Below, piece by piece: positions 1 to 64,000 of a stretch of 64,000 nucleotides of DNA. The notes below the pieces were generated by a model. It was not told where the DNA came from and searched no databases. It saw nothing but the letters and a program-made list of their open reading frames with translations. The DNA is from Bradyrhizobium sp. WBAH42 (GTDB lineage Bacteria > Pseudomonadota > Alphaproteobacteria > Rhizobiales > Xanthobacteraceae). The stretch spans positions 4,473,001-4,537,000 of the forward strand of contig NZ_CP036533.1 in NCBI RefSeq assembly GCF_024585265.1, in the 5' to 3' direction. Position numbers and translations under genes: made by a program. Within the stretch, counting starts at the first letter, position 1; every line of letters begins with the position of its first letter.

Positions 1-925
1 GGTCGTTGCGCACGGCCTCGATGCGCGAGATCAGCTTGTGATAGATGATGCGCGAGGAGCGGTTCTCGAGCTTGCCCATGCGCTCGTCGATCAGCGACAG
101 CAGGTCGACCAGGCGATAAGGCACCGGCGTATCGACGGTGTAGCCGATCTGCTTGGGATCGATGCGCTTCAGGCCGATGCGGTCGGCGTTCTGGTACTGG
201 GTATAGACGCCCTTGGCGAGCGGGATCACTTCGGCCAGGATGTCGAGCTCTTCCGGCACGCCGGCGCGGCCGCCGAACAGCACGTCGACGATTTCTTCGA
301 AGTTGAAAAGCCAGAACGGCAGCTTCAGGTTCCGCGGGTTGAGCACCAGCGCGCGGTCGCCGAAGCAGCGGCCATATTCGTTGTGCACGTCGAGCAGGAA
401 AATGCGCAGGTTCGGCCGCGCCTTCAGGATCTCGTTGAGCAGCAACGAGACGCCGGTCGATTTACCGACGCCGGTCGATCCGAGCACCGCAAAATGCTTG
501 GACAGCATTTCCTCGACGTCGACATAGGCGATGACCGAGCGGTCCTGCTGGAGGAAGCCGACATTGATCTGGTCCGAGCCGGTCGGCGCGTAGATCGTGC
601 GCAGCTCCTGGCTGGTGATCAGGTCGACGGCATCGCCGATGGTCGGATAATTGGTGACGCCGCGCTGGAATTTGGCCTTGTCCGCGGCATTGAGGATCTC
701 GCCGAGCAGGTCGACCGAGGCGATCGCGATGTAATTGTCCGAGCCCGACAGGTTCTCGCAGGAGACCTCCGTGATCATCGCAACGATGACCGAACTGCTG
801 CAACGGATGCTGACGAAGCGTCCGACGGTGGCCCGCACCTCCGAGATCGGCATCCGGCTTTCCGCCAGAAGCCCGACCCGGGCGAGCGATCCGCGAACCG
901 AAATCACGCGTCCAAAGGATGTCAC
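1..925 (-). CDS. HerA-type DUF87 ATPase, C-terminus cut by window edge
   Basis: Reading leftward from a GTG start at 925, the frame stays open to base 1, giving about 308 residues of an incomplete protein. The first ~130 residues form a small beta-rich region (HAS-barrel-like), followed by a Walker A motif GSTGVGKS at residues 149-156 and a hydrophobic strand ending in LLDVHNEYG, as in bacterial HerA/FtsK-like ATPases of the DUF87 group. HerA proteins are hexameric DNA-translocating ATPases, often paired with NurA nuclease, but no partner gene is visible. A stop lies upstream in frame, so the start is between about 960 and 925; GTG 925 gives the usual MTSFGR-like N-terminus. Confidence 0.8.
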   Translation of the reverse strand, partial: MTSFGRVISVRGSLARVGLLAESRMPISEVRATVGRFVSIRCSSSVIVAMITEVSCENLSGSDNYIAIASVDLLGEILNAADKAKFQRGVTNYPTIGDAVDLITSQELRTIYAPTGSDQINVGFLQQDRSVIAYVDVEEMLSKHFAVLGSTGVGKSTGVSLLLNEILKARPNLRIFLLDVHNEYGRCFGDRALVLNPRNLKLPFWLFNFEEIVDVLFGGRAGVPEELDILAEVIPLAKGVYTQYQNADRIGLKRIDPKQIGYTVDTPVPYRLVDLLSLIDERMGKLENRSSRIIYHKLISRIEAVRND

Positions 926-1217
926 GATGAATGAACCTGGCAAGAGCAAGGGATTTGCCCGGACTATGCCCGGCCGTCGCTGCACAAACGGTTAAACGGC
1001 GGGCGCGCCCGCTCCGTTAAATCCGTGGTAATTCGGTCCGGAGACTTGTCGCCGATGCCTGCTCATGGGCGGAATCGCCGGGAAAATACTGCATTTCCGG
1101 ACCTTGGGGCCGAGATGGTCCTTAAGGAAGAATTTACCATTCGAGCAGGCCCTTTCGTCCGGCCAACCGACATCGGTCGGCTAGGCGCCGTGCGCAGCAG
1201 GGATGCCGGTTGCTTTG
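926..1217. other. Non-coding stretch, nothing recognised
   Basis: This stretch holds the divergent leader of the HerA-type gene and ends at the promoter/operator upstream of the ring-cleavage gene. A 68-codon frame at 1025-1231 has no ribosome binding site and unconvincing composition, so it is not called. Confidence 0.5.
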
Positions 1218-1253
1218 TTGACGGGACCTAATGATTTGTACATTAGTACAAAT
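1218..1253 (+). promoter_or_regulatory. Promoter with TetR-type operator TTTGTAC-n4-GTACAAA
   Basis: TTGACG at 1218-1223 is a good -35 element. TACATT at 1239-1244 is a possible -10 with a short 15-base spacer. An inverted repeat ATTTGTAC-ATTA-GTACAAAT at 1234-1253 covers the -10. The same arrangement, about 30 of 36 bases identical, occurs at 24985-25020 in front of the TetR gene at 25024. The inference is that this TetR represses the downstream VOC dioxygenase gene. Confidence 0.65.
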
Positions 1254-1364
1254 GAGGCGTTACTGTCGGCACCGCACACTTAGGCCCGCCCGCCCGTTGT
1301 GCCGTGCGCGTCTCGATCGCGCCGCCCGGACAGGCGGATCGCAGCCATGCTCCAGGAGGAAACC

Positions 1365-2333
1365 ATGCAGCCCGAACCGATCCTCGATCTCGCCCATCTC
1401 GGCCACATGGAGCTGCTGACGCCGAAGCCGGACGAGAGCCTGAAATTCTTCGTCGATGTGATGGGCATGACGGTCAGCGGACAGAAGGGTGAGTCGGTCT
1501 ATTTGCGCGGCTGGGACGATTACGAGCGCTATTCGCTCAAGCTCACGGCGGCGAAGACCTCGGGCATGGGCCACATGGCGCTGCGTGCGCGCAGCCAGCA
1601 GGCGCTGGAGCGGCGCGTCGCCGCGCTGAAGGGATCCGGCTTCGACATCGGCTGGAGCGACGGCGACATGGGGCAGGGGCCGACGTTCCGCTGCCGCGAT
1701 CCCGATGGCCATATCGTCGAGCTCTATTACGAGACCGAATGGTATCAGGCGCCGCCCGAACTCAAGCCTGCGCTGAAGAACCAGGCACAGCGCTTTCCCG
1801 CTCGCGGCGTCAATGTCCGCCGCCTCGACCATCTCAACTGCCTTGCCGTCGACATCAAGGCCAACCGCGAGTTCTTCGAGACCTATCTCGGCTGCCGCCT
1901 CACCGAGCAGATCGTGCTCAACAACGGCCGTGAGGCCGCGATGTGGCTGACGATGTCAAACAAGAGCTACGATTTCGCCTATTCGCTCGATCATTCGGGC
2001 GTGCCGGGCCGCTTCCACCACGTCACCTACGCCCTCGACAGTCGCGAGGAGATTCTGCGCGCCGCCGACATTTTTCTCGAGAACGGCATTCACATCGAGA
2101 CCGGGCCGCACAAGCACGCGATCCAGCAGACCTTCTTCCTCTATGTCTACGAGCCCGGCGGCAACCGCGTCGAAGTCGCCAATGCCGGCGCGCGCCTTAT
2201 CCTGGCGCCCGACTGGAAGCCGATCGTGTGGACCGAGGAGGAGCGCAAGAAGGGCCAGGCCTGGGGATTGAAGACGATCGAGTCCTTTCACACCCACGGC
2301 ACGCCGCCGGTGGAGGTGACGAAGCACGCCTAA
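1365..2333 (+). CDS. Type I extradiol (VOC) ring-cleavage dioxygenase
   Basis: The 322-residue protein has two vicinal-oxygen-chelate (glyoxalase) modules, the layout of catechol 2,3-dioxygenase/BphC-type enzymes that open catecholic rings with Fe(II) and O2. The 2-His-1-carboxylate set is visible in the C-terminal half: His156 (LDHLN), His219 (FHHVT) and Glu270 (NRVEV). The start at 1365 has a strong AGGAGGA ribosome site six bases upstream; an upstream in-frame ATG at 1347 lacks one. It overlaps the converging Mo-hydroxylase gene by four bases. Its operator matches the one at the tetR gene at 25024, tying it to the 25.8-29.9 kb pathway. The exact substrate is unknown; a dihydroxylated aromatic acid is the best guess. 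Confidence 0.8.
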   Translation: MQPEPILDLAHLGHMELLTPKPDESLKFFVDVMGMTVSGQKGESVYLRGWDDYERYSLKLTAAKTSGMGHMALRARSQQALERRVAALKGSGFDIGWSDGDMGQGPTFRCRDPDGHIVELYYETEWYQAPPELKPALKNQAQRFPARGVNVRRLDHLNCLAVDIKANREFFETYLGCRLTEQIVLNNGREAAMWLTMSNKSYDFAYSLDHSGVPGRFHHVTYALDSREEILRAADIFLENGIHIETGPHKHAIQQTFFLYVYEPGGNRVEVANAGARLILAPDWKPIVWTEEERKKGQAWGLKTIESFHTHGTPPVEVTKHA

Positions 2334-5300
2334 TTGGCGAAGGCGCGCACCCTTGCAACCGTCTCGCGCACGCCAGTCCAGGCCGGCTTGTCCGGCGCGA
2401 ACTGCCGGCGCAGGAAGCTGACGAGCTCCTCGATCTGGGTGTCGCTCATGCTGTTCCTGAACGCGGGCATGTAGCCGAGATCGCTCGAGACGGGCTCCGC
2501 GATGCCGTGCAGGATGACCTGTATGAGATTGTCCGACGTGGCGCTGTGCAGGTTGCTGTTGAGCGCGAGCGAAGGCCTAGTGCCGAACAGCGGCAGGCCG
2601 CCGACCTCGTGGCAGACGGCGCAGGCGCCTTGATAGAGGCGCGCGCCGGCGGAGGAGGCGACGGTCACTTGCGTTGCATTTTCGAGCTTGGCGGCCAGCG
2701 CATCCTGCGCCTGGTGGTCGACCGCGGTGTCATTGAACGAGTTGAGATAGACCGCCATCGCACGGATGTCCTGGTCGGGCAGCGCCTTGAGGTCCCGGAC
2801 GATCGGTGCCATCGGGCCGGCGGCGACGCCGTGGTAACGCGAATGGCCGGTGCGCAAATAGGCGTACAGCTCATTCTCGCTCCACGGGATCGGCGCGTGC
2901 GAGAGCGAGGTCAGCGCCGGCGCTTCCCAGCCCTCGGCGAAGCCGCCGGCGAGATAGGCGTTGCGTTGCTCGGCGCCGAGCGCGTTGCGCGGCGAATGGC
3001 AGGCGCTGCAATGGCCGAGGCCCTCGACCAGATAAGCACCGCGATTCCAAGCCTCGGACTTTGAGGGGTCGGGCTTGAAGTCGGGCGTTCGGTGGAACAG
3101 CGCATTCCAGCCCGCCAGCAGCGGGCGGAGATTGAACGGGAAGGCCAGCGTGTTGGCCGGCGTCGTCGCGCGCACCGCAGGTTGCGCCATCAGGTAAGCG
3201 TAGAGCGCCTGCAGATCGGAATCGCTGGTCTTTGCAAAATGCGTGTAGGGGAAGGCGGGATAGAGCTGGCGTCCGTCGCGATGCAGGCCATCGCGCATGG
3301 CGCGCTCGAATGCGGGGTAGGACCAGGCACCGATCCCGGTCTCGACGTCGGGCGTGATGTTGGTCGCGTAGATCGTGCCGAACGGTGTTTCCAAGGCGCG
3401 ACCGCCGGCATTTGCTGCGCCGCCGATCTCGGTGTGGCATTCCGCGCAATTGCCGAGCGCGGCAAGCTGCTCTCCGCGCGCGATCGTTGCCGCTGAATAG
3501 ACCGACGGATCGGGGCGCGCGATGGGTGCAATCGCGCGGCCGGGAAGAAGCGCCGCGCCGATGCCGATCGCGGCGGTGCAGACGGCTGCAATCGTTGCGA
3601 AGATGCCGGCGCGCCTGGCGAACGGATTTTCCCAGATACGAGACGGAGGCGAGGCTGCGGGCGGGGGCAGGGACTGCGGCGTCGCCGGTGCTTCGCCGTG
3701 CAATCCCTTGAGGATTCGCTCAGGCGTGAACGGCGGCTCGCGAAAGCGCACGCCGGTGGCATCGAAGATGGCGTTCGCGATCGCGGCTGCGCTCGGCACC
3801 GAGGCGGACTCGCCGACGCCGAGCGGCGGCTGATCCTGCCGCGGCAGCATCAGCACGTCGATCTTGGGAACGTCGGGGAAGGGGATGATCGGATACGCGC
3901 CCCATTCACGCGCGGCCACCGCACCGCGCTCGAACGACACCTCTTCCATCAGCGCGCGGCTGGTGGATTGGATGACGTTGCCCTGGATTTGGTGGCGCAC
4001 GCCGTCCGGGTTGATCATCAACCCGGAGTCCTGCCCCGCGACGACGCGTGTCACGCTGACGTCGCCGGTCGTCTTGTTCACCGCGACGTCGGCAACCCAC
4101 GCCGACCACGCCGCGCCATAGCCCGGAAACTTGCTGTGGACGTAGAGCGCATACGCAAAGCCGCGGCCATGCACGACCTCACCGTCCTTGTCCTCGCGGA
4201 CCGGCCGCGGCATCCAGCCCGCGCGCTCGGCGACCGCATTGACCAGATCGACCGCGCGCGGGTCCTTCAGATAGCGCAGGCGATATTCGATGGGATCGAC
4301 GCCGGCTTCGGTTGCGGCCTCGTCGATATAGGATTCATGCGCAAAAGTGTTCGGCAGGGCCGAGACGCCGCGAAACCAGGAGGCACGCACGATCGGCGGC
4401 GTGTCGTGGGCGACGACGCGCATGTGCTCGTAATCGTAGGGCGGGATCGCGGTGCGGTCGCCCATCTGGAGCACCGCAGGTTCGGGCGAAAGGCGGCCGG
4501 TCAGCAGCAGCGCCAGCGTCGGCGCGGCATTCGAGGGATAGCGCGTAGCAAGGTCGTACCCGGCAATGCCGCCGTCAGCGTTGAGGCCACCATTGACGTC
4601 GATTAGCTGGGCAGTCCCCTTGGGCTCCCAGGCATGCTCCTGCTCGCGCGTCAGCTGGACGCGGACGGGACGGCCGACGGCGCGCGACAGCAGCAGCGCA
4701 TCGGCGGTGACATCGTCGGCGCAGTTGCGGCCGTAGCAGCCGGCGGCCTCCAGCCGGATCACCTCGATCTCGCTCTCGGGGCGCTCGATCAGCAGCGCCA
4801 GATCGCTGCGCAGCACGTGCGGGTTCTGCGTGCCCGACCAGACGCGGATATTGCCGTCCTGGAAATCGGCAACCGCGCACGACGGGCCGATCGAGGCGTG
4901 CATCTGATACGGCCAGACGTAAGTGCGCTGCATCGGCTTGGCCGCGCCCGCAATTGCCTTGTCGACCTCGCCCTTGTCGATCAGCGTGCGCGGCGTCGAC
5001 GGATTGGCGCGCAGCGCGGTCTCGACATCGGCAAGATCGGTGAGGGAGGGCGTCGGCTTCCAGCTCAGCTTGAGCTGTTCGGCGGCGCGAATCGCATTCT
5101 CCTCGCGCTCGGCAACGACACCGACGAAATCGCCGATGTGGACGACGGCGACGATGCCGGGAATGTCGCGCACCGAGGATTCGTCGACCGCGAGCAGGCT
5201 GGTGCCGACGAACGGGCCGGCATCGACACCGGCATAGGGCGGGCGCACCACGCGGCCATGCAGCATGCCCGGTACGCGGATGTCATGGACGAAGGTCAAT

Positions 5301-5857
5301 TCGCCCGTGGCCTTGGCTGGCACGTCGACACGCGGGACGGAGTGGCCGACGATGGCGTAATCGCCGACAGATTTCACGGCGACGTCGTCTTCGAGCTCGA
5401 GCCGGATCTCTTCGCCGGCGATCAGCTCGCCATAGCTGACGCTGCGGTTGTCATGTCCGCGCACGAGGCCGTCCTCGATCTCGAGATCGGCGGCCGGCAG
5501 TTCCAGCCGTTCGGCCGCGCGTGCGATCAAGAAGTGCCTCGCCTGCGCTGCGGCCTTGCGCAGGGGAACGGCGGTGATCTGGATGGTCTCGCTCGCGATC
5601 GTCGCGCCCTGGTTCGGTACCACGGCCGTGTCGCCGAGCACGACGACGACGCGCGCAAAGGACACGTCGAGCTCTTCGGCGACGATCTGGCCCAGCGCAG
5701 TGCGGATGCCGGTGCCGAGATCGACATGGCCGTTATAGGCCGTGACCGAACCGTCCGCGGTGATGCGGACGAAGGTCTCGGATGTGACCTCGTCCACGCT
5801 GCGGGCGACGATGAGCGAACCTGCGCGCTCAGCTCCGTTCGAAACATAGGAGGCCAT
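2330..5857 (-). CDS. Nicotinate dehydrogenase-like molybdopterin subunit fused to three cytochromes c
   Basis: The 1175-residue protein joins a xanthine-oxidase-family molybdopterin-binding subunit (about residues 1-720) to one hydrophobic anchor (about 750-775) and three c-type heme sites: CAECH near 804, CSACH near 950 and CAVCH near 1079. This is the architecture of NicB of Pseudomonas putida and of isoquinoline oxidoreductases, which pass electrons from the Mo site to the respiratory chain instead of to FAD/NAD. The start ATG at 5857 overlaps the TGA of the small subunit by one base (TGATG). No FAD subunit is nearby, consistent with cytochrome-linked electron flow. Nicotinate 6-hydroxylation is inferred from the neighbouring 6-hydroxynicotinate reductase and enamidase; another N-heterocycle is possible. 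Confidence 0.85.
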   Translation of the reverse strand: MASYVSNGAERAGSLIVARSVDEVTSETFVRITADGSVTAYNGHVDLGTGIRTALGQIVAEELDVSFARVVVVLGDTAVVPNQGATIASETIQITAVPLRKAAAQARHFLIARAAERLELPAADLEIEDGLVRGHDNRSVSYGELIAGEEIRLELEDDVAVKSVGDYAIVGHSVPRVDVPAKATGELTFVHDIRVPGMLHGRVVRPPYAGVDAGPFVGTSLLAVDESSVRDIPGIVAVVHIGDFVGVVAEREENAIRAAEQLKLSWKPTPSLTDLADVETALRANPSTPRTLIDKGEVDKAIAGAAKPMQRTYVWPYQMHASIGPSCAVADFQDGNIRVWSGTQNPHVLRSDLALLIERPESEIEVIRLEAAGCYGRNCADDVTADALLLSRAVGRPVRVQLTREQEHAWEPKGTAQLIDVNGGLNADGGIAGYDLATRYPSNAAPTLALLLTGRLSPEPAVLQMGDRTAIPPYDYEHMRVVAHDTPPIVRASWFRGVSALPNTFAHESYIDEAATEAGVDPIEYRLRYLKDPRAVDLVNAVAERAGWMPRPVREDKDGEVVHGRGFAYALYVHSKFPGYGAAWSAWVADVAVNKTTGDVSVTRVVAGQDSGLMINPDGVRHQIQGNVIQSTSRALMEEVSFERGAVAAREWGAYPIIPFPDVPKIDVLMLPRQDQPPLGVGESASVPSAAAIANAIFDATGVRFREPPFTPERILKGLHGEAPATPQSLPPPAASPPSRIWENPFARRAGIFATIAAVCTAAIGIGAALLPGRAIAPIARPDPSVYSAATIARGEQLAALGNCAECHTEIGGAANAGGRALETPFGTIYATNITPDVETGIGAWSYPAFERAMRDGLHRDGRQLYPAFPYTHFAKTSDSDLQALYAYLMAQPAVRATTPANTLAFPFNLRPLLAGWNALFHRTPDFKPDPSKSEAWNRGAYLVEGLGHCSACHSPRNALGAEQRNAYLAGGFAEGWEAPALTSLSHAPIPWSENELYAYLRTGHSRYHGVAAGPMAPIVRDLKALPDQDIRAMAVYLNSFNDTAVDHQAQDALAAKLENATQVTVASSAGARLYQGACAVCHEVGGLPLFGTRPSLALNSNLHSATSDNLIQVILHGIAEPVSSDLGYMPAFRNSMSDTQIEELVSFLRRQFAPDKPAWTGVRETVARVRAFAN

Positions 5858-6339
5858 CAATCTGCGGCCTCGGTGAGCTGGCTAGAGGCGCGCATCACCG
5901 CGCGGAGGATCTCGACATGCGTGCCGCAGCGGCAAAGATTGTAGCGCAGCGCCGCCAGCGCCTCCTGCTCGGTCGGCCGCGGATTAATCGCGAGCAGCGC
6001 CTTGGTGGTCATGATCATGCCGTTGAGACAATAGCCGCATTGTGCGGCCTGCTCGTCGATGAAGGCCTGCTGCACGACGTCGGGCTTGTCGCTTGTGCCG
6101 AGGCCTTCGAGCGTCACGATGTCGCGGCCGGCGCAGCCGGTCACCGGAATCACGCAGGAGCGTGCCGCCAGTCCGTCGATCAGGACAGTACAGGTGCCGC
6201 ATTCCCCCAAGCCGCAGCCGTATTTCGGGCCGTTCAGCGCGAGCTCATTGCGCAGCACATAGAGCAGCGGCGTGTCCCGCGCTGCCGTGACCTCGTGGAT
6301 CCTGCCGTTCACGGTGAGGCGGATCGGTGTCTGCGTCAT
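5857..6339 (-). CDS. [2Fe-2S] small subunit of the molybdenum hydroxylase (NicA-like)
   Basis: The 160-residue protein is the usual length for the iron-sulfur subunit of xanthine-oxidase-family enzymes. The N-terminal plant-ferredoxin cluster is seen as CGLGECGTC plus a later Cys, and the second cluster as CGYC ... CRCG. It shuttles electrons from the molybdopterin domain to the heme domains of the fused large subunit encoded immediately downstream. ATG 6339 was chosen because the conserved family N-terminus (TVNG) begins here; the longer upstream reading through 6651 would run across the promoter region. A palindrome at 6420-6435 lies about 80 bases upstream and probably controls the pair. 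Confidence 0.88.
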   Translation of the reverse strand: MTQTPIRLTVNGRIHEVTAARDTPLLYVLRNELALNGPKYGCGLGECGTCTVLIDGLAARSCVIPVTGCAGRDIVTLEGLGTSDKPDVVQQAFIDEQAAQCGYCLNGMIMTTKALLAINPRPTEQEALAALRYNLCRCGTHVEILRAVMRASSQLTEAAD

Positions 6340-6419
6340 CCTCGTTCCCAAGCCCAAGACAAAGCCAAGAGACAAACCCAAAATCATGCGATCGCGAAAA
6401 TTCGACGTCGCGACGATAC

Positions 6420-6435
6420 CGTTTGTACACAAACG
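6420..6435. promoter_or_regulatory. Palindrome CGTTTGTACACAAACG upstream of the Mo-hydroxylase operon
   Basis: This is a perfect inverted repeat with 7-base arms around a 2-base centre. Its reverse complement shares GTGTACAAACG with 17512-17522 between the enamidase and ferredoxin reductase genes. It carries the TTTGTAC half-site of the TetR-type operators at 1234 and 25001. It is likely a repressor site for the leftward nicA/nicB-like pair. Confidence 0.55.
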
Positions 6436-6543
6436 TGCAAGCCGTGCATGCCGCACTGCAGCGCGATTGCCTTCTTTGTGGACAGAGCGGATAGGCAAAT
6501 GAGGTTTTATGCGGCAGCGGCATCTTTTGCGCTGCACCGCCGC

Positions 6544-6591
6544 TTGACAGCCCCGGGGCACCGCGCGCAACATCGTTCGTATACGAATGAT
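6544..6591 (+). promoter_or_regulatory. Promoter and operator of the 6-hydroxynicotinate reductase operon
   Basis: TTGACA at 6544-6549 is followed after 18 bases by CAACAT (6568-6573). Directly overlapping is the inverted repeat ATCGTTCGTATACGAATGAT at 6572-6591, with one mismatch between arms. The same order (-35, -10, palindrome starting at the -10) occurs at 17466-17508 for the ferredoxin reductase gene. This suggests one repressor for both; the MarR protein at 14383 is the best local candidate. Confidence 0.6.
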
Positions 6592-6598
6592 AACTGCG

Positions 6599-8074
6599 AT
6601 GTCCGCCGGCTCCGACATGGTGACAGAAACGACGAGCGCCGTCATCGACAAGATCCGCTGCGATGCTTGTCCGGTGATGTGCTACATCAAGCCGGGCGCG
6701 GCGGGGGCCTGCGATCGCTATGCCAATCACGACGGCAAGCTCGTCCGCGTCGATCCGCACGTCATCCTGGAGCGCACCGTCTCGCACGGCGGCAAGCTCG
6801 TCCCGTTCAGCCGCACCGAGGACTGGGACGGCAAGATCGTCCATGAGCCCTCGACTTTCGTGACGGCGATCGGCGCAGGCACGACCTATCCCGACTACAA
6901 GCCGGCGCCGTTCATCGTTTCGGCAGAGGTCGACGGCGTCGACATGGTGACCGTCGTCACGGAGGGCATCTTCTCCTATTGCGGCATCAAGGTGAAGATC
7001 GACACCGACCGCTATCTCGGCCCGGAGACTGCAACCGTGCGCGCGCAGGGCGAGGCGGTCGGCCATGTCACCACCAGCGAATACGGCTCGCAGATGCTGT
7101 CGCTCGGCGGCGTGCATCATCTCACCGGCGGCTCCAAGAAGGAGGGCCGGGTCACCTGCGACACGCTGATGGACCTCGCCAATTGCAAGGCGGTGGAGCT
7201 GACCATCGACGGCGGCGCCACCGTGGTGGTGCAGGCCGGCCAGCCGCCGATCGTCAACGGCGTGAAGGAAGAGCGCATGCGCGTCGGCTGCGGCTCGGCG
7301 ACGATCGGCATGTTCGCCAAGCAATGGCACGGCAAGGTGGACGAGGTCGTCGTGGTCGACGACCACATCACCGGCGTGCTCTCGGAGCACCAGGCCGGCA
7401 AGCTGCTCGACATCGCCGACACCGGCATCAAGATGAAGGGCCGCCGCTCGACGCCCGGCCGCTATTTCCAGGTGGCCGATCCCGGCACGGGCTGGGGCGG
7501 CACCAACATCTCCGATCCCTTGTCGATCCTGGGCCCGTTCGATGCCAAGGAAGCAAAGCCCGGTTTGACCATGCTGATGGTCTCCACCACCGGCGAGCAT
7601 TCGTCCTATTACGTACTCGACGAGGCCCTGAAGCCGGTCGAGACCGAGATGCCGGCCGACTTGAAGTTCTCGGTCGAGCGGATCCAGGAAAACTGCGAGC
7701 CCGCGCTGTGCACGGTGCTGTTCATGGCAGGCGCGGGCGGCTCGCTGCGCGCCGGCGTCACCGACAACCCGGTGCGGCTGACGCGCTCGGTCAAGGACGC
7801 GCTGACGCGTGTCACCAGCGGCGGTGCGCCGGTCTATGTCTGGCCCGGCGGCGGCATCACCTACATGGTCGATGTGACGCAGATGCCGTCAGGCGCGTTC
7901 GGCTACGTGCCGACACCGGCCCTGGTCGCGCCGATCGAGTTCACGATGAAGCTGTCCGACTATGCCGCGCTCGGCGGGCACATGGATTATGTGAAACCGC
8001 TCTCCGAGGTGCAGAACGGCGACGATGTCCGCCAGTTGCCCTGGCAGAACCCGATTCCAGGGCCCCGCACATGA
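6599..8074 (+). CDS. 6-Hydroxynicotinate reductase homologue (iron-sulfur flavoenzyme)
   Basis: This 491-residue protein matches my recollection of the family annotated as 6-hydroxynicotinate reductase, which in Eubacterium barkeri reduces 6-hydroxynicotinate to 1,4,5,6-tetrahydro-6-oxonicotinate with reduced ferredoxin. A cysteine cluster C-x2-C-x3-C-x9-C lies at the N-terminus (CDACPVMC...C), with further cysteines at SYCG, VTCD, ANCK, VGCG and ENCEPALC that could hold other clusters. The E. barkeri enzyme carries covalently bound flavin, and the next gene is ApbE-like. ATG 6599 is used, but ATG 6617 is equally possible since neither has a clear ribosome site. The stop overlaps the next start (ATGA). 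The enamidase and Fpr genes at 16-18 kb share its operator type. Confidence 0.8.
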   Translation: MSAGSDMVTETTSAVIDKIRCDACPVMCYIKPGAAGACDRYANHDGKLVRVDPHVILERTVSHGGKLVPFSRTEDWDGKIVHEPSTFVTAIGAGTTYPDYKPAPFIVSAEVDGVDMVTVVTEGIFSYCGIKVKIDTDRYLGPETATVRAQGEAVGHVTTSEYGSQMLSLGGVHHLTGGSKKEGRVTCDTLMDLANCKAVELTIDGGATVVVQAGQPPIVNGVKEERMRVGCGSATIGMFAKQWHGKVDEVVVVDDHITGVLSEHQAGKLLDIADTGIKMKGRRSTPGRYFQVADPGTGWGGTNISDPLSILGPFDAKEAKPGLTMLMVSTTGEHSSYYVLDEALKPVETEMPADLKFSVERIQENCEPALCTVLFMAGAGGSLRAGVTDNPVRLTRSVKDALTRVTSGGAPVYVWPGGGITYMVDVTQMPSGAFGYVPTPALVAPIEFTMKLSDYAALGGHMDYVKPLSEVQNGDDVRQLPWQNPIPGPRT

Positions 8075-8967
8075 CCAGGCGCCCGCAAATCGCATTGCTG
8101 TCTGATGGCCGGCGGCTGCATTTGCAGGATGGACCGATCGATCTGATCGTCGAGGCGAGGGGACGTGCGGATGCGGTGCGAGCGGCCTATGAGGCTGCGG
8201 CGCTGCGGTTTACCGGATTGCTCGACGAGCTTTGCGCGGAGCTGCCCGAATTGCGGTCCGCCGCCGGGAGGCGGACGTCGCTAAAGGGCGTCGTCGCGCG
8301 CCGCATGCATGCCGCGGTGGTGCCCTATGCCGCCGATTGCTTCATCACGCCGATGGCGGCCGTGGCCGGTAGCGTCGCGGAGGAAATTCTGGCTGCGATG
8401 CTGCGCGCTGCGACGCTCGATCGGGCTTACGTCAACAATGGCGGCGACATCGCGCTGCATCTCGGCAAGGGCGAGCAATTTTCGGTCGGGCTGATGGATC
8501 GCCCCGACCGCGACGGCGTCATGCGGACGATGCGGATCGATGCGGACGATCCGGTGCGGGGCGTTGCGACCAGCGGCCGGCACGGCCGCAGCTTTTCGCT
8601 CGGGATCGCCGACGCCGTGACAGTGCTGGCGGAGACCGCTTCGCAAGCCGATGCGGCCGCGACCGTGATCGCCAATGCCGTCGATCTTCCCGGACATCCC
8701 GCCATCATCCGCAAGCCTGCGAACGAGCTTCAGCCCGACAGCGATCTGGGCGGACGCCTCGTGACGTGCGATGTCGGCGAGCTGTCTCACCATGAGATCG
8801 CCGCCGCGCTCGAATCTGGCGCAGAATGTGCACGGCATTTATTCGATCGTCGGCTGATCGAGGGTGCCGTGCTGCAGCTTTGTGGTGATATGCTTGTCAT
8901 CGGACCGAAAGATATTGAGCGGCTGGAATCGCGCCCGCGTCAGCTGGAGAACGCGGTTCATGCCTGA
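8071..8967 (+). CDS. UPF0280 protein, ApbE-like putative flavin transferase
   Basis: The 298-residue protein belongs to UPF0280, a family of unproven function within the ApbE-like fold. ApbE signatures are visible: VNNGGDIALHLG corresponds to the ApbE GGD motif, GVATSGRHGRS to its TSG segment, and the stretch AVTVLAETASQADAAAT to the metal-binding A-D-x3-T helix. ApbE enzymes attach FMN from FAD to a Ser/Thr of a partner protein. It is translationally coupled (ATGA overlap) to the 6-hydroxynicotinate reductase gene, whose E. barkeri homologue holds covalent flavin, so a dedicated flavinylation role is the natural inference. No signal peptide is seen, consistent with a cytoplasmic target. Confidence 0.75.
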   Translation: MTRRPQIALLSDGRRLHLQDGPIDLIVEARGRADAVRAAYEAAALRFTGLLDELCAELPELRSAAGRRTSLKGVVARRMHAAVVPYAADCFITPMAAVAGSVAEEILAAMLRAATLDRAYVNNGGDIALHLGKGEQFSVGLMDRPDRDGVMRTMRIDADDPVRGVATSGRHGRSFSLGIADAVTVLAETASQADAAATVIANAVDLPGHPAIIRKPANELQPDSDLGGRLVTCDVGELSHHEIAAALESGAECARHLFDRRLIEGAVLQLCGDMLVIGPKDIERLESRPRQLENAVHA

Positions 8968-8994
8968 GCAGGGAAGTGTCCAGAGGAAGCAGCC

Positions 8995-9579
8995 ATGAGC
9001 GCGATCATCCGCAAGATCGTCACTGTCGTCGAAGAGACGCAGATGGAGATGGGCCGACAGGTATCACCGCCGACCCGGCGTGCTGCGGCGATTGCCGTCA
9101 TCGAGAATCCGTTTGCCGGAAGATACGTCGAGGATCTTTCGCCGCTGATCGCGATCGGCGAGGAGCTGGGCGAGCTCTTGTCGAAACGCGCGGTGGCGGC
9201 GCTCGGCATCGATGGCGCCAAGGCGCACAGCTACGGCAAGGCCGCGGCGGTCGGCGAGAACGGCGAGCTGGAGCATGCCGCCGCGATCCTCCACCCCAAG
9301 ATGGGCGCGCCGGTGCGCAAGGTTCTGGGCAAGGGCGCGGCGCTGATCCCCTCGTCGAAGAAGCGCAGCGGTCCGGGCACGACGCTGGACATCCCGCTCG
9401 GGCACAAGGACGCGGCCTTCGTGCGCAGTCATTTCGACGGTATGGAAGTGCAGATCAACGACGCGCCGCGTGCCAACGAGATCATGGTCGCGGTCGCCGT
9501 CACCGACAGCGGCCGTCCGCTGCCGCGGGTCGGCGGGCTGACGGTTGCGGAGATCAAGGGCGAAGACGGTCTGAGATAG
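8995..9579 (+). CDS. DUF1185 'amino acid synthesis' family protein
   Basis: The 194-residue soluble protein resembles the PF06684 (DUF1185) family, named for amino acid synthesis but without a firmly established reaction. Conserved-looking features include ENPFAGRY near residue 36, GKAAAVGENGELEHAAAILHP near 80, and a C-terminal NDAPRANEIMVAVA. It lies 27 bases after the UPF0280 gene with an AGAGGAAG ribosome site and 32 bases before the binding-protein gene, so it is part of the reductase operon. A role in handling the formylglutarate-type product or a ring intermediate is possible but only inferred from position. Confidence 0.7.
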   Translation: MSAIIRKIVTVVEETQMEMGRQVSPPTRRAAAIAVIENPFAGRYVEDLSPLIAIGEELGELLSKRAVAALGIDGAKAHSYGKAAAVGENGELEHAAAILHPKMGAPVRKVLGKGAALIPSSKKRSGPGTTLDIPLGHKDAAFVRSHFDGMEVQINDAPRANEIMVAVAVTDSGRPLPRVGGLTVAEIKGEDGLR

Positions 9580-9611
9580 AAGTCATAAGCGAGTTCAAAC
9601 TGGAGGTTGGG

Positions 9612-10814
9612 ATGCGAGCAAGAAATTACTTCGTCGGCGCGGCCTTCGCGCTTCTGGCGAGCGGCATGGCTCATTCGGCCCTGGCGCAGGACATCAAGAT
9701 CGGCGAGATCAACAGCTATTCGCTGCTGCCGGCGTTCACCGAGCCCTATCGCAAGGGCTGGCAGCTTGCGGTCGAGGAAGTCAACGCGGCCGGCGGCATC
9801 AATGGCAAGAAGCTCGTCGTCATCTCCAAGGACGACGGCGGCAAGCCGGCGGACGCGCAGACCGCGGCCAACGAGCTCGTCTCGAGCGAGGGCGTCGCGA
9901 TGCTCGCCGGCACGTTCCTGTCGAACATCGGTCTTGCGGTCTCTGATTTCGCCAACCAGAAGAAGGTGTTCTTCCTCGCGGCCGAGCCGCTCACGGACGC
10001 CATCACCTGGTCCAAGGGCAACAGGTACACCTTCCGCCTGCGCCCCTCCAACTACATGCAGGCTGCGATGCTGGTGGAAGCCGCCAGCAAGCTGCCCGCA
10101 AAACGCTGGGCGACGATTGCGCCGAACTACGAGTACGGCCAGTCGGCGGTCGCGGTGTTCAAGAAGCTGATGTCGGAGAAGCGCCCCGACATCCAGTGGG
10201 TCGACGAGCAATGGCCGCCGCAGGGCAAGATCGACGCCGGCCCGGTGGTGCAGGCGGTTGCCGCGGCAAATCCGGAAGCGATCCTCAACGTGACGTTCGG
10301 CGCGGACCTCGTCAAGCTCGTGCGTGAAGGCAACACGCGTGGCCTGTTTAAGGGGCGCGAGGTGGTCTCCTTCCTGACCGGCGAGCCCGAATATCTCGAC
10401 CCGCTCAAGGACGAGACGCCGGAGGGCTGGATCGTCACCGGCTATCCCTGGTACTCGATCAAGACTCCCGAGCATGATGCGTTCCTGAAGGCGTATCAGG
10501 CCAAGTACAACGACTATCCGCGCCTCGGCTCGATCGTCGGTTACCAGACCATCAAGTCGGCCGCCGCGATTCTGGCGAAGGCCGGCTCGACTGATCCGGA
10601 GAAGCTGATTGCCGCTGCGGAGGGGCTGACGACGCCGTCGCCGTTCGGCGAGATCACCTTCCGCAAGATCGACCACCAGTCGACGCTCGGCGCTTACGTC
10701 GGCAAGACCGCGCTGAAGGACGGCAAGGGCGTGATGGTGGAGTCGTCCTACAAGAAGGGCGCGGACTATCTGCCTGGCGATGCCGAAGTCGAGAAGCTGC
10801 GTCCGAAGGATTGA
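9612..10814 (+). CDS. ABC transporter solute-binding protein, branched-chain amino acid type
   Basis: The 400-residue protein has a Sec signal peptide ending near ALAQD (residue ~26) and a type I periplasmic binding fold (IKIGEINSYSLLPAFTEPYRKGWQLAVEEVNAAGGINGK), typical of LivK-like proteins used for amides, aromatic acids and amino acids. The start at 9612 has a GGAGG ribosome site. It is the first gene of a complete HMGF import system, separated from the permease by a 142-bp palindromic repeat. In this context nicotinate or a related ring acid is the likely ligand, but this is inference. Confidence 0.85.
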   Translation: MRARNYFVGAAFALLASGMAHSALAQDIKIGEINSYSLLPAFTEPYRKGWQLAVEEVNAAGGINGKKLVVISKDDGGKPADAQTAANELVSSEGVAMLAGTFLSNIGLAVSDFANQKKVFFLAAEPLTDAITWSKGNRYTFRLRPSNYMQAAMLVEAASKLPAKRWATIAPNYEYGQSAVAVFKKLMSEKRPDIQWVDEQWPPQGKIDAGPVVQAVAAANPEAILNVTFGADLVKLVREGNTRGLFKGREVVSFLTGEPEYLDPLKDETPEGWIVTGYPWYSIKTPEHDAFLKAYQAKYNDYPRLGSIVGYQTIKSAAAILAKAGSTDPEKLIAAAEGLTTPSPFGEITFRKIDHQSTLGAYVGKTALKDGKGVMVESSYKKGADYLPGDAEVEKLRPKD

Positions 10815-10824
10815 GTTCTGCTGC

Positions 10825-10966
10825 CGTAGGGTGGGTTAGCCCTGCGGACTGCGCGTAGCGCAGACCGCTCGGCGTAACCCACCACTTTCGGTGCCACACG
10901 AGAAAAGGCGGTGGGTTACGCCGAGCAGATGCGCTCTGCGCATCTGCAGGGCTAACCCACCCTACG
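10825..10966. repeat. 142-bp palindromic dispersed repeat inside the transporter operon
   Basis: Outer arms of 21 bases (10825-10845 and 10946-10966) are perfect inverted copies beginning CGTAGGGTGGGTTAGCC. Inner arms around GGCGTAACCCACC form a second stem. The element ends in the same CGTAGGGTGGG motif as the repeat at 14843-14937. In RNA it would fold into a long hairpin between the binding-protein and permease cistrons, which could protect the upstream message and give excess binding protein. Confidence 0.85.
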
Positions 10967-10989
10967 ATTTCAACGAACCCGGACCGCCG

Positions 10990-12879
10990 ATGGCCTTTTA
11001 CGTCGTACAGTTTCTGACCGGTCTCGCCAGCGCGGCGTCGCTGTTCCTGGTGGCATCGGGCCTGTCGATCATCTTCGGCGTGACGCGGATCGTGAATTTC
11101 GCGCATGGCGCCTTCTACATGATCGGCGCCTACATCGCCTTCACGCTGACCGAGCGCCTGTCCGGCGCATTCGGCTTCTGGGGCGGCATCGTGCTGGCCG
11201 CGTTCGCGGTGGCGCTGATCGGCGTCATCGTCGAGATGGTGCTGCTCCGGCGCATCTATCATGCGCCCGAGCTGTTCCAGCTGCTCGCGACCTTCGGTCT
11301 GACCTTGATGGTCGAGGATCTGGTCGTGCTGATCTGGGGGCCTGACGACCTCGTCGGCCGCCGCGCGCCGGGGTTCAAGGGCGCGATCGATTTCTTCGGC
11401 CAGAACATTCCGAGCTACGATCTGTTTCTGATCGTGCTCGGCCCCGTCGTGCTCGGCATTCTCTGGCTGCTGTTCCAGCGCACGCGCTGGGGCGTGCTGG
11501 TGCGCGCGGCGACGCAGGACCGCGACATGGTGGCAGCCCTCGGCGTCAATCAGAAATGGCTGTTCACGAGCGTGTTCGCCGTCGGCGTCTTCCTCGCAGC
11601 GCTCGGCGGCGCGCTTCAGATACCGCGCGATGCCGTGCATCACGCCATGGATCTGCGCATCATCGTCGAGGTGTTCGTCGTGGTCGTGATCGGCGGCCTC
11701 GGCAGCATCGTCGGCGCTTTCGTCGCGGCGGTGCTGGTCTCCGAGCTGAATGCCTTCGGCATCCTGATCTTCCCGAAGATCTCCATCATCCTGGTCTTCC
11801 TGGTGATGGCGGTGGTGCTGATCGTGCGTCCCTGGGGCCTGTTCGGCAAGCCGGAAGCGGCCGCGCGCAAGACGCCGGGCCTCACCGTCAATCCCTGGCG
11901 GCCGCTGACCTCGAGCGAGCGGCTGATGGCGCTTGCGGCGCTCGTGATCGCAGCGATGCTGCCGCTGTTCGCCGGCAATTATCTGCTGACCGTGGGCTCG
12001 GAGATCGCGATCTTCGTGATCTTCGCCGTCAGCCTGCACTTCCTGATGTCGGTCGGCGGCCTCGCCTCGTTCGGTCACGCCGCCTATTTCGGCCTGGGCG
12101 CCTATGGCATCGCCTTTCTCGCCAAGATGGCGGGACTGCCGATGATCGTCTGCCTGCTGCTCGGCCCGCTGCTCGGCTGCATGGGCGCGGCGGTGTTCGG
12201 CTTCTTCGCGGTGCAGCTCTCCGGCGTCTATTTCGCGATGCTGACGCTCGCCTTTGCGCAGATCGTGTGGTCGATCGCGTTCCAGTGGGTGAACGTGACC
12301 GGCGGTGACAACGGCATTCTCGGCCTCTGGCCCTCGAGCTGGGCGGCAAGCCCGTCGCGCTTCTACTGGCTTGCGCTCGGCGTCGCGGCGCTGGTGACCG
12401 TCGCGCTGCGAGCCATGGTGTTCTCGCCGTTCGGCTACGCGCTTCGCGCCACGCGCGACTCAGGCCTGCGCAGCGAAGCCATCGGCATCGATGCCAAGCG
12501 CATCCAGTGGACCGCCTTCGTGATCGCAGGCACGACCGCCGGCATCGGCGGCGCATTGTTCGCCTATCTCAAGGGCAGCGTGTTCCCCGACAATCTCGGC
12601 ATCTCGCTGTCGGTCGACGCGCTGGTCATGGTGCTGCTCGGCGGCGTCGAGACGGTGTCGGGCGCGGTGATCGGCGCCATCGTCTACAAGGCTTTGAACA
12701 TCTGGCTGGTGAGCCAGACCGATCTGTCGAAGCTCGTGCTCGGCGGCTTCATCATGCTGATCGTCGTCGTCTTCCCCAAGGGCATCGTCGGCACGCTTGA
12801 GATGCTGGCGCAGCGCCGGAAGAAAGCATCGCCGCCGGGATCCCCCTTGCTCGCCAAGCCGATCGAGTCTGCCGAATGA
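10990..12879 (+). CDS. Fused LivH-LivM ABC permease
   Basis: The 629-residue protein combines two normally separate permeases. Residues ~1-290 match LivH (GLSIIFGVTRIVNFAHGAFYMIG near the N-terminus) and ~310-615 match LivM (LMSVGGLASFGHAAYFGLGAYG), joined by a short hydrophilic linker around residue 295-315. Multiple hydrophobic segments are evident in each half. It would form the complete transmembrane pore with the LivG and LivF ATPases that follow; its stop overlaps livG by four bases. Only a weak ribosome site is seen at 10990, immediately after the palindromic repeat. Confidence 0.88.
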   Translation: MAFYVVQFLTGLASAASLFLVASGLSIIFGVTRIVNFAHGAFYMIGAYIAFTLTERLSGAFGFWGGIVLAAFAVALIGVIVEMVLLRRIYHAPELFQLLATFGLTLMVEDLVVLIWGPDDLVGRRAPGFKGAIDFFGQNIPSYDLFLIVLGPVVLGILWLLFQRTRWGVLVRAATQDRDMVAALGVNQKWLFTSVFAVGVFLAALGGALQIPRDAVHHAMDLRIIVEVFVVVVIGGLGSIVGAFVAAVLVSELNAFGILIFPKISIILVFLVMAVVLIVRPWGLFGKPEAAARKTPGLTVNPWRPLTSSERLMALAALVIAAMLPLFAGNYLLTVGSEIAIFVIFAVSLHFLMSVGGLASFGHAAYFGLGAYGIAFLAKMAGLPMIVCLLLGPLLGCMGAAVFGFFAVQLSGVYFAMLTLAFAQIVWSIAFQWVNVTGGDNGILGLWPSSWAASPSRFYWLALGVAALVTVALRAMVFSPFGYALRATRDSGLRSEAIGIDAKRIQWTAFVIAGTTAGIGGALFAYLKGSVFPDNLGISLSVDALVMVLLGGVETVSGAVIGAIVYKALNIWLVSQTDLSKLVLGGFIMLIVVVFPKGIVGTLEMLAQRRKKASPPGSPLLAKPIESAE

Positions 12880-13667
12880 GCGTTGCACCCCCACTTCTCG
12901 CGGTCGAAGGCCTGACCAAATCCTATGGCGGCATCCATGCCGTGCGCGGCGTGTCGTTCTCGCTGCGGGCCGGCGAGATCCTGGCGCTGATCGGGCCGAA
13001 CGGGGCGGGAAAAAGCACCTGCTTCGACATGCTCAACGGCCAGAACAAGCCTGATAGCGGGCACGTCCGCCTGCTCGGCGAAGAGATCACGGGCCGGAAG
13101 CCGCGTGAGGTCTGGCGGCTCGGCGTCGGCCGCACGTTCCAGATCACCGCGACCTTCGCCACCATGACCGTGCGCGAGAACGTGCAGGTCGCGCTGATCT
13201 CGCATGGGAAGCAACTGTTCAATCTGTTCGGCTCGGCGCCGAAGTTCGACCGCGCCGAGGCCGGCCGCCTGCTCGAGCTGGTCGGCATGGGCGGTTATGC
13301 GGACCGGCCCTGCGGCGAGCTTGCCTATGGCGATCTCAAGCGACTCGAGCTTGCAGTCGCACTCGCCAACCAGCCCAAACTGCTGCTGATGGACGAGCCG
13401 ACGGCCGGCATGGCACCGCGCGAGCGCGTCGAGTTGATGCGGCTGACCGCGGGCATTGCCCGGGAAAAATCCATCGGCGTGCTCTTCACCGAGCATGACA
13501 TGGACGTGGTGTTCGAGCATGCCGACCGCATCATCGTCCTAAACCGGGGGACGTTGATCGCGGAGGGCTCGCCGGCGGACGTGCGCGGCAATCCCCAGGT
13601 GCAAGCGGTCTATCTCGGCGAGGGCCTTGTCTACGATGCCCGCCACCGCGAGGGGGCATCGACATGA
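12876..13667 (+). CDS. ABC transporter ATPase, LivG type
   Basis: The 263-residue ATPase shows Walker A (GPNGAGKST near residue 43), the Q-loop (GRTFQITATFATMTVREN), a signature region (ELAYGDLKRLELAVAL, a diverged LSGGQ) and Walker B (LLLMDEPTAGM), with the switch His in TEHDMDVV. The degenerate signature motif is common in LivG-like subunits. ATGA overlaps couple it to the fused permease upstream and livF downstream. It energises the importer encoded by 9612-12879. Confidence 0.9.
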   Translation: MSVAPPLLAVEGLTKSYGGIHAVRGVSFSLRAGEILALIGPNGAGKSTCFDMLNGQNKPDSGHVRLLGEEITGRKPREVWRLGVGRTFQITATFATMTVRENVQVALISHGKQLFNLFGSAPKFDRAEAGRLLELVGMGGYADRPCGELAYGDLKRLELAVALANQPKLLLMDEPTAGMAPRERVELMRLTAGIAREKSIGVLFTEHDMDVVFEHADRIIVLNRGTLIAEGSPADVRGNPQVQAVYLGEGLVYDARHREGAST

Positions 13668-14368
13668 AGCTCACGGTGCAAGACCTCAACAGCCATTACG
13701 GTCCGGCGCATATCCTGTTCGACATCGGCTTCGAAGTCGGCGAGGGCGAGGTGGTGGCGCTGTTGGGGCGCAACGGCGCCGGCAAGTCGACGACGTTCCG
13801 CTCGATCGTCGGCCTCGTCGCGCAGCGCTCCGGCCGCATCACGTTCGAGGGCAAGGACGTCTCGTCGAAGCCGACGCACGAGATCGTGCGGGAGGGCCTC
13901 GGCTACGTGCCGGAGGAGCGGCGCATCTTCACGGACCTGACCGTCGAGGAAAACCTCGAAGTCGGCCGCCAGCCGAAGCGTCCGAACGCGCCGCACTGGA
14001 CGCGCGAAAAGCTGTTCGCGCTGTTTCCGAACCTGGGCGAGATGAAGAACCGCCCGGGCGGACGCATGAGCGGCGGCGAGCAGCAGATGCTCACCATCGC
14101 GCGTACGCTGATGGGCAATCCCTCGCTGGTGCTGCTGGACGAGCCGTCGGAGGGCCTGTCGCCGAAGATCGTGGAGCAGATGGTCGATGCCATCCTGACC
14201 ATGAAGAAGGAAGGCGTCAGCATCGTCGTCTCCGAGCAGAATCTGCATTTCGCGCGGCTGATTTCGGATCGCGCCTACATTATCGAGCGCGGCCGGATCT
14301 GCTTCGGCGGCACCATGGCCGAGCTCGACGCGCGCCCGGATATCCGCGACGCGCATCTGTCGTTGTGA
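13664..14368 (+). CDS. ABC transporter ATPase, LivF type
   Basis: The 234-residue ATPase has Walker A (GRNGAGKST), the LivF-typical GLGYVPEERRIFTDLTVEENL segment, a standard signature MSGGEQQML and Walker B VLLDEPSEGLSP, followed by SEQNLHF. It is the second nucleotide-binding subunit of the importer and is coupled by a four-base overlap to livG. A MarR gene starts 14 bases downstream, so regulator and transporter are probably co-transcribed. Confidence 0.92.
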   Translation: MKLTVQDLNSHYGPAHILFDIGFEVGEGEVVALLGRNGAGKSTTFRSIVGLVAQRSGRITFEGKDVSSKPTHEIVREGLGYVPEERRIFTDLTVEENLEVGRQPKRPNAPHWTREKLFALFPNLGEMKNRPGGRMSGGEQQMLTIARTLMGNPSLVLLDEPSEGLSPKIVEQMVDAILTMKKEGVSIVVSEQNLHFARLISDRAYIIERGRICFGGTMAELDARPDIRDAHLSL

Positions 14369-14382
14369 GGGGCGCGCAGCGG

Positions 14383-14838
14383 ATGGCGAGAAGTGTTACG
14401 GCAAAGAAGAGCGTCAAACCGGCGAAACCGCCTTACGTGCTCGACGAACAGGTCGGCTTCATCCTGCGCCAGGTCTGGCAGCGCCACAGCTCGATCTTCA
14501 CCCGCGATATCGGCACCAACCTGACGCCGACGCAATGGGCGGCGCTGTCGAAACTGGCCGAGACCGGGCCGTGCTCGCAGAATCAGCTCGGGCGCCTCAC
14601 GGCGATGGACGTCGCGACCATCAAGGGCGTGATCGATCGTCTCACCGCGCGCGGCCTGACCGAAACGAGCCAGGATCCCGAGGACGGCCGGCGCCTGCTG
14701 GTGAGCCTGACCCGCGCCGGTCAGCAGCTTGCCGAAAAGCTCGCGCCGAATGCGCTGGCGATCACCCGCGAGACGCTGGCGCCGCTCGACGCGAAAGAGC
14801 GCGACACGCTGATGGCGCTGCTGAACAAGCTCAGATGA
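14383..14838 (+). CDS. MarR-family transcriptional regulator
   Basis: The 151-residue protein has the MarR winged helix (LTPTQWAALSKLAETGPCSQNQLGRLTAMDVATIKGVIDRLTARGL) with the wing DPEDGRRLLVSLT. As the last gene of the reductase/transporter operon it is the obvious candidate for the ATTcGTATACGAAT-type sites at 6572 and 17493. P. putida also uses a MarR protein (NicR) for nicotinate genes, sensing 6-hydroxynicotinate; the parallel is suggestive, not proof. The start at 14383 lies 14 bases after livF. Confidence 0.85.
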   Translation: MARSVTAKKSVKPAKPPYVLDEQVGFILRQVWQRHSSIFTRDIGTNLTPTQWAALSKLAETGPCSQNQLGRLTAMDVATIKGVIDRLTARGLTETSQDPEDGRRLLVSLTRAGQQLAEKLAPNALAITRETLAPLDAKERDTLMALLNKLR

Positions 14839-14842
14839 AGGT

Positions 14843-14937
14843 GCCGTAGGGTGGGCAAAGCGAAGCGTGCCCACCATCCTTTCCCGAATCGCAAAAATCG
14901 TGGGCACGGCGCTTCGCGCCTTTGCCCACCCTACGGC
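14843..14937. repeat. 95-bp palindromic dispersed repeat
   Basis: Perfect 18-base inverted arms (14843-14860 and 14920-14937) begin GCCGTAGGGTGGGCAAAG, with further pairing around GTGGGCACG. It belongs to the same family as 10825-10966 by its CGTAGGGTGGG ends. It directly follows the marR stop and may act as an mRNA 3' end. Confidence 0.85.
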
Positions 14938-14999
14938 AGTTGAACAAGGTGCCGGAACTGGCGACTAACCTCGATGAAGGATTTATCGAGGTTTTGGTC

Positions 15000-15389
15000 A
15001 TGAGAGTTGCGATGCGCTTTGCGGTTGTCTTGAGTCTTGGTGCCGTGCTCGCCGGCCAATGCGCTCCTGCCCTTGCCGCGGAGCGTTACGAAGGCTTCTG
15101 GGCCTCGACCAAAAAGGACTGTCGCAACGAGGATAGTCCCAACCGCATGAGCATCGAGGGCGGCAATCGCCTGTACTGGTACGAGACGCGGTGCCGCGCC
15201 AGCGCAATCACGGCCGACGGAAGCCTCGGTTGGAAAATGAAGCTCGCCTGCGAAGGCGAGGGCGAAAAATTTCGCTCCAACCCTCGCATCTCCATCGCTG
15301 CGGATGGCAGATTGGTGATGGACAATGGTCCAGTTGGGCAGGTCAAGCGCCAGACCTATGTGCGCTGTGAGATCGCAAAGAAGCGCTGA
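15000..15389 (+). CDS. Small secreted protein of unknown function
   Basis: The 129-residue protein has a signal peptide (MRVAMRFAVVLSLGAVLAGQCAPALAAE, cleavage near residue 27). The mature part is short, with four cysteines (KKDCRNE, RCRAS, ACEGEG, VRCE) suited to two disulfides in the periplasm. ATG 15012 is an alternative start. It stands alone between the MarR-side repeat and a converging gene. No family was recognised. Confidence 0.65.
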   Translation: MRVAMRFAVVLSLGAVLAGQCAPALAAERYEGFWASTKKDCRNEDSPNRMSIEGGNRLYWYETRCRASAITADGSLGWKMKLACEGEGEKFRSNPRISIAADGRLVMDNGPVGQVKRQTYVRCEIAKKR

Positions 15390-15393
15390 TCTC

Positions 15394-16095
15394 TTACGTC
15401 TTTCCCGGCCATTTGGCGCGGTAGCAGATCTCGCTGCCGTCACCAAGCCGCCGCCACGTTCCGAATTCCGGCGTATGCGGCGCCCGGGCCGTCAAATCGA
15501 TCGGATAGATCCGGCTCGGCTGGCCCTGGATGTTGACGGCGAGCTGCCGGTACGAGGTTCGAAACGCCAGCTCGACTTCGCCGGCGATAACGGCCTGATC
15601 GCCGTCGCGATAGAACGCGGCCACCCTGACTTCGCCCGGCATGGTGTTGAGGTCGGTCTGCAGTTCGATGGCGATGCCCTGCGCTGATGTCGGCACCGTG
15701 ACCCCCGCCGGAAAGCGGACCTCGAACACGAGCAGGGGATTGGCGCCGTTGCGGTTGAGCCAGGGCGTGGCGGTCGCGTAAGCGTAGGCGATGTAGGCGC
15801 CGATCCCGGCGGTGCAGAGCAGGGCGACGATGCCGAGCGACTTCAAGCTGTTCCGCGCGACGCCGCCGATGCCTGCGTCCTGCCCTGTATCTTTGCCCGA
15901 ACGCGTCACGAGCCAATTGGCGAGGACCGCGCCGGCGATTGCACCCATGGGTGAGTAGACGAACAGTCCCAGCAGACCCGATGCGATCGGGTCCGCCCGG
16001 TTGCCGACACCGAGCAGGGAGAACAGCACGAAGATCGCGATATAGCCCGCCACCGCGCCAGCAACGCCGGCGGCTATCCGTGATGAGTTCTTCAT
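15394..16095 (-). CDS. Membrane protein of unknown function
   Basis: The 233-residue protein has an N-terminal hydrophobic segment (IAAGVAGAVAGYIAIFVLFSLLG), a second around residues 38-62 and a third near 85-107, then a C-terminal soluble domain rich in beta strands (LLVFEVRFPAGVTVP ... ELQTDLNTMPGEVRVAAFYRDGD). The C-terminal domain is probably exported. The start ATG at 16095 follows a GGAGACATG-like ribosome site. It converges on the 15000 gene with four bases between stops. No known family was identified. Confidence 0.7.
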   Translation of the reverse strand: MKNSSRIAAGVAGAVAGYIAIFVLFSLLGVGNRADPIASGLLGLFVYSPMGAIAGAVLANWLVTRSGKDTGQDAGIGGVARNSLKSLGIVALLCTAGIGAYIAYAYATATPWLNRNGANPLLVFEVRFPAGVTVPTSAQGIAIELQTDLNTMPGEVRVAAFYRDGDQAVIAGEVELAFRTSYRQLAVNIQGQPSRIYPIDLTARAPHTPEFGTWRRLGDGSEICYRAKWPGKT

Positions 16096-16219
16096 GTCTC
16101 CTCGATGGTGGAACAATGCGCTGCCGCCGCCGAGGGCTGCCTGCGTTAGACGCAACAGGCTTGCGACTTGTTCAATGCCTTCGAGGGACGATGCGGAGCG
16201 GCGGGCCGCTCCGGCTGCG

Positions 16220-17416
16220 TCACTTCGCCACCACCTCCGGCACCTTGCCGGCCGGCGGCGTGTTGCGGCTGCGCTGGGTGCGCACGATGCCGTCGATGAT
16301 GGTCATGCCGATGCCGGGGAGGTCGCCGAGCTGCACGCTCTCCAGGATGTTCTTGCCCGGCGAGTGCTGCGCCTTGTCCATGATGACGAAGTCGGCGGAG
16401 CGGCCGACCTCGATCAGGCCGCAGTCGAGCTGCCGCATCCGGGCGGTGTTGCCGGTGGCAAGGCAGAACGCGATCTCGGCCGGGAGGTCGCCGAGCGAGG
16501 ACAGCATCGAGACCATGCGCAGGATGCCGAGCGGCTGCACGCCGGAGCCGGCGGGCGCGTCGGTGCCGAGGATGACGCGGTGCAGGTCGCCCATCTCGCG
16601 CGCGGTGCGCAGCGTGAACAGGGCCGAGCGCTCGTTGCCGTTGTGCACGAGCTCGAGGCCGCGCTTGCAGCCCTCGCAGATGCAGCGGATCTGGTCGTCG
16701 GGCAGGGCGGTGTGGCCGCCGTTGATGTGGCCGACCACGTCGGTATCGGCCTCCAGCACCACGTCCTTGTCGATCAGGCCGGAGCCGGGGATCGACGGGC
16801 CGCCGGTGTGGATGGTGCTCTGGATGCCGTATTTGCGCGCCCAGCCGACCATCTTGCGCGCGGTCGGGCCGTCCTTGACGCCGCCGAGGCCGACCTCGCC
16901 GAGCAGCTTGACGCCGTTGGCGGCCATCTCCTTGAAGTCTTCTTCCACCATCTCGCATTCGATCACCGGCGCGCCGGCGTGAACCTTCACGCCGCCGGGC
17001 CGCAGGGTCCAGAACGCGCGCTGGGCGAACACGGCCATCGCCTTGAGTCCGACGACGTCGCGGGGCCGGCCGGGCATGTGGACTTCGCCGGCGGAGATCA
17101 TGGTGGTGACGCCGCCGTGGAGGTAGCTGTCGATCCAGTTGATCTGGTTCTGGCGCGGCGTCCAGTCACCGGCGACAGGGTGGACGTGGCTGTCGATCAG
17201 ACCCGGCGCCACCGTGGTGCCGTTGGCGTCGACGATGGTGGTGGCGCCTTCGATGTCGACGTCCTTGAAGCGGCCGATCGCGGTGATCTTGCCGTTCTCG
17301 GCGACGATGGTGTCGCCGTCCAGGATCGGCTTTTCCAAAGCGCCGGACAGGATCAGGCCGATATTGCGGATCACCAGCTTCGAGGGTCCGGTGGCCTGGG
17401 GTGCGTCATGCGCCAT
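16220..17416 (-). CDS. Enamidase-like amidohydrolase (6-oxo-tetrahydronicotinate ring opening)
   Basis: The 398-residue amidohydrolase has the metal motif LIDSHVHP near residue 75, later histidines in HTGGPS and GHINGGH, and the catalytic Asp in LGTDAPAG. It resembles enamidase of E. barkeri, a binuclear-metal enzyme that hydrolyses 1,4,5,6-tetrahydro-6-oxonicotinate to (S)-2-formylglutarate and ammonia. The family link is from memory of the sequence type plus context with the reductase homologue at 6599. It is transcribed away from the fpr gene across an intergenic region bearing the shared operator. 2-Formylglutarate could lose CO2 to give glutarate semialdehyde, but no gene for that step is seen here. 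Confidence 0.8.
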   Translation of the reverse strand: MAHDAPQATGPSKLVIRNIGLILSGALEKPILDGDTIVAENGKITAIGRFKDVDIEGATTIVDANGTTVAPGLIDSHVHPVAGDWTPRQNQINWIDSYLHGGVTTMISAGEVHMPGRPRDVVGLKAMAVFAQRAFWTLRPGGVKVHAGAPVIECEMVEEDFKEMAANGVKLLGEVGLGGVKDGPTARKMVGWARKYGIQSTIHTGGPSIPGSGLIDKDVVLEADTDVVGHINGGHTALPDDQIRCICEGCKRGLELVHNGNERSALFTLRTAREMGDLHRVILGTDAPAGSGVQPLGILRMVSMLSSLGDLPAEIAFCLATGNTARMRQLDCGLIEVGRSADFVIMDKAQHSPGKNILESVQLGDLPGIGMTIIDGIVRTQRSRNTPPAGKVPEVVAK

Positions 17417-17465
17417 GGAAGGGGCTCCTTATTCGTAACTGCAACGCTTCCGATCTTGGGCAGCC

Positions 17466-17522
17466 TTGACCGCGGGATCAAGCCGGATTATTCATTAGTA
17501 TACGAATGATCGTGTACAAACG
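17466..17522. promoter_or_regulatory. Divergent enamidase/fpr promoter region with two operators
   Basis: For the rightward fpr gene, TTGACC (17466-17471), a 17-base spacer and TATTCA (17489-17494) form a sigma-70 promoter. The palindrome CATTAGTATACGAATG at 17493-17508 overlaps the -10 exactly as at the reductase promoter. A second motif, GTGTACAAACG (17512-17522), matches the reverse complement of the palindrome at 6420-6435. Both divergent genes can be controlled from here. Confidence 0.65.
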
Positions 17523-17573
17523 ACGCATAGCTGCCGGCCTCGGAACCGCAATTGACGCGACAGGGAAGGTGAG

Positions 17574-18347
17574 ATGAGCAATTTCAATCAGGAAAGCGTT
17601 TTGAGCGTCCACCACTGGACCGACACGCTGTTCTCCTTCAAGACCACCCGCAGCCCGACCTTCCGCTTCCGTAACGGCGAATTCACCATGATCGGGCTCA
17701 AGGTCGGCGAGAAGCCGCTGCTGCGGGCCTACAGCGTCGCCAGCGCCAATTACGAGGACACGCTGGAGTTCTTCTCGATCAAGGTGCCTGATGGACCGCT
17801 GACCTCGCGGCTCCAGCATTTGAAGGAAGGCGACGAGATCATCGTCAGCCGCAAGGCCACCGGCACGCTGGTGATCGACAATCTGGAAGAGGGCCGCAAC
17901 CTCTACCTGATCGGTACCGGCACCGGCCTTGCGCCGTTCCTGAGCGTGATCAAGGATCCCGAGACCTACGAGCGGTTCGAGAAGGTGGTGCTTCTGCACG
18001 GCTGCCGGCACGTCAAGGAGCTCGCCTATGGCGAGATGATCACCGAGCACCTGCCGAAGGACGAGCTGCTCGGCGAGTACATCCAAAACCAGCTGATCTA
18101 CTATCCGACCGTGACGCGCGATCCCTTCCGCAACCGCGGCCGCATCACCGACCTCATCACCTCGGGCAAGCTCTTCGCCGACATCGGCCTGCCGGCACTG
18201 GAAGCCGCCCATGATCGCGTCATGATCTGCGGCAGCCCGGCGCTGGTGGCGGACACCCGCGTCCTCTTGGGCGAGCGCGGCTTCGTCGAGGGCAATCACG
18301 GCGAGCCGGCCCAGTTCGTGGTCGAGAAGGCGTTCGCCGAGCGTTAA
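17574..18347 (+). CDS. fpr: Ferredoxin-NADP(+) reductase
   Basis: The 257-residue flavoprotein has the FAD-binding RAYSVAS motif near residue 50, the NADP-binding GTGTGLAPFLS near residue 115, CGSPALV near 222 and the C-terminal VEKAFAER tail typical of bacterial Fpr. It exchanges electrons between NADPH and ferredoxin/flavodoxin. Its operator and its position back-to-back with the enamidase gene suggest it supplies reduced ferredoxin for the 6-hydroxynicotinate reductase. No ferredoxin gene is in the window. A clear GGGAAGG ribosome site precedes the ATG. Confidence 0.9.
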   Translation: MSNFNQESVLSVHHWTDTLFSFKTTRSPTFRFRNGEFTMIGLKVGEKPLLRAYSVASANYEDTLEFFSIKVPDGPLTSRLQHLKEGDEIIVSRKATGTLVIDNLEEGRNLYLIGTGTGLAPFLSVIKDPETYERFEKVVLLHGCRHVKELAYGEMITEHLPKDELLGEYIQNQLIYYPTVTRDPFRNRGRITDLITSGKLFADIGLPALEAAHDRVMICGSPALVADTRVLLGERGFVEGNHGEPAQFVVEKAFAER

Positions 18348-18348
18348 A

Positions 18349-18392
18349 GCGTTTTCGAGCGAAGTGGATACCGGTTCGCGTCAAGAAAACGC
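18349..18392. repeat. Dispersed palindromic element after fpr
   Basis: GCGTTTTC at 18349-18356 pairs with GAAAACGC at 18385-18392 around a core containing GGATACCGGTTCGCG. I recognise this as a sequence common in Rhizobiales intergenic regions. It follows the fpr stop by two bases and may serve as a transcript end. Confidence 0.6.
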
Positions 18393-18538
18393 GTCCAAAT
18401 AAGAACCTAGAGCCCCGTTCCCGGGGCGCTAGGCCCGGAATTTCTGCGCGAGAAGATCGCATTTTCGCCACCGCCGGGGCGTTGCGGCGCCGATTCGGCG
18501 CACGATACTATGTGGGACCGAATCAGCGGAGTTCCCAC

Positions 18539-18862
18539 ATGGTTGCGGACAGCGACAGCAACATCGCCTGGCACCGGGTTCAGTTGAAGAAGAACCGCGC
18601 CGAGTTGAAGGCGCTGGAGACCGCGCGCTTCACGATGGGCGAGATCGCCACCTCGAAGCGCAATGGCCAGACGCAGAAGACGATCACGGAACTCAAGCGC
18701 AAGATCGCGCAGTCGGAGCGGGTGATTGCCGATCACGACAAGCGCACGCGCCGTCCCCTCGCAACGGACCTGCAGAGCCTCAGCAATGGCAGTTGGAGCC
18801 ATTGGGACGCCTACACCCAACAGCAGCGCAAGAGCGGCCAGCGCTCCTCCGGGCGCGGATAG
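18539..18862 (+). CDS. Small charged coiled-coil-like protein, unknown function
   Basis: The 107-residue protein is highly charged, with heptad-like stretches (VQLKKNRAELKALETARF and TITELKRKIAQSERVIADHDK) that suggest a helical hairpin or coiled coil. It has no signal peptide or membrane segment. The start ATG at 18539 follows AGCGGAGTTCCCAC, a weak ribosome site. Neighbouring genes give no functional clue. Confidence 0.6.
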   Translation: MVADSDSNIAWHRVQLKKNRAELKALETARFTMGEIATSKRNGQTQKTITELKRKIAQSERVIADHDKRTRRPLATDLQSLSNGSWSHWDAYTQQQRKSGQRSSGRG

Positions 18863-18959
18863 AGCTCTCCACGCCTGCGGCCGACGCGCAGACGCGCCCT
18901 TGCGCCGGCCGCGCCGTGCACCATCTCGGTGATACGCCACCAATCGCTCCGGTGATCCC

Positions 18960-20231
18960 ATGACAGCGCGCCTCGATTTCACCAGCGAGGCCTTCTTTCG
19001 CGATCCGCCCAAGGCGATCGCGAACTTGCGCATGTCAGGCCCTGTGGTCGCGACGCGGTTTCCTCTCGTCGGCAATGTCTGGATCACCACGACCCATGAC
19101 GCCACCGCGCAGGTGCTGAAGGACGGCGCGACCTTCACGTTGCGCAAGGACGATGGCGACGTCGCGGGCTTGCGCTGGTGGATGCCGAGGTTCGTCAGGA
19201 CTATCGCCAACAGCATGCTGACGATGGACGAGCCGGATCACACGCGGCTGCGCAGCATCGTGGACGAAGCGTTTCGCCGCCGCGCGATCGTCGCGATGGA
19301 GCCGCGCATCCGGGCCATCGCCGACGGTCTGGCCGATGAGCTGTTCGCGGAGGAATGCCCGGCCGATCTGGTCCAGCGCTATGCGCGCATCCTGCCGCTC
19401 GCGGTGATCTCGGAGCTGCTCGGCCTGCCGCTGGCAGATCGTCCAAAGTTCATCGCCTGGGCCAACGCGATGTCCTCGTTGACGAACGTCGTCAGCTTCT
19501 TGTCCCTGCTGTTCGCGTTCCGCAAGATGCGCTCCTACCTCGAGCAGCAGTTGCAGACCGCGCGCGTGCAGGGCGGCGAGGGCCTGATTGCCGAGTTGAT
19601 TCAGGTCGAGCGCGAAGGCGGTCAGATCACGCCGGATGAAATGGTTTCGATGGTGTTTCTGCTGCTCGCCGCGGGATCGGAAACCACCACCCATCTCATC
19701 AGCGGTTCCGTCTACGAGCTGCTCAGGAATCCCGAGCTGCGCGACTGGCTGGAACAGGACTGGAGCCGTGTCGGGCTCGCGGTCGAGGAGTTCCTGCGCT
19801 TCGTCTCGCCGGTGCAATTCTCCAAGCCGCGCTATGTGCGGCGCGATGTCGAGGTCGAAGGCGTGCGCCTGAAGAAGGGCGATCGCGTCATGGTGATGCT
19901 TGCCGCCGCGAACATGGATCCCACGGTTCATGATCGTCCCGAGACCCTCGATCTCGAACGCAAGCCGAACCGCCATATCTCCTTCGGCACGGGAATCCAC
20001 TTCTGCCTCGGCCATCAGCTTGCGCGGATCGAGGCGGCCTGTGCGCTGCAGGCGCTGTTCGTGCGCTGGCCGAAATTGAGTCTGGCCGTCGATTCCGCCG
20101 AGGTCCGCTGGCGCAAGCGGCCGGGCCTGCGCGCGATCGCGAAGCTTCCTGTCGCGCCAGAGGGCCGCGGAACAGAGACGACGTCACGCACGGGAACGAG
20201 AGACGATCGTTCCCTCACCGCGGCGAACTGA
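18960..20231 (+). CDS. Cytochrome P450
   Basis: The 423-residue protein has all P450 marks: the I-helix oxygen-binding segment LLAAGSETTTHLI near residue 240, an EFLR (ExxR) motif near residue 278, and the heme loop FGTGIHFCLGHQLA with Cys349 as axial ligand. The soluble bacterial class I type is expected, needing ferredoxin and reductase; neither is encoded next to it. The last ~20 residues are a polar tail. Substrate unknown. Confidence 0.92.
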   Translation: MTARLDFTSEAFFRDPPKAIANLRMSGPVVATRFPLVGNVWITTTHDATAQVLKDGATFTLRKDDGDVAGLRWWMPRFVRTIANSMLTMDEPDHTRLRSIVDEAFRRRAIVAMEPRIRAIADGLADELFAEECPADLVQRYARILPLAVISELLGLPLADRPKFIAWANAMSSLTNVVSFLSLLFAFRKMRSYLEQQLQTARVQGGEGLIAELIQVEREGGQITPDEMVSMVFLLLAAGSETTTHLISGSVYELLRNPELRDWLEQDWSRVGLAVEEFLRFVSPVQFSKPRYVRRDVEVEGVRLKKGDRVMVMLAAANMDPTVHDRPETLDLERKPNRHISFGTGIHFCLGHQLARIEAACALQALFVRWPKLSLAVDSAEVRWRKRPGLRAIAKLPVAPEGRGTETTSRTGTRDDRSLTAAN

Positions 20232-20278
20232 CGTCGGCAACGCCCTTTCGGAAAATCTTTGCCGGATGTGAACGATCA

Positions 20279-20303
20279 GGAACGGTGTGCCGATCGTGCT
20301 GTT
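20279..20303 (+). promoter_or_regulatory. Candidate EcfG (general stress) promoter
   Basis: GGAAC at 20279-20283 is followed after 17 bases by GTT at 20301-20303, fitting the alphaproteobacterial EcfG pattern GGAAC-N16/17-(C)GTT. It lies 76 bases upstream of the first of four small hydrophilic proteins. The short motif can arise by chance, so confidence is moderate. Confidence 0.45.
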
Positions 20304-20378
20304 GTTATCCCGACATGACACGGAGGAGAGTTCCTTGAGCGCATGTCGCAGATCGACGTCTTAACAGGAGACAAGATC

Positions 20379-20564
20379 ATGGCCAGCAAGATGCCACCTG
20401 TTCCACCGGACAATCAGAGCCACAAGGGAACTGGAGATCGCAAGCAAACGCCCGCCGATCAGATCCCGCACGGTCAGCAACGTGCGCAGAATCCGGATCA
20501 GCAGGGACAGCAAGGCAACATCAAGCAGAACACGACCAATCAAGGCTATCAGCAAGATCGCTGA
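20379..20564 (+). CDS. Small hydrophilic Gln/Asn-rich protein
   Basis: The 61-residue protein is almost free of large hydrophobic residues and rich in Gln, Asn, Pro and Lys (for example QNPDQQGQQGNIKQNTTNQ), so it is probably disordered. The start at 20379 has an excellent ACAGGAG ribosome site; the in-frame ATG at 20343 has none. It is the first of four similar small genes transcribed together. Such proteins are often stress-induced, which fits the EcfG-like promoter upstream, but function is unknown. Confidence 0.7.
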   Translation: MASKMPPVPPDNQSHKGTGDRKQTPADQIPHGQQRAQNPDQQGQQGNIKQNTTNQGYQQDR

Positions 20565-20574
20565 GGAGGCGACA

Positions 20575-20775
20575 TTGTCGACATCCACGAAGACACCGAA
20601 CAGCATTCGTCAGGGCGGACCCGGCGCCTCGCACGAGAACGCGAAGGCGCCGCTTGAGGTGAAGAAACCGCCGGCGGATGATCGGCAGCGCAGCCACAGC
20701 CGGGTTTCCGGCGGCGGTGGCGAGCACGATTCCCATCACAGGCACGACGAGGCCGGAAAGGGCGGAGGCAGGTGA
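20575..20775 (+). CDS. Small hydrophilic Gly/His-rich protein, TTG start
   Basis: The 66-residue protein starts at a TTG codon (20575) chosen because GAGGAGG lies six bases upstream and no ATG in this frame has a ribosome site. The sequence is polar, with KPPADDRQRSHSRVSGGGGEHDSHHRHDEAGKGG at its end; the His-rich tail could bind metal but this is speculative. It is ten bases after the previous small gene and shares its style, so it is in the same operon. Confidence 0.6.
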   Translation: MSTSTKTPNSIRQGGPGASHENAKAPLEVKKPPADDRQRSHSRVSGGGGEHDSHHRHDEAGKGGGR

Positions 20776-20790
20776 CGATTGGAGATCAAT

Positions 20791-21054
20791 ATGCAGGGCA
20801 AGAAGACTCACGAACAGCAGGTGCGCATCCTCGAGCGGAAGCCCGATGTTCCGGATGCGCGAGAGCTCGAGCAGGCCGCCGGCCATAGCCCGCAAGACAC
20901 GCGCGTCCATCGTGCCAACCCGGGGGTGCGTCACAGCGAGTTTCCGGTGAGCCGCGGCGGCCTCAACCAGGAAAGCGATCACAACAAGCACAACGATCCC
21001 GGCCAGAGCGGCCACAAGCCGCCCAAGCCGACGACGGCACAACAGAAGCACTAA
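20791..21054 (+). CDS. Small hydrophilic protein, unknown function
   Basis: The 87-residue polar protein starts at ATG 20791 behind GGAG. It begins MQGKKTHEQQVRILERKPDV and ends in a Gly/His/Lys/Pro-rich tail (HNDPGQSGHKPPKPTT). The first half could be helical, the second disordered. It continues the run of small co-oriented genes with 15 bases to the preceding stop. Confidence 0.7.
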   Translation: MQGKKTHEQQVRILERKPDVPDARELEQAAGHSPQDTRVHRANPGVRHSEFPVSRGGLNQESDHNKHNDPGQSGHKPPKPTTAQQKH

Positions 21055-21099
21055 TCTTCGCAAGACGACTGCAAGAGATCACTGCAAGAGGAGAGACTG

Positions 21100-21342
21100 A
21101 TGCCAGGTGGCCACGGCAGCAAGACGCATTTCAGATCGGGCATGCATGGCAAGGGCGACGGCACCGGCGCGTTGACCGACGTGCCGAAGGAGATGATCGG
21201 CGACAACATGGTCCTGTCCAACCGAGACAAGAAACAGCATTCGGACATCCGCGGCATGGACAGCAAGGCCATTCAGACCGAGCAGTATCAGGATCACGCG
21301 GCCAACCGGCTCGAACGGGAGCCGGACGCCGACGAGACCTGA
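21100..21342 (+). CDS. Small hydrophilic protein, last of the four-gene run
   Basis: The 80-residue protein starts at 21100 behind a strong AGAGGAGAG ribosome site. It is polar with Gly/His/Lys-rich N-terminus (MPGGHGSKTHFRSGMHGKGDG) and an acidic C-terminus. A strong intrinsic terminator follows 24 bases after its stop, closing the unit that begins at 20379. No family recognised. Confidence 0.7.
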   Translation: MPGGHGSKTHFRSGMHGKGDGTGALTDVPKEMIGDNMVLSNRDKKQHSDIRGMDSKAIQTEQYQDHAANRLEREPDADET

Positions 21343-21366
21343 GAGGGGCGTTCCCCCCGCCAGCTT

Positions 21367-21397
21367 GCGGACCGGCGTTCAGCCGGTCCGCTTTTTT
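21367..21397 (+). terminator. Strong rho-independent terminator
   Basis: GCGGACCGGC (21367-21376) pairs perfectly with GCCGGTCCGC (21382-21391) across a five-base loop and is followed by six T. It ends the run of small genes. The stop codon of the converging DUF763 gene (21379-21381) lies inside the loop/stem, so the last residues of that protein are encoded by the terminator. Confidence 0.92.
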
Positions 21398-22629
21398 GTA
21401 GACGCAAGATCGCGCTCCCAGCCGAACACCGAGCGGCCATCGAGATCCGGTGAGGCCGCACGCTCACCGGCGATGAAAGCCGCGACCGAGGGGCCGCGCG
21501 CGGTTCGCTCCAGCCGCCGCGCCTGGTCGTCGAGGCGCTTGATCGCCTGCATCTCCTCCTCGCGTCCGAGCTTCGCGTTCTGGATCGCGCCTTTCAGCAC
21601 CCGGATGGTCTCGTCATAGACCTTGATCGGAACGGGGTAGGGATGCCGGTCCTTGCCGCCATGGGCGAGCGAGAAACGCGCGGGGTCGGTGAAACGATAG
21701 GGCGCACCGTGCACGATCTCTGCGACCATCGCCAGCGAGCGCACGGTGCGCGCGCCGACGCCCGGCGTCAGCAGCAGTTCCGGAAAATCCGCCGGGCCGC
21801 GCTCGGCCGCCGCGGCCAGCGTGCCGTGCAGACGGCGTGCGAACACGTCCTTCGGCCGCACATCATGATGTGCCGGCATGATCAGATGCGGCAGCATGCC
21901 TTGCGCCGGTGTGGACGCGGTCCCCGCGAGCCGTTCGAATTCTGAGACGATGCGATCCGGACCGAGATCGGAGAGCAGCTCGAGCTGCGCCGTCCGAGAC
22001 ATATCGGCGCGATGATCGGTGAGATTGACGATCTCTCCCTGCTGCGGCCCGTCGATTGCGCTATGCGGCGTATCGACAAAGCTCTTCAGTGCCTCGGAAT
22101 GCCAGTGATAGCGCCGCGCCTGCCGCTTGTCGCCGTTCATGCCCTGCTGAACCACCGTCCATTTGCCCTCAGCGGTGACGAAGAAGCCGTGCAGGTAAAG
22201 GTCAAAGCCGTCCTGGACCGCGGCACTGTCGACCTTGGCGACCAGACGGCTGGCACGCGTCAGCTCGATGCCGTCGAATCCGACGCGCTCGCCGAGTTGC
22301 AACAGCTCGTCCGGCGTCTTGCGCGAATGCTGACCGCGGCCGCCGCAGACGTAAATCCCGAGCTCGTCCTGGAGCGGTCCGAGCCCGCGCTTCAGCGCGC
22401 CGATCACCGAGGTGGTGATGCCGGAGGAGTGCCAGTCCATCCCCATCACGGCGCCAAACGACTGGAACCAGAATGGATGCGACAGCCGCTGCAGAAACGC
22501 GTCGCGGCCGTAATGATGCACGATCGCCTGGGTGACGATCGCCCCCAGGGAGGACATGCGGCTTGCCAGCCAGGGCGGAACCCGCCCGGTGTGAAGAGGA
22601 AGATCGGCGCTGCCGGTACGTCGAGTCAT
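21379..22629 (-). CDS. DUF763 protein with a helix-hairpin-helix-like segment
   Basis: The 416-residue protein starts MTRRTGSADLPLHTGRVPPWL, the characteristic N-terminus of DUF763 (PF05559), a family in archaea and bacteria with no established function. Conserved His-, Trp- and Gly-rich stretches follow (FWFQSFGAVMGMDWHSSG, CGGRGQHSRKTPDEL). Near residue 300 LLTPGVGARTVRSLAMVAEI looks like a helix-hairpin-helix DNA-binding element, so a nucleic-acid role is plausible. ATG 22629 was chosen over an upstream in-frame start (22740) because of this N-terminus. The 3' end overlaps a terminator belonging to the converging operon. Confidence 0.8.
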   Translation of the reverse strand: MTRRTGSADLPLHTGRVPPWLASRMSSLGAIVTQAIVHHYGRDAFLQRLSHPFWFQSFGAVMGMDWHSSGITTSVIGALKRGLGPLQDELGIYVCGGRGQHSRKTPDELLQLGERVGFDGIELTRASRLVAKVDSAAVQDGFDLYLHGFFVTAEGKWTVVQQGMNGDKRQARRYHWHSEALKSFVDTPHSAIDGPQQGEIVNLTDHRADMSRTAQLELLSDLGPDRIVSEFERLAGTASTPAQGMLPHLIMPAHHDVRPKDVFARRLHGTLAAAAERGPADFPELLLTPGVGARTVRSLAMVAEIVHGAPYRFTDPARFSLAHGGKDRHPYPVPIKVYDETIRVLKGAIQNAKLGREEEMQAIKRLDDQARRLERTARGPSVAAFIAGERAASPDLDGRSVFGWERDLASTKKRTG

Positions 22630-22755
22630 GCCGACAAGCCTAGCGCAGCTCAGCGACGGTTGCACCTGCGGGATGCTGCATTGCACGGAGCGGGGGAGCG
22701 AAGCCGGCCAGGAGGCGTTGTGCGGGTTGCGTGAATGCAATGATGGGGACGATCC

Positions 22756-23898
22756 ATGGATTGGCAGGCCCTTACGGCCGAAATCGACGCGATGTTCGGC
22801 TGGATACCGTCATGGTTCATCGGGCTCAGCCTGGTTGGCGGTGCGATCCTTCTGGCCTTGGTGGCCTACCGGATCGCCACGTGGGTGCTCACGCGCGCTT
22901 TCGCAACGCGCCTTCCGCTGCTGAGCGTGTTCATCGAGCGGACCGCTGGCCCGGCGCAAATGGCGCTCTGTCTTGCCGCGGTCGCAATGGTGCTGCCGCT
23001 GGCGCCGCTGGACGACACGATCCGCAACCCCCTGACGCGGCTGTTCGTGGTGGCCTTCATCGCGTTGATCGGATGGATTTCGATCCGGATCGTCGACATG
23101 AGTGCGGCGCGCTACTTGCAGAACTTTCGCGATGTTACCGAGAATTTCGTCGCGCGCAAGCATGTGACGCAGGTGCGCGTGTTCAAGCGCGTCACCGACA
23201 CCATTATCGTCATCATCACGGTCTCCGCCGCGCTGATGACGTTCGACTCCGTGAAGCAATACGGCGTCAGCCTGTTCGCCTCCGCAGGAGCGGCCGGTAT
23301 CATCGTCGGTCTTGCCGCGCGCCCGCTGCTGAGCAATCTGATCGCGGGCCTGCAGATCGCGATCACCCAGCCGATCCGCATCGAGGATGCCGTGATCATC
23401 GAGAACGAATGGGGCTGGGTCGAGGACATCGCCTCGACCTATGTCGTGATCCGGTTGTGGGACTGGCGCCGCATGGTGGTTCCGCTGTCCTATTTCATCG
23501 AGAAGCCGTTCCAGAACTGGACGCGCGACACCGCATCCCTCATCGGCGTCGTCGCGCTGCATGTCGACTATCGCGCCGACGTCCCGCGCATCCGGCGCTG
23601 GCTGGAGGAGGCGGTGAAGGCGTCAAAGCTGTGGGACGGGGAGGTGGTGAATCTGCAGGTGATCGATGCCGATTCGCGCACCATCGAACTTCGGGCGCTG
23701 GTCAGCGCCAGGAATGCACCGCAATCGTGGGACCTGCGCTGCGAGATCAGGGAAAAGCTCATCGCCTTCATCCGCGACGAGATGCCAGAGGCGCTGCCGC
23801 GCGACCGCGCCATCCTGATCCCGTCGGGAGACGAAGACGGCGATTTCGCGCGGCGCTTCGCACCGCCGGAGAAGATGCGGGCGAACGCCACCAGCTGA
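22756..23898 (+). CDS. MscS-family mechanosensitive channel
   Basis: The 380-residue protein has four hydrophobic segments in its first half and a pore-lining helix with the Gly/Ala pattern of MscS (LFASAGAAGIIVGLAARPLLSNLIAGLQIAI near residue 175-205), followed by the beta domain IRIEDAVIIENEWGWVEDIASTYVVIR. Such channels release solutes on hypo-osmotic shock. It is divergent from the DUF763 gene, 126 bases apart, and stands alone. Confidence 0.9.
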   Translation: MDWQALTAEIDAMFGWIPSWFIGLSLVGGAILLALVAYRIATWVLTRAFATRLPLLSVFIERTAGPAQMALCLAAVAMVLPLAPLDDTIRNPLTRLFVVAFIALIGWISIRIVDMSAARYLQNFRDVTENFVARKHVTQVRVFKRVTDTIIVIITVSAALMTFDSVKQYGVSLFASAGAAGIIVGLAARPLLSNLIAGLQIAITQPIRIEDAVIIENEWGWVEDIASTYVVIRLWDWRRMVVPLSYFIEKPFQNWTRDTASLIGVVALHVDYRADVPRIRRWLEEAVKASKLWDGEVVNLQVIDADSRTIELRALVSARNAPQSWDLRCEIREKLIAFIRDEMPEALPRDRAILIPSGDEDGDFARRFAPPEKMRANATS

Positions 23899-23932
23899 AC
23901 AGCGCCGATCTCTTGCCAGGGCGCGCCTTGCC

Positions 23933-24910
23933 TCATTGCGCGCGGATGTTGGCGGCCTTCAGCACGGGCTCCCATTTGGCCGCCTCCGCACGCATATAGG
24001 CATCAAACTCCTTGGGCGATGAGCCGACCGGGGTGGCGCCGATCTTGCCGAGCGTCGACAGCACGCTCGGATCTTGCAGCGCCGCCTTGAGATCGGTCTC
24101 GAGCTTCGCAACGATCTCCGGCGGCATCTTTGCAGGACCAAGCACGCCCCACCAGACCGAGACGTCGTAGCCGGGCACGCCGGCCTCGGCGATCGTCGGC
24201 ACGTTTGGCAGCGCCTTGGAGCGTTCGGCCGAGGTCACGGCGAGCGCGCGGACCGGGCCGCCTTCGAGCTGGCCGATTGCTTCCGCGAGCGGATTGATGC
24301 TGAGCGGGATCTCGCCGGCGATGACGGCCGTCAGCGCCGGTGCGCCGCCCTTGTAGGGGATCGCGACGATCTTGGTGCCGGACATGTGCTTCAATAGCTC
24401 GCCGGCGAGATGCGCCGAGGTGCCGTTGCCGGACATGCCATAGGAGAGCTTGTCCGGCTCCTTCTTGGCCGCGGCAAGGAGATCGCCAAGTGTCTTGTAG
24501 GGGCTGTCCTTCGCCACCACGATCGCCAGTGGCGAGGAGGCGACCTCGGTAATGGCGGTGAAATCCTTGAACGTGTCGTAGGGCACGCTCGGATAGATGA
24601 ACTGGTTGAGCGGATGACCGCTGGCGACCAGGATCAGCGTGTAACCGTCAGGCGCGGCTTGCGTCAGGGCTTGCGAGGCGACGATGCCGCCCGCGCCGGG
24701 ACGGTTGTCGATCACCGGCTGCTGCCCCCAGGTCTTGGCCAGCGCCTGGCCCAGCGTGCGCGCGAGCACGTCGACCGCGCCGCCGGCGGCGTAGGGGACC
24801 AGAATGTGGACCGGCTTGCTCGGATAATTTTCGGCCTGCGCGGCGCTCCCGGCCAGCAGCAAGCCGGCACCCAGCATCAAGCCGCCGATCTTCTCGTTCA
24901 AACCCAGCAT
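23933..24910 (-). CDS. TctC/Bug-family extracytoplasmic binding protein
   Basis: The 325-residue protein has a signal peptide (GLMLGAGLLLAGSAAQAEN) and the Bug signature sequence around YPSKPVHILVPYAAGGAVDVLART, plus IDNRPGAGGIVASQALTQAAPDGYTL. Bug proteins bind carboxylates and aromatic acids for tripartite tricarboxylate transporters. No TctA/TctB membrane genes are near, so it is an orphan. It is divergent from the TetR gene, and the operator at 25001-25020 lies between them, so it is probably part of that regulon. ATG 24910 was chosen from the signal peptide position. Confidence 0.88.
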   Translation of the reverse strand: MLGLNEKIGGLMLGAGLLLAGSAAQAENYPSKPVHILVPYAAGGAVDVLARTLGQALAKTWGQQPVIDNRPGAGGIVASQALTQAAPDGYTLILVASGHPLNQFIYPSVPYDTFKDFTAITEVASSPLAIVVAKDSPYKTLGDLLAAAKKEPDKLSYGMSGNGTSAHLAGELLKHMSGTKIVAIPYKGGAPALTAVIAGEIPLSINPLAEAIGQLEGGPVRALAVTSAERSKALPNVPTIAEAGVPGYDVSVWWGVLGPAKMPPEIVAKLETDLKAALQDPSVLSTLGKIGATPVGSSPKEFDAYMRAEAAKWEPVLKAANIRAQ

Positions 24911-24984
24911 ATGTCCCAGCACTCCTCGAAGGCATTCGCGTCCATCGATGGTCTCCACGCGGTCCCGCCATCACCACGTTCTTG

Positions 24985-25020
24985 TTGACGAGACCTGATC
25001 TTTTGTACGATAGTACAAAT
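24985..25020 (+). promoter_or_regulatory. tetR promoter with TTTGTAC-n4-GTACAAA operator
   Basis: TTGACG (24985-24990), a 15-base spacer and TACGAT (25006-25011) form a likely promoter. The inverted repeat TTTGTACGATAGTACAAA at 25002-25019 covers the -10 and ends four bases before the tetR start codon. This indicates autoregulation. The same module is at 1218-1253. Confidence 0.7.
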
Positions 25021-25023
25021 CAC

Positions 25024-25734
25024 ATGGTACGCAAGCCCACCAGCAAAGAAGCGGCCCGCAAGCCGAACATGCGCGAGGCGATCCTCGCCGCCGCGGAGGA
25101 GCTGTTCGCCACCAACGGCTTCAATGCCGTGTCGGTGCGCGACATCGCGCAAGCCGCCGGAGCGAATCCGGGCAGCGTGACCTATCATTTCAAGACCAAG
25201 GACGGTTTGCTGCTGGAGATCTACCGGCGCCATTGCGGGCCGATGAACCTGCGCCGCTCCGAGCTGCTCGCGGCCGCAAGGCGCGTGCGCGATCTCCAGG
25301 ACCGGCTGGAGGCGATCGTGCGCGCCTATGTGGTCCCGGCCTTCACCTCGGGCAGCGATCTCGCCGGCGGCGGGGCGCGTTTCACGCGGCTGCGCGCGGT
25401 GATGTCGGCGGAAGGCAACGAGGTCGCGCGAAAGATCATCGCACAGACCTTCGACGACACCAGCCACGCCTTCATCGACGCGGTCCACGAGAGCCTGCCG
25501 CACATTCCGCGCACGGACATCGTCTGGCGCAGCCATTTCCTGCTCGGCGCTCTCTATTATTCGCTGGTGACGCCGGAGCGTGTGTCGCGCCTTTCGCGCG
25601 GCGAGGCGGACGGCAGCGATGCCGCGGCCGCCATCGAGCAATTGGTGCAGGCCACCGTCGCCGCGTTCCAGGCGCCGGCGCTGGACCAGGCCGCGCCGGC
25701 GCGGCGGCGGCCGATCGTCGCCAGCAAGACGTGA
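25024..25734 (+). CDS. TetR-family transcriptional regulator
   Basis: The 236-residue protein has a TetR helix-turn-helix (REAILAAAEELFATNGFNAVSVRDIAQAAGANPGSVTYHFKTKDGLLLEIYRRH) and a C-terminal ligand domain of about 150 residues. The start codon follows the operator by four bases, typical of autorepressed TetR genes. The next gene begins 31 bases downstream, so it may lead the aromatic-acid operon. The identical operator at 1234 implies control of the extradiol dioxygenase gene, and the shared half-site at 6420 and 17512 hints at wider control. P. putida also uses a TetR protein (NicS) for nicotinate hydroxylase genes. Confidence 0.9.
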   Translation: MVRKPTSKEAARKPNMREAILAAAEELFATNGFNAVSVRDIAQAAGANPGSVTYHFKTKDGLLLEIYRRHCGPMNLRRSELLAAARRVRDLQDRLEAIVRAYVVPAFTSGSDLAGGGARFTRLRAVMSAEGNEVARKIIAQTFDDTSHAFIDAVHESLPHIPRTDIVWRSHFLLGALYYSLVTPERVSRLSRGEADGSDAAAAIEQLVQATVAAFQAPALDQAAPARRRPIVASKT

Positions 25735-25765
25735 AGCGAGCGGGCTCGCTTCGGCGGTTTACGTG

Positions 25766-26650
25766 ATGACGATGATGTATACGCCGACCATTCCACCGCC
25801 CGATCCGAACACGCGCACGCCGAAGTTCAGGCTGCCGAAGCTGTCATGTGATGCGCATTGCCATATCTTCGGGCCCGGCGCGAAATATCCTTACGCGCCG
25901 GAGCGTTCCTACACGCCGCCGGATGCGCCGCTGGAGGATTTTCGCGCGCTGCACGCCAAGCTCGGCGTGGAGCGCGCCGTCATCGTCAATGCCAGCGTGC
26001 ACGGCACCGACAACAGGGTGGCGCTCGATGCCATCGCTGAGAGCAATGGCGCCTACCGTGCCGTCGCCAACATCGACGACACCATCACCGAGCGCGAGCT
26101 GCGCGTGCTGCACGAGGGCGGTTTTCGCGGCTGCCGCTTCAATTTCGTCCGCCATCTCGGCGGCGTTCCCGACAAGCGCGCATTCGACCGCATCGTCGCG
26201 ATGGTCACGCCGCTCGGCTGGCACGTCGATCTGCATTTTGATGCGATCGATCTGCCCGAATATGCCGACATGCTGACGAGGCTGCCGCTGAACTACACCA
26301 TCGACCATATGGGCCGAGTCAAGGCGGCGGACGGGCTCGACCAGCTGCCGTTCAGGATCCTAATCGAGCTGATGCAGCGCGACGAGAAGTGCTGGGTGAA
26401 GATCTGCGGTTCGGAGCGGGTCTCCTCGGCCGGTCCGCCGTTCACCGATGCGGTGCCGTTCGCGCGAAAGATCGTCGAGACCGCGCCGGATCGCGTCATC
26501 TGGGGCACGGACTGGCCGCATCCCAACGTCAAGGTGATGCCGAATGACGGCGATCTCGTCGATTTGATCCCGCTGTTTGCGCCGGAGCCGGAGCTCCAGA
26601 CCAAGATTCTGGTCGACAATCCCGCGCGCCTGTTCGAGTTCGAGGCGTGA
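25766..26650 (+). CDS. 2-Pyrone-4,6-dicarboxylate lactonase-like amidohydrolase
   Basis: The 294-residue protein is of the PF04909 amidohydrolase-2 group. The opening DAHCHIFGPGAKYPYAPERSYTPPDAP resembles LigI, which hydrolyses 2-pyrone-4,6-dicarboxylate in the protocatechuate 4,5-cleavage route. Further His and Asp are seen in HVDLHFDAIDLP, TIDHMGR and the C-terminal WGTDWPHPN catalytic Asp motif. ATG codons at 25766, 25772 and 25775 are alternatives. A GalB-like and a LigK-like gene follow, which supports the assignment. Confidence 0.75.
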   Translation: MTMMYTPTIPPPDPNTRTPKFRLPKLSCDAHCHIFGPGAKYPYAPERSYTPPDAPLEDFRALHAKLGVERAVIVNASVHGTDNRVALDAIAESNGAYRAVANIDDTITERELRVLHEGGFRGCRFNFVRHLGGVPDKRAFDRIVAMVTPLGWHVDLHFDAIDLPEYADMLTRLPLNYTIDHMGRVKAADGLDQLPFRILIELMQRDEKCWVKICGSERVSSAGPPFTDAVPFARKIVETAPDRVIWGTDWPHPNVKVMPNDGDLVDLIPLFAPEPELQTKILVDNPARLFEFEA

Positions 26651-26723
26651 CGCGCCTTCGCGACCGGCACGCTGTGCGGACATGCACTGTGGCCGCATGC
26701 ATACGAACGAAAAGGAGTAGCCC

Positions 26724-27437
26724 ATGAAAACAGGCCTCGTCGTCACAGCCCATCCCGGCGATTTCGTCTGGCGCGCCGGCGGCGCCATCGCGCTGCATGC
26801 GAAGAAGGGCTATCGGATGAAGATCGTGTGCCTGTCCTTCGGCGAGCGCGGCGAGAGCCAGTTCGCCTGGAAGGAGAAGGGCGCGACGCTGGAATCGGTG
26901 AAGGCCGGCCGCAAGGACGAGGCGGAGCGGGCGGCCAGGCTGCTTGGCGCCGAGATCGAGTTCTTCGACTGCGGCGACTATCCGCTGAAGCTGACGGAAG
27001 CGCATTTCGACCGGATGGTCGACATCTACCGCGAGCTCAATCCGAGCTTCGTGCTGACGCATGCGCTGGAAGACCCCTACAATTTCGACCATCCGAACGC
27101 GGCGCATTTCGCACAGGAGACCCGCGTGGTCGCGCAGGCCATGGGCCACAAGCCCGGCGCGCAGTACAAATATGCGGCGCCGCCGGTTTTCCTGTTCGAG
27201 CCGCATCAGCCCGAGCAATGCAACTACAAGCCCGACACGATCCTCAAGATCGACGAGGTCTGGAAGGAGAAGTACGAGGCGTTCCAGATCCTCGCCGCGC
27301 AGAAACATCTCTGGGGCTATTACGAGCGTGTCGCGCTCAACCGCGGCATCCAGGGCAGCCGTAACACCGGCGTTCCCATGACATATGGTGAGGCCTATCA
27401 GCGCCTGTTTCCGACCGTGGCGGAGGAACTCGCGTGA
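26724..27437 (+). CDS. PIG-L-family 4-oxalomesaconate hydratase-like (GalB type)
   Basis: The 237-residue protein is of the LmbE/PIG-L fold with the motif [13 protein letters not shown]; most deacetylases have AHPDD, while the GalB hydratase group of gallate degraders has this Gly-containing version as I recall it. A second conserved stretch is [17 protein letters not shown] with possible metal-binding His. GalB hydrates 4-oxalomesaconate to 4-carboxy-4-hydroxy-2-oxoadipate. It has a strong AAAGGAG ribosome site and its stop overlaps the next GTG start (GTGA). The order lactonase-hydratase-aldolase matches the pathway. Confidence 0.75.
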
Positions 27438-28117
27438 AGCCGGTCGTCGTTCGCAACATCAAGCGGGCCGATCCCGCCGGTATGGCGGAGTACGGCGTCT
27501 CCACCGTGCACGAGGTTTACGGCCGCATCGGCCTGATGAAGCCTTACTTGCGTCCGGTCTGGGCGGGCGCGTCGATCGCCGGTCCTGCGGTCACGGTGCT
27601 GGCGCAGCCCGGCGACAACTGGATGATCCATGTCGCCGTCGAGCAGTGCCGGAAGGGCGACATTCTGGTCGTCGGCTGCACCACTGATAATACTGACGGT
27701 ATGTTCGGCGAATTGCTCGCGACCTCGCTTCAGGCGCGCGGCGTGCAGGGGCTGATCATCGATGCCGGCTGCCGCGACGTCAAAGCGCTGCACGAGATGA
27801 AATTTCCGGTGTGGTCGCGCGCGGTTTCGGCCAAGGGCACGGTCAAGGCGACGCTCGGCTCGGTCAACGTCCCCGTGGTCTGCGCCGGCGTCAATGTCGA
27901 TCCCGGCGACATCGTTGTGGCCGATGATGACGGGGTTGTGGTGGTGCCGAAGCGCTATGCGGCCGAAGTCGCGGAGAAGGCGAAGAAGCGCAACGCGGAT
28001 GAGGGCGGCAAGCGCAAGCGCCTCGCCGCGGGCGAGCTCGGCCTCGACATGTACAACATGCGCGAGGCCCTGGCGAAAGCGGGCCTCGTCTATGTCGACA
28101 ATCCCGAGGAAGCCTAA
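27434..28117 (+). CDS. 4-Carboxy-4-hydroxy-2-oxoadipate aldolase-like (LigK/GalC, RraA fold)
   Basis: The 227-residue protein is of the RraA/HMG-CHA aldolase fold, with the LigK-type block [23 protein letters not shown] and the metal/pyruvate-binding region [25 protein letters not shown]. These enzymes split the hydroxy-oxoadipate into pyruvate and oxaloacetate using a divalent metal. The start codon is GTG at 27434, overlapping the hydratase gene. It closes the core of the lower meta-cleavage route. Confidence 0.82.
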
Positions 28118-28141
28118 AGGTACAAGAAGCGGAGCGGGCGG

Positions 28142-29011
28142 ATGGATCGTCTCAAGCTGAAAGCCGTGCTCGGCAGCCACCCTCACGTCAAGGCGGTGAA
28201 GAGCGGCGAGCTCCGCTCCGACCTGTTCGAACTCGACTTCATCGCGTACACGCCGACCAATATGGCATTCAAGCCGATGGTGCGCGAGCAGGCCTTCGAC
28301 GTCTGCGAGATGGCGATCGTCACCTATCTGATGGCGAAAGCGCACGGCAAGCCGCTGGTGCTGTTGCCAGCAACCATGCTCGGCCGCTTCCAGCATTCAT
28401 ATGCTCTCTATAATCCGGCGCATGGGACGCTCGGGCCGTCCGATCTCGAAGGCAAGCGCGTCGGTATCCGCTCCTTCACGACCACGACCGGCGCCTGGAT
28501 CAGAGGCATCCTCGCCAACGACTACGGCGTCCATCTCGACAGGATTCGCTGGATCACCTTCGAGGATCCGCACGTCGCCGAATATGTCGACACCACTGAG
28601 CGCGCGCCGAAGGACAAGAAGATCCTGCAGATGCTGCTCGACGGCGAGCTCGATGCCGTCCTCGGCGAGACCTCCGATGACCCCAAGCTGAAGCCGCTGT
28701 TTCCTGATCCGGCCGCAGAAGCGGCCAGATGGTACGCGCGGCGCGGCGTGGTCCCGGTCAACCATCTCGTGGTCGTGACCGAGAGCCTAGCGAAATCGCG
28801 CCCCGACGTGATCGCGGGCGTTTATGATCTGTTGAAGCGGAGCAAGGCGCAGGCAGGGCCCGCGGCAACGCCCGACCTCGTTCCGTTCGGGATCGAGGCC
28901 AACAGGAAGCCGCTCGAGCTGATCATCGACTATGCATTCCAGCAGGCGCTGATCCCGCGCCGCTATGCGGTCGAGGATCTCTTCGACGAAACCACACGAG
29001 GACTGAACTGA
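28142..29011 (+). CDS. 4,5-Dihydroxyphthalate decarboxylase-like protein
   Basis: The 289-residue protein has a periplasmic-binding-protein-like fold but no signal peptide, as in Pht5/PhtD decarboxylases that convert 4,5-dihydroxyphthalate to protocatechuate. The regions FDVCEMAIVTYLMAKAHGKPLVLLPA and DLEGKRVGIRSFTTTTGAWIRGIL fit that family. It follows the aldolase gene by 24 bases and overlaps the next gene by one base. If correct, the operon would start from a phthalate-like acid. A cytoplasmic binding-fold protein of other function cannot be excluded. Confidence 0.55.
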   Translation: MDRLKLKAVLGSHPHVKAVKSGELRSDLFELDFIAYTPTNMAFKPMVREQAFDVCEMAIVTYLMAKAHGKPLVLLPATMLGRFQHSYALYNPAHGTLGPSDLEGKRVGIRSFTTTTGAWIRGILANDYGVHLDRIRWITFEDPHVAEYVDTTERAPKDKKILQMLLDGELDAVLGETSDDPKLKPLFPDPAAEAARWYARRGVVPVNHLVVVTESLAKSRPDVIAGVYDLLKRSKAQAGPAATPDLVPFGIEANRKPLELIIDYAFQQALIPRRYAVEDLFDETTRGLN

Positions 29012-29934
29012 TGGCAGGTGATCCCAGGCGCTGGCAGATCGGGCTGGTCGGCTATGGCGAGGTCGGCCGGATTCTGGCCGAGGATTTGCGCCAGCAGGAT
29101 ATCAATGTCTCGGCCTACGACATCAAGCTCGGAGGCGAGCAGGGTGTGCCGCTGAAGGAGCATGCGGCGAAATTCGGTGTCGCTCTCGCAACCTCTCACG
29201 CGGAGCTGACCGCAAAATCCGATTTCATCATCTCAGCGGTCACGGCGAGCCAGGCCGTTCCGGTGGCAAAGGCCTGTGCCCCGGCGATCAACCAGGGCAC
29301 CTGGTTTCTCGATTTCAACTCGGCCTCTCCCGGCGCCAAGCAGCGCGCGGCGGCGCTGATCGATGGTGCAGCCGGGCGTTATGTCGAGGGCGCGGTGATG
29401 ACCTCGGTGCCGCCTTATCGCATCAAGGTGCCGCTCTTGCTCGGCGGGCCCGGCGCCAGAGAGCTCGAGCCGCTTCTGAACGTGATCGGCTTCGCGGCCA
29501 AGGTGGCCAGTGACAAGCTCGGCGTGTCCTCGGCCGTCAAAATGTGCCGCAGCATCATGATCAAGGGCCTCGAGGCCATGGTCATCGAGAGTTTTACGAC
29601 CGCGCGCGCCTATGGTGTCGAGGATGCGGTGCTGGCTTCGCTTGCGGAAACGTTTCCCAGCATCGACTGGGAGAAGCAGGGTGCCTACTGCTTCCAGCGG
29701 GTGATCGAGCACGGCCGCCGCCGGGCCGAGGAGGTGCGGGAGGTTGCCGAGACCGTGCGCGAGGCGGGGCTGACGCCGTGGTCGGCGCAAGGCACGGCCG
29801 AGCGGCAGGCCTGGATGGCCGATCTCGCCGATGAGGGGCTGTTCGGGTTGAGGGGCAGCAGCGAGTTCGCCCGCAGTGCGGATTGGCGCACCGAGGCCGA
29901 CCGGATACTTACCAGGATCAATCGGACGAAATAG
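29011..29934 (+). CDS. 6PGDH/3-hydroxyisobutyrate-type NAD(P) dehydrogenase with DUF1932
   Basis: The 307-residue protein begins with a Rossmann motif (IGLVGYGEVGRILAEDL) and has a DUF1932 C-terminal region (SSAVKMCRSIMIKGLEAMVIESF with the usual catalytic Lys). It probably oxidises or reduces a carboxylated hydroxy acid. A role as carboxymuconate semialdehyde dehydrogenase in this pathway is possible. In E. barkeri, 2-formylglutarate is reduced by an enzyme of the same superfamily, so a link to the nicotinate genes is a second option. The start overlaps the preceding stop by one base. Confidence 0.7.
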   Translation: MAGDPRRWQIGLVGYGEVGRILAEDLRQQDINVSAYDIKLGGEQGVPLKEHAAKFGVALATSHAELTAKSDFIISAVTASQAVPVAKACAPAINQGTWFLDFNSASPGAKQRAAALIDGAAGRYVEGAVMTSVPPYRIKVPLLLGGPGARELEPLLNVIGFAAKVASDKLGVSSAVKMCRSIMIKGLEAMVIESFTTARAYGVEDAVLASLAETFPSIDWEKQGAYCFQRVIEHGRRRAEEVREVAETVREAGLTPWSAQGTAERQAWMADLADEGLFGLRGSSEFARSADWRTEADRILTRINRTK

Positions 29935-30258
29935 TCAGCTCAGGACCGGGTCGCTGGCTTCGAAGCTCCCGACCTGGTCACGCGCGCGTTCGATCAGGTC
30001 GATCAGATTGCGGGATTTACGGACGAGCTGCTCCGTGGCCGGCTGAGTGCGGAACTCCGCCAGCACGGCGCGAACGCACTTGCTGGCGGCATCGAGCGTC
30101 CAGAGCGTACGGTTCACGTCGGCCTGGGTCTGGATAGCCGAGATATCGAGACCCGAGAGAACGTGGCCGATGCCGTCGAGCCGCTTCACCGCCGTATCGG
30201 TCGGCGTTCGGGCCTGGACGGAATGATCGATGCTGCTGAATGCGCTGAACAGACTCAT
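29935..30258 (-). CDS. Small helical protein of unknown function
   Basis: The 107-residue protein is mostly amphipathic helix (DVNRTLWTLDAASKCVRAVLAEFRTQ and LVRKSRNLIDLIERARDQVG) without signal peptide. It is tail-to-tail with the DUF1932 gene: the stops are directly adjacent. No family recognised. Confidence 0.6.
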   Translation of the reverse strand: MSLFSAFSSIDHSVQARTPTDTAVKRLDGIGHVLSGLDISAIQTQADVNRTLWTLDAASKCVRAVLAEFRTQPATEQLVRKSRNLIDLIERARDQVGSFEASDPVLS

Positions 30259-30455
30259 ACTTCCCCACTGAACGCAGATGGTCAGTGCACGTCCTAGTTA
30301 TGGCGGGCGTGGCCTGCCTCGCAATGCGTTGGGCTACGGTCCGGGATTCTACCGAACTCGGGTGGGCGCCAACCGGCGGTAAAATCGAACTGCAGTGGCT
30401 CCGCCGCCAATGGGTTCGGCGCGCGATTCACGGGATATCGGGCGCCGAACCGCGG

Positions 30456-31691
30456 TCAGCTCTTGAACAGGGTCGGCCGCGCCCGCGCAAATGTCTGCCG
30501 GCCCTCCTTGAAGCCCATCAGGACGTCAGGCAGCTCGGCGATAGGGAATCGGCTGTCCTTCGTATCCAGCACGATCAGATCGGCGGGATTGCCGACCTTG
30601 ATGCCGTAGTCGGCGAGGTTCATCAGCCGGGCTGGCAGCTCGGTCACGAGGTCTAGGCACGTGTCGAAGTCGCTGACCGAGGCGTGCGCGACATTGGCGT
30701 AGAAGTTCGCCATCCGCAGCAGCGAGGCATCGCCGAACGGCGTGAAGGGGTTGAGCACGTTGTTGGTGGCGACCGAGCAGAGCACGCCATCGCCGGCAAG
30801 CTTGTGGGCGAGGGTCAGCCCGCGCGGCGCGTTGTGCGTGGCCTCGCGCCCCATCAGATAGAGATCGGTCGCGGGCAGCACCGTGACCGCAACGCCCGAT
30901 CTTGCCAGTTGCGCAGTGGCCGCCTTCATCCGGTCCGGCGGCAATGCCGACAGTTTTGTCGCATGGCCTATCGCGACGCGTCCGCCGTAGTTGCGCTGCT
31001 CGGTCTGGCGGCAGACCTCGTCGAGATGCCACCAGGAGGGATCGAGGTCGAAATCGAGATGGAGGTCGACGTCGACGTCGAATTCCTCGGCGAGATCGAA
31101 GATGCGCGCGAGATGGGCGTTCGGGTCGGTGTCCATGTAGGGACAGCCGCCGATGACCTCGCCGCCGTCGCGCAGCGCCTGGGCCAGCAGCTCCTCGGCT
31201 CCGGGATCGTTGGTCAGGCCTTCCTGCGGGAAGACGCAGAGCTCGAGATCAATCGCCCACGCGTAATCGCGCTTCAGCGCCTTGACCGCCTCGAAGCCGC
31301 GGAGGCCGATGCGCGGGTCGATCTCGACATGCGTGCGCATGCGCGTCGTGCCGTTGACGATGGCGCGTTCGAGCACTCTGGCGCCGCGCGCGTAGACGTC
31401 CTCGATTGTGAAGTCCTTCTTCATCCCGGCGACGGCGCGGATCGCGTCCGAGACGCTGCCGTGATCGTGGCCGCAGCGGCCGAGCAGGCAGGCCTTGTCG
31501 AGATGGATGTGGGTGTCGACGAAGCCGGGCAGGGCGAGGAGGCCGCCGAGATCGACCTCGGCGGCCTCGCAGGCCAGCTTTGGCGCGACCGCGGCGAAAC
31601 GGCCGTCCTTCACGCCGATATCGACGGGTGCGGCGGAAGAGCGCAACAGCGCGTTGCGGAAGATCAGGTCGAAGGCGGTTTGGGTGGTCAT
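30456..31691 (-). CDS. Cytosine-deaminase-like amidohydrolase with altered active site
   Basis: The 411-residue protein is of the CodA/N-isopropylammelide group: PGFVDTHIHLDKACL (metal HxH) near residue 56, VDLHLDFDLD near 207, GHATKLSAL near 240 and a C-terminal NNVLNPFTPFGDASLLRM that parallels CodA's Asp segment. In E. coli CodA the catalytic Glu sits in H-C-D-E; here the sequence is H-L-D-F, so that Glu is missing and cytosine deamination is doubtful. It may hydrolyse another cyclic amide or aminated heterocycle. A TGCATGCA palindrome lies upstream, shared with the divergent gene. Confidence 0.75.
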   Translation of the reverse strand: MTTQTAFDLIFRNALLRSSAAPVDIGVKDGRFAAVAPKLACEAAEVDLGGLLALPGFVDTHIHLDKACLLGRCGHDHGSVSDAIRAVAGMKKDFTIEDVYARGARVLERAIVNGTTRMRTHVEIDPRIGLRGFEAVKALKRDYAWAIDLELCVFPQEGLTNDPGAEELLAQALRDGGEVIGGCPYMDTDPNAHLARIFDLAEEFDVDVDLHLDFDLDPSWWHLDEVCRQTEQRNYGGRVAIGHATKLSALPPDRMKAATAQLARSGVAVTVLPATDLYLMGREATHNAPRGLTLAHKLAGDGVLCSVATNNVLNPFTPFGDASLLRMANFYANVAHASVSDFDTCLDLVTELPARLMNLADYGIKVGNPADLIVLDTKDSRFPIAELPDVLMGFKEGRQTFARARPTLFKS

Positions 31692-31780
31692 GGCGTTGGA
31701 TTCAGCCGGCGCAGCCTAGCGCAAGCCGTTGGAGCGGGCAGCTCCAGATTGTGTGCAAGGCTCGGGTCAGATTGTCCAAA

Positions 31781-31798
31781 AAATGTGCATGCACTTTT
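31781..31798. promoter_or_regulatory. TGCATGCA-centred palindrome between divergent genes
   Basis: GTGCATGCAC (31785-31794) flanked by A-rich and T-rich arms lies between the leftward amidohydrolase (start 31691) and rightward SnoaL-like gene (31840). Copies of TGCATGCA also occur at 33077 and 33181 on either side of the gntR promoter, so it is a candidate operator of the GntR protein at 32253-33011. Confidence 0.55.
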
Positions 31799-31839
31799 AG
31801 GCCCTGATTGTAGAATGGCGGCATCCGGAGAACCCCGCG

Positions 31840-32256
31840 ATGTCCACTCCCGCAAAAGCCGAAAGCCCGATGACTGACGCAGAGATTGTCGAAGCCTATC
31901 TCACCGCTTCGATGATACCGGATCCCGACGCCGCTGCGACCTATATGAAGCCGGGCACGGTGATCACGTTCACCGGCGGTCGAACGTTCGACCATCCGCG
32001 CGGGCCGACCGGCTTCAACGCGAAGCGCTATCGCTGGGTCAAGAAGAAGATGGACCGGTTCGACGTCTGTCCGGGCCCGGACGAGACCGTCGTCTACAGC
32101 GTCGGCACGCTCTATGGCGAGTGGATGGACGGCACGCCGTTCGAGGGCAACCGCTATGTCGATCGCTTCGTGGTGAGGGGTGGGCAGATCGTGAAGATGG
32201 ACGTCTGGAATGACAGCGCCGAGCGCATCCTCGTCCAGCGCGGGATCGAGGCCTAA
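31840..32256 (+). CDS. SnoaL/NTF2-like small protein
   Basis: The 138-residue protein has the alpha+beta cone pattern of NTF2/SnoaL proteins (DAEIVEAYLTASMIPDPDAAATYMKPGTVITFTGG ... GNRYVDRFVVRGGQIVKMDVWND). Members include isomerases, lyases and binding proteins, so the reaction cannot be told. ATG 31870 is an alternative start. The stop overlaps the converging gntR stop by four bases, and the promoter carries the TGCATGCA palindrome, so it is probably in the same regulon as the amidohydrolases. Confidence 0.7.
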   Translation: MSTPAKAESPMTDAEIVEAYLTASMIPDPDAAATYMKPGTVITFTGGRTFDHPRGPTGFNAKRYRWVKKKMDRFDVCPGPDETVVYSVGTLYGEWMDGTPFEGNRYVDRFVVRGGQIVKMDVWNDSAERILVQRGIEA

Positions 32257-33011
32257 CTTCTTCGAGCCACCTTCGGCAGCTTGATCACCCGATTGCTCGT
32301 CACCTCGTCCGCGTAGGGTGCGAGGATGTCGAGCAGATCGCGGCCGCGCTGCGGAGTGGGGGCGACCAGTGCGCGATTGGCCACGGAATCCAGGTGATGA
32401 TGCATCAATTCCATCACCTTGGCCGCGTCGCCCTTCGCCAGCGCTGCGATGATGGCGCGGTGCTCGTTGATGGCGCATTCGGTGGAATGCGGCCGGCTGT
32501 AGAGTGACAGCGTCAGGCAGCAGCGATAGGCGACCTCGCTGACATAGCGCACCAGGATCGGGCTGTTCGTCATGTGGGCGAGCAGAATGTGGAATTCGGT
32601 CGCGAGCCGGATCGACACCGCATCCGTCCCGCCGCGGGCGCGATCCTCGGCATCGACATGGGCGTTCAGCTCGGCGATCTGCGCCTTGGTCAGCTTGCCC
32701 GCGAGCTGGCGCACGACGAGGCGTTCGAGCTCGATACGGATGTCGAAGGCATCGCGCGCCTCCTGCCAGCTCGGCGTCGCCACCACCGCGATCCGGTTGC
32801 GGCGGAGTTCGACCAGGCCTTCGGCGGCGAGTTGGCCCAGCGCGTGGCGGGCAATGGTGCGGCTGACGCCGAAACGTTCGCCGAGCGCATCTTCCGGCAG
32901 CTTGGCGCCGGGCTCCAGCGCCTGCTCGATGATCGCGCGCCGGAGCGCGCGGCAGATCACGCTGACCTTGTCCGATGATTCCGAAGTCTTGCTGCTGGCG
33001 CGCGCCGCCAT
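32253..33011 (-). CDS. GntR-family regulator with FCD ligand domain
   Basis: The 252-residue protein has an N-terminal winged helix (ICRALRRAIIEQALEPGAKLPEDALGERFGVSRTIARHALGQLAAEGLVEL) and a helical FCD domain with metal-ligand-type His residues (ATEFHILLAHMTN, NEHRAIIAAL, LMHHHLDSV). FCD proteins usually respond to carboxylic acids or amino-type ligands. It is divergent from the ABC transporter operon with two TGCATGCA palindromes between them, which fits autoregulation plus control of the transporter. Confidence 0.88.
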   Translation of the reverse strand: MAARASSKTSESSDKVSVICRALRRAIIEQALEPGAKLPEDALGERFGVSRTIARHALGQLAAEGLVELRRNRIAVVATPSWQEARDAFDIRIELERLVVRQLAGKLTKAQIAELNAHVDAEDRARGGTDAVSIRLATEFHILLAHMTNSPILVRYVSEVAYRCCLTLSLYSRPHSTECAINEHRAIIAALAKGDAAKVMELMHHHLDSVANRALVAPTPQRGRDLLDILAPYADEVTSNRVIKLPKVARRS

Positions 33012-33076
33012 CGGCGAATCCCATAGGAGGTGAGATCTCTCTTTAGCACAGGCTCGCGCCGATTCAGCGCTTCAAT

Positions 33077-33188
33077 TGCATGCAGTTCGGTTCCCGAACT
33101 GCCTAAATCGAATCCGGCGGTCTGGCGTGGGTTTCGGCTAGGTCGTTGATTTCGCGGGCCGCGGCCGCTGGCATCCGGTTTGCATGCA
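33077..33188. promoter_or_regulatory. Two TGCATGCA operator candidates in the gntR/ABC divergent region
   Basis: TGCATGCA occurs at 33077-33084 (in CAATTGCATGCAGTTC) and 33181-33188 (in GGTTTGCATGCACTTTG). The first is 66 bases upstream of gntR, the second 12 bases before the first possible start codon of the ABC ATPase gene. An 8-base palindrome recurring three times within 1.4 kb, only in promoter regions, suggests a real site. Confidence 0.55.
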
Positions 33189-33199
33189 CTTTGCCTGTG

Positions 33200-34063
33200 A
33201 TGCGCATGCAACCCAACGCCCAGTTCGACGGCCAGCCCGTTCCCGAAGGCTCTGCGACGACCGCCATCGAGCTGTCCGAGGCCTCGGTGACCTTCGGGCG
33301 CGGCGACCGCGCCGTGCCTGCTTTGTCGAAGACCACGCTCAAGATTGCCGACGGCGAGTTTGTCGCACTGGTCGGCCCGTCCGGATGCGGCAAATCGACC
33401 ATTTTGCGTCTGGTCAGCGGCCTGGTGCAGCCGACCAGCGGCGTCGTCATCGTCGGCGGCCGCGAGGTCGCGGCGCGGGCGATGCGGGTTGGCATGGCCT
33501 TTCAGAACCCGACCATGCTGCCCTGGATGACAATCGAGCGGAACATCATGCTGCCGCTGAAGATCGTCGAGCCGTTCCGCTCGAATTTCCGGAAGCTCCG
33601 CAAGACCGAGTTTCGCGACAAGGCCAACGCCCTGCTGGAGCAGGTCGGCCTCAAGGGCTTTGGCAATCGATATCCCTGGCAGCTCTCCGGCGGCATGCTC
33701 CAGCGCGCCAATCTCTGCCGCGCGCTGATCCACGAGCCGCGCATGCTGCTGCTCGACGAGCCCTTCGGCGCGCTCGACCAGTTCACCCGCGAGGAGCTGT
33801 GGGCGATCCTCCAGAACCTCTGGATGACACACAAGCCGACCGTGCTGCTGGTGACGCATGACCTGCGCGAGGCGGGCTTTCTTGCCAGCCGTATCTGCGT
33901 GATGAGCGCGCGTCCCGGCCGCATCCTCGACGACAGCTCCGTCGAGTTCGCGCGGCCGCGCACCGTTGCGATGACCTTCGAGCCGCATTTCGTCGCGCTG
34001 AACCAGAAGCTGCGCGCCTTCATCGAGGATGCGCGCAGCGCGGCCCAGCAGGGAGCAGGCTGA
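33200..34063 (+). CDS. ABC transporter ATPase, nitrate/sulfonate/taurine type
   Basis: The 287-residue ATPase has Walker A GPSGCGKST, a Q-loop in AFQNPTMLPWMTIERN, the signature LSGGMLQRANLCRAL and Walker B MLLLDEPFGALDQ, as in SsuB/TauB/ThiZ-like subunits. ATG 33200 and 33206 are both possible and neither has a clear ribosome site; 33200 is used. The stop overlaps the permease start (TGATG). With the NMT1-like binding protein it forms an importer for a small N- or S-containing solute. Confidence 0.88.
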   Translation: MRMQPNAQFDGQPVPEGSATTAIELSEASVTFGRGDRAVPALSKTTLKIADGEFVALVGPSGCGKSTILRLVSGLVQPTSGVVIVGGREVAARAMRVGMAFQNPTMLPWMTIERNIMLPLKIVEPFRSNFRKLRKTEFRDKANALLEQVGLKGFGNRYPWQLSGGMLQRANLCRALIHEPRMLLLDEPFGALDQFTREELWAILQNLWMTHKPTVLLVTHDLREAGFLASRICVMSARPGRILDDSSVEFARPRTVAMTFEPHFVALNQKLRAFIEDARSAAQQGAG

Positions 34064-34839
34064 TGTTCGGGATCGATATCAGGCAGAAGGCGTGGTCGGC
34101 GGGGCTGATCGTGCTGTTCTTCGTCGCCTGGGAGCTGTTCTGCCTGATGACCGGCATGTCCGACCTGGTGCTGCCGCGGCCCTCGCAGGTGTTCGTGACG
34201 CTGGTCCAGCGCTTCCCGGTGCTGTGGCCGCATATCGTGCAGACGCTCGCCACCACCATGCTCGGCTTCGTGCTTGGCGTCGCGCTCGGTGTCGCCCTCG
34301 GCGCGATCATCGGCGTCTCGAAGACGGCCTACGACACCTGCTATCCGCTGCTGATCGGCTTCTCCTCGATCCCGAAGGTCGCGGTGGTGCCGATCTTCGT
34401 GCTGTGGTTCGGCTCCGGCACGGTGCCGGCGGTGCTGACGGCACTGTCGATCTGCTTCTTCCCGATCGTCGTCAATATCGCTACGGGCCTTGCCACCACC
34501 GAGCCCGAGCTCGAGGACGTGTTGAAGGCGCTCGGCGCCAGCAAGCTCGACATCCTCTGGAACGTCGGCTTGCCGCGCACCATGCCGTTCTTCTTTGCTT
34601 CGCTGAAGGTCGCGATCTCCTATGCCTTCGTCGGCGCGGTGCTGTCGGAGACCGTCGCCTCCAACCGCGGCATCGGCAACGTCATGATGACCGCGTCCTC
34701 CAATTTCAACGTGCCGCTGGTGTTTGCCGGCCTGTTCGTGCTCGCCGGCCTCGGCGTCGCGCTCTACGTCGTGTTCTCGCTGATCGAAGGGCAGGTCACC
34801 GGCTGGGCCACCCGCAAGAACGACGTGATCGCCACCTGA
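34063..34839 (+). CDS. ABC transporter permease, SsuC/ThiX type
   Basis: The 258-residue integral membrane protein has about six hydrophobic segments and the inner-membrane coupling loop EPELEDVLKALGASKLDILWNVGLPRTMPFFFASLKVAISYAF, matching the EAA-loop consensus of this transporter class. It starts on the last base of the ATPase stop codon. It provides the pore for the importer whose binding protein is encoded next. Confidence 0.9.
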   Translation: MFGIDIRQKAWSAGLIVLFFVAWELFCLMTGMSDLVLPRPSQVFVTLVQRFPVLWPHIVQTLATTMLGFVLGVALGVALGAIIGVSKTAYDTCYPLLIGFSSIPKVAVVPIFVLWFGSGTVPAVLTALSICFFPIVVNIATGLATTEPELEDVLKALGASKLDILWNVGLPRTMPFFFASLKVAISYAFVGAVLSETVASNRGIGNVMMTASSNFNVPLVFAGLFVLAGLGVALYVVFSLIEGQVTGWATRKNDVIAT

Positions 34840-34878
34840 TTTCCTAAACCGTCACGCAACGAAGCTGAGGAGGTCTCG

Positions 34879-35904
34879 ATGTTGAGGAAAGTCACCGCCG
34901 CGCTGCTGGGATTGGCGCTGTCCGCAGGGGCCGCCACGGCGCAGGACACCACGATCAAGTTCACGCTGGGCTGGAAAACCCAGGGTAGCGATGCCGCCTT
35001 CTTCTATGCCAAGGACAACGGCTTCTTCAAAGAGGAAGGCCTCAACGTCGTCATCGATCAGGGCGAGGGCTCCGGCGCCACCGTCACGCGCGTGATGTCC
35101 GGTGCCTACGACGCCGGCTTCGGCGACGTCAACGCCATCATCCAGAACGCCTCGACCAAGCCGCAGGAGGCGCCCGTCATGGTCTACATGATGTGGAATC
35201 AGCCGCCATTCGCGATCGTCGCCAAGAAGACCAGCGGCATCAACACTATCAAGGACTTCGAAGGCCACACGCTCGGCGGTGCGCAGGGCACGCCGACGAC
35301 GCGCCTGTTGCCGGTGTTCACCCGCAAGAACGGGCTCGACGGCGAGAAGATCAAGATCTCCAACATGGCGCCGAACCTGCAGGAGCCGATGCTGATCAAG
35401 GGCGACATCGATGCGGCCCTGGTCTTCAACATCACCAGCTATTTCAACCTGGTGCTCAACCGCCAGGATCCGGACAAGGACTTCAAATGGTTCTCGTTCG
35501 GCGAGTATGGTCTCGATCTCTATTCGAACGGCGTGATGGTCTCCCGCAAGCTGATCGCCTCGAACCCGAAGGCCGTCGCGGGCCTCGTGCGCGCCATCAA
35601 CAAGGGCGCGATCGCGGTTGCCAGGGACCAGAATGCCGGCATGAAGGCGGCGCTGAACTACGACAACCTCATCAACGCCGAGGTGGAGAAGCGCCGGCTG
35701 CAATATTCCTTCGAGAAGCTGATCGTCTCGGCGGAGATGAAGGAGATCGGCATCGGCGACATCAAGGACGACCGCATGACCCGCGCCATCGGCATCGTGG
35801 TCGAGGGCTATCAGCTCGCCCGCGCCCCGACGCCGGCGGAGGTGTTTTCGCGCGAATTCCTGCCGCCGCGCGCGGAGCGGGAGCTGGTGTATACTGCCAA
35901 CTGA
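34879..35904 (+). CDS. NMT1/THI5-type ABC solute-binding protein
   Basis: The 341-residue protein has a signal peptide (MLRKVTAALLGLALSAGAATAQD) and the NMT1/THI5-like start IKFTLGWKTQGSDAAFFYAKDNGFFKEEGLNVVIDQGEGSG. Relatives bind pyrimidine thiamine precursors, sulfonates, riboflavin-type or other heterocyclic ligands. A strong GAGGAGG ribosome site precedes the ATG. Neighbouring amidohydrolases suggest an aminated or amide-bearing heterocycle, but no thiamine-biosynthesis gene is present to support a thiamine role. Confidence 0.85.
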   Translation: MLRKVTAALLGLALSAGAATAQDTTIKFTLGWKTQGSDAAFFYAKDNGFFKEEGLNVVIDQGEGSGATVTRVMSGAYDAGFGDVNAIIQNASTKPQEAPVMVYMMWNQPPFAIVAKKTSGINTIKDFEGHTLGGAQGTPTTRLLPVFTRKNGLDGEKIKISNMAPNLQEPMLIKGDIDAALVFNITSYFNLVLNRQDPDKDFKWFSFGEYGLDLYSNGVMVSRKLIASNPKAVAGLVRAINKGAIAVARDQNAGMKAALNYDNLINAEVEKRRLQYSFEKLIVSAEMKEIGIGDIKDDRMTRAIGIVVEGYQLARAPTPAEVFSREFLPPRAERELVYTAN

Positions 35905-35920
35905 ACTTGGAGGGACAGCG

Positions 35921-37354
35921 ATGGCCACGGAGATCTCGGCAACCAGCCTGTTCCGTGGCCCTGACCGTGGCGTCAGCGACAACGTCGTGCTGCAGCACGA
36001 CGGCGGCGTTATCACCGATATCTCGGAAGGCGCGGGGCCGGGGCCGCGCTCCTTCGTCATCCCCGCCTTCGTCAACGCCCATGATCATGCCCGCGCCACC
36101 GCCTCGTCCTTCGGCGCTGTCGGCATGCCCCTGGAAAGCTGGATTCTGCGTACCGCGCTGGGCGCGCCCGTTGATCCCTATCTGACCGCCGTCTCTGCGC
36201 TGGCCCGCTCCGCCAAGGCAGGCTGCGCGGCGATGATGGTCCACTACACGCGCCCGAGCGGGACGATGCCGCTGGTGGACGAAGCCAAGGCCGTTGCGAA
36301 AGCCGCATCCGACGTCGGCATCCGCATCGCGTTTGCATTGGCGGTGCGCGACCAGAACCCCATCGTCTACGGTGATGCCGAGCCGGTGCTTTCAGGGCTC
36401 CCCGGGAGCGATCGCAAGACCATCGAGGATCTCTTCGTTCGCGCGCCGATGTCGCCGAAGGCCTATATCGAGCTGACCGATGCGATTGCCGCAGCCATCG
36501 CCGGGCCGATGGTCGACGTGCAGCTTGGGCCCGCCGGCGTGCAATGGTGCTCGAAGCCGCTGCTGGAGGCGGTGGCGGAGAACTCCGCGCGGACCGGCCG
36601 CCGCATGCACATGCATCTGCTGGAAACAATGTACCAGCGCGCCTGGGCCGACCGGCATTTTCCCGACATGGTGCGCTGGCTGCGCGATGTCGGCTTTCTC
36701 TCGGAGCGGCTGACGCTGGCGCATTGCATTCACGCCCGTCCCGAAGAGCTCGAGATGATCGCGGCCTCCGGCGCGCGCATCGTCACCAATTTCAGCTCGA
36801 ACATGCATCTGCGCTCGGGCCTTGCTCCGATTGCCGCCGCGCACAGATGCGGCTGCGCCATCACCGTCGGCGTCGACGGCCTGGCGCTGGACGAGGATGA
36901 CGACATTTTGCGCGAGATGCGGCTGGTGCAGATGGTTCATGGCGGCGTCGGCTTCAAGGCGACGTGGACGCCGACCGAGATGTTTTCGTTCGCCGTCCGC
37001 AACGGCCGCCGCGCAACCGGCGCGCCTGGAAGTGGGGAGCTCGCCGCCGGCAATCCGGCCGACTACGTCGTGATCGATCTCGATCGGCTCGATCGAGACC
37101 AGATCATGCCGGTCGATCCCATGGCGCTGCTGTTTGCGCGTGGCAACGCGTCGCTGGTGAGGGAGGTCGTCGTCGCCGGCAAGACGATCGTGCGGGACGG
37201 GATCTGCGCCGGCATCGACCTGCCAGCCGTCGAGCAGGAATTGCGGGCGATGTACCGCGCCAATGTCGGCAAGCTCGACAGCTTCCGGCGGATGTGGCCG
37301 TCCCTGTCGGATCGGCTGAGCGGCTGGTTCGAGCAGCAGCTGACCTGCGAGTGA
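35921..37354 (+). CDS. Chlorohydrolase/SsnA-type amidohydrolase (deaminase-like)
   Basis: The 477-residue protein belongs to the ATZ/TRZ-like amidohydrolases: metal motif NAHDH near residue 50, HMHLLET (HxH...E) near 231, LAHCIHA near 267 and the catalytic Asp in TVGVDGLALDED near 325. Family members deaminate or dechlorinate N-heterocycles. It is 16 bases after the binding-protein gene with a GGAGGGA ribosome site, so import and hydrolysis are co-transcribed. It and the CodA-like enzyme at 30456 may act in sequence on one compound. Confidence 0.8.
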   Translation: MATEISATSLFRGPDRGVSDNVVLQHDGGVITDISEGAGPGPRSFVIPAFVNAHDHARATASSFGAVGMPLESWILRTALGAPVDPYLTAVSALARSAKAGCAAMMVHYTRPSGTMPLVDEAKAVAKAASDVGIRIAFALAVRDQNPIVYGDAEPVLSGLPGSDRKTIEDLFVRAPMSPKAYIELTDAIAAAIAGPMVDVQLGPAGVQWCSKPLLEAVAENSARTGRRMHMHLLETMYQRAWADRHFPDMVRWLRDVGFLSERLTLAHCIHARPEELEMIAASGARIVTNFSSNMHLRSGLAPIAAAHRCGCAITVGVDGLALDEDDDILREMRLVQMVHGGVGFKATWTPTEMFSFAVRNGRRATGAPGSGELAAGNPADYVVIDLDRLDRDQIMPVDPMALLFARGNASLVREVVVAGKTIVRDGICAGIDLPAVEQELRAMYRANVGKLDSFRRMWPSLSDRLSGWFEQQLTCE

Positions 37355-37488
37355 CGCGCCGATGGGCCGCGACGGAATGTATATCAAACAGCGATAGCTG
37401 GTAGACGCAGCCGCGTCTGGCGCTCGACTGATCTGTAGGCTATCAGCTCCTCGATAGCTCGACGCCAATCCCCTTCGAGGAGCCCCTG

Positions 37489-38397
37489 ATGCGCCTACCG
37501 ACCGTTCTCCTGGCCCTGACATGTCTTGCGGGCGCAGCTTCAGCCGAAGACCTCACGGGCACGCTTCAGAAGGTGAAGGAGACCAAGAAGATCACGCTGG
37601 GCTATCAGGAGGCCTCGGTCCCGTTCAGCTATCTCGACGGCAACCAGAAGCCGGTCGGCTTTGCCATGGACATCTGCCTTGGGATCGTCGATGCCGTGAA
37701 GAAGCAACTCGGGATGCCCGACATTTCGGTCGAGACCGTCGCGGTGACGTCCTCGAACCGGATTCCCTTGATGGTCAACGGCACGCTCGATCTGCATTGC
37801 TCGGCGACCACCAACAATGCCGACCGCCAGAAGCAGGTCGCCTTCACCAACACGCATTTTCTCAGCGCGACGCGGTTCGCGGCCAGGAAGGCGGCGAACA
37901 TCAAGACCATCGACGATCTCAAGGGCAAGGCGGTCACGGCGGTGGCGGGATCTGTGAACCTGACGCAGCTCGCCAAGGTCAACACCGAGCGCAATCTCGG
38001 CATCAACATCATGCCCGCCAAGGACCAGGCCGAGGCCTTCCTGCTGCTGGAGACCGACCGCGCCCAGGCCTATGCGCTCGACGACGTCCAGCTCGCGGTC
38101 GCGATCGCGCGGTCGAAGGAGCCGCAGGCCTACATGATCAGCGAGGAAGCGTTCTCCAAGCCCGAGCCTTACGGCATCATGCTGCGGCGGGAGGACGCGC
38201 CGTTCAAGGCGCTCGCCGATCGCGCCACCGCGGAGCTTTATGCCAGCCCGGAGATCGAGGTGCTCTACAAGAAGTGGCTGCAATCGCCGACGCCGCCGAA
38301 CGGCCTCAACTACAACGTCCCGATGTCATCCGCCTTGCGCAACGCCTTCAAGAAGCCGAGCTCGAGCGCCGATCCTGACGTGTACGCGGTGAACTGA
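37489..38397 (+). CDS. Orphan polar amino acid-type ABC binding protein
   Basis: The 302-residue protein has a signal peptide (MRLPTVLLALTCLAGAASAED) and resembles GltI-like glutamate/aspartate binding proteins (ITLGYQEASVPFSYLDGNQKPVGFAMDIC; RIPLMVNGTLDLHCSATTNNADRQ). No permease or ATPase gene is adjacent, so it must share a transporter encoded elsewhere. A GAGGAG ribosome site is present. The 134 bases before it contain short inverted stretches but no clear operator. Confidence 0.85.
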   Translation: MRLPTVLLALTCLAGAASAEDLTGTLQKVKETKKITLGYQEASVPFSYLDGNQKPVGFAMDICLGIVDAVKKQLGMPDISVETVAVTSSNRIPLMVNGTLDLHCSATTNNADRQKQVAFTNTHFLSATRFAARKAANIKTIDDLKGKAVTAVAGSVNLTQLAKVNTERNLGINIMPAKDQAEAFLLLETDRAQAYALDDVQLAVAIARSKEPQAYMISEEAFSKPEPYGIMLRREDAPFKALADRATAELYASPEIEVLYKKWLQSPTPPNGLNYNVPMSSALRNAFKKPSSSADPDVYAVN

Positions 38398-38420
38398 GGC
38401 GAGCTGGGCGCTGACGGGCG

Positions 38421-40046
38421 TTAGCCGACGCGGTACTCCCTGAAGCGCTCGCGCAGCGCCGATTTCAGCACCTTGCCGGTGCCGGTCATCGGGAATTCGT
38501 CCAGGAATTCGACGGCGTCCGGCAGCCACCAGCTCGCGAGCTTCGGACGCATGTGCTCGAGCAGCGTCTTGCCGTCGACCGTCGCGCCCTTCTTGCGGAC
38601 GACGAGGAGCAGGGGGCGCTCCTGCCATTTCTCGTGGCTGATCGCGACGACGGCCGCTTGCAGCACATCGGGGTGGGACAGGGCGATGTCCTCGAGCTGG
38701 ATCGAGGAGATCCACTCGCCGCCGGACTTGATCACGTCCTTGGAACGGTCGGTCAGCGTGACGTGGCCTTGTGGGTCGATCACGGCCATGTCGCCGGTGA
38801 TCAGCCAGCCGTCGCGGTCGAGGCCCTCGTCCAGCTTCATGTAGCCGGAGGCGACCCAGGGGCCGCGGGCGCGCAGATGCCCGACCGTCTTGCCGTCGCG
38901 CGGCAGCTCGATGCCGGCGTCGTCGACGATGCGCAAATGCGTGCCGAAGCAGGCGCGGCCGGAGACCTGACGGCGGTCGAATTTCTCCGTCTCGCTGAGA
39001 TGCTCCGAGCCTGGCCGCAGCCCCGGCATCGAGCAGCCCAGCGCCTCGGTCATGCCCCAGGCCTGGATGTAATCGACATTGTACTCGCGCTTGAGCTTCT
39101 CGACCATCGCGCGCGGCGGGGCCGAGCCCGACGACAACGTCGCCCGTAAGGTCGAGAATCTGTTGCCGGTCCGCCCGAGCCAATCGAGCAGGATCAGCCA
39201 GAAGCTCGGCACGCCCGCCGACAGCGTCACCTTCTCGCCTTCCAGCAATTCGTAGAGCTTGTCCGGCTCGTAGTTGCGACCGGGCAGCACGAGCTTCGAT
39301 CCTGTATAGGGCGCGCTGAACGGCATGTTCCAGCCATTGCCGTGAAACAGCGGCGCCATCGGCATCATCACCTCGCGCACGCCTTCGACATGTCCGGACA
39401 GGAAGTCGAAATTGCAGCAGGTCATGGTCTGCAGGATCGCGGCGCGGTGCGAATAGATCACGCCCTTGGGATTGCCCGTCGTGCCCGAAGTGTAGCAGAT
39501 CGTCGAGGCGGATTTCTCGTCGAACTCCGGCCAGGCGAAGCCGGCATCGGTCTCCTTCTCAAGAAGCTCTTCGTAACAATGCACATTCGTAAGCTTCGTC
39601 TCGGGCATTCGCTCGCGCGAGGACATCACGACATAAGCCTCGACCGTCTTCAGCTGCGGCGCGATCGCCTCCACGATCGGCAGCGTGGCGCGGTCGATGA
39701 AGAGCAGGCGATCCTCGGCGTGGTTGATGATGTAGACGAGCTGCTCGGGAAACAGCCTGGGATTAACGGTATGCAGCACGTAGCCCATGCCCGGCGCCGC
39801 ATAGAACATCTCGAAATGCCGGTGCGTGTTCCAGGCCAGCGTTCCGACGCGGTCGCCTTGCCTCATGCCGAGCCGCTTCAGCGCCAGCGCCATGCGCCTG
39901 ATGCGCGGATGGGCCTCGGCATAGGTGTAGCGATGGATGTCGCCCTCGATCTCGCGTGCGACGATCTCGGCTTCGCCATGATAGTCGGCCGCATATTGGA
40001 TCAGGCCGCTGATCAGCAGCGGCATGTCCATCATCAATCCCTGCAT
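38421..40046 (-). CDS. AMP-dependent acyl-CoA ligase (fatty-acid/DmdB-like)
   Basis: The 541-residue adenylate-forming enzyme has the P-loop ICYTSGTTGNPKGVIYSHR near residue 180, the hinge region GWLITGDMAVIDPQGHVTLTDRSKDVIKSGGEWIS near 415-450 and the C-terminal catalytic Lys in GTGKVLKS. It activates a carboxylic acid with ATP and CoA; sequence style is that of medium/long-chain and 3-methylthiopropionate CoA ligases. ATG 40046 follows GGAGGG. It is tail-to-tail with the binding-protein gene. Confidence 0.88.
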   Translation of the reverse strand: MQGLMMDMPLLISGLIQYAADYHGEAEIVAREIEGDIHRYTYAEAHPRIRRMALALKRLGMRQGDRVGTLAWNTHRHFEMFYAAPGMGYVLHTVNPRLFPEQLVYIINHAEDRLLFIDRATLPIVEAIAPQLKTVEAYVVMSSRERMPETKLTNVHCYEELLEKETDAGFAWPEFDEKSASTICYTSGTTGNPKGVIYSHRAAILQTMTCCNFDFLSGHVEGVREVMMPMAPLFHGNGWNMPFSAPYTGSKLVLPGRNYEPDKLYELLEGEKVTLSAGVPSFWLILLDWLGRTGNRFSTLRATLSSGSAPPRAMVEKLKREYNVDYIQAWGMTEALGCSMPGLRPGSEHLSETEKFDRRQVSGRACFGTHLRIVDDAGIELPRDGKTVGHLRARGPWVASGYMKLDEGLDRDGWLITGDMAVIDPQGHVTLTDRSKDVIKSGGEWISSIQLEDIALSHPDVLQAAVVAISHEKWQERPLLLVVRKKGATVDGKTLLEHMRPKLASWWLPDAVEFLDEFPMTGTGKVLKSALRERFREYRVG

Positions 40047-40157
40047 GTTTCCCTCCGGATTGCCACGTCGTTGCATGGCGTAGGCTTGTGATTTGCGCTT
40101 GAGGTTAGCGGAACGTCACGCAGCGTTCACGTAAAAAACAATCAGCGTGATTGCATG

Positions 40158-40206
40158 CCGCGCTTTTTCGGCGCTAACGTGTCCGCGCTTTTTCGGCGCT
40201 AACGTG
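40158..40206. repeat. Two-copy direct repeat upstream of the Baeyer-Villiger gene
   Basis: A 24-base unit beginning CCGCGCTTTTTCGGCG and ending GCTAACGTG occurs at 40158-40181 and again at 40183-40206 with one base between. Both copies are identical. The second ends 41 bases before the start codon at 40248, so a regulatory duplication is possible. Confidence 0.85.
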
Positions 40207-40247
40207 CGGTGAGCTGCCGGCGAAGCAGCATGGGCGGGAGGAATCGA

Positions 40248-42092
40248 ATGTCAGCGGAAAGACACAAGACCGATGCAGCCGGCGCATCTACGGTTGATAT
40301 TTCCGCCCTGCGTGCCCGTTATCGCGACGAGCGCGACCGCCGTCTGCGCGCCGAGGGCAAGGCGCAATATGTCGAGGCGACAGGCGAGTTCGGCCGTTAT
40401 CTCGACGATCCCTGGGCCGATCCCGGCTTTGCGCGCGCAGCGATCAGTGAAGCGACCGAAGTGCTCATCGTCGGCGGTGGCTTCGGCGGCCTGCTGTGTG
40501 GCGCGCGGTTGCGCGAGGCCGGCATCGCGAATTTTCGCATCGTGGAAAAGGCCGCCGACTTCGGCGGCACCTGGTACTGGAATCGTTATCCCGGCGCCGC
40601 CTGCGATACCGAGAGCTATATCTATCTGCCGCTGCTGGAAGAGACCGGCTACATGCCGGTGCGCAAATATGCCCGGGCGCCGGAGATCTACGAGCATTCG
40701 CGCCGCATCGGCCGGCATTTCGGGCTGTACGAGCGCGCGCTGTTTCAGACCGTGATCTCGCGGATGACATGGCAGGAGCAGGAAGCGCGTTGGCTGGTCG
40801 AGACCGATCGCGGCGACCGGATCGCCGCGCGCTTCGTCATCCTCGCCGGCGGACCGCTCAGCCGTCCGAAGCTGCCGGGCATTCCCGGAATCGAAACGTT
40901 CAGAGGTCACAGCTTTCATACCAGTCGCTGGGACTACGGCTACACCGGCGGCAATGCGGACGGTGGCCTGACCGGCCTTGCCGACAAGCGCGTCGGCATC
41001 ATCGGCACCGGCGCCACCGCCGTGCAATGCGTGCCGCATCTCGGTTGTTCGGCCAAGGAGCTCTATGTATTCCAGCGCACGCCGTCCGCGATCGGCGTTC
41101 GCGACGATCGTCCGACGGAGCCGGACTGGGCGCAGAGCCTCAAGCCAGGCTGGCAGCGCGAGCGCATGGACAATTTCACGGCCGTGATTTCAGGCGAGCC
41201 GTTCGAGCAGGATCTGGTGCAGGACGGCTGGACTGGCCTGCTCGGCGAGATCCTGCTGGCGCCGCGCCGGCAACCCCAGCCGGTGACCTCGCTGGAGGAG
41301 GCGCTGAAGGTGATCGAGCAGGCCGACTACCGCAAGATGGAGGAGATCCGCGCGCGCGTCGACACGGTGGTCAAGGATGAGGCGACCGCGGCAGCGCTCA
41401 AGCCCTGGTACAAGGCGTTCTGCAAGCGCCCCTGCTTCCACGACGAATATCTCGATACGTTCAACCGTCCCAACGTGCATCTGGTCGATACCGGGGGGAA
41501 GGGCGTCGAACGCATCACCGAGAACGCCGTCGTCGCCAATGGCAAGGCCTACGAGCTCGACTGCCTGATCTATGCCAGCGGCTTCGAGGTCGACACCGAT
41601 TACGCGCGCCGCATGGGCTTCGAGGTCTACGGCCGCGACGGCATGAGCCTGTCCGAGCGCTGGCAGGACGGCGTCAAGACGCTGCACGGCTTCTACAGCC
41701 GCGGCTTTCCGAACTGCTTCCTGATCGTCACCGTTCAGGCGGGACAGAGCGCCAACTTTCCGCACATCATCGACGAGCAGTCGCAGCACATCGCCTATGT
41801 CGTCAAGGAGGCGCGCGAGCGCAAGGCACGCGCCCTGGAGCCGACGCATGCCGCCGAGAACGCCTGGGTCGAGGAGGTCGTCAAGGCCGCGCTCGGCCGC
41901 CAGACCTATCTCGCCGAATGTACGCCGGGCTACTACAACAACGAAGGCGTGTTCGATCCGATCGCGGCGAGAAACAGCCAATATTGGCGCGGGCCGGTGG
42001 CATTCCTGCGGCTGCTCGAGAAATGGCGCAAGGAGGGCAATCTGGAAGGTCTGGAATTGAGCTATGGGACCGCCGCGCCGGCCCAGGCTTGA
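40248..42092 (+). CDS. Baeyer-Villiger-type flavin monooxygenase
   Basis: The 614-residue protein has an N-terminal extension of about 70 residues, the FAD motif [10 protein letters not shown] at about 72-81, the Baeyer-Villiger fingerprint FxGxxxHxxxW ([11 protein letters not shown] near residues 218-228) and the NADPH site [12 protein letters not shown] after it. Such enzymes insert oxygen into ketones to give esters or lactones. The extended length is closer to the larger BVMO group than to cyclohexanone monooxygenase. ATG 40248 follows GGGAGGAA. The next gene begins five bases after its stop. Confidence 0.9.
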
Positions 42093-42097
42093 GCGGC

Positions 42098-42901
42098 ATG
42101 ATCCCGGCCCCCACAGGTGCGACGCGACTCTACGTCATCGTCGGCGATCCCATCGCGCAGGTGCGCTCGCCGGCGGGCGTATCGGCCGCCTTTGCCGCGC
42201 GCGGGCACGACGGTCTGCTCGTGCCTGTCCAGGTGACGCCAGGGGATCTGCCTGACTTTCTCTCGGTGGCCGGGCGGCTGAAGAACCTCGACGGCATCGT
42301 CGTGACCATCCCGCACAAATTTGCCTGCTACCAGGCCTGTGCGAGCGCGACGGCACGCGCGCATTTCCTGCGGACCGTGAATCTGATGCGGCGGCGTCCC
42401 GACGGGGGTTGGCACGGCGACATGGTGGACGGCCTCGGCTTCGTCGGTGCGGCGCGGGCGACGGGCATCGATCCAAAGGGCATGCGGGCGCTGCTTGTCG
42501 GTGCGGGCGGGGCGGGCTCGGCGATCGCACTCGAACTGCTCGAGGCCGGCGTTCGCGAGCTTGCGATCCACGACAGTCTGTCCGAGCGGCGCGACGTACT
42601 GGTCGGCCAGCTCAACAGACTAGGCAAGGCACCGGTCCGGGTCGGCTCGGAGGATCCGGCCGGCTTCGACTTCGTCGCCAATGCCACGCCCGCCGGAATG
42701 AAGGATGGCGACCCGCTGCCGGTCGATGTGGCGCGGCTCGTACCGTCGACCTATTGCGGCTGCGTCATCACCAAGCCCGAAGTATCGCCCTTTATCGCAG
42801 CGGCCCGCAGGATCGGCTGCGTCACCGGGACCGGCACCGATATGTACCAGCAGCACCAGAGCATCATGGTGGATTTTCTGCTGGGCGCGGAGGGGACGTA
42901 A
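42098..42901 (+). CDS. Shikimate/quinate dehydrogenase-like protein
   Basis: The 267-residue protein has the AroE N-terminal substrate domain with the catalytic Lys in VVTIPHK near residue 70, a Rossmann GAGGAGSAIALELL near 132 and the ANATPAGM segment near 195. It is a paralogue-type enzyme because the usual shikimate-binding SxS region near the N-terminus reads VRSPAG. It lies five bases after the Baeyer-Villiger gene and is probably co-transcribed, suggesting catabolism of an alicyclic compound rather than aromatic biosynthesis. Confidence 0.8.
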   Translation: MIPAPTGATRLYVIVGDPIAQVRSPAGVSAAFAARGHDGLLVPVQVTPGDLPDFLSVAGRLKNLDGIVVTIPHKFACYQACASATARAHFLRTVNLMRRRPDGGWHGDMVDGLGFVGAARATGIDPKGMRALLVGAGGAGSAIALELLEAGVRELAIHDSLSERRDVLVGQLNRLGKAPVRVGSEDPAGFDFVANATPAGMKDGDPLPVDVARLVPSTYCGCVITKPEVSPFIAAARRIGCVTGTGTDMYQQHQSIMVDFLLGAEGT

Positions 42902-43022
42902 GGCGCCGGTGTCAAGGGCTTTGCGTGTATTGATTGTAGCATCCGGGACTTGAGCGAGTGCAACTGGCGTAGGATCATGCGATCTCGCGCGAGCCGGTCG
43001 CGCCATCCAGAGAGGACACGTA

Positions 43023-43838
43023 ATGATGAAGGGCAGGACAGTCGCAACCGCGGTGATTGGCGCGACCGCGCTGCTTCTCTCGCTGCCTGTGGCCGAGGCC
43101 GCGCAATGCGGCAGCTCGCCGGCCGGCTTCGAGGCCTGGAAGCGCGAGTTCAGCGCGGAGGCGCAGGGCAAGGGCATCGGTCCCACCGCGCTGTCGGCGC
43201 TGATGCAGACGAACTATGCCAGCGCCACCATCGCGGCTGACCGCGGCCAGCGCAGCTTCTCGCTGACGCTCGACCAGTTCCTGGCCAAGCGGGGTGCCAC
43301 CACCATCGTCGCCAAGGGCCGGCAGCTCAAGCAGTCACAGGCCGCCTTGTTCGCCTCGATCCAGCAGCGTTATGGCGTGCCGCCCGGGCCGCTGATCGCG
43401 ATCTGGGGCATGGAGACCGGCTTCGGCAGCCAGCGCGGCAACCAGAACATGCTGTCGTCGATCGCGACCCTCGCATATGATTGCCGCCGTCCCGAATTCT
43501 TCACCGACCAGCTCTATGCCGCCCTGAAGCTGATCGACCGTGGTACGCTGTCGGGATCGACCCGCGGCTCCATGCATGGCGAGGTCGGCCAGACCCAGTT
43601 CATGCCCAAGAACATTCTGGCCTACGGCACCGGCAATCTCGAAGTTGCGGCCAATGCGCTGAACTCGACGGCGAATTTCCTCAAAGGCCATGGTTGGCGC
43701 GCGGGAGCCGGATACCAGCCGGGCGAGCCCAATTTCGCCGCGATCGAGGCCTGGAATGCTGCGGGCGTCTATCAGAAGGCGATCGCGCTGATGGGCCGGC
43801 AGATCGACGAGGGCGGGGGTGCTGCGGCCTCGCGATGA
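43023..43838 (+). CDS. Lytic murein transglycosylase (MltB-like)
   Basis: The 271-residue protein has a signal peptide (GRTVATAVIGATALLLSLPVAEAAQ) and the MltB-type catalytic segment IWGMETGFGSQRGNQNMLSSIATLAYDCRR with the catalytic Glu near residue 131, plus GEVGQTQFMPKNILAYG. It cleaves peptidoglycan glycan strands in the periplasm. It lacks the C-terminal peptidoglycan-binding domain of longer homologues. Two consecutive ATG codons are at the start. Confidence 0.88.
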   Translation: MMKGRTVATAVIGATALLLSLPVAEAAQCGSSPAGFEAWKREFSAEAQGKGIGPTALSALMQTNYASATIAADRGQRSFSLTLDQFLAKRGATTIVAKGRQLKQSQAALFASIQQRYGVPPGPLIAIWGMETGFGSQRGNQNMLSSIATLAYDCRRPEFFTDQLYAALKLIDRGTLSGSTRGSMHGEVGQTQFMPKNILAYGTGNLEVAANALNSTANFLKGHGWRAGAGYQPGEPNFAAIEAWNAAGVYQKAIALMGRQIDEGGGAAASR

Positions 43839-43951
43839 GCTCTGGCTCAGCGACGTGTGATGCGACGGCGCGAGAAAGTTGTTGCTATCTGGAACCGACG
43901 GCACGAGGTTTGCTTTGATCAAGTTCAGGGCTGGGCATGAGGAGACTCAAC

Positions 43952-44173
43952 ATGGCTACCCAGATCGTGATGGACCAGACTGGCGATACGCGCCACGAGT
44001 TTGATCCTGGCAATGCCGAAGCGCTGGCGCGAGCCGAACGGCGCTTTCGGGAGCTCACCGGAGCCGGCTTCACCGCCGCGCTTCGAACCGGACCCGGCGA
44101 AGTGACCCGGATCCGATCATTCGATCCGACCGCGCAGGAAACGCTGTTCTATCCCCGCCTGGTCGGCGGCTGA
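43952..44173 (+). CDS. Small protein of unknown function
   Basis: The 73-residue soluble protein starts at ATG 43952 with a GAGGAG ribosome site; an ATG at 43937 is less well placed. The sequence (ARAERRFRELTGAGFTAALRTGPGEVTRIRSFDPTAQETLFYPRLVGG) looks like one helix and a small beta hairpin. It is 12 bases upstream of the next unknown gene and probably forms a pair with it. Confidence 0.65.
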   Translation: MATQIVMDQTGDTRHEFDPGNAEALARAERRFRELTGAGFTAALRTGPGEVTRIRSFDPTAQETLFYPRLVGG

Positions 44174-44185
44174 TCTGAGCTGCTC

Positions 44186-44608
44186 ATGATCGCGGCAGTT
44201 TGGCTTCGCGCGCCAGCGCGTGCGCGTCTGCATGCGCTGCGTGAACTCTATCGCCGCTTCTTCGGCGAGAATACGCCGGATGCCCGCGGCCGCCGGCTTC
44301 TGGCCGAATGGCTGTCGCCGGCGCAGCGCGCGCAATTCGAGCAATACCGGTATTTCGACGTCGTCGGTTGCGACACCGGCAGGATCTATCGCATTCACTA
44401 CGGCACAGCCGCCAACGTCCACGAGGTCGACAGTGACGGGCGTGCGACGATGGGGTGGTGCTTCGTCCCGTCAGGCTTCCTGGTGCCGGGCGACGTGATG
44501 CTGGCGCAGAAGATCGCGCTCGAGACGGACGAGAAGGGGGCGCTTGCGCTCGCCAACCGGTTTCCGCCGGCGACGCATTCCGAGCACTTCTACCGACGGC
44601 CTTTCTAG
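44186..44608 (+). CDS. Unknown protein, 140 residues, paired with the preceding small gene
   Basis: The 140-residue soluble protein has an Arg-rich N-terminus (RAPARARLHALRELYRRFFGE) and a beta-rich centre (YRYFDVVGCDTGRIYRIHYGTAANVHEVDSDGRATMGWCFVPSGFLVPGDVMLAQKIALETDE). The pattern of short strands with a conserved-looking Cys and Gly suggests a compact domain. No family recognised. Only the coupling to 43952-44173 is clear. Confidence 0.65.
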   Translation: MIAAVWLRAPARARLHALRELYRRFFGENTPDARGRRLLAEWLSPAQRAQFEQYRYFDVVGCDTGRIYRIHYGTAANVHEVDSDGRATMGWCFVPSGFLVPGDVMLAQKIALETDEKGALALANRFPPATHSEHFYRRPF

Positions 44609-44628
44609 CGTCGGGAAGGGGGCAACTT

Positions 44629-44721
44629 TCAGGAATGCGTGGTGCGGTAGGCGTCGAGCGCATGCGCCGCGAAGACGCCGATGCTGCACAGTGCGAGCAG
44701 GGCTGAGATCAGCTCGATCAT
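44629..44721 (-). CDS. Possible 30-residue single-span membrane peptide
   Basis: Reading left from ATG 44721, a 30-residue frame contains one hydrophobic span (LISALLALCSIGVFAAHAL). GGAGG lies seven bases upstream on this strand. The start overlaps the stop of another tiny frame (ATGA). The pair looks like translationally coupled micro-ORFs, but length makes the call uncertain. Confidence 0.35.
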   Translation of the reverse strand: MIELISALLALCSIGVFAAHALDAYRTTHS

Positions 44722-44801
44722 CGCTCGTCCTCCCGTAGCGGCTGGGCAACGAGGTTCTGGCAGCACGAATATTCGTAGATCAGGTCGAGGATGAACTGCA
44801 T
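44718..44801 (-). CDS. Possible 27-residue leader-like micro-ORF
   Basis: From ATG 44801 a 27-residue frame (MQFILDLIYEYSCCQNLVAQ...) ends in an ATGA overlap with the 44721 frame. It has an AGGGA sequence upstream as a possible ribosome site. It may be a coupled small protein or chance. The remaining bases 44802-44997 hold the MaoC gene leader and nothing else recognised. Confidence 0.3.
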   Translation of the reverse strand: MQFILDLIYEYSCCQNLVAQPLREDER

Positions 44802-44997
44802 GGTGGCCGTCCCTGTATTTATTTTGACAACCACTTAAGCCGCGATCTGTTTCAGGCGTGTTTCGTCGCATAGGGAAAGGGGTTTCACGAGGAACCTTGC
44901 GCTGGTTTGTGCGCTGCGGGCCCGCTATATCCCTCATGGCTCAGGCGATTTTGAGCCGTCTCTTCGGGAGCGGCGCATCATATTGCGAGGCAAAATC

Positions 44998-45444
44998 ATG
45001 GCGCAGGTCGAGTGGTTCGACGATCTCACCATCGGAATGCGGTTCAAATCCCCCGAAGTCGTGGTCACCGAGGCCGACATCAAGCGCTTCGCTGCCGAGT
45101 TCGATCCGCAGCCGATGCATCTCGACCACGAGGCGGCGAAGCAGACCCTGTTCAAGGGGCTTGCCGCCTCGGGATGGCACACCGCCGCGATCGCCATGAA
45201 CCTTGCGATCCAGACCCGTCCGTTCGGCCCGCATCCGCTGATCGGCGCCGGTGTGGACGGCCTGCGCTGGACCATGCCGGTGCGGCCCAACGACCGCCTG
45301 CATCTGGTCGGCGAGGTCATGAGCCTGACGCCGTCGAAATCGAAGCCGCAGGGGATCGCGCTGGTGAAATGGACCATGTTCAACCAGAACGGCGAGGAGG
45401 TTTACACCTTCACTCCGATCGCGATCGTGCCGCGGTCGGGATAG
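44998..45444 (+). CDS. MaoC-family hydratase/dehydratase
   Basis: The 148-residue hot-dog protein shows the R-hydratase motif region ADIKRFAAEFDPQPMHLDHEAAKQTLFKGLAASGWHTAAI, with the Asp and His expected of MaoC-type enoyl-CoA hydratases. ATG 44998 is favoured because it gives the standard length; an ATG at 44983 is in frame. It probably acts on an acyl-CoA, but the acyl chain cannot be told. It stands alone. Confidence 0.85.
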   Translation: MAQVEWFDDLTIGMRFKSPEVVVTEADIKRFAAEFDPQPMHLDHEAAKQTLFKGLAASGWHTAAIAMNLAIQTRPFGPHPLIGAGVDGLRWTMPVRPNDRLHLVGEVMSLTPSKSKPQGIALVKWTMFNQNGEEVYTFTPIAIVPRSG

Positions 45445-45530
45445 GACGGCCGCCGGCCATTCGCCTCGCCCTCTTGCGAGCCGCCGGCGGAGGTGGTCAT
45501 CTCGGCGCGGGGAACGCGCTGGAGGCCGAC

Positions 45531-46043
45531 ATGAAACGATCTCTTCTCGCCGCCGGAATTCTCGCTTGCGCCTTGAGCGCAACCGTGTTGGGCCCAAGCG
45601 CTGCGCTTGCGCAACAATCCAAGGTCGGCGACTGGACCATCGAGAAGCGCACGCAGGACACCCACTGCAATGCCAGCCGCGGCTACAAGGACAAGGATGA
45701 CGAGAACCGCGACTACGTCATCGTGATCACCTATTCCGAGCAGGCGATCGTGATCGTGATGATCTACGACGGTTGGGAATGGGACAAGGTCGGCGAGATC
45801 CTCCGGGCCGATGTCGGCACTGACGATGCCGACATCATGAAGAAGGCCAAGTGGGAGGTCATGGACAAGACCACGGTGCGCGGCATCTTCGCATACGACC
45901 AGTCGATCATGGATCGCCTCGCGAAGGCCAAGCGCCTCACGCTGGATTTCGAGGACGACGACGATGACAGCATCGAGATGCAGATCCCGCGAGCCGGCGA
46001 GGCGCTGGCGGCGCTGAAATTCTGCGAGGAGAACCGGAAATAA
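45531..46043 (+). CDS. Secreted acidic protein of unknown function
   Basis: The 170-residue protein has a signal peptide (LLAAGILACALSATVLGPSAALAQQ). The mature part has two cysteines (DTHCNAS, KFCEE) that could form a disulfide and a notable acidic run (DFEDDDDDSIEMQ) near residue 140. Its opening KVGDWTIEKR resembles invasion-associated locus B-like proteins, but I am not sure. GGAGG precedes the start by several bases. Confidence 0.65.
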   Translation: MKRSLLAAGILACALSATVLGPSAALAQQSKVGDWTIEKRTQDTHCNASRGYKDKDDENRDYVIVITYSEQAIVIVMIYDGWEWDKVGEILRADVGTDDADIMKKAKWEVMDKTTVRGIFAYDQSIMDRLAKAKRLTLDFEDDDDDSIEMQIPRAGEALAALKFCEENRK

Positions 46044-46059
46044 TCGATCTACCTTGTTG

Positions 46060-46088
46060 GTCCCGCCGGGGGCGTGCCGCGGCGGGAC
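46060..46088. terminator. Hairpin between converging genes, no T-run
   Basis: GTCCCGCCG (46060-46068) pairs perfectly with CGGCGGGAC (46080-46088) around an 11-base loop between the stops of the secreted-protein gene and the RND pump gene. No T tract follows on either strand, so it is at best an atypical bidirectional terminator. Confidence 0.35.
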
Positions 46089-46093
46089 GCTGT

Positions 46094-49000
46094 TCACTCG
46101 GCAGGCCCGTGGACCGGCGCCGCGCCGATGTCGCTGCCGTGATGGATCAGCGGCTTCATGCCCGTGACGGTTCGGAGCAGCACATAGAACACCGGCGTCA
46201 GGAACAGGCCGAACACGGTGACGCCGATCATCCCGGAGAACACGGCAACGCCCATCGCGCGCCGCATCTCCGAGCCGGCACCGGTCGAGAGCACCAGCGG
46301 CAGCACGCCCATGATGAACGCCATCGACGTCATCAGGATCGGGCGCAGCCGCAAGCGACTGGCTTCGATCGCGGCCCGGATCGGCGTGCGCCCGGCGAAT
46401 TCGAGTTCGCGCGCGAATTCGACGATCAGGATCGCGTTCTTGGCGGAGAGGCCGACCAGCACGATGAGGCCGATCTGGGTGAAGACGTTGTTGTCGCCCT
46501 TGGAGATCCAGACGCCGAACATCGCGGCGAGCAAGCCCATCGGCACGATCATGATGATCGACAGCGGCAGGGTCAGGCTCTCATAGAGCGCGGCCAGCAC
46601 CAGGAACACCAGCAGGATCGCCAGCGGAAACACCCAGATGCCGGAATTGCCGGCGATGAACTCCTGATAGGTCAGGTCGGTCCATTCGAAGGCAAAGCCC
46701 GGCGGCAGCACCTCCGCGGCGATCCGCGTCGCCGCCTCCTGTGCCTGTCCCGACGAGAAGCCGGGCGCGGCCGCCGCGTTGATGTCGGACGACAGGAAGC
46801 CGTTGTAGCGGATCGCGCGCTCCGGTCCCGCGCTCTGGCGGATCTTGAGCAGCGCCGACAATGGCACCATGTCGCCGGACGACGAGCGCACCTTCAATTG
46901 CCGGATGTCGTCGGCGCGGGCGCGGAACGGCGCGTCGGCCTGCACGCGGACGGAATAGGTGCGGCCGAACTTGTTGAAGTCGTTAACGTAGTAGGAGCCG
47001 AGGTAGATCTGCAGCGTGTTGAACACCTCCGTCACGGGCACGCCGAGCTGAAGCGCCTTGGTGCGGTCGATGTCGGCGAACAGCTGGGGCACGTTGACCT
47101 GGAAGCTTGAGAACACGCCGGCGATCTCCGGCGCCTTCTGCATCGCAGCCATGAAGGCGTTGGTCGCCTCGTTCAGGGCGTCATAGCCGAGACCGGCGCG
47201 GTCCTCGATCTGCAGCTTGAAGCCGCCGATGGTGCCGAGGCCGTTGACGGGCGGCGGCGGGAACATGGCGATGAAGGCTTCCTGGATCCCGGCATATTTC
47301 TTGTTCAGCTCGGCCGCAATCGCATTCCCGCTCAGGGCCGCATCCTTGCGCTCGTCGAACGGCTTCAGCGTCGAGAACACGATGCCGGCGTTGGAGGAGT
47401 TGGTGAAGCCGGAGATCGACAGGCCCGGGAAGGCTACCGAACTCTCGACACCGGGCTGGGTCAGCGCGATGTCGCTCATCTTGCGGATCACCTCCTCGCT
47501 GCGGTCGAGCGTGGCGCCATCGGGCAGGCGGGCGAAGCCGACGAGGTACTGCTTGTCCTGGCCCGGCACGAAGCCGCTCGGCACCTGCTGGAACAGAAAC
47601 GCCGTCAGCCCGACCAGCACCACATAGAGGCCCATCACCGCGGCCTTGCCCGAGATCACCTTGCCGACGGTGCCGCTGTAATTGTCCGAGGAACGCGTGA
47701 AGGCCTTGTTGAAGCCGCGGAAGAACCAACCGAGGCTCTTTTCCATGATCAGCGTCAGCCGGTCCTTCGGTTCGTTGTGGCCCTTGAGCAGCAGCGCCGA
47801 CAATGCCGGTGACAGCGTCAGCGAATTGATGGCGGAGATCACGGTCGAGATCGCGATCGTCAGCGCGAACTGCTTGTAGAATTGCCCGGTGAGACCGGAG
47901 ATGAAGGCGAGCGGCACGAACACCGCGATCAGCACCAGCGCGATCGCGATGATCGGGCCCGAGACCTCGCGCATCGCTTGATAGGTGGCATCCCGCGGCG
48001 ACAGCCCCGCTTCGATGTTGCGCTCGACGTTCTCGACCACGACGATGGCGTCGTCGACGACGATGCCGATGGCGAGCACGAGACCAAACAGGCTGAGCGC
48101 GTTGATGGAGAAGCCGAACACGTGCATCACCGCGAACGTGCCCACGATCGACACCGGCACGGCCAGCAGCGGAATGATCGAGGCCCGCCAGGTCTGCAGG
48201 AACAGGATCACCACCAGCACCACCAGCGCGATCGCCTCCAAGAGCGTGTGGATCACGGCCTCGATCGAGGAGCGGACGAATTGGGTGGGATCGTAGACGA
48301 TCTGGTAGGACACGCCCTCCGGCATGTTCTTCTTGATCTCCGCCATGGTGGCGCGGACATTGTCGGAAATCTGCAGCGCGTTGGAGCCGGGCGCCTGGAA
48401 GATCGGGATCGCCACCGCCTGCTTGTTGTCGAGCAGCGAGCGCAGTCCGTATTCGGAAGCGCCAAGCTCGATGCGCGCGACGTCGCGCAACCGCACGACC
48501 TCGCCGCGCGTACCGGTCTTGACCACGATGTCGCCGAACTGCTCCTCGTTAGCGAGCCGGCCTTCCGCATTGACCGAGAGTTGGAGATCGATGCCCTTGA
48601 CGTTCGGGGAGGAGCCGACCACGCCGGCGGCGGCCTCGACGTTCTGCGCCTGGATCGCCCGCACGATGTCGCTCGCGGTGAGCCCATGCTCGGCGGCCTT
48701 CTGCGGATCGACCCAGACCCGCATCGAATAGTCGCCGGCGCCATAGAGCTGGACGTCGCCGACGCCGTCGATCCGCGCCAGCCGGTCCTTGACGTTGAGC
48801 ACCGCGTAATTGCGCAAGTACGTCATGTCGTAGCGGCCGTTCGGCGACAACAGATGCACGACCATGGTGAGGTCGGGCGACGACTTCTTGGTGATGATGC
48901 CGAGCTGGCGCACCACGTTGGGCAGGCGCGGCTCGGCCTGCTGCACCCGGTTCTGCACCAGCTGCGTCGCTTTGTCGGGATCGGTGCCGAGCCGGAACGT

Positions 49001-49282
49001 CACCGTCAGCGTCATCGCGCCGTCAGTGGTCGCCTGGCTCGACATGTAGAGCATGTTTTCGACGCCGTTGATCTGCTCCTCGATCGGGGTCGCCACCGTC
49101 TCCGCGATCACCTTGGGGTTGGCGCCGGGATAGCTTGCGCGCACCACGACGGAGGGCGGCACCACGTCCGGATATTCCGAGATCGGCATCGCGAACAGCG
49201 AGATCAGCCCGGCGAGGAAGATCAGGACCGACAGCACGCCGGCGAAAATCGGACGGTCGATGAAGAACTTTGAGAGATTCAT
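46094..49282 (-). CDS. RND multidrug efflux pump, inner-membrane subunit (AcrB-like)
   Basis: The 1062-residue protein is the usual HAE1 length with the N-terminus MNLSKFFIDRPIFAGVLSVLIFLAG, two sets of transmembrane helices and two large periplasmic loops. The proton-relay Asp pair is visible in LAIGIVVDDAIVVVENVERN. It exports hydrophobic toxicants using proton motive force. The membrane fusion gene lies 120 bases upstream in the same direction; no outer-membrane channel gene is present, so a shared TolC-like partner is expected. Confidence 0.93.
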   Translation of the reverse strand: MNLSKFFIDRPIFAGVLSVLIFLAGLISLFAMPISEYPDVVPPSVVVRASYPGANPKVIAETVATPIEEQINGVENMLYMSSQATTDGAMTLTVTFRLGTDPDKATQLVQNRVQQAEPRLPNVVRQLGIITKKSSPDLTMVVHLLSPNGRYDMTYLRNYAVLNVKDRLARIDGVGDVQLYGAGDYSMRVWVDPQKAAEHGLTASDIVRAIQAQNVEAAAGVVGSSPNVKGIDLQLSVNAEGRLANEEQFGDIVVKTGTRGEVVRLRDVARIELGASEYGLRSLLDNKQAVAIPIFQAPGSNALQISDNVRATMAEIKKNMPEGVSYQIVYDPTQFVRSSIEAVIHTLLEAIALVVLVVILFLQTWRASIIPLLAVPVSIVGTFAVMHVFGFSINALSLFGLVLAIGIVVDDAIVVVENVERNIEAGLSPRDATYQAMREVSGPIIAIALVLIAVFVPLAFISGLTGQFYKQFALTIAISTVISAINSLTLSPALSALLLKGHNEPKDRLTLIMEKSLGWFFRGFNKAFTRSSDNYSGTVGKVISGKAAVMGLYVVLVGLTAFLFQQVPSGFVPGQDKQYLVGFARLPDGATLDRSEEVIRKMSDIALTQPGVESSVAFPGLSISGFTNSSNAGIVFSTLKPFDERKDAALSGNAIAAELNKKYAGIQEAFIAMFPPPPVNGLGTIGGFKLQIEDRAGLGYDALNEATNAFMAAMQKAPEIAGVFSSFQVNVPQLFADIDRTKALQLGVPVTEVFNTLQIYLGSYYVNDFNKFGRTYSVRVQADAPFRARADDIRQLKVRSSSGDMVPLSALLKIRQSAGPERAIRYNGFLSSDINAAAAPGFSSGQAQEAATRIAAEVLPPGFAFEWTDLTYQEFIAGNSGIWVFPLAILLVFLVLAALYESLTLPLSIIMIVPMGLLAAMFGVWISKGDNNVFTQIGLIVLVGLSAKNAILIVEFARELEFAGRTPIRAAIEASRLRLRPILMTSMAFIMGVLPLVLSTGAGSEMRRAMGVAVFSGMIGVTVFGLFLTPVFYVLLRTVTGMKPLIHHGSDIGAAPVHGPAE

Positions 49283-49315
49283 GGCCTTGCCCCCTCCGTC
49301 ATTCCGGGGCGCGCG

Positions 49316-49385
49316 CGAACCCGGAATCCAGAAGTGAAGTAATCGGAGTTTCGTAACTGCGAGATCCCGGGTTCGGGCTTCGCCC
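49316..49385. repeat. Dispersed palindromic repeat between efflux genes
   Basis: CGAACCCGGAATC (49316-49328) and GATCCCGGGTTCG (49373-49385) are inverted copies with one mismatch. The sequence resembles a common Bradyrhizobium intergenic repeat. It sits between the membrane-fusion and pump genes and would form a hairpin in their message. Confidence 0.65.
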
Positions 49386-49402
49386 GCCTCGGGATGAACT
49401 AA

Positions 49403-50647
49403 CTAGCGCTGCACCACGTCCTGGTTGCTGTGGTTTGACGCCTGCTGCGGCCCCCGCGCGCCCATCGCTGCCACCTCCGTCTTGAGGAGGGCGCCCGGAC
49501 GCACGCGTTGCAAACCGTTGACGACGATGCGGTCGCCGGACTTCAGGCCCGAGGTGACGATGCGAAGTCCATCGACGGCACCGCCGAGGGTGACCGGCCG
49601 GTAGACGGCGCGGCTGTCGTCGCCGACCGCCATCACGAACTTCTTGTCCTGGTCGGTGCCGATGGCGCGCTCGTCGATCATCACCAGCGCCTGTTGCTTC
49701 GGCTGGCCCATGCGCACGCGCGCGAACTGGCCGGGAATGAGGCGTCCGTCGTCGTTGCGGAATACAGCGCGGACACGGATGGTGCCGCTCTGGCCGTTGA
49801 CCTGGTTATCGATGAGCTGGATGTGGCCCTTTGCGGACAAGCCGCCCGACGTCGTCATCTCGACCGGGATCTGATCGAGCTTGCCGCGGCTGCCGGTGCT
49901 ATCTGCGATCGAGTTCAGCGCGCGCAGCACCACCTCTTCGTCCGCATCGAACGAGGCGTAGATCGGATTGACCGAGACCAGCGAGGTCAGCACCGGCGAG
50001 GCGGTGCCGGCGGCGACGAGATTGCCGACGGTGACCTCGATCTTGCCGACGCGGCCATCCACGGGGGCGCGCACCTCGGTGTAATCGAGATTGAGCTTTG
50101 CGGTCTGCAGCGTCGCCTCGGCCGCCTTGACGTTGGCGATCGCTTCGCGATTGGCGTTGTCGCGCTGGTCGTAGTCGCGCCGGGTGACCACGGCGTTGCC
50201 GACGAGCTGCGCGCCGCGCTCGAGCTCGCTCTGGGTGAAGACGACGCGCGCTTTGGTGGCCTCGAGCTGGGCGGCCGCCTTGTCGACCTCGGCCGTATAG
50301 GGGGCTGGATCAATCTTGAACAGCACGTCACCGGCCTTCACCAGCGCGCCTTCGGTGAAGTTCGCCGACAGGATCGCGCCCGCGACGCGCGGGCGGAGCT
50401 CGACGCGGTTGATCGCCTCGAGCCGGCCGGAGAAATCGTCCCACAGCACGGTCTGCCGCGGCTCGATCATCGCCACCGTGACGGAAACAGCCTGTTCAGC
50501 TGCGGCCGCCGGTGCGGTGGCTTGCGCCGCATGAAAATAGCGGCCGGTCACGACCGAGCCGGCCGCGGCGAGGGCGCCCACGATGGCGACGCCGCCCAGA
50601 AGGCGGCGGAAACGGCCGGTGCGGGAGGTATTTTGGGAGGGGGGCAT
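49403..50647 (-). CDS. RND efflux membrane fusion protein (AcrA-like)
   Basis: The 414-residue protein has an N-terminal hydrophobic anchor (FRRLLGGVAIVGALAAAGSVVTGRYF) without a lipobox Cys, then the HlyD/AcrA pattern: lipoyl halves (VELRPRVAGAILSANFTEGALVKAGDVLFKID; VRAPVDGRVGKIEV) flanking a coiled-coil hairpin and a C-terminal beta barrel. It links the pump to an outer-membrane channel. The palindromic operator at 50664 is 17 bases upstream of its start. Confidence 0.92.
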   Translation of the reverse strand: MPPSQNTSRTGRFRRLLGGVAIVGALAAAGSVVTGRYFHAAQATAPAAAAEQAVSVTVAMIEPRQTVLWDDFSGRLEAINRVELRPRVAGAILSANFTEGALVKAGDVLFKIDPAPYTAEVDKAAAQLEATKARVVFTQSELERGAQLVGNAVVTRRDYDQRDNANREAIANVKAAEATLQTAKLNLDYTEVRAPVDGRVGKIEVTVGNLVAAGTASPVLTSLVSVNPIYASFDADEEVVLRALNSIADSTGSRGKLDQIPVEMTTSGGLSAKGHIQLIDNQVNGQSGTIRVRAVFRNDDGRLIPGQFARVRMGQPKQQALVMIDERAIGTDQDKKFVMAVGDDSRAVYRPVTLGGAVDGLRIVTSGLKSGDRIVVNGLQRVRPGALLKTEVAAMGARGPQQASNHSNQDVVQR

Positions 50648-50663
50648 TTGCGCGCTCCAGATA

Positions 50664-50679
50664 TGTAGTGTTCACTACA
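50664..50679. promoter_or_regulatory. TetR operator TGTAGTG-TT-CACTACA at the efflux promoter
   Basis: This is a perfect 7+2+7 palindrome in the divergent region between the efflux operon and its tetR gene. A degenerate copy (TATGTACCATTCACTAA) lies at about 50714-50730. Position immediately before the fusion-protein start fits repression of the pump by the adjacent TetR protein. Confidence 0.75.
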
Positions 50680-50845
50680 GATGTGGAGCTGGATACCGCA
50701 GTGCAAGATACTTATGTACCATTCACTAAGAAAATTGTACGCCGATACCGCAACGATTGGAAGACACAAGAAAAAGAAAGCTAGAACAAATAGATAGGGT
50801 CTTGCGTTAGGCTGAGGACAAACGCCGATCCGAGGAGACAGGCAC

Positions 50846-51451
50846 ATGGGCATGGGACGCCCCCGGGAATTCGACGCCGAAATGGCGTTGGACCAGGCGA
50901 TGGAAGTGTTTTGGCGCCATGGCTATGAGGGCGCGACCATTGCCCAGCTCACCGAGGCCATGGGCATCAATCCGCCCAGTCTCTACGCCTGCTTCGGCAA
51001 CAAGGAAGGGCTGCTGAGGGCCGCGCTCGACCGCTACACCAGGCTGCGCAACATCTGGATGGACGAGGTGGTGGCAGCCCCCACTGCCCGAGCCGTGGCC
51101 GAGCGCATGTTGATGGGCATTGCCGACAGGCAGACCGATCCCGCCAATCCGCCCGGCTGCCTGCTGGTGCAAGGCGGCATTGCCTGCGGTACCGGCTCCG
51201 AGAACGTCCCCTTCGAGCTCGCCGCGCGCCGCGCCCAGAACGAAGACCAGCTTCGCGACCGTTTCGTCCGCGCCAGGGCCGAGGGCGATCTCAAGGAAAG
51301 CGCCGATCCGGCTGCGCTCGCGCGCTATGTCTCGGCGGTGTCGGTCGGCATGGGCGTGATGGCGTCCTCGGGTGCCGATCGCGAAGCGCTGCGGCAGGTC
51401 GCGAGCGTGGCCGTGCAGGCCGTCGAGGCGCAGTCGGTCGATCGAACTTAG
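50846..51451 (+). CDS. TetR-family regulator of the efflux pump
   Basis: The 201-residue protein has a TetR DNA-binding domain (GRPREFDAEMALDQAMEVFWRHGYEGATIAQLTEAMGINPPSLYACFGNKEGLLRAALDRY) and a C-terminal domain of the kind found in AefR/AcrR-like repressors. It is divergent from the RND operon with a palindromic operator between. ATG 50846 has a GAGGAG ribosome site; ATG 50852 is also in frame. Confidence 0.9.
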   Translation: MGMGRPREFDAEMALDQAMEVFWRHGYEGATIAQLTEAMGINPPSLYACFGNKEGLLRAALDRYTRLRNIWMDEVVAAPTARAVAERMLMGIADRQTDPANPPGCLLVQGGIACGTGSENVPFELAARRAQNEDQLRDRFVRARAEGDLKESADPAALARYVSAVSVGMGVMASSGADREALRQVASVAVQAVEAQSVDRT

Positions 51452-51887
51452 ACCAGGGTGGGATCAGGCCTGATTGCAGCGAGGTACGGCTGCTGCCGCT
51501 TAGCCTCATTCCGAGGAGGCGCGCGCACGGCTCGCGCAGAAGCAACCATGCCTTCCGATCGGTTAACGGCCTTTGGTGTGAGCCACACGCGATGGCGGTC
51601 ATGCAATCGTGCCGCTGTTTTGCCCGACGCATCAAGCGCCCCCACTAGGCTCGACCGCACGAGGCGAATTCTTCAACGATTTCTACTTTGCATGGGGTTG
51701 TTTTCGCATTTTTGTTTTGAGTGACGGCCAGGGCACCACCGCCGAAACGGGTCGACACGAAAGCTCCTAAGAGTTTCTACACACAGTTGTGTCAGCTTCC
51801 CGCGCGTCAATATCCGCAACCTGCATCGGCGCCCCTCATTGCGCGCACGAAAAGACAGGACCCGCGGGAATCGAGGGGGCGTAAGCC
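51452..51887. other. Intergenic stretch with no gene recognised
   Basis: This 436-base region is more AT-rich around 51670-51725. It contains a small hairpin ACACA-CAGT-TGTGT near 51779-51792 and no frame with a ribosome site and plausible composition. It probably carries the promoter of the MFS-guanine deaminase unit. Confidence 0.5.
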
Positions 51888-53105
51888 ATGACTGCACTTG
51901 CTTCGGACGCCGGTCGCGCCAGGAGCGGGATCGTGCCGATCCTGTTGTGTGTCGTGCCGTTCAGCCAGATTCCGCTCGATGCCTATACGCCAGGCCTGCC
52001 GCAGATGGTGGTGGATCTCGCCGCCGATCCCGCCTCGATGCAGAACACCGTTACCGCTTACATGCTCGGTATGTCTCTGGCGCTGGTGCCGGTCGGTATT
52101 GCCTCGGACACAATCGGCCGCCGCAACGTGCTGCTCGCGGGCCTGTCGGTGCTGATTGCGATGAGCATCGCCTGTGCGCTCGCCACCAGCGCCTCGCTGC
52201 TGCTGGGCTTGCGCTTCCTGCAAGGCATCGGCGGCTGCACTTGTCTCGTTGTCGCCTATGCGGTCGCCGCTGATTGTTTCCGCGGCCGCGAGCTCACCGC
52301 GATCTCCGGCCTGCTTGGCGCAGCCTGGGGGCTTGCGCCGGTGCTGGCGCCGGCGGCCGGTGGCTTCATCGTCGAGCTGACCTCGTGGCGCGGTGTCTTC
52401 GTCGTCATTGCCCTCGCCGCGGCGATCGTTGCCACGATCGTCGTATTCCTTCTGCCTGAAACATTGCCGGCCGAGCGGCGTGCGCCGTTCGATCCGCGCC
52501 GCACCGCCGGCATCTTGCGCGATGCGCTGGTGCGGCCGGGCTTCCTCGCTTTCGTGCTGGTCTTTGCTGCCGCAGCCAGCGCGCAGCTGGCGTTCGGCGT
52601 GGTAGCGCCGTTCTTCTACCAGACTGGTCTTGGCTATTCGGCGGCCATCTACGGCCTCGTCGCACTCGGCCTCGGCGGGGTCAATCTCGCCGGCGAGCTC
52701 GGTTGCGCGCATTTCGCGCGCTTCATGCCGGCGCGCGTGCTGGGCTTCGGCGCCTTCGCGCTGTTCCTCGCCGGCGCCGCGGCCCTGACTGCAACAGGCA
52801 TGACCCTCGGTCTCGATTTCGCGTCGATCACGATCGGCGGCGCGCTGGTGCTCGGCGGCTGCGGCGTGCTGTGCCCGATGATGTACGGCATGGCGCTCGG
52901 CCTGTTCGAGCGCGACCACGGCCTGATCGGCGGCCTGATCAGCGCGCTCTGCTATCTCGCCGTCAGCGGCGCCATGGCGATCACGGCGGTGTTGCCCGAA
53001 GCGACGCAGGCGCCGATCGGATGGCTCTATCTCGGCCTCTGCGCCCTCGCCGGTACGCTGCTCGCGATCTCGCTGCCGTCGGCGCGGCAGGCCACACAGC
53101 CTTAA
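51888..53105 (+). CDS. MFS transporter, Bcr/CflA-like
   Basis: The 405-residue protein has twelve predicted hydrophobic segments, the MFS loop motif GIASDTIGRRNVLLAG between helices 2 and 3, and the drug:H+ antiporter-type stretch GLLGAAWGLAPVLAPAAGGFI. It lies 15 bases upstream of the guanine deaminase gene. A purine or purine-analogue transport role is possible from that link, although Bcr/CflA members normally export drugs. Confidence 0.85.
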   Translation: MTALASDAGRARSGIVPILLCVVPFSQIPLDAYTPGLPQMVVDLAADPASMQNTVTAYMLGMSLALVPVGIASDTIGRRNVLLAGLSVLIAMSIACALATSASLLLGLRFLQGIGGCTCLVVAYAVAADCFRGRELTAISGLLGAAWGLAPVLAPAAGGFIVELTSWRGVFVVIALAAAIVATIVVFLLPETLPAERRAPFDPRRTAGILRDALVRPGFLAFVLVFAAAASAQLAFGVVAPFFYQTGLGYSAAIYGLVALGLGGVNLAGELGCAHFARFMPARVLGFGAFALFLAGAAALTATGMTLGLDFASITIGGALVLGGCGVLCPMMYGMALGLFERDHGLIGGLISALCYLAVSGAMAITAVLPEATQAPIGWLYLGLCALAGTLLAISLPSARQATQP

Positions 53106-53120
53106 GGAAGGAACTCGATC

Positions 53121-54518
53121 ATGACCACTGTCGGTATTCGCGGCACGTTCTTCGACTTCGTCGACGATCCCTGGAAGCATGTCGGCAACGAGCAGGCCTC
53201 CGCGCGCTTTCACCAGGATGGCCTCATGGTCGTCGCTGACGGCGTGATCAAGGCCTTCGGCCCCTATGACAAGATCGCCGCCGCCCATCCGGGCGTCGAG
53301 ATCACCCACATCAAGGACCGCATCATCGTCCCCGGCTTCATCGACGGCCACATTCATCTGCCGCAGACGCGCGTGTTAGGGGCGTATGGCGAGCAGCTCT
53401 TGCCGTGGCTGCAGAAATGGGTCTACCCGGAAGAGCTCAAATACCGGGATCGCGACTACGCGCGCGAGGGCGTAAAGCGTTTCCTCGATGCGCTGCTCGC
53501 CTCCGGCACCACCACCTGCCAGGCCTTCACGAGCTCCTCGCCAGTGTCGACTGAGGAATTGTTCGAGGAAGCAGCTCGCCGCAACATGCGCGTCATCGCG
53601 GGCCTCACCGGGATCGATCGCAATGCGCCGGCCGATTTCATCGATACCCCCGAGAATTTCTATCGCGACAGCAAGCGGCTGATCGCGCAGTACCACAACA
53701 AGGGCCGCAATCTCTACGCCATCACGCCGCGCTTCGCCTTCGGCGCTTCGCCGGAACTGCTGAAGGCGTGTCAGCGCCTCAAGCACGAGCATCCGGATTG
53801 CTGGGTCAACACCCACATCTCCGAGAACCCGGCCGAATGCACCGGCGTGCTGGTCGAGCATCCGGACTGCCAGGATTATCTCGGCGTCTACGAGAAGTTC
53901 GACCTGGTCGGTCCGAAATTCTCCGGAGGCCACGGCGTCTACCTCTCCAACAACGAGTTCCGCCGCATGTCGAAGAAGGGCGCGGCGGTGGTGTTCTGCC
54001 CGTGCTCGAACCTGTTCCTCGGCAGCGGCCTGTTCCGTCTCGGACGCGCCACCGATCCCGAGCATCGCGTCAAGATGTCGTTCGGCACCGACGTCGGCGG
54101 CGGCAACCGCTTCTCGATGATCTCCGTGCTAGATGACGCCTACAAGGTCGGCATGTGCAACAACACCCTGCTTGACGGCAGCATCGATCCCGCACGCAAG
54201 GACCTCGCGGAAGCCGAGCGCAACAAGCTCTCGCCCTATCGCGGCTTCTGGTCGATCACGCTCGGCGGCGCCGAAGGCCTCTACATCGACGACAAGCTCG
54301 GCAATTTCGAGCCCGGCAAGGAGGCCGATTTCGTCGCGCTCGATCCGAACGGCGGGCAGGTCGCGCAAGCGTGGCATCAATCGCTGATCGCCGACGGCGC
54401 CGGCCCGCGCTCGATGGATGAGGCCGCGAGCATGCTGTTCGCCGTCATGATGGTCGGCGACGATCGCTGCGTCGACGAGACCTGGGTGATGGGCAAGCGT
54501 CTCTACAAGAAGAGCTGA
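53121..54518 (+). CDS. guaD: Guanine deaminase
   Basis: The 465-residue amidohydrolase has the guanine deaminase zinc motif PGFIDGHIHLPQTR near residue 77, VNTHISENPAE near 231, SGGHGVYLSNNEF near 271 and the metal Asp in SFGTDVGGGNRFSM near 325. It converts guanine to xanthine plus ammonia in the cytosol. An AAGGAAGG ribosome site precedes the start. Its coupling with an MFS gene suggests purine salvage or nitrogen scavenging. Confidence 0.9.
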   Translation: MTTVGIRGTFFDFVDDPWKHVGNEQASARFHQDGLMVVADGVIKAFGPYDKIAAAHPGVEITHIKDRIIVPGFIDGHIHLPQTRVLGAYGEQLLPWLQKWVYPEELKYRDRDYAREGVKRFLDALLASGTTTCQAFTSSSPVSTEELFEEAARRNMRVIAGLTGIDRNAPADFIDTPENFYRDSKRLIAQYHNKGRNLYAITPRFAFGASPELLKACQRLKHEHPDCWVNTHISENPAECTGVLVEHPDCQDYLGVYEKFDLVGPKFSGGHGVYLSNNEFRRMSKKGAAVVFCPCSNLFLGSGLFRLGRATDPEHRVKMSFGTDVGGGNRFSMISVLDDAYKVGMCNNTLLDGSIDPARKDLAEAERNKLSPYRGFWSITLGGAEGLYIDDKLGNFEPGKEADFVALDPNGGQVAQAWHQSLIADGAGPRSMDEAASMLFAVMMVGDDRCVDETWVMGKRLYKKS

Positions 54519-54529
54519 GACGGCCGCCG

Positions 54530-55513
54530 ATGAGCGCATCTCCTGAAACAGCCGGCCAGCCGGTCGCCCTCGTCATCCAGCGCCGCATCGCCGACGACGG
54601 CTTTGCCGCGTTCGCACGGTGGAACGGTGAGGTCGGCGAAGTGCTCAAGGCCTGGCCCGGCTTTCTCAGCCAGGAGGTGGTGCCGCCGCAACCCCCCGCG
54701 CATGTGGACTGGGTGACGATCCTGCGTTTCGCCAGCCCGGCTGCAGCACGTGCCTGGCTCCAGAGCGATGTACGGGCGCGCCGCATCGCAGAGGTGCAGC
54801 GCTTCTTCGTCGGTTCGGAGGACGTCCATATCCTGCCCGACACCGGCGTCCAGCGCGACAGCGCGGTCTCGGCGGTGATCTCCTTCAAGGTCCCCGATGG
54901 GCTCGAGGATGCGTTCCTGAAATGGCAGCAGCGCATCCAGGCGGCGGAGGCCGAGTTCAAGGGATTTCTGCGCCACAAGATCGAGCGGCCAATTCCGGGC
55001 CTGCACGACGAATGGATCATCATCCTGTCGTTCGACAGCGATGCCAATCTCAATGCATGGCTCGACTCGCCCTTGCGGCAGACCCTCCTTGAGGAGGGCG
55101 AGCGCTTCAATGCCGGAATGCACGTGAAGCGGGCGAGCTACGGCTTCAATTTCTGGTTCCCGGCCGGCAAGACGTCGGCCCCCGAGCAAGGGCCCGGTTT
55201 CATCTGGAAGAGCAACCTGATCGTTCTCCTGGTTCTCTATCCCGTGGTGTACCTCTGGGGCTTTTTCATCAGCAGGCCGCTGATCGATAGTCACGGCGTG
55301 CCGGTCTGGCTGTCGCTGTTCGTCGGCAATCTCGTCAGCACCCAGCTGCTCGGCTGGTGGCTGGTGCCCGCCGCCTTCAGGGCGCTCGACTGGTGGGTGA
55401 CGCCGAAGGCTGCGATCAGTCGCCAGATCGGCGGCTACGTGCTGCTCGCCGTGCTCTATGCCGCCTCGATGGGCCTGTACGCGCTGCTGCTCGCGTGGCA
55501 TTGGGGACGGTGA
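54530..55513 (+). CDS. Tandem ABM-domain protein fused to a three-span membrane region
   Basis: The 327-residue protein has two antibiotic-biosynthesis-monooxygenase-like ferredoxin-fold repeats (about residues 10-100, VALVIQRRIADDGFAAFARWNGEVGEVLKAWPGFLSQEV, and 105-200, SFKVPDGLEDAFLKWQQRIQAAEAEFKGFLRHKI) followed by three hydrophobic segments (near 225-245, 260-290 and 305-325). ABM domains in other proteins are cofactor-free oxygenases, heme-degrading enzymes or sensors. The combination with a membrane tail is unusual. It starts 12 bases after guaD and so may be in the same transcript. Confidence 0.75.
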   Translation: MSASPETAGQPVALVIQRRIADDGFAAFARWNGEVGEVLKAWPGFLSQEVVPPQPPAHVDWVTILRFASPAAARAWLQSDVRARRIAEVQRFFVGSEDVHILPDTGVQRDSAVSAVISFKVPDGLEDAFLKWQQRIQAAEAEFKGFLRHKIERPIPGLHDEWIIILSFDSDANLNAWLDSPLRQTLLEEGERFNAGMHVKRASYGFNFWFPAGKTSAPEQGPGFIWKSNLIVLLVLYPVVYLWGFFISRPLIDSHGVPVWLSLFVGNLVSTQLLGWWLVPAAFRALDWWVTPKAAISRQIGGYVLLAVLYAASMGLYALLLAWHWGR

Positions 55514-55565
55514 GACCGTCGACCGTCTTGGCGCGGACAAGGGCGGTCGCTGGATATCGACGACC

Positions 55566-56468
55566 ATGTTCGCCCTGACATTTCTCGGGACATCGGCCAG
55601 CGTTCCCTCAGCGGAGCGCAACCATCCGGCGCTTCTCGTGGAAGCCGCAGGCAAGCGCGTCCTGGTCGATTGCGGCGAGGGCACGCAGCGCCAGCTGCTG
55701 CGCAGCGGCGCCGGCTTCCGGCGGCTCGACCGCATCCTGCTCACCCACGCCCATCTCGACCACGTGCTCGGCATCCCCGGACTGTTCTCGACGCTTGGCT
55801 TGCGGCAGACGTCCGAGGCAATGACCATTCACGGCGGCGAAGGCACGCTCGACCTCGTCGTCCGCATGCTCGCCGGCCTGTGGGGCCCGGGCAGGGCGCC
55901 GATCGCCGTCGAGTTCGCAGTGCTGACCGAGGGACAAGTCATCGACGCCGGTGAATTCACCATCGGCTGTTTTCCGGTCCGCCACCGCGACACCGATAGC
56001 TTTGGCTACGTTTTCAAAAGCCCCGCCCGCCGTCATCTTCGGCCCGATCGCCTCATCGCGCTCGGTGTCCCCGACGGTCCCTTGCGCGGCGAGTTGGCCG
56101 CTGGCCGACCGATCGTGCTTGCCAACCGAACCATCGATCCGGAAGACGTCCTCGGTCCGCCGAGCGGCGGCAGCAAGCTCGTCGTGATCGGCGACACCGA
56201 GACCACCGAGGGGCTGTCGCAATACGTGGCCGGTGCCGACACGCTGGTGATCGAGGCCACGTTCCTCGATCGCGACGCGCCGACCGCGCGGAATTACGGC
56301 CATCTCACCGCGGCAGAAGCGGCCTCCTTTGCGGCCACGAACAAGGTCGGACAACTCGTGCTGACGCATATGTCGGGACGCTACGAGGACGCCGAGATTC
56401 TCGCCGAGGCGGCAGGAATCTTCCCGAACACCCGGATCGCCGCAGACTTCGACCACATCGTCGTCTGA
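55566..56468 (+). CDS. RNase Z-like metallo-beta-lactamase-fold hydrolase
   Basis: The 300-residue protein has the MBL metal motif LLTHAHLDHVLG near residue 60 and further ligands in CFPVRHRDTDSFGY, VIGDTE and LVLTHMSGRY, giving the order expected of RNase Z/ElaC. RNase Z trims tRNA 3' ends; a tRNA gene lies just downstream, which is only coincidental in position. ATG 55566 gives the standard N-terminus MFALTFLGTSASVPS. Other MBL phosphodiesterases are possible. Confidence 0.8.
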   Translation: MFALTFLGTSASVPSAERNHPALLVEAAGKRVLVDCGEGTQRQLLRSGAGFRRLDRILLTHAHLDHVLGIPGLFSTLGLRQTSEAMTIHGGEGTLDLVVRMLAGLWGPGRAPIAVEFAVLTEGQVIDAGEFTIGCFPVRHRDTDSFGYVFKSPARRHLRPDRLIALGVPDGPLRGELAAGRPIVLANRTIDPEDVLGPPSGGSKLVVIGDTETTEGLSQYVAGADTLVIEATFLDRDAPTARNYGHLTAAEAASFAATNKVGQLVLTHMSGRYEDAEILAEAAGIFPNTRIAADFDHIVV

Positions 56469-56622
56469 TCAAACGGCCCCTGACCCGATCATCATGCAGC
56501 GCTTGCCAGCCCAGATGCGAGCGGGTAGAACGCTGCCACGCCTGAGCCGTGATTTGCGCGCTGCGCTTCCGGCCACAGTCGAGCAAGTCAGGCAAGCCTT
56601 TGAATTTGTTCGGCTATTCCGT

Positions 56623-56696
56623 TGGGGAATGGTGTAACGGTAGCACAACAGACTCTGACTCTGTTTGTCTTGGTTCGAATCCAGGTTCCCCAGCCA
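56623..56696 (+). tRNA. tRNA-Gln (anticodon CTG), CCA encoded
   Basis: Acceptor TGGGGAA (56623-56629) pairs with TTCCCCA (56686-56692); the D-arm, anticodon loop CTCTGAC with anticodon CTG, and T-loop TTCGAAT are all recognisable. The discriminator base and CCA end at 56696 are encoded. The AT-richer block begins right after it. Confidence 0.97.
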
Positions 56697-56768
56697 GCTC
56701 CAGCTGCGCCCGGCAGGTAGTTGAAATTGTTGAAGTCTTTTACGCTGGGTAACGGCTGTACCCTAACG

Positions 56769-56794
56769 CTGCCCCCAACAACTGCCCCCAACGC
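56769..56794. repeat. Two-copy 13-bp direct repeat
   Basis: CTGCCCCCAACAA (56769-56781) is followed directly by CTGCCCCCAACGC (56782-56794), differing in the last two bases. It lies 73 bases after the tRNA and before the first island gene. It might be part of an integration arm site, but that is speculative. Confidence 0.6.
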
Positions 56795-56809
56795 AAGACG
56801 CGTCGAGGC

Positions 56810-57112
56810 TCACACCATCTCGTCAGTGACCCCTCTCGTCCCCTTTTCCCAATGATACTTGACGGTGTCGTGCACGCTCCGCACCCAAGAGTGGTCGCGG
56901 GCGGCGTTGGCGCCGACGTAGTCATTTCCCTGAAGCCAAGTCGCAAGCGCGAACCGCACGCCATCAAGCTCGAGATTTCCGATTACGTCTGACAGATAGA
57001 CGGTGCCGTCCTCCGCTACACGGAGCTGACGACGTTGCGAATCATCCTTTGATGCAATCAGCTCTTTCACTGCGTCCATCGTAAAAGTCTCGGGCTTGTT
57101 GAGATTGATCAT
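56810..57112 (-). CDS. Small protein of unknown function
   Basis: The 100-residue soluble protein (MINLNKPETFTMDAVKELIASKDDSQRRQLRVAEDGTVYLS...) looks like an N-terminal helix and a beta-rich centre. It lies about 170 bases downstream of the next leftward gene and may be the last gene of that operon or separate. No family recognised. Confidence 0.65.
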   Translation of the reverse strand: MINLNKPETFTMDAVKELIASKDDSQRRQLRVAEDGTVYLSDVIGNLELDGVRFALATWLQGNDYVGANAARDHSWVRSVHDTVKYHWEKGTRGVTDEMV

Positions 57113-57283
57113 ATTGATTGCTCCAGAACGGTAGCCTGGAGCTAGTCATCCTGGGGGGCGCAATCAAGCGCAAACGTCCCGCGCTGCCGACCTCGCTCCG
57201 GTAACCCCACTAGCGCCTTCACCGGGCATGGCACAGATAGACGCCCTGGTGGATTTGCCGGGATTGGCATTGCGGCTTCCCGC

Positions 57284-58018
57284 CTAAGCTCCACCACTTT
57301 GCCTTTGTTCCGCCGCCGCTTCTTGAAGACCCCTGCGCAACAGTGAGTGCAGTAGCGAGGTCGCGTCCCGAAGCGACATCGGCTTCTCTGGAGGGGCAAA
57401 CTTCTGTTTTGCATGTCGGAGTGTGTTCGCAGACCTTTTCATAAGTTTGACTTGCGATGCCGTGGCCCAGCCAAGCCGCAGGAATCCCTCCTCGGTTCCG
57501 CCGCCAAATCGCAACTCAAGGCACTCAATCGCTTTGAAGATGTTGAACCATGTGGGCTCCTTGCCGACGTACATCAGCACTTCTTCGAGAAGATCGTCAG
57601 CTTCGGCTATGCCGGCCCAAAGCTGAACCTCACTCTCGCGGGGCACAGAAGGAATAGGGTTTCCGTCTTTATCAAATACTTCAATCCTGCCCCTCAATGT
57701 CACTCCAAGACTCATGACCCCTTCCAAGAACACCGTTCTGTGAAGGCGACCATCTTCAGTAATCTCAACTGTACCACCAAAGGCTACTGGCTTCGTTCCC
57801 TGCGAAATCGCCAAGGCACCGTTAAGATAATCAATAATGTCGAGAGCTTTGGCGCGAACCTCATCGGCGTTCGTCAGGACATCGAAGCTCGCAGACCGCA
57901 GGATGGTTTCCTCCCCATGCAGCTCGGTCTTCGGGTCGAACTCATTGCCTAGCACGTGCCTCCAAGCATCAAGGTCGCTTGGTTCGCCACGAAGCACCGC
58001 TCCCCATCCTGGTTTCAT
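57284..58018 (-). CDS. Protein of unknown function, 244 residues
   Basis: The soluble 244-residue protein has an N-terminal GWGAVLRGEPSDLDAWRHVLGNEFDP, a central EVFDKDGNPIPSVPRESEVQLW and a Lys/Arg-rich C-terminus. No signal peptide, no membrane segment. Start is ATG 58018 or the adjacent GTG 58021. It is 62 bases downstream of the DUF1353 gene. It might be an effector-associated or phage-like hypothetical, but there is no direct support. Confidence 0.7.
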   Translation of the reverse strand: MKPGWGAVLRGEPSDLDAWRHVLGNEFDPKTELHGEETILRSASFDVLTNADEVRAKALDIIDYLNGALAISQGTKPVAFGGTVEITEDGRLHRTVFLEGVMSLGVTLRGRIEVFDKDGNPIPSVPRESEVQLWAGIAEADDLLEEVLMYVGKEPTWFNIFKAIECLELRFGGGTEEGFLRLGWATASQVKLMKRSANTLRHAKQKFAPPEKPMSLRDATSLLHSLLRRGLQEAAAEQRQSGGA

Positions 58019-58080
58019 CACTCAATATCTATTCTATTTGAGACTAGACTTACATCTTACAGACGCTTGGTGGCCCAAGT

Positions 58081-58704
58081 TTATTGGAAAACGTCTGATC
58101 GCTTCTTCCATTCATCCCACGTTACCCTAGGATCATCTGGAAAGCGGCGAAGAATCCTCCTTTCGCCACTAGCCCGCAGGCGCGCATTTCTCTCCCAAAC
58201 CTGCTGACCATACAAGCGCAAGGCCGTAACAATTAGCTTTGCCGTTGACTCGGCGATATCCACTTCTTGCATTGAAACTCTAAATACCTCATCCGCCTTA
58301 TCCCTGGTTGTGGTCTGCTCCCAGTAGAGAAAGTCATGGAGAACGGCGGGAAAGATCAAGATCGGATCAGGGCGGACCGCTGACCAGAATACCCTTGGCA
58401 CGCTCGAAAAATCTGTCACGAATCCGACTGGGACAGTCACCCGAGGAAGTCTTCCATCAACACTCGGCTCCCACGTAACGGGCCGAAGAAGAAAGTACAT
58501 TGAGTCCGCAAATCGCCCGACGATGACATCACCATATGCTTTCCTGCCGCTTCTTTGCTGTTGATCGATCCAATCTCTAATTATCACTCCATTCTCAGGC
58601 AACTCTTGTGCAACTGCATGCGATAGAGATCGGCGTAATATGGCAGACAACGCCGTGTATGCGATTGCGTCCAAGAGAACCTTGCGGCGGGTAAAGATCG
58701 TCAT
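58081..58704 (-). CDS. DUF1353 domain protein
   Basis: The 207-residue protein has the DUF1353 core: LPRVTVPVGFVTDFSSVPRVFW near residue 90 and ILIFPAVLHDFLYWEQTTTRDKADEVFRVSM after it, with the conserved Asp/His pair. DUF1353 proteins are frequent in prophages and islands and have no proven function. A hydrophobic N-terminal stretch (LLDAIAYTALSAILRRSLSHAVAQ) may be a signal or anchor. It lies 18 bases after the SH3-like gene. Confidence 0.8.
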   Translation of the reverse strand: MTIFTRRKVLLDAIAYTALSAILRRSLSHAVAQELPENGVIIRDWIDQQQRSGRKAYGDVIVGRFADSMYFLLRPVTWEPSVDGRLPRVTVPVGFVTDFSSVPRVFWSAVRPDPILIFPAVLHDFLYWEQTTTRDKADEVFRVSMQEVDIAESTAKLIVTALRLYGQQVWERNARLRASGERRILRRFPDDPRVTWDEWKKRSDVFQ

Positions 58705-58722
58705 GGCAGCCCGTTGGTTTGA

Positions 58723-59037
58723 TTAGCGCGTGTTGCTCGCCATAGACTTTTCGTTGAAGTTGGTTTGATCCATAGAAACAAATCCTGTCTGCTCTTGGTC
58801 TCCAACAGTCAGCTTGACTTCTAACCACACTCCTTCGGGAGTTTCCCAGGCTTTTATAACTTTCAAGGCATCGCCCTTGCGCAGCACCTTCAGAATTCTG
58901 CCAGCAGGAAAGGCTTTCCGGGCGGGCGCCAACTCAACCGCAATAGCAACGTCCTCGGGTATAGTTCTTACGAATCCGGCGTATGCTGAATTGAGCAGAC
59001 CAAAAGCAATAGACAGTGCGAGGAGGAGGCGCGTCAT
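58723..59037 (-). CDS. Secreted SH3-like small protein
   Basis: The 104-residue protein has a signal peptide (MTRLLLALSIAFGLLNSAYAG) and a mature part whose strand pattern (RILKVLRKGDALKVIKAWETPEGVWLEVKLTVGDQEQTGFVSMDQT) matches bacterial SH3-like domains. Such domains bind peptidoglycan or proteins outside the membrane. Its start overlaps the upstream hydrolase-Sel1 gene by four bases (ATGA), so both are made together. Confidence 0.75.
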   Translation of the reverse strand: MTRLLLALSIAFGLLNSAYAGFVRTIPEDVAIAVELAPARKAFPAGRILKVLRKGDALKVIKAWETPEGVWLEVKLTVGDQEQTGFVSMDQTNFNEKSMASNTR

Positions 59038-60458
59038 AATGGCTTCCTTCGATTCAACTGTTTTAGCGCGTCAACCGCGTCGACGTCGCCTTTGGCCGCG
59101 GCCCTCTGATAAAGATCCCGCGCAGTGCCAAGGTTAATCGCGATGCCAAGACCAAATTCGTTCAGCTGACCCAAGCGATACATTGCAGACGTGTTATTCT
59201 TCTCAGCAGCTATTCTGTAATAATCAGCGGCCATTGAGTAGTTGTACTTCGCAAAAACGCCGGTCTCGTACAAAACCCCAAGCGCAAGTGCGGCATTGGC
59301 ATCGCCCATTCCAAGCAGTACTTTATAGTATCGAACGCACTTATCTTCATTTGGCTCGATGTAATGCGAGTAATAGTTCGCCAAAACCTCTAGCGAAGTT
59401 GGGTCGCCTTTCTCGGCCGCCTCTGAGAACAAGGAAACTGCCCTCTCTATCTTGCCGGACGAGACTAAGGCTCGTGCGTATAGAGATAGTAGCTGTAGGT
59501 CGTTTGAATTTCCTTCACGCGCAAGTTCGCAAAGAATTTCGGCCTTCACCGACGTATTCGTAGACGGACTTACCAAGGCGGTCGCAAGGCTTTCAGGACT
59601 AGCCTGTCCAACCGCTTGCTTGCAAACGCCCTCGCGATCGCTTTGGATCATCGCTTGTGAGGAAAGTAGTGGCATCACTCTCGGCCTGATCGAGTCCATA
59701 GCAACCGGAAGCAATAGAAAAAGTGCTAGTGCCGGCAAGATGAACTTTGGCAATAGAGCTTCGGGCAGCACTGAAAGTAGTCGAATGGCGAATGGCGACT
59801 TCCAGAGTGACCGGTCCGATCCTGGGTCTTCGATCCGTCTCTCTGAGAATATTGTGACCCAATACTTCGAAATGAAATCTGCTGTGAAGAAGTCGCTGTG
59901 TGTAAAGTAGAAGAAGCGGTCGCGACAGAGCCCTTTCAAAAAGCCAAACGTACCTGAATCGCCGTATCCTACCGTCACCAAACGCGCCAAAACAGGCCAA
60001 ATGTCGCGACTTCCTGCATCGTTGACAATCAATCCGGAGACTTTGCGGCTTATCGCGCCGAAATCATAGTTTGATGGGAGAACCGACCCGCACAATACAA
60101 GCGTGTCGAGATCAATGTCGTCTTCCTCTTCAAGAATTTTGACAATTGTATAAGTCCCGAAACTATGAGCTATCACCGACATGCGGATAGGAAGCGATTG
60201 TTTCTCATAGTGCCACTTTATGGCTCGGAGCTCTTTCAGTACGAGCCTTCTTGCCGATGTTCGCGTGAACGGCAAAAGAAATCTCACCACGTCGAAGCGG
60301 CCGTATCCAATCGTTCGCACTTCAATCGCGGTGATACGACTTAGCAGGTTCTTTGCCGTGTCATACCAAAGAGCACGAGTCCGAATCCCGTGGAGCAAGA
60401 CCACGACGTCTCTAGGAATGGCACTCGCATCACGCTGGTTGGAAGGCGCGTCCAACAT
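59034..60458 (-). CDS. Alpha/beta hydrolase-transmembrane-Sel1 repeat protein
   Basis: The 474-residue protein has an alpha/beta hydrolase domain (about 1-225) with oxyanion segment LLHGIRT and nucleophile Ser99 in AHSFG, a single hydrophobic span at about 232-254, then a C-terminal region of Sel1/TPR-like helical repeats (about 320-465; for example LALGVLYETG, AMYRLGQLNEFGLG). The fusion suggests a membrane-tethered lipase/esterase or protein-protein platform. Start at ATG 60458 is chosen since upstream codons run through an AT-rich leader. It leads the operon that includes SH3-like, DUF1353 and unknown genes. Similar designs appear in defence or toxin systems, but this is inference. Confidence 0.75.
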   Translation of the reverse strand: MLDAPSNQRDASAIPRDVVVLLHGIRTRALWYDTAKNLLSRITAIEVRTIGYGRFDVVRFLLPFTRTSARRLVLKELRAIKWHYEKQSLPIRMSVIAHSFGTYTIVKILEEEDDIDLDTLVLCGSVLPSNYDFGAISRKVSGLIVNDAGSRDIWPVLARLVTVGYGDSGTFGFLKGLCRDRFFYFTHSDFFTADFISKYWVTIFSERRIEDPGSDRSLWKSPFAIRLLSVLPEALLPKFILPALALFLLLPVAMDSIRPRVMPLLSSQAMIQSDREGVCKQAVGQASPESLATALVSPSTNTSVKAEILCELAREGNSNDLQLLSLYARALVSSGKIERAVSLFSEAAEKGDPTSLEVLANYYSHYIEPNEDKCVRYYKVLLGMGDANAALALGVLYETGVFAKYNYSMAADYYRIAAEKNNTSAMYRLGQLNEFGLGIAINLGTARDLYQRAAAKGDVDAVDALKQLNRRKPL

Positions 60459-60905
60459 GCCAGGCTCTTGAGCTTTAACAAATAAAAAAATACCAAATCT
60501 ACTACTGTAGGTCGAGTCCCTACGGCCGCGTAAGCTGGCCGGCCTTCTCAGATCGGCGCCGCGCTCGATGGAATTCAGCCAGTCTTCCAACGGGGTGTGG
60601 CGGACTGCTTTCGTCGAGGTGTTGAGCCCAACAGGACCGGCCAACGCGTTGGCGCTTCCAGTAGTTCTTCGGGTGGGCCCTGAACCGCGGCGTGGGATTG
60701 CCTGTAATCGATTTGGCCTGCCGCGCCGGGAAGGCGGCTGGCTCAGGTCCCGCCACCCATTCTCAAGTGATTGTAAATTAAATCAATACCTTAAACCGTC
60801 CCATTCATCGCTGAACCGGTATCCCCGCCGACCACAGATGCCATCCATCGTCGGGGTCGCATTTGATGCTTGCTTGTGCAATCCTTCCTGCCGCAAGGGC
60901 TGGGG
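60459..60905. other. Divergent promoter region, no gene recognised
   Basis: This 447-base stretch separates the leftward hydrolase operon from the rightward restriction gene. The first part (60478-60505) is AT-rich and may hold the leftward promoter. 60525-60765 is a GC-rich patch unlike its surroundings with overlapping frames that lack convincing starts; it may be a gene remnant. Confidence 0.5.
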
Positions 60906-63900
60906 ATGCAACTTTCGATTAACTTCGGTTTTTTGGGCGTTCACGACGTCAAGCTGGTAGAGCTTGGGGCGCGGGCTGAGGACTATTTCTCCTACGATCC
61001 TGCGACCGCGATCATCAAGCTTCGCCAGTTTGCGGAGTTGTTGGCTAAACTTATCGCGGCCCGTCACGCAGTCTACGAAGGCGAGCGCGAGACTTTTGAG
61101 GGCACCCTTCGCCGCCTTTCCTTTGAACGGATCATTCCAAAGGAAGCTGCCGACGTATTTCATGCACTCCGCAAGGCAGGTAATAGCGCCGTTCACGAGG
61201 CTTCTGGCACTCACGCCGATGCGCTCGCTGCCTTAAAGTTTGCCCGCCAGCTTGGTGTTTGGTTTCACCGTACCTACGGAAGGCAACCGAACTTCAATCC
61301 TGGCCCCTTCGTCATACCGGTCGACGAACCAGACCCCGCCATAGCTTTACGCCGAGAAATTGAAGTACTCCGGAAGCGCGTGACGGAAACCGAAGAGGCT
61401 GCCGCCAAGGCACTGGCCGACGTCAAGGCGCATCGTCAAGCGCGCACTGACGCGGAGGAGCGCTCAAAAAAGGAGATTGAGGACAGGCTGCTTTGGGAGC
61501 AATTGGCTCAGGATGCAGAAGCGGAGAAGCTCAAACTTCTCGCGGCGCTGAATGAACAGACCCTCGCCTCAGGCCTTGCGGAGCCTACATTTCGGCTTGA
61601 GGCTGATGCCCCGACGGATACGGCCCATCTTGACGAGATCCAGGCCGCGGCCCAGCAAGCTTCGAAGTCTGAGATGCACGACCTCATCGTCCGAGGTGAA
61701 GAGGCCGCCCGCAAGATCGATCTCGACGAAGCGGCCACACGCGCATTAATCGATCAACAACTCCGCGATGCCGGATGGGAGGCAGATACAAAAATCCTTC
61801 GCTACGGGGCCGGCTCCCGCCCAACAAAGGGGCGCAGCCTCGCCATTGCCGAATGGCCTACAACGAACGGCCCCGCTGACTACGCTTTGTTCAATGGACT
61901 AACGTTACTTGGGGTCGTTGAGGCCAAGCGCCGACGCAAGAACGTTTCCGCTGCGATAGATCAAGCGGAGCGGTACTCGCTCGGTTTCACTGAAGGGCAT
62001 GACTTTGTGTTCGCGGGTGGCCCTTGGACCGATCATTGCGTCCCGTTCGTCTTTGCAGCCAATGGCCGATCGTATCTAAAGCAGATCGAGACCGAGAGCG
62101 GCATCTGGTTCCGCGATACGCGCCGCACTGGCAATCATCGTCGCGCCCTCGTTGATTGGCCAACCCCCGAAGGGCTCTCTGGACTCCTCGAAGTCAACCA
62201 AGACGCGGCGACTGCGGCGCTCAAGGCGTTACCTTTTGAGTTTGGCTTTCCGCTCCGAGATTATCAGGAGAGCGCCATCAAGGCGGTGGAGAAAGCACTG
62301 GAGGCTGAACAGCGCACAATGCTTGTTGCGATGGCTACCGGCACAGGCAAGACCAAACTTGCCATCGCGATGCTCTATCGACTTTTGAGCACCAAGCGCT
62401 TCCGGCGCATCTGCTTTGTTGTGGACCGGTCAGCCCTCGGCAAACAAGCTGCAGATGAATTCACTACGACTAGGGTCGTCTCGGGCAAAGCATTTGCGGA
62501 CATCTTTGGCCTCAAGGGGCTTGATGATGTTGCGCCGGAAACTGAGACGAAGGTGCATATCTGTACGATTCAGGGCTTAGTGAAGCGCGTTCTCTACACT
62601 GCGGACGGCTCCGAAGCCCCGCCCATCGACCAGTATGATCTTATAGTGGTCGACGAATGCCATCGCGGCTATCTGCTCGACCGCGAAATGTCGGACGCCG
62701 AACTGAGCTTCCGCGGTCAGGATGATTACGTTTCCAAGTATCGCCGCGTCCTAGAGTATTTTGATGCAGTGAAGATCGGTTTGACCGCTACGCCAGCCCT
62801 TCACACCACAGAAATATTCGGTGATCCCATCTTCAAGTACTCCTACAGGGATGCGGTAATCGAGGGGCACCTCATCGACCATGAGCCGCCTATAAGGATC
62901 GAAACCGCCCTCGCTCGGGCGGGAATACTCTTCGAGAAAGGTGAAGCGTTGGACGTCCTCAACACGCGCACCGGCGAAGTAAACCTCACTCATGCGCCTG
63001 ACGAGATTCGGTTCGAGGTCGAGCAATTTAACAAGAAAGTGGTGACCCCCGAATTCAACCGGGTGGTAGCGGAAGAACTTGCCAAGCACATCGATCCTGC
63101 GCTTCCCGGCAAGACGCTAATCTTTGCGGCCACTGATGCCCATGCTGATATCGTGGTGTCCAAGATTAAGGACGCGTTCGCTGCAGCCTATGGGGAGATA
63201 GATGATGCAGCGGTCAAGAAAATCACTGGAAGCGTAGATAAGGTGCAAAATCTAATCCGTTCATTCCGAAACGATGCCAGCCCGAAGATCGCAGTTACCG
63301 TGGACCTGTTGACCACAGGCATCGACGTGCCCTTAATTACGAACCTTGTCTTTCTGCGGCGGGTGAATAGCCGAATTCTGTATGAGCAAATGATCGGCCG
63401 AGCCACCCGGAAATGTCCCGAGATTAACAAGGACGTATTCCGCATCTTTGACGCCGTGGACCTCTATCCGAACCTGCAGAACCTCACCGAGATGAAACCG
63501 GTTGTGGTCAACCCCTCCATTGGGTTCGAACAGTTGGTCAAGGAACTCATATCGGCAGATGATGATGGCCACCGCGATACAATTCGCCAACAGCTTGCGG
63601 TGAAACTTCGTCGGCGACTTGGTAAGCTCCCCTCCGATGTCCGAGAAAGGTTTGAGGCCGTTGCCGGTGAAGAACCGGAGCAGACCTTGAGGCGGCTCCT
63701 GCAGAGCAGTCCGGCCGAGGTGTCCGAGTGGTTCTCAGACCGTGCAGCTATTGGCCCCATTCTGGATTGGCAGAATGACGGCGGTACTCCCCGATTCATG
63801 CCGATTTCGAACCACAGCGATGAAGTGGTCGCGGTCACTCGGGGATATGGCGCAGCGACAAAGCCCGAAGACTTTCTTGACGGCTTCTCGGCGTTCGTGC

Positions 63901-64000
63901 GGGACAACATCAACGCGATTGCTGCTCTTAAACTCGTTGTGCAACGTCCCCGCGATCTCACTCGCGCTGATCTGCAGGAGCTAAGAAGGGCACTCGACCT
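60906..64000 (+). CDS. Type I restriction HsdR-like helicase-nuclease, right end cut
   Basis: From ATG 60906 the frame is open to the window end, giving 1031 residues of an incomplete protein. An N-terminal DUF4145-like domain (about 20-130) is followed by a coiled-coil (150-260), an HSDR_N-type nuclease region with D325...E339-x-K341, and a superfamily 2 helicase with Walker A ATGTGKT (Lys482), a DECH box at 583-586, and a second RecA domain (TTGIDVP, MIGRATRK). This is the layout of EcoEI-like R subunits. HsdM and HsdS are not seen and may lie beyond 64000. A possible AAGGGC ribosome site precedes the start. Confidence 0.88.
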   Translation, partial: MQLSINFGFLGVHDVKLVELGARAEDYFSYDPATAIIKLRQFAELLAKLIAARHAVYEGERETFEGTLRRLSFERIIPKEAADVFHALRKAGNSAVHEASGTHADALAALKFARQLGVWFHRTYGRQPNFNPGPFVIPVDEPDPAIALRREIEVLRKRVTETEEAAAKALADVKAHRQARTDAEERSKKEIEDRLLWEQLAQDAEAEKLKLLAALNEQTLASGLAEPTFRLEADAPTDTAHLDEIQAAAQQASKSEMHDLIVRGEEAARKIDLDEAATRALIDQQLRDAGWEADTKILRYGAGSRPTKGRSLAIAEWPTTNGPADYALFNGLTLLGVVEAKRRRKNVSAAIDQAERYSLGFTEGHDFVFAGGPWTDHCVPFVFAANGRSYLKQIETESGIWFRDTRRTGNHRRALVDWPTPEGLSGLLEVNQDAATAALKALPFEFGFPLRDYQESAIKAVEKALEAEQRTMLVAMATGTGKTKLAIAMLYRLLSTKRFRRICFVVDRSALGKQAADEFTTTRVVSGKAFADIFGLKGLDDVAPETETKVHICTIQGLVKRVLYTADGSEAPPIDQYDLIVVDECHRGYLLDREMSDAELSFRGQDDYVSKYRRVLEYFDAVKIGLTATPALHTTEIFGDPIFKYSYRDAVIEGHLIDHEPPIRIETALARAGILFEKGEALDVLNTRTGEVNLTHAPDEIRFEVEQFNKKVVTPEFNRVVAEELAKHIDPALPGKTLIFAATDAHADIVVSKIKDAFAAAYGEIDDAAVKKITGSVDKVQNLIRSFRNDASPKIAVTVDLLTTGIDVPLITNLVFLRRVNSRILYEQMIGRATRKCPEINKDVFRIFDAVDLYPNLQNLTEMKPVVVNPSIGFEQLVKELISADDDGHRDTIRQQLAVKLRRRLGKLPSDVRERFEAVAGEEPEQTLRRLLQSSPAEVSEWFSDRAAIGPILDWQNDGGTPRFMPISNHSDEVVAVTRGYGAATKPEDFLDGFSAFVRDNINAIAALKLVVQRPRDLTRADLQELRRALD

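Follow-up and report, generated by a model that had tools for sequence, protein, structure and literature searches.

The UPF0280 protein encoded directly downstream of a 6-hydroxynicotinate reductase homologue (Hnr) in Bradyrhizobium sp. WBAH42 is probably needed to equip this enzyme, possibly with flavin, judging from the co-occurrence of the two genes in the related bacteria that we surveyed. The initial annotation of this DNA had proposed UPF0280 as a dedicated flavin transferase for the reductase. A transferase dedicated to Hnr is still our leading reading of the sequence evidence, and we put its chances at about even: a predicted ApbE fold, a serine and metal motif and near-exclusive co-occurrence, even where the genes are unlinked, speak for it, while the acceptor originally proposed, Thr208, and the ApbE histidine hairpin do not.

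In the window, by which we mean the whole 64,000-nucleotide stretch that was analysed, the ATG of UPF0280 (8071–8073) overlaps the TGA stop codon of Hnr (8072–8074) in the reading of open reading frames, so that the translational coupling first noted at this locus is borne out (Table 1). Of 25 Hnr-UPF0280 pairs that we looked at, 13 show the same ATGA overlap when a heuristic picks the start codons, and an alternative in-frame start of Hnr at ATG 6587 would give a protein of 495 aa. Hnr shares 98% identity with a protein whose source calls it 6-hydroxynicotinate reductase. The E. barkeri enzyme contains covalent flavin and Fe-S clusters, the covalent flavin being reportedly already described in the abstract of Alhapel from 2006.

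Table 1 Features of the Hnr-UPF0280 locus and its surroundings (window coordinates; residue numbers refer to the encoded protein).
Feature	Position	Strand	Basis or remarks
Nicotinate dehydrogenase-like molybdenum subunit fused to cytochrome c domains	2330..5860	-	Domain search
[2Fe-2S] dehydrogenase subunit	5857..6357	-	Domain search
6-hydroxynicotinate reductase homologue (Hnr)	6599..8074	+	491 aa; close homologues so named by their sources
Hnr N-terminal Cys cluster C21-C24-C28-C38	6659..6712	+	C21 232/232, C24 231/232, C28 234/235, C38 234/236
Hnr Thr208, acceptor proposed initially	7220..7222	+	T 146, S 66, A 8, E 5, N 5, K 3, I 2, Q 2, G 1, P 1 (n=239)
Hnr 381-390 loop, G-S-L-R-[AS]-G-[VA]-T388-x-N	7739..7768	+	Nearest to ApbE acceptor motif; Thr388 codon 7760-7762
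UPF0280 protein	8071..8967	+	298 aa, ApbE superfamily
ATGA stop/start overlap, Hnr/UPF0280	8071..8074	+	ORF coordinates
UPF0280 NNGGD motif, residues 122-126	8434..8448	+	N122, G124, G125, D126 220/220; N123 216/220
UPF0280 ATSG (166-169) and GRS (172-174)	8566..8592	+	Each 220/220; ApbE catalytic-His hairpin absent here
UPF0280 ADAAAT (193-198), A-D-x3-T metal motif	8647..8664	+	A193, D194, T198 220/220
UPF0280 DSDL (223-226)	8737..8748	+	Segment of Hnr-type UPF0280, absent from Desulfovibrio type
AA_synth (PF06684, DUF1185) protein	8995..9579	+	Domain search
ABC transporter: binding protein, permease, two ATPases	9624..14368	+	Domain search
MarR-family regulator	14368..14838	+	PF01047, 44.4 bits vs 24.6; scanned frame region, start unsettled
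Amidohydrolase, candidate enamidase	16220..17416	-	Enamidase role suggested by family and position
Ferredoxin-NADP reductase-like protein, candidate electron supply	17574..18347	+	FAD_binding_6 and NAD_binding_1

We searched 398 Pseudomonadota genomes with Hnr and with the UPF0280 model NF003322. Hnr was present in 32 genomes, and UPF0280 scored over the cut-off in the same 32 (15 genera) and in none of the 366 others; in all 32 it lay at most about 0.6 kb downstream of Hnr on the same strand, with a MarR-like gene between the two in one genome (G167). Two further UPF0280 matches below the cut-off, one in G293 and one in G373, coincide with genes of canonical ApbE. The Fisher value for the pairing is 6e-48 by genome and 3e-23 by genus, both too small owing to relatedness. 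One genus (g6) has one listed genome with both genes and three listed with neither. The control gene AA_synth accompanies Hnr in 31 of the 32 genomes, yet 28 of the 366 genomes without Hnr have it too.

A second sample consisted of 327 genomes from the same order as the source and overlapped the first; Hnr matched in 79 of them and UPF0280 scored over the cut-off in 76, with both in 75. Behind the five mismatches are contig ends, fragments or a chance hit: a contig ending 139 bases past the Hnr match (G552) or 78 bases past the UPF0280 match (G611), an Hnr fragment at a contig start (G609), a partial Hnr in a genome where another contig starts with a UPF0280 fragment (G644), and a match of 18.8 bits (G628). 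The co-occurrence survey suggested in the initial annotation is thus strongly positive within Pseudomonadota. UPF0280 lay within 1 kb downstream of Hnr in 69 of the 75 genomes and was unlinked in six (G506, G567, G631, G714, G607 and G697). We read its surroundings in four of these six: in G506, G631 and G607 it is accompanied by genes for the dehydrogenase and AA_synth, and in G697 it stands beside AA_synth with Hnr about 8 kb away. Separate dehydrogenase-like genes adjoin Hnr in G506 and G631. The pair is therefore kept without linkage, although general pathway membership could also explain this.

Among 72,556 plasmid records, Hnr was found in 26 and UPF0280 in 27, including all 26. The extra plasmid, Hydrogenophaga pBPS33-1, has four UPF0280 places. 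The 40 kb that we read contains two of them, each with a leftover of the Hnr C-terminus (E 3e-6) in front, and one of the two comes directly after an annotated IS1071 transposase gene. It looks like a broken Hnr-UPF0280 pair rather than an exception. The cut remnants lie at 8984-9109 and 19793-19918 of this locus (L167), one before each UPF0280, within repeated units of about 10.8 kb in which UPF0280 is joined by genes for a MarR protein and a Rieske-domain protein, with two annotated IS1071 transposase genes near.

The UPF0280 protein matches NCBIfam NF003322 (UPF0280 / PRK04334) with 430.2 bits, over the cut-off of 290, and residues 97–202 match Pfam ApbE (PF02424) with 30.7 bits against a gathering cut-off of 25.6. 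It resembles the FAD:protein FMN transferases ApbE, Ftp and FmnB in its fold, which a predicted model extends across the whole domain, and in the GGD-type, ATSG and A-D-x3-T motifs, which lie where they had first been noted and are conserved in an alignment of 220 sequences (Table 1). D194 and T198 are the counterparts of D280 and T284, given as metal ligands of E. coli ApbE in excerpts of PMC4767422. By motif, S168, kept in 220/220 sequences, equates with a catalytic serine of V. cholerae ApbE. The catalytic residues of that enzyme are Ser241, and His257 on an S-H-x-I hairpin. UPF0280 differs from ApbE, Ftp and FmnB in that it is without the 18 residues bearing the catalytic histidine: the distance from serine to aspartate is 26 residues, versus 44 in E. 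coli Ftp and in the ApbE of L168, and the shortened stretch has GRS and no conserved histidine (H171 in 187/220). It also shows no signal peptide by eye, and its putative client is without an invariant ApbE acceptor motif.

For Hnr we aligned 239 distinct near-full sequences from 286 sources, many of them Bradyrhizobium. The codon of Thr208 is at the position first claimed, but as flavin acceptor the residue was rejected: it is replaced in 93 of the 239 sequences, 27 of which have neither threonine nor serine, and it is serine in the 98%-identical protein of L158. The published client motif of ApbE, D-x-x-[ST]-G-A-[ST] (PMC12052999, excerpts), has no invariant site in the 239 sequences, the nearest being [AS]-G-[VA]-T, which ends in Thr388. 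This residue is the strongest candidate for an ApbE-like site, although not a universal one (T in 236/239, V in 2, F in 1); G331 has a full UPF0280 and one of the Hnr proteins with the residue replaced. The loop reads SGAT in L147 and L149. In the AF2 model of Hnr (pLDDT 79.3), the block with this loop has a pLDDT of 65 and its neighbours 87 and 87; the stretch S382-T388, conserved yet modelled with lower confidence than its neighbours, might be a loop awaiting its ligand. Invariant in all 239 sequences are eleven threonines or serines, a single histidine (H174) and the cysteines C128 and C366; near-invariant cysteines number seven. The N-terminal cysteine cluster is a likely Fe-S site, judging from its conservation, and a domain search found no Pfam FMN-binding domain in Hnr. 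Residues 85-103 (window 6851-6907), with the almost invariant G-T-T-Y-P-D-Y-K-P, have a pLDDT below 50, which would suit a segment that takes up its structure only when a cofactor or partner is bound.

If the leading reading holds, NF003322-type UPF0280 would be a cytoplasmic ApbE-fold maturation enzyme dedicated to Hnr, which most likely binds FAD and Mg2+ and would transfer FMN to a threonine or serine of Hnr. The matured Hnr would then act as a low-potential Fe-S/flavin reductase, converting 6-hydroxynicotinate to 1,4,5,6-tetrahydro-6-oxonicotinate. Counting against flavin transfer are the 18-residue gap at the ApbE histidine general base, the lack of an invariant acceptor motif in Hnr, the presence of another ApbE-family gene in 19 of the 32 Hnr genomes, and the position of UPF0280 away from Hnr in G506, G631 and G607. 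In favour of it, the other 13 genomes have no further ApbE-family gene that might take the place of UPF0280: 11 have no PF02424 match, in a whole-genome search where some UPF0280 relatives score under the cut-off, and two match through the UPF0280 gene alone, namely G159 and the genome of the window (G000, 8.29 Mb in a single contig), where it is the sole match. Among proteins with a named source, those nearest to the proteins of G000 come from Bradyrhizobium.

UPF0280 is presumably the same family as COG2122, which agrees with 2o34, the only PDB sequence relative found, being DVU1097, and with sub-cut-off NF003322 matches in M. acetivorans and M. jannaschii. It had initially been called a family without an assigned reaction; this stands for the reaction, but published genetic work gives its COG2122 relatives a part in homocysteine synthesis and the assimilation of sulfide (PMC5764234, excerpts). 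According to these excerpts, COG2122 is required for homocysteine in D. vulgaris together with DUF39 and a NIL/ferredoxin protein (fitness r = 0.98 with DUF39), and, with those of PMC12068725, it is needed for growth of M. acetivorans at low sulfide, its MA1715 being called a sulfur trafficking protein. This work points to sulfur chemistry and weakens the case for a flavin transferase. UPF0280 might accordingly have no flavin role and serve Hnr in sulfur trafficking or in persulfide or Fe-S assembly, as proposed for MA1715 and DvMF_0044, and the near-invariant cysteines of Hnr and the missing histidine hairpin would suit such a factor. We consider it unlikely, given that Hnr-type UPF0280 has no near-invariant cysteine itself (the best of five is kept in 194/220) and retains the metal and serine residues of the phosphotransferase in 220/220. 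Moreover, DUF39 (PF01837) was found in none of the 32 Hnr genomes and in 0/58 of a class sample, so that in those 32 the DUF39 route to homocysteine is not what UPF0280 is there for.

It is similarly improbable that the link to Hnr is only shared pathway membership, with UPF0280 serving the molybdenum dehydrogenase or AA_synth, or catalysing a pathway step itself. In 19 of 20 loci (L142–L161) AA_synth is found close to UPF0280, in seven of them as two copies, and where Hnr is relocated, in G506, G631 and G607, UPF0280 stays with the dehydrogenase and AA_synth. Yet AA_synth is missing from G139, where both Hnr and UPF0280 are present, 28 genomes with AA_synth lack UPF0280, and the plasmid loci L165 and L166 have Hnr, UPF0280 and AA_synth with no dehydrogenase gene annotated in the 17 kb shown. 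The least probable of the alternatives is that Hnr attaches its flavin itself, through an 8-alpha linkage to histidine or cysteine, and that UPF0280 just supplies or trims FAD: H174, C128 and C366 would be available, and excerpts of a review (PMC12052999) describe self-catalysed linkage for His- and Cys-flavins, but the exclusive co-occurrence with an ApbE-fold protein is not readily explained in this way.

A flavin transferase for Hnr would have parallels in the cytosolic ApbE found with fumarate reductase in Klebsiella and in the ApbE-reductase fusions of trypanosomatids, likewise cytosolic ApbE-fold proteins tied to one soluble reductase (PMC12052999, excerpts); the difference is that Hnr has no Pfam FMN-binding domain and that transfer to it is a prediction. 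Desulfovibrio-type COG2122 (DVU1097, DvMF_0044), the type to which our comparison of core motifs applies, shares P-x-A-A-V-A-G, NGGD, [TS]S, G-x-S-x-S, ADxxAT and N202 with the Hnr type, whereas position 173 is histidine in 95% of 110 Desulfovibrio-type rows and arginine in all 27 of the Hnr type, which also has the extra DSDL-containing segment. The partner of COG2122 in Desulfovibrio and methanogens, MA1715 included, is DUF39 with NIL/ferredoxin (PMC5764234, excerpts); here it would be Hnr. A wider reading, which we regard as doubtful, is that UPF0280/COG2122 forms a second class of flavin transferases without the histidine hairpin, and that this class acts on ferredoxin-linked reductases that lack the ordinary flavin-binding fold; these would be Hnr and, in Desulfovibrio and methanogens, the aldehyde sulfurtransferases of DUF39/COG1900. 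If true, one reaction would lie behind both the nicotinate link and the homocysteine phenotype.

UPF0280 is a conserved family with genetic phenotypes and a reaction still to be assigned, beside which the Hnr partner is almost never missing in two genome samples, in a pathway with a simple nicotinate growth test. If it transfers flavin, ApbE chemistry would reach Fe-S ring reductases and include a class that lacks the histidine hairpin; a covalent flavin would then also have to be looked for in the homocysteine pathway of Desulfovibrio and methanogens. Our literature search found no paper mentioning UPF0280 and none combining hydroxynicotin- with ApbE; the words UPF0280 and COG2122 are absent from the main text of an ApbE survey (PMC8238504), and excerpts of the literature on COG2122 and 6-hydroxynicotinate reductase nowhere propose flavin transfer to Hnr.

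The surroundings of the gene pair look like a full nicotinate cluster, with gene roles assigned by family and position, and their content matches the pathway from nicotinate to formylglutarate (PMC3511419, PMC9304392, excerpts of both). Genes of the nicotinate clusters of E. barkeri and of Azorhizobium/Bradyrhizobium in PMC3511419 are, by position, probably UPF0280 and AA_synth; the excerpts of that paper propose no function for them. For AA_synth, a catabolic role in the nicotinate pathway seems likely, which would make 'amino acid synthesis' a misleading name; the structures 2qtp and 3byq are listed merely as uncharacterized. The cytochrome c fusion of the dehydrogenase large subunit means that nicotinate hydroxylation may feed cytochrome rather than NAD. 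A catechol 2,3-dioxygenase gene (window 1362-2333; TIGR03211, 364.7 bits vs 320.2) adjoins the cluster and, among the 20 loci, is present only in L158. On the plasmids of L165 (Pleomorphomonas) and L166 (Neorhizobium), Hnr, UPF0280 and AA_synth stand beside annotated acetophenone carboxylase or N-methylhydantoinase subunits, a gene context that suggests a second ring substrate for Hnr.
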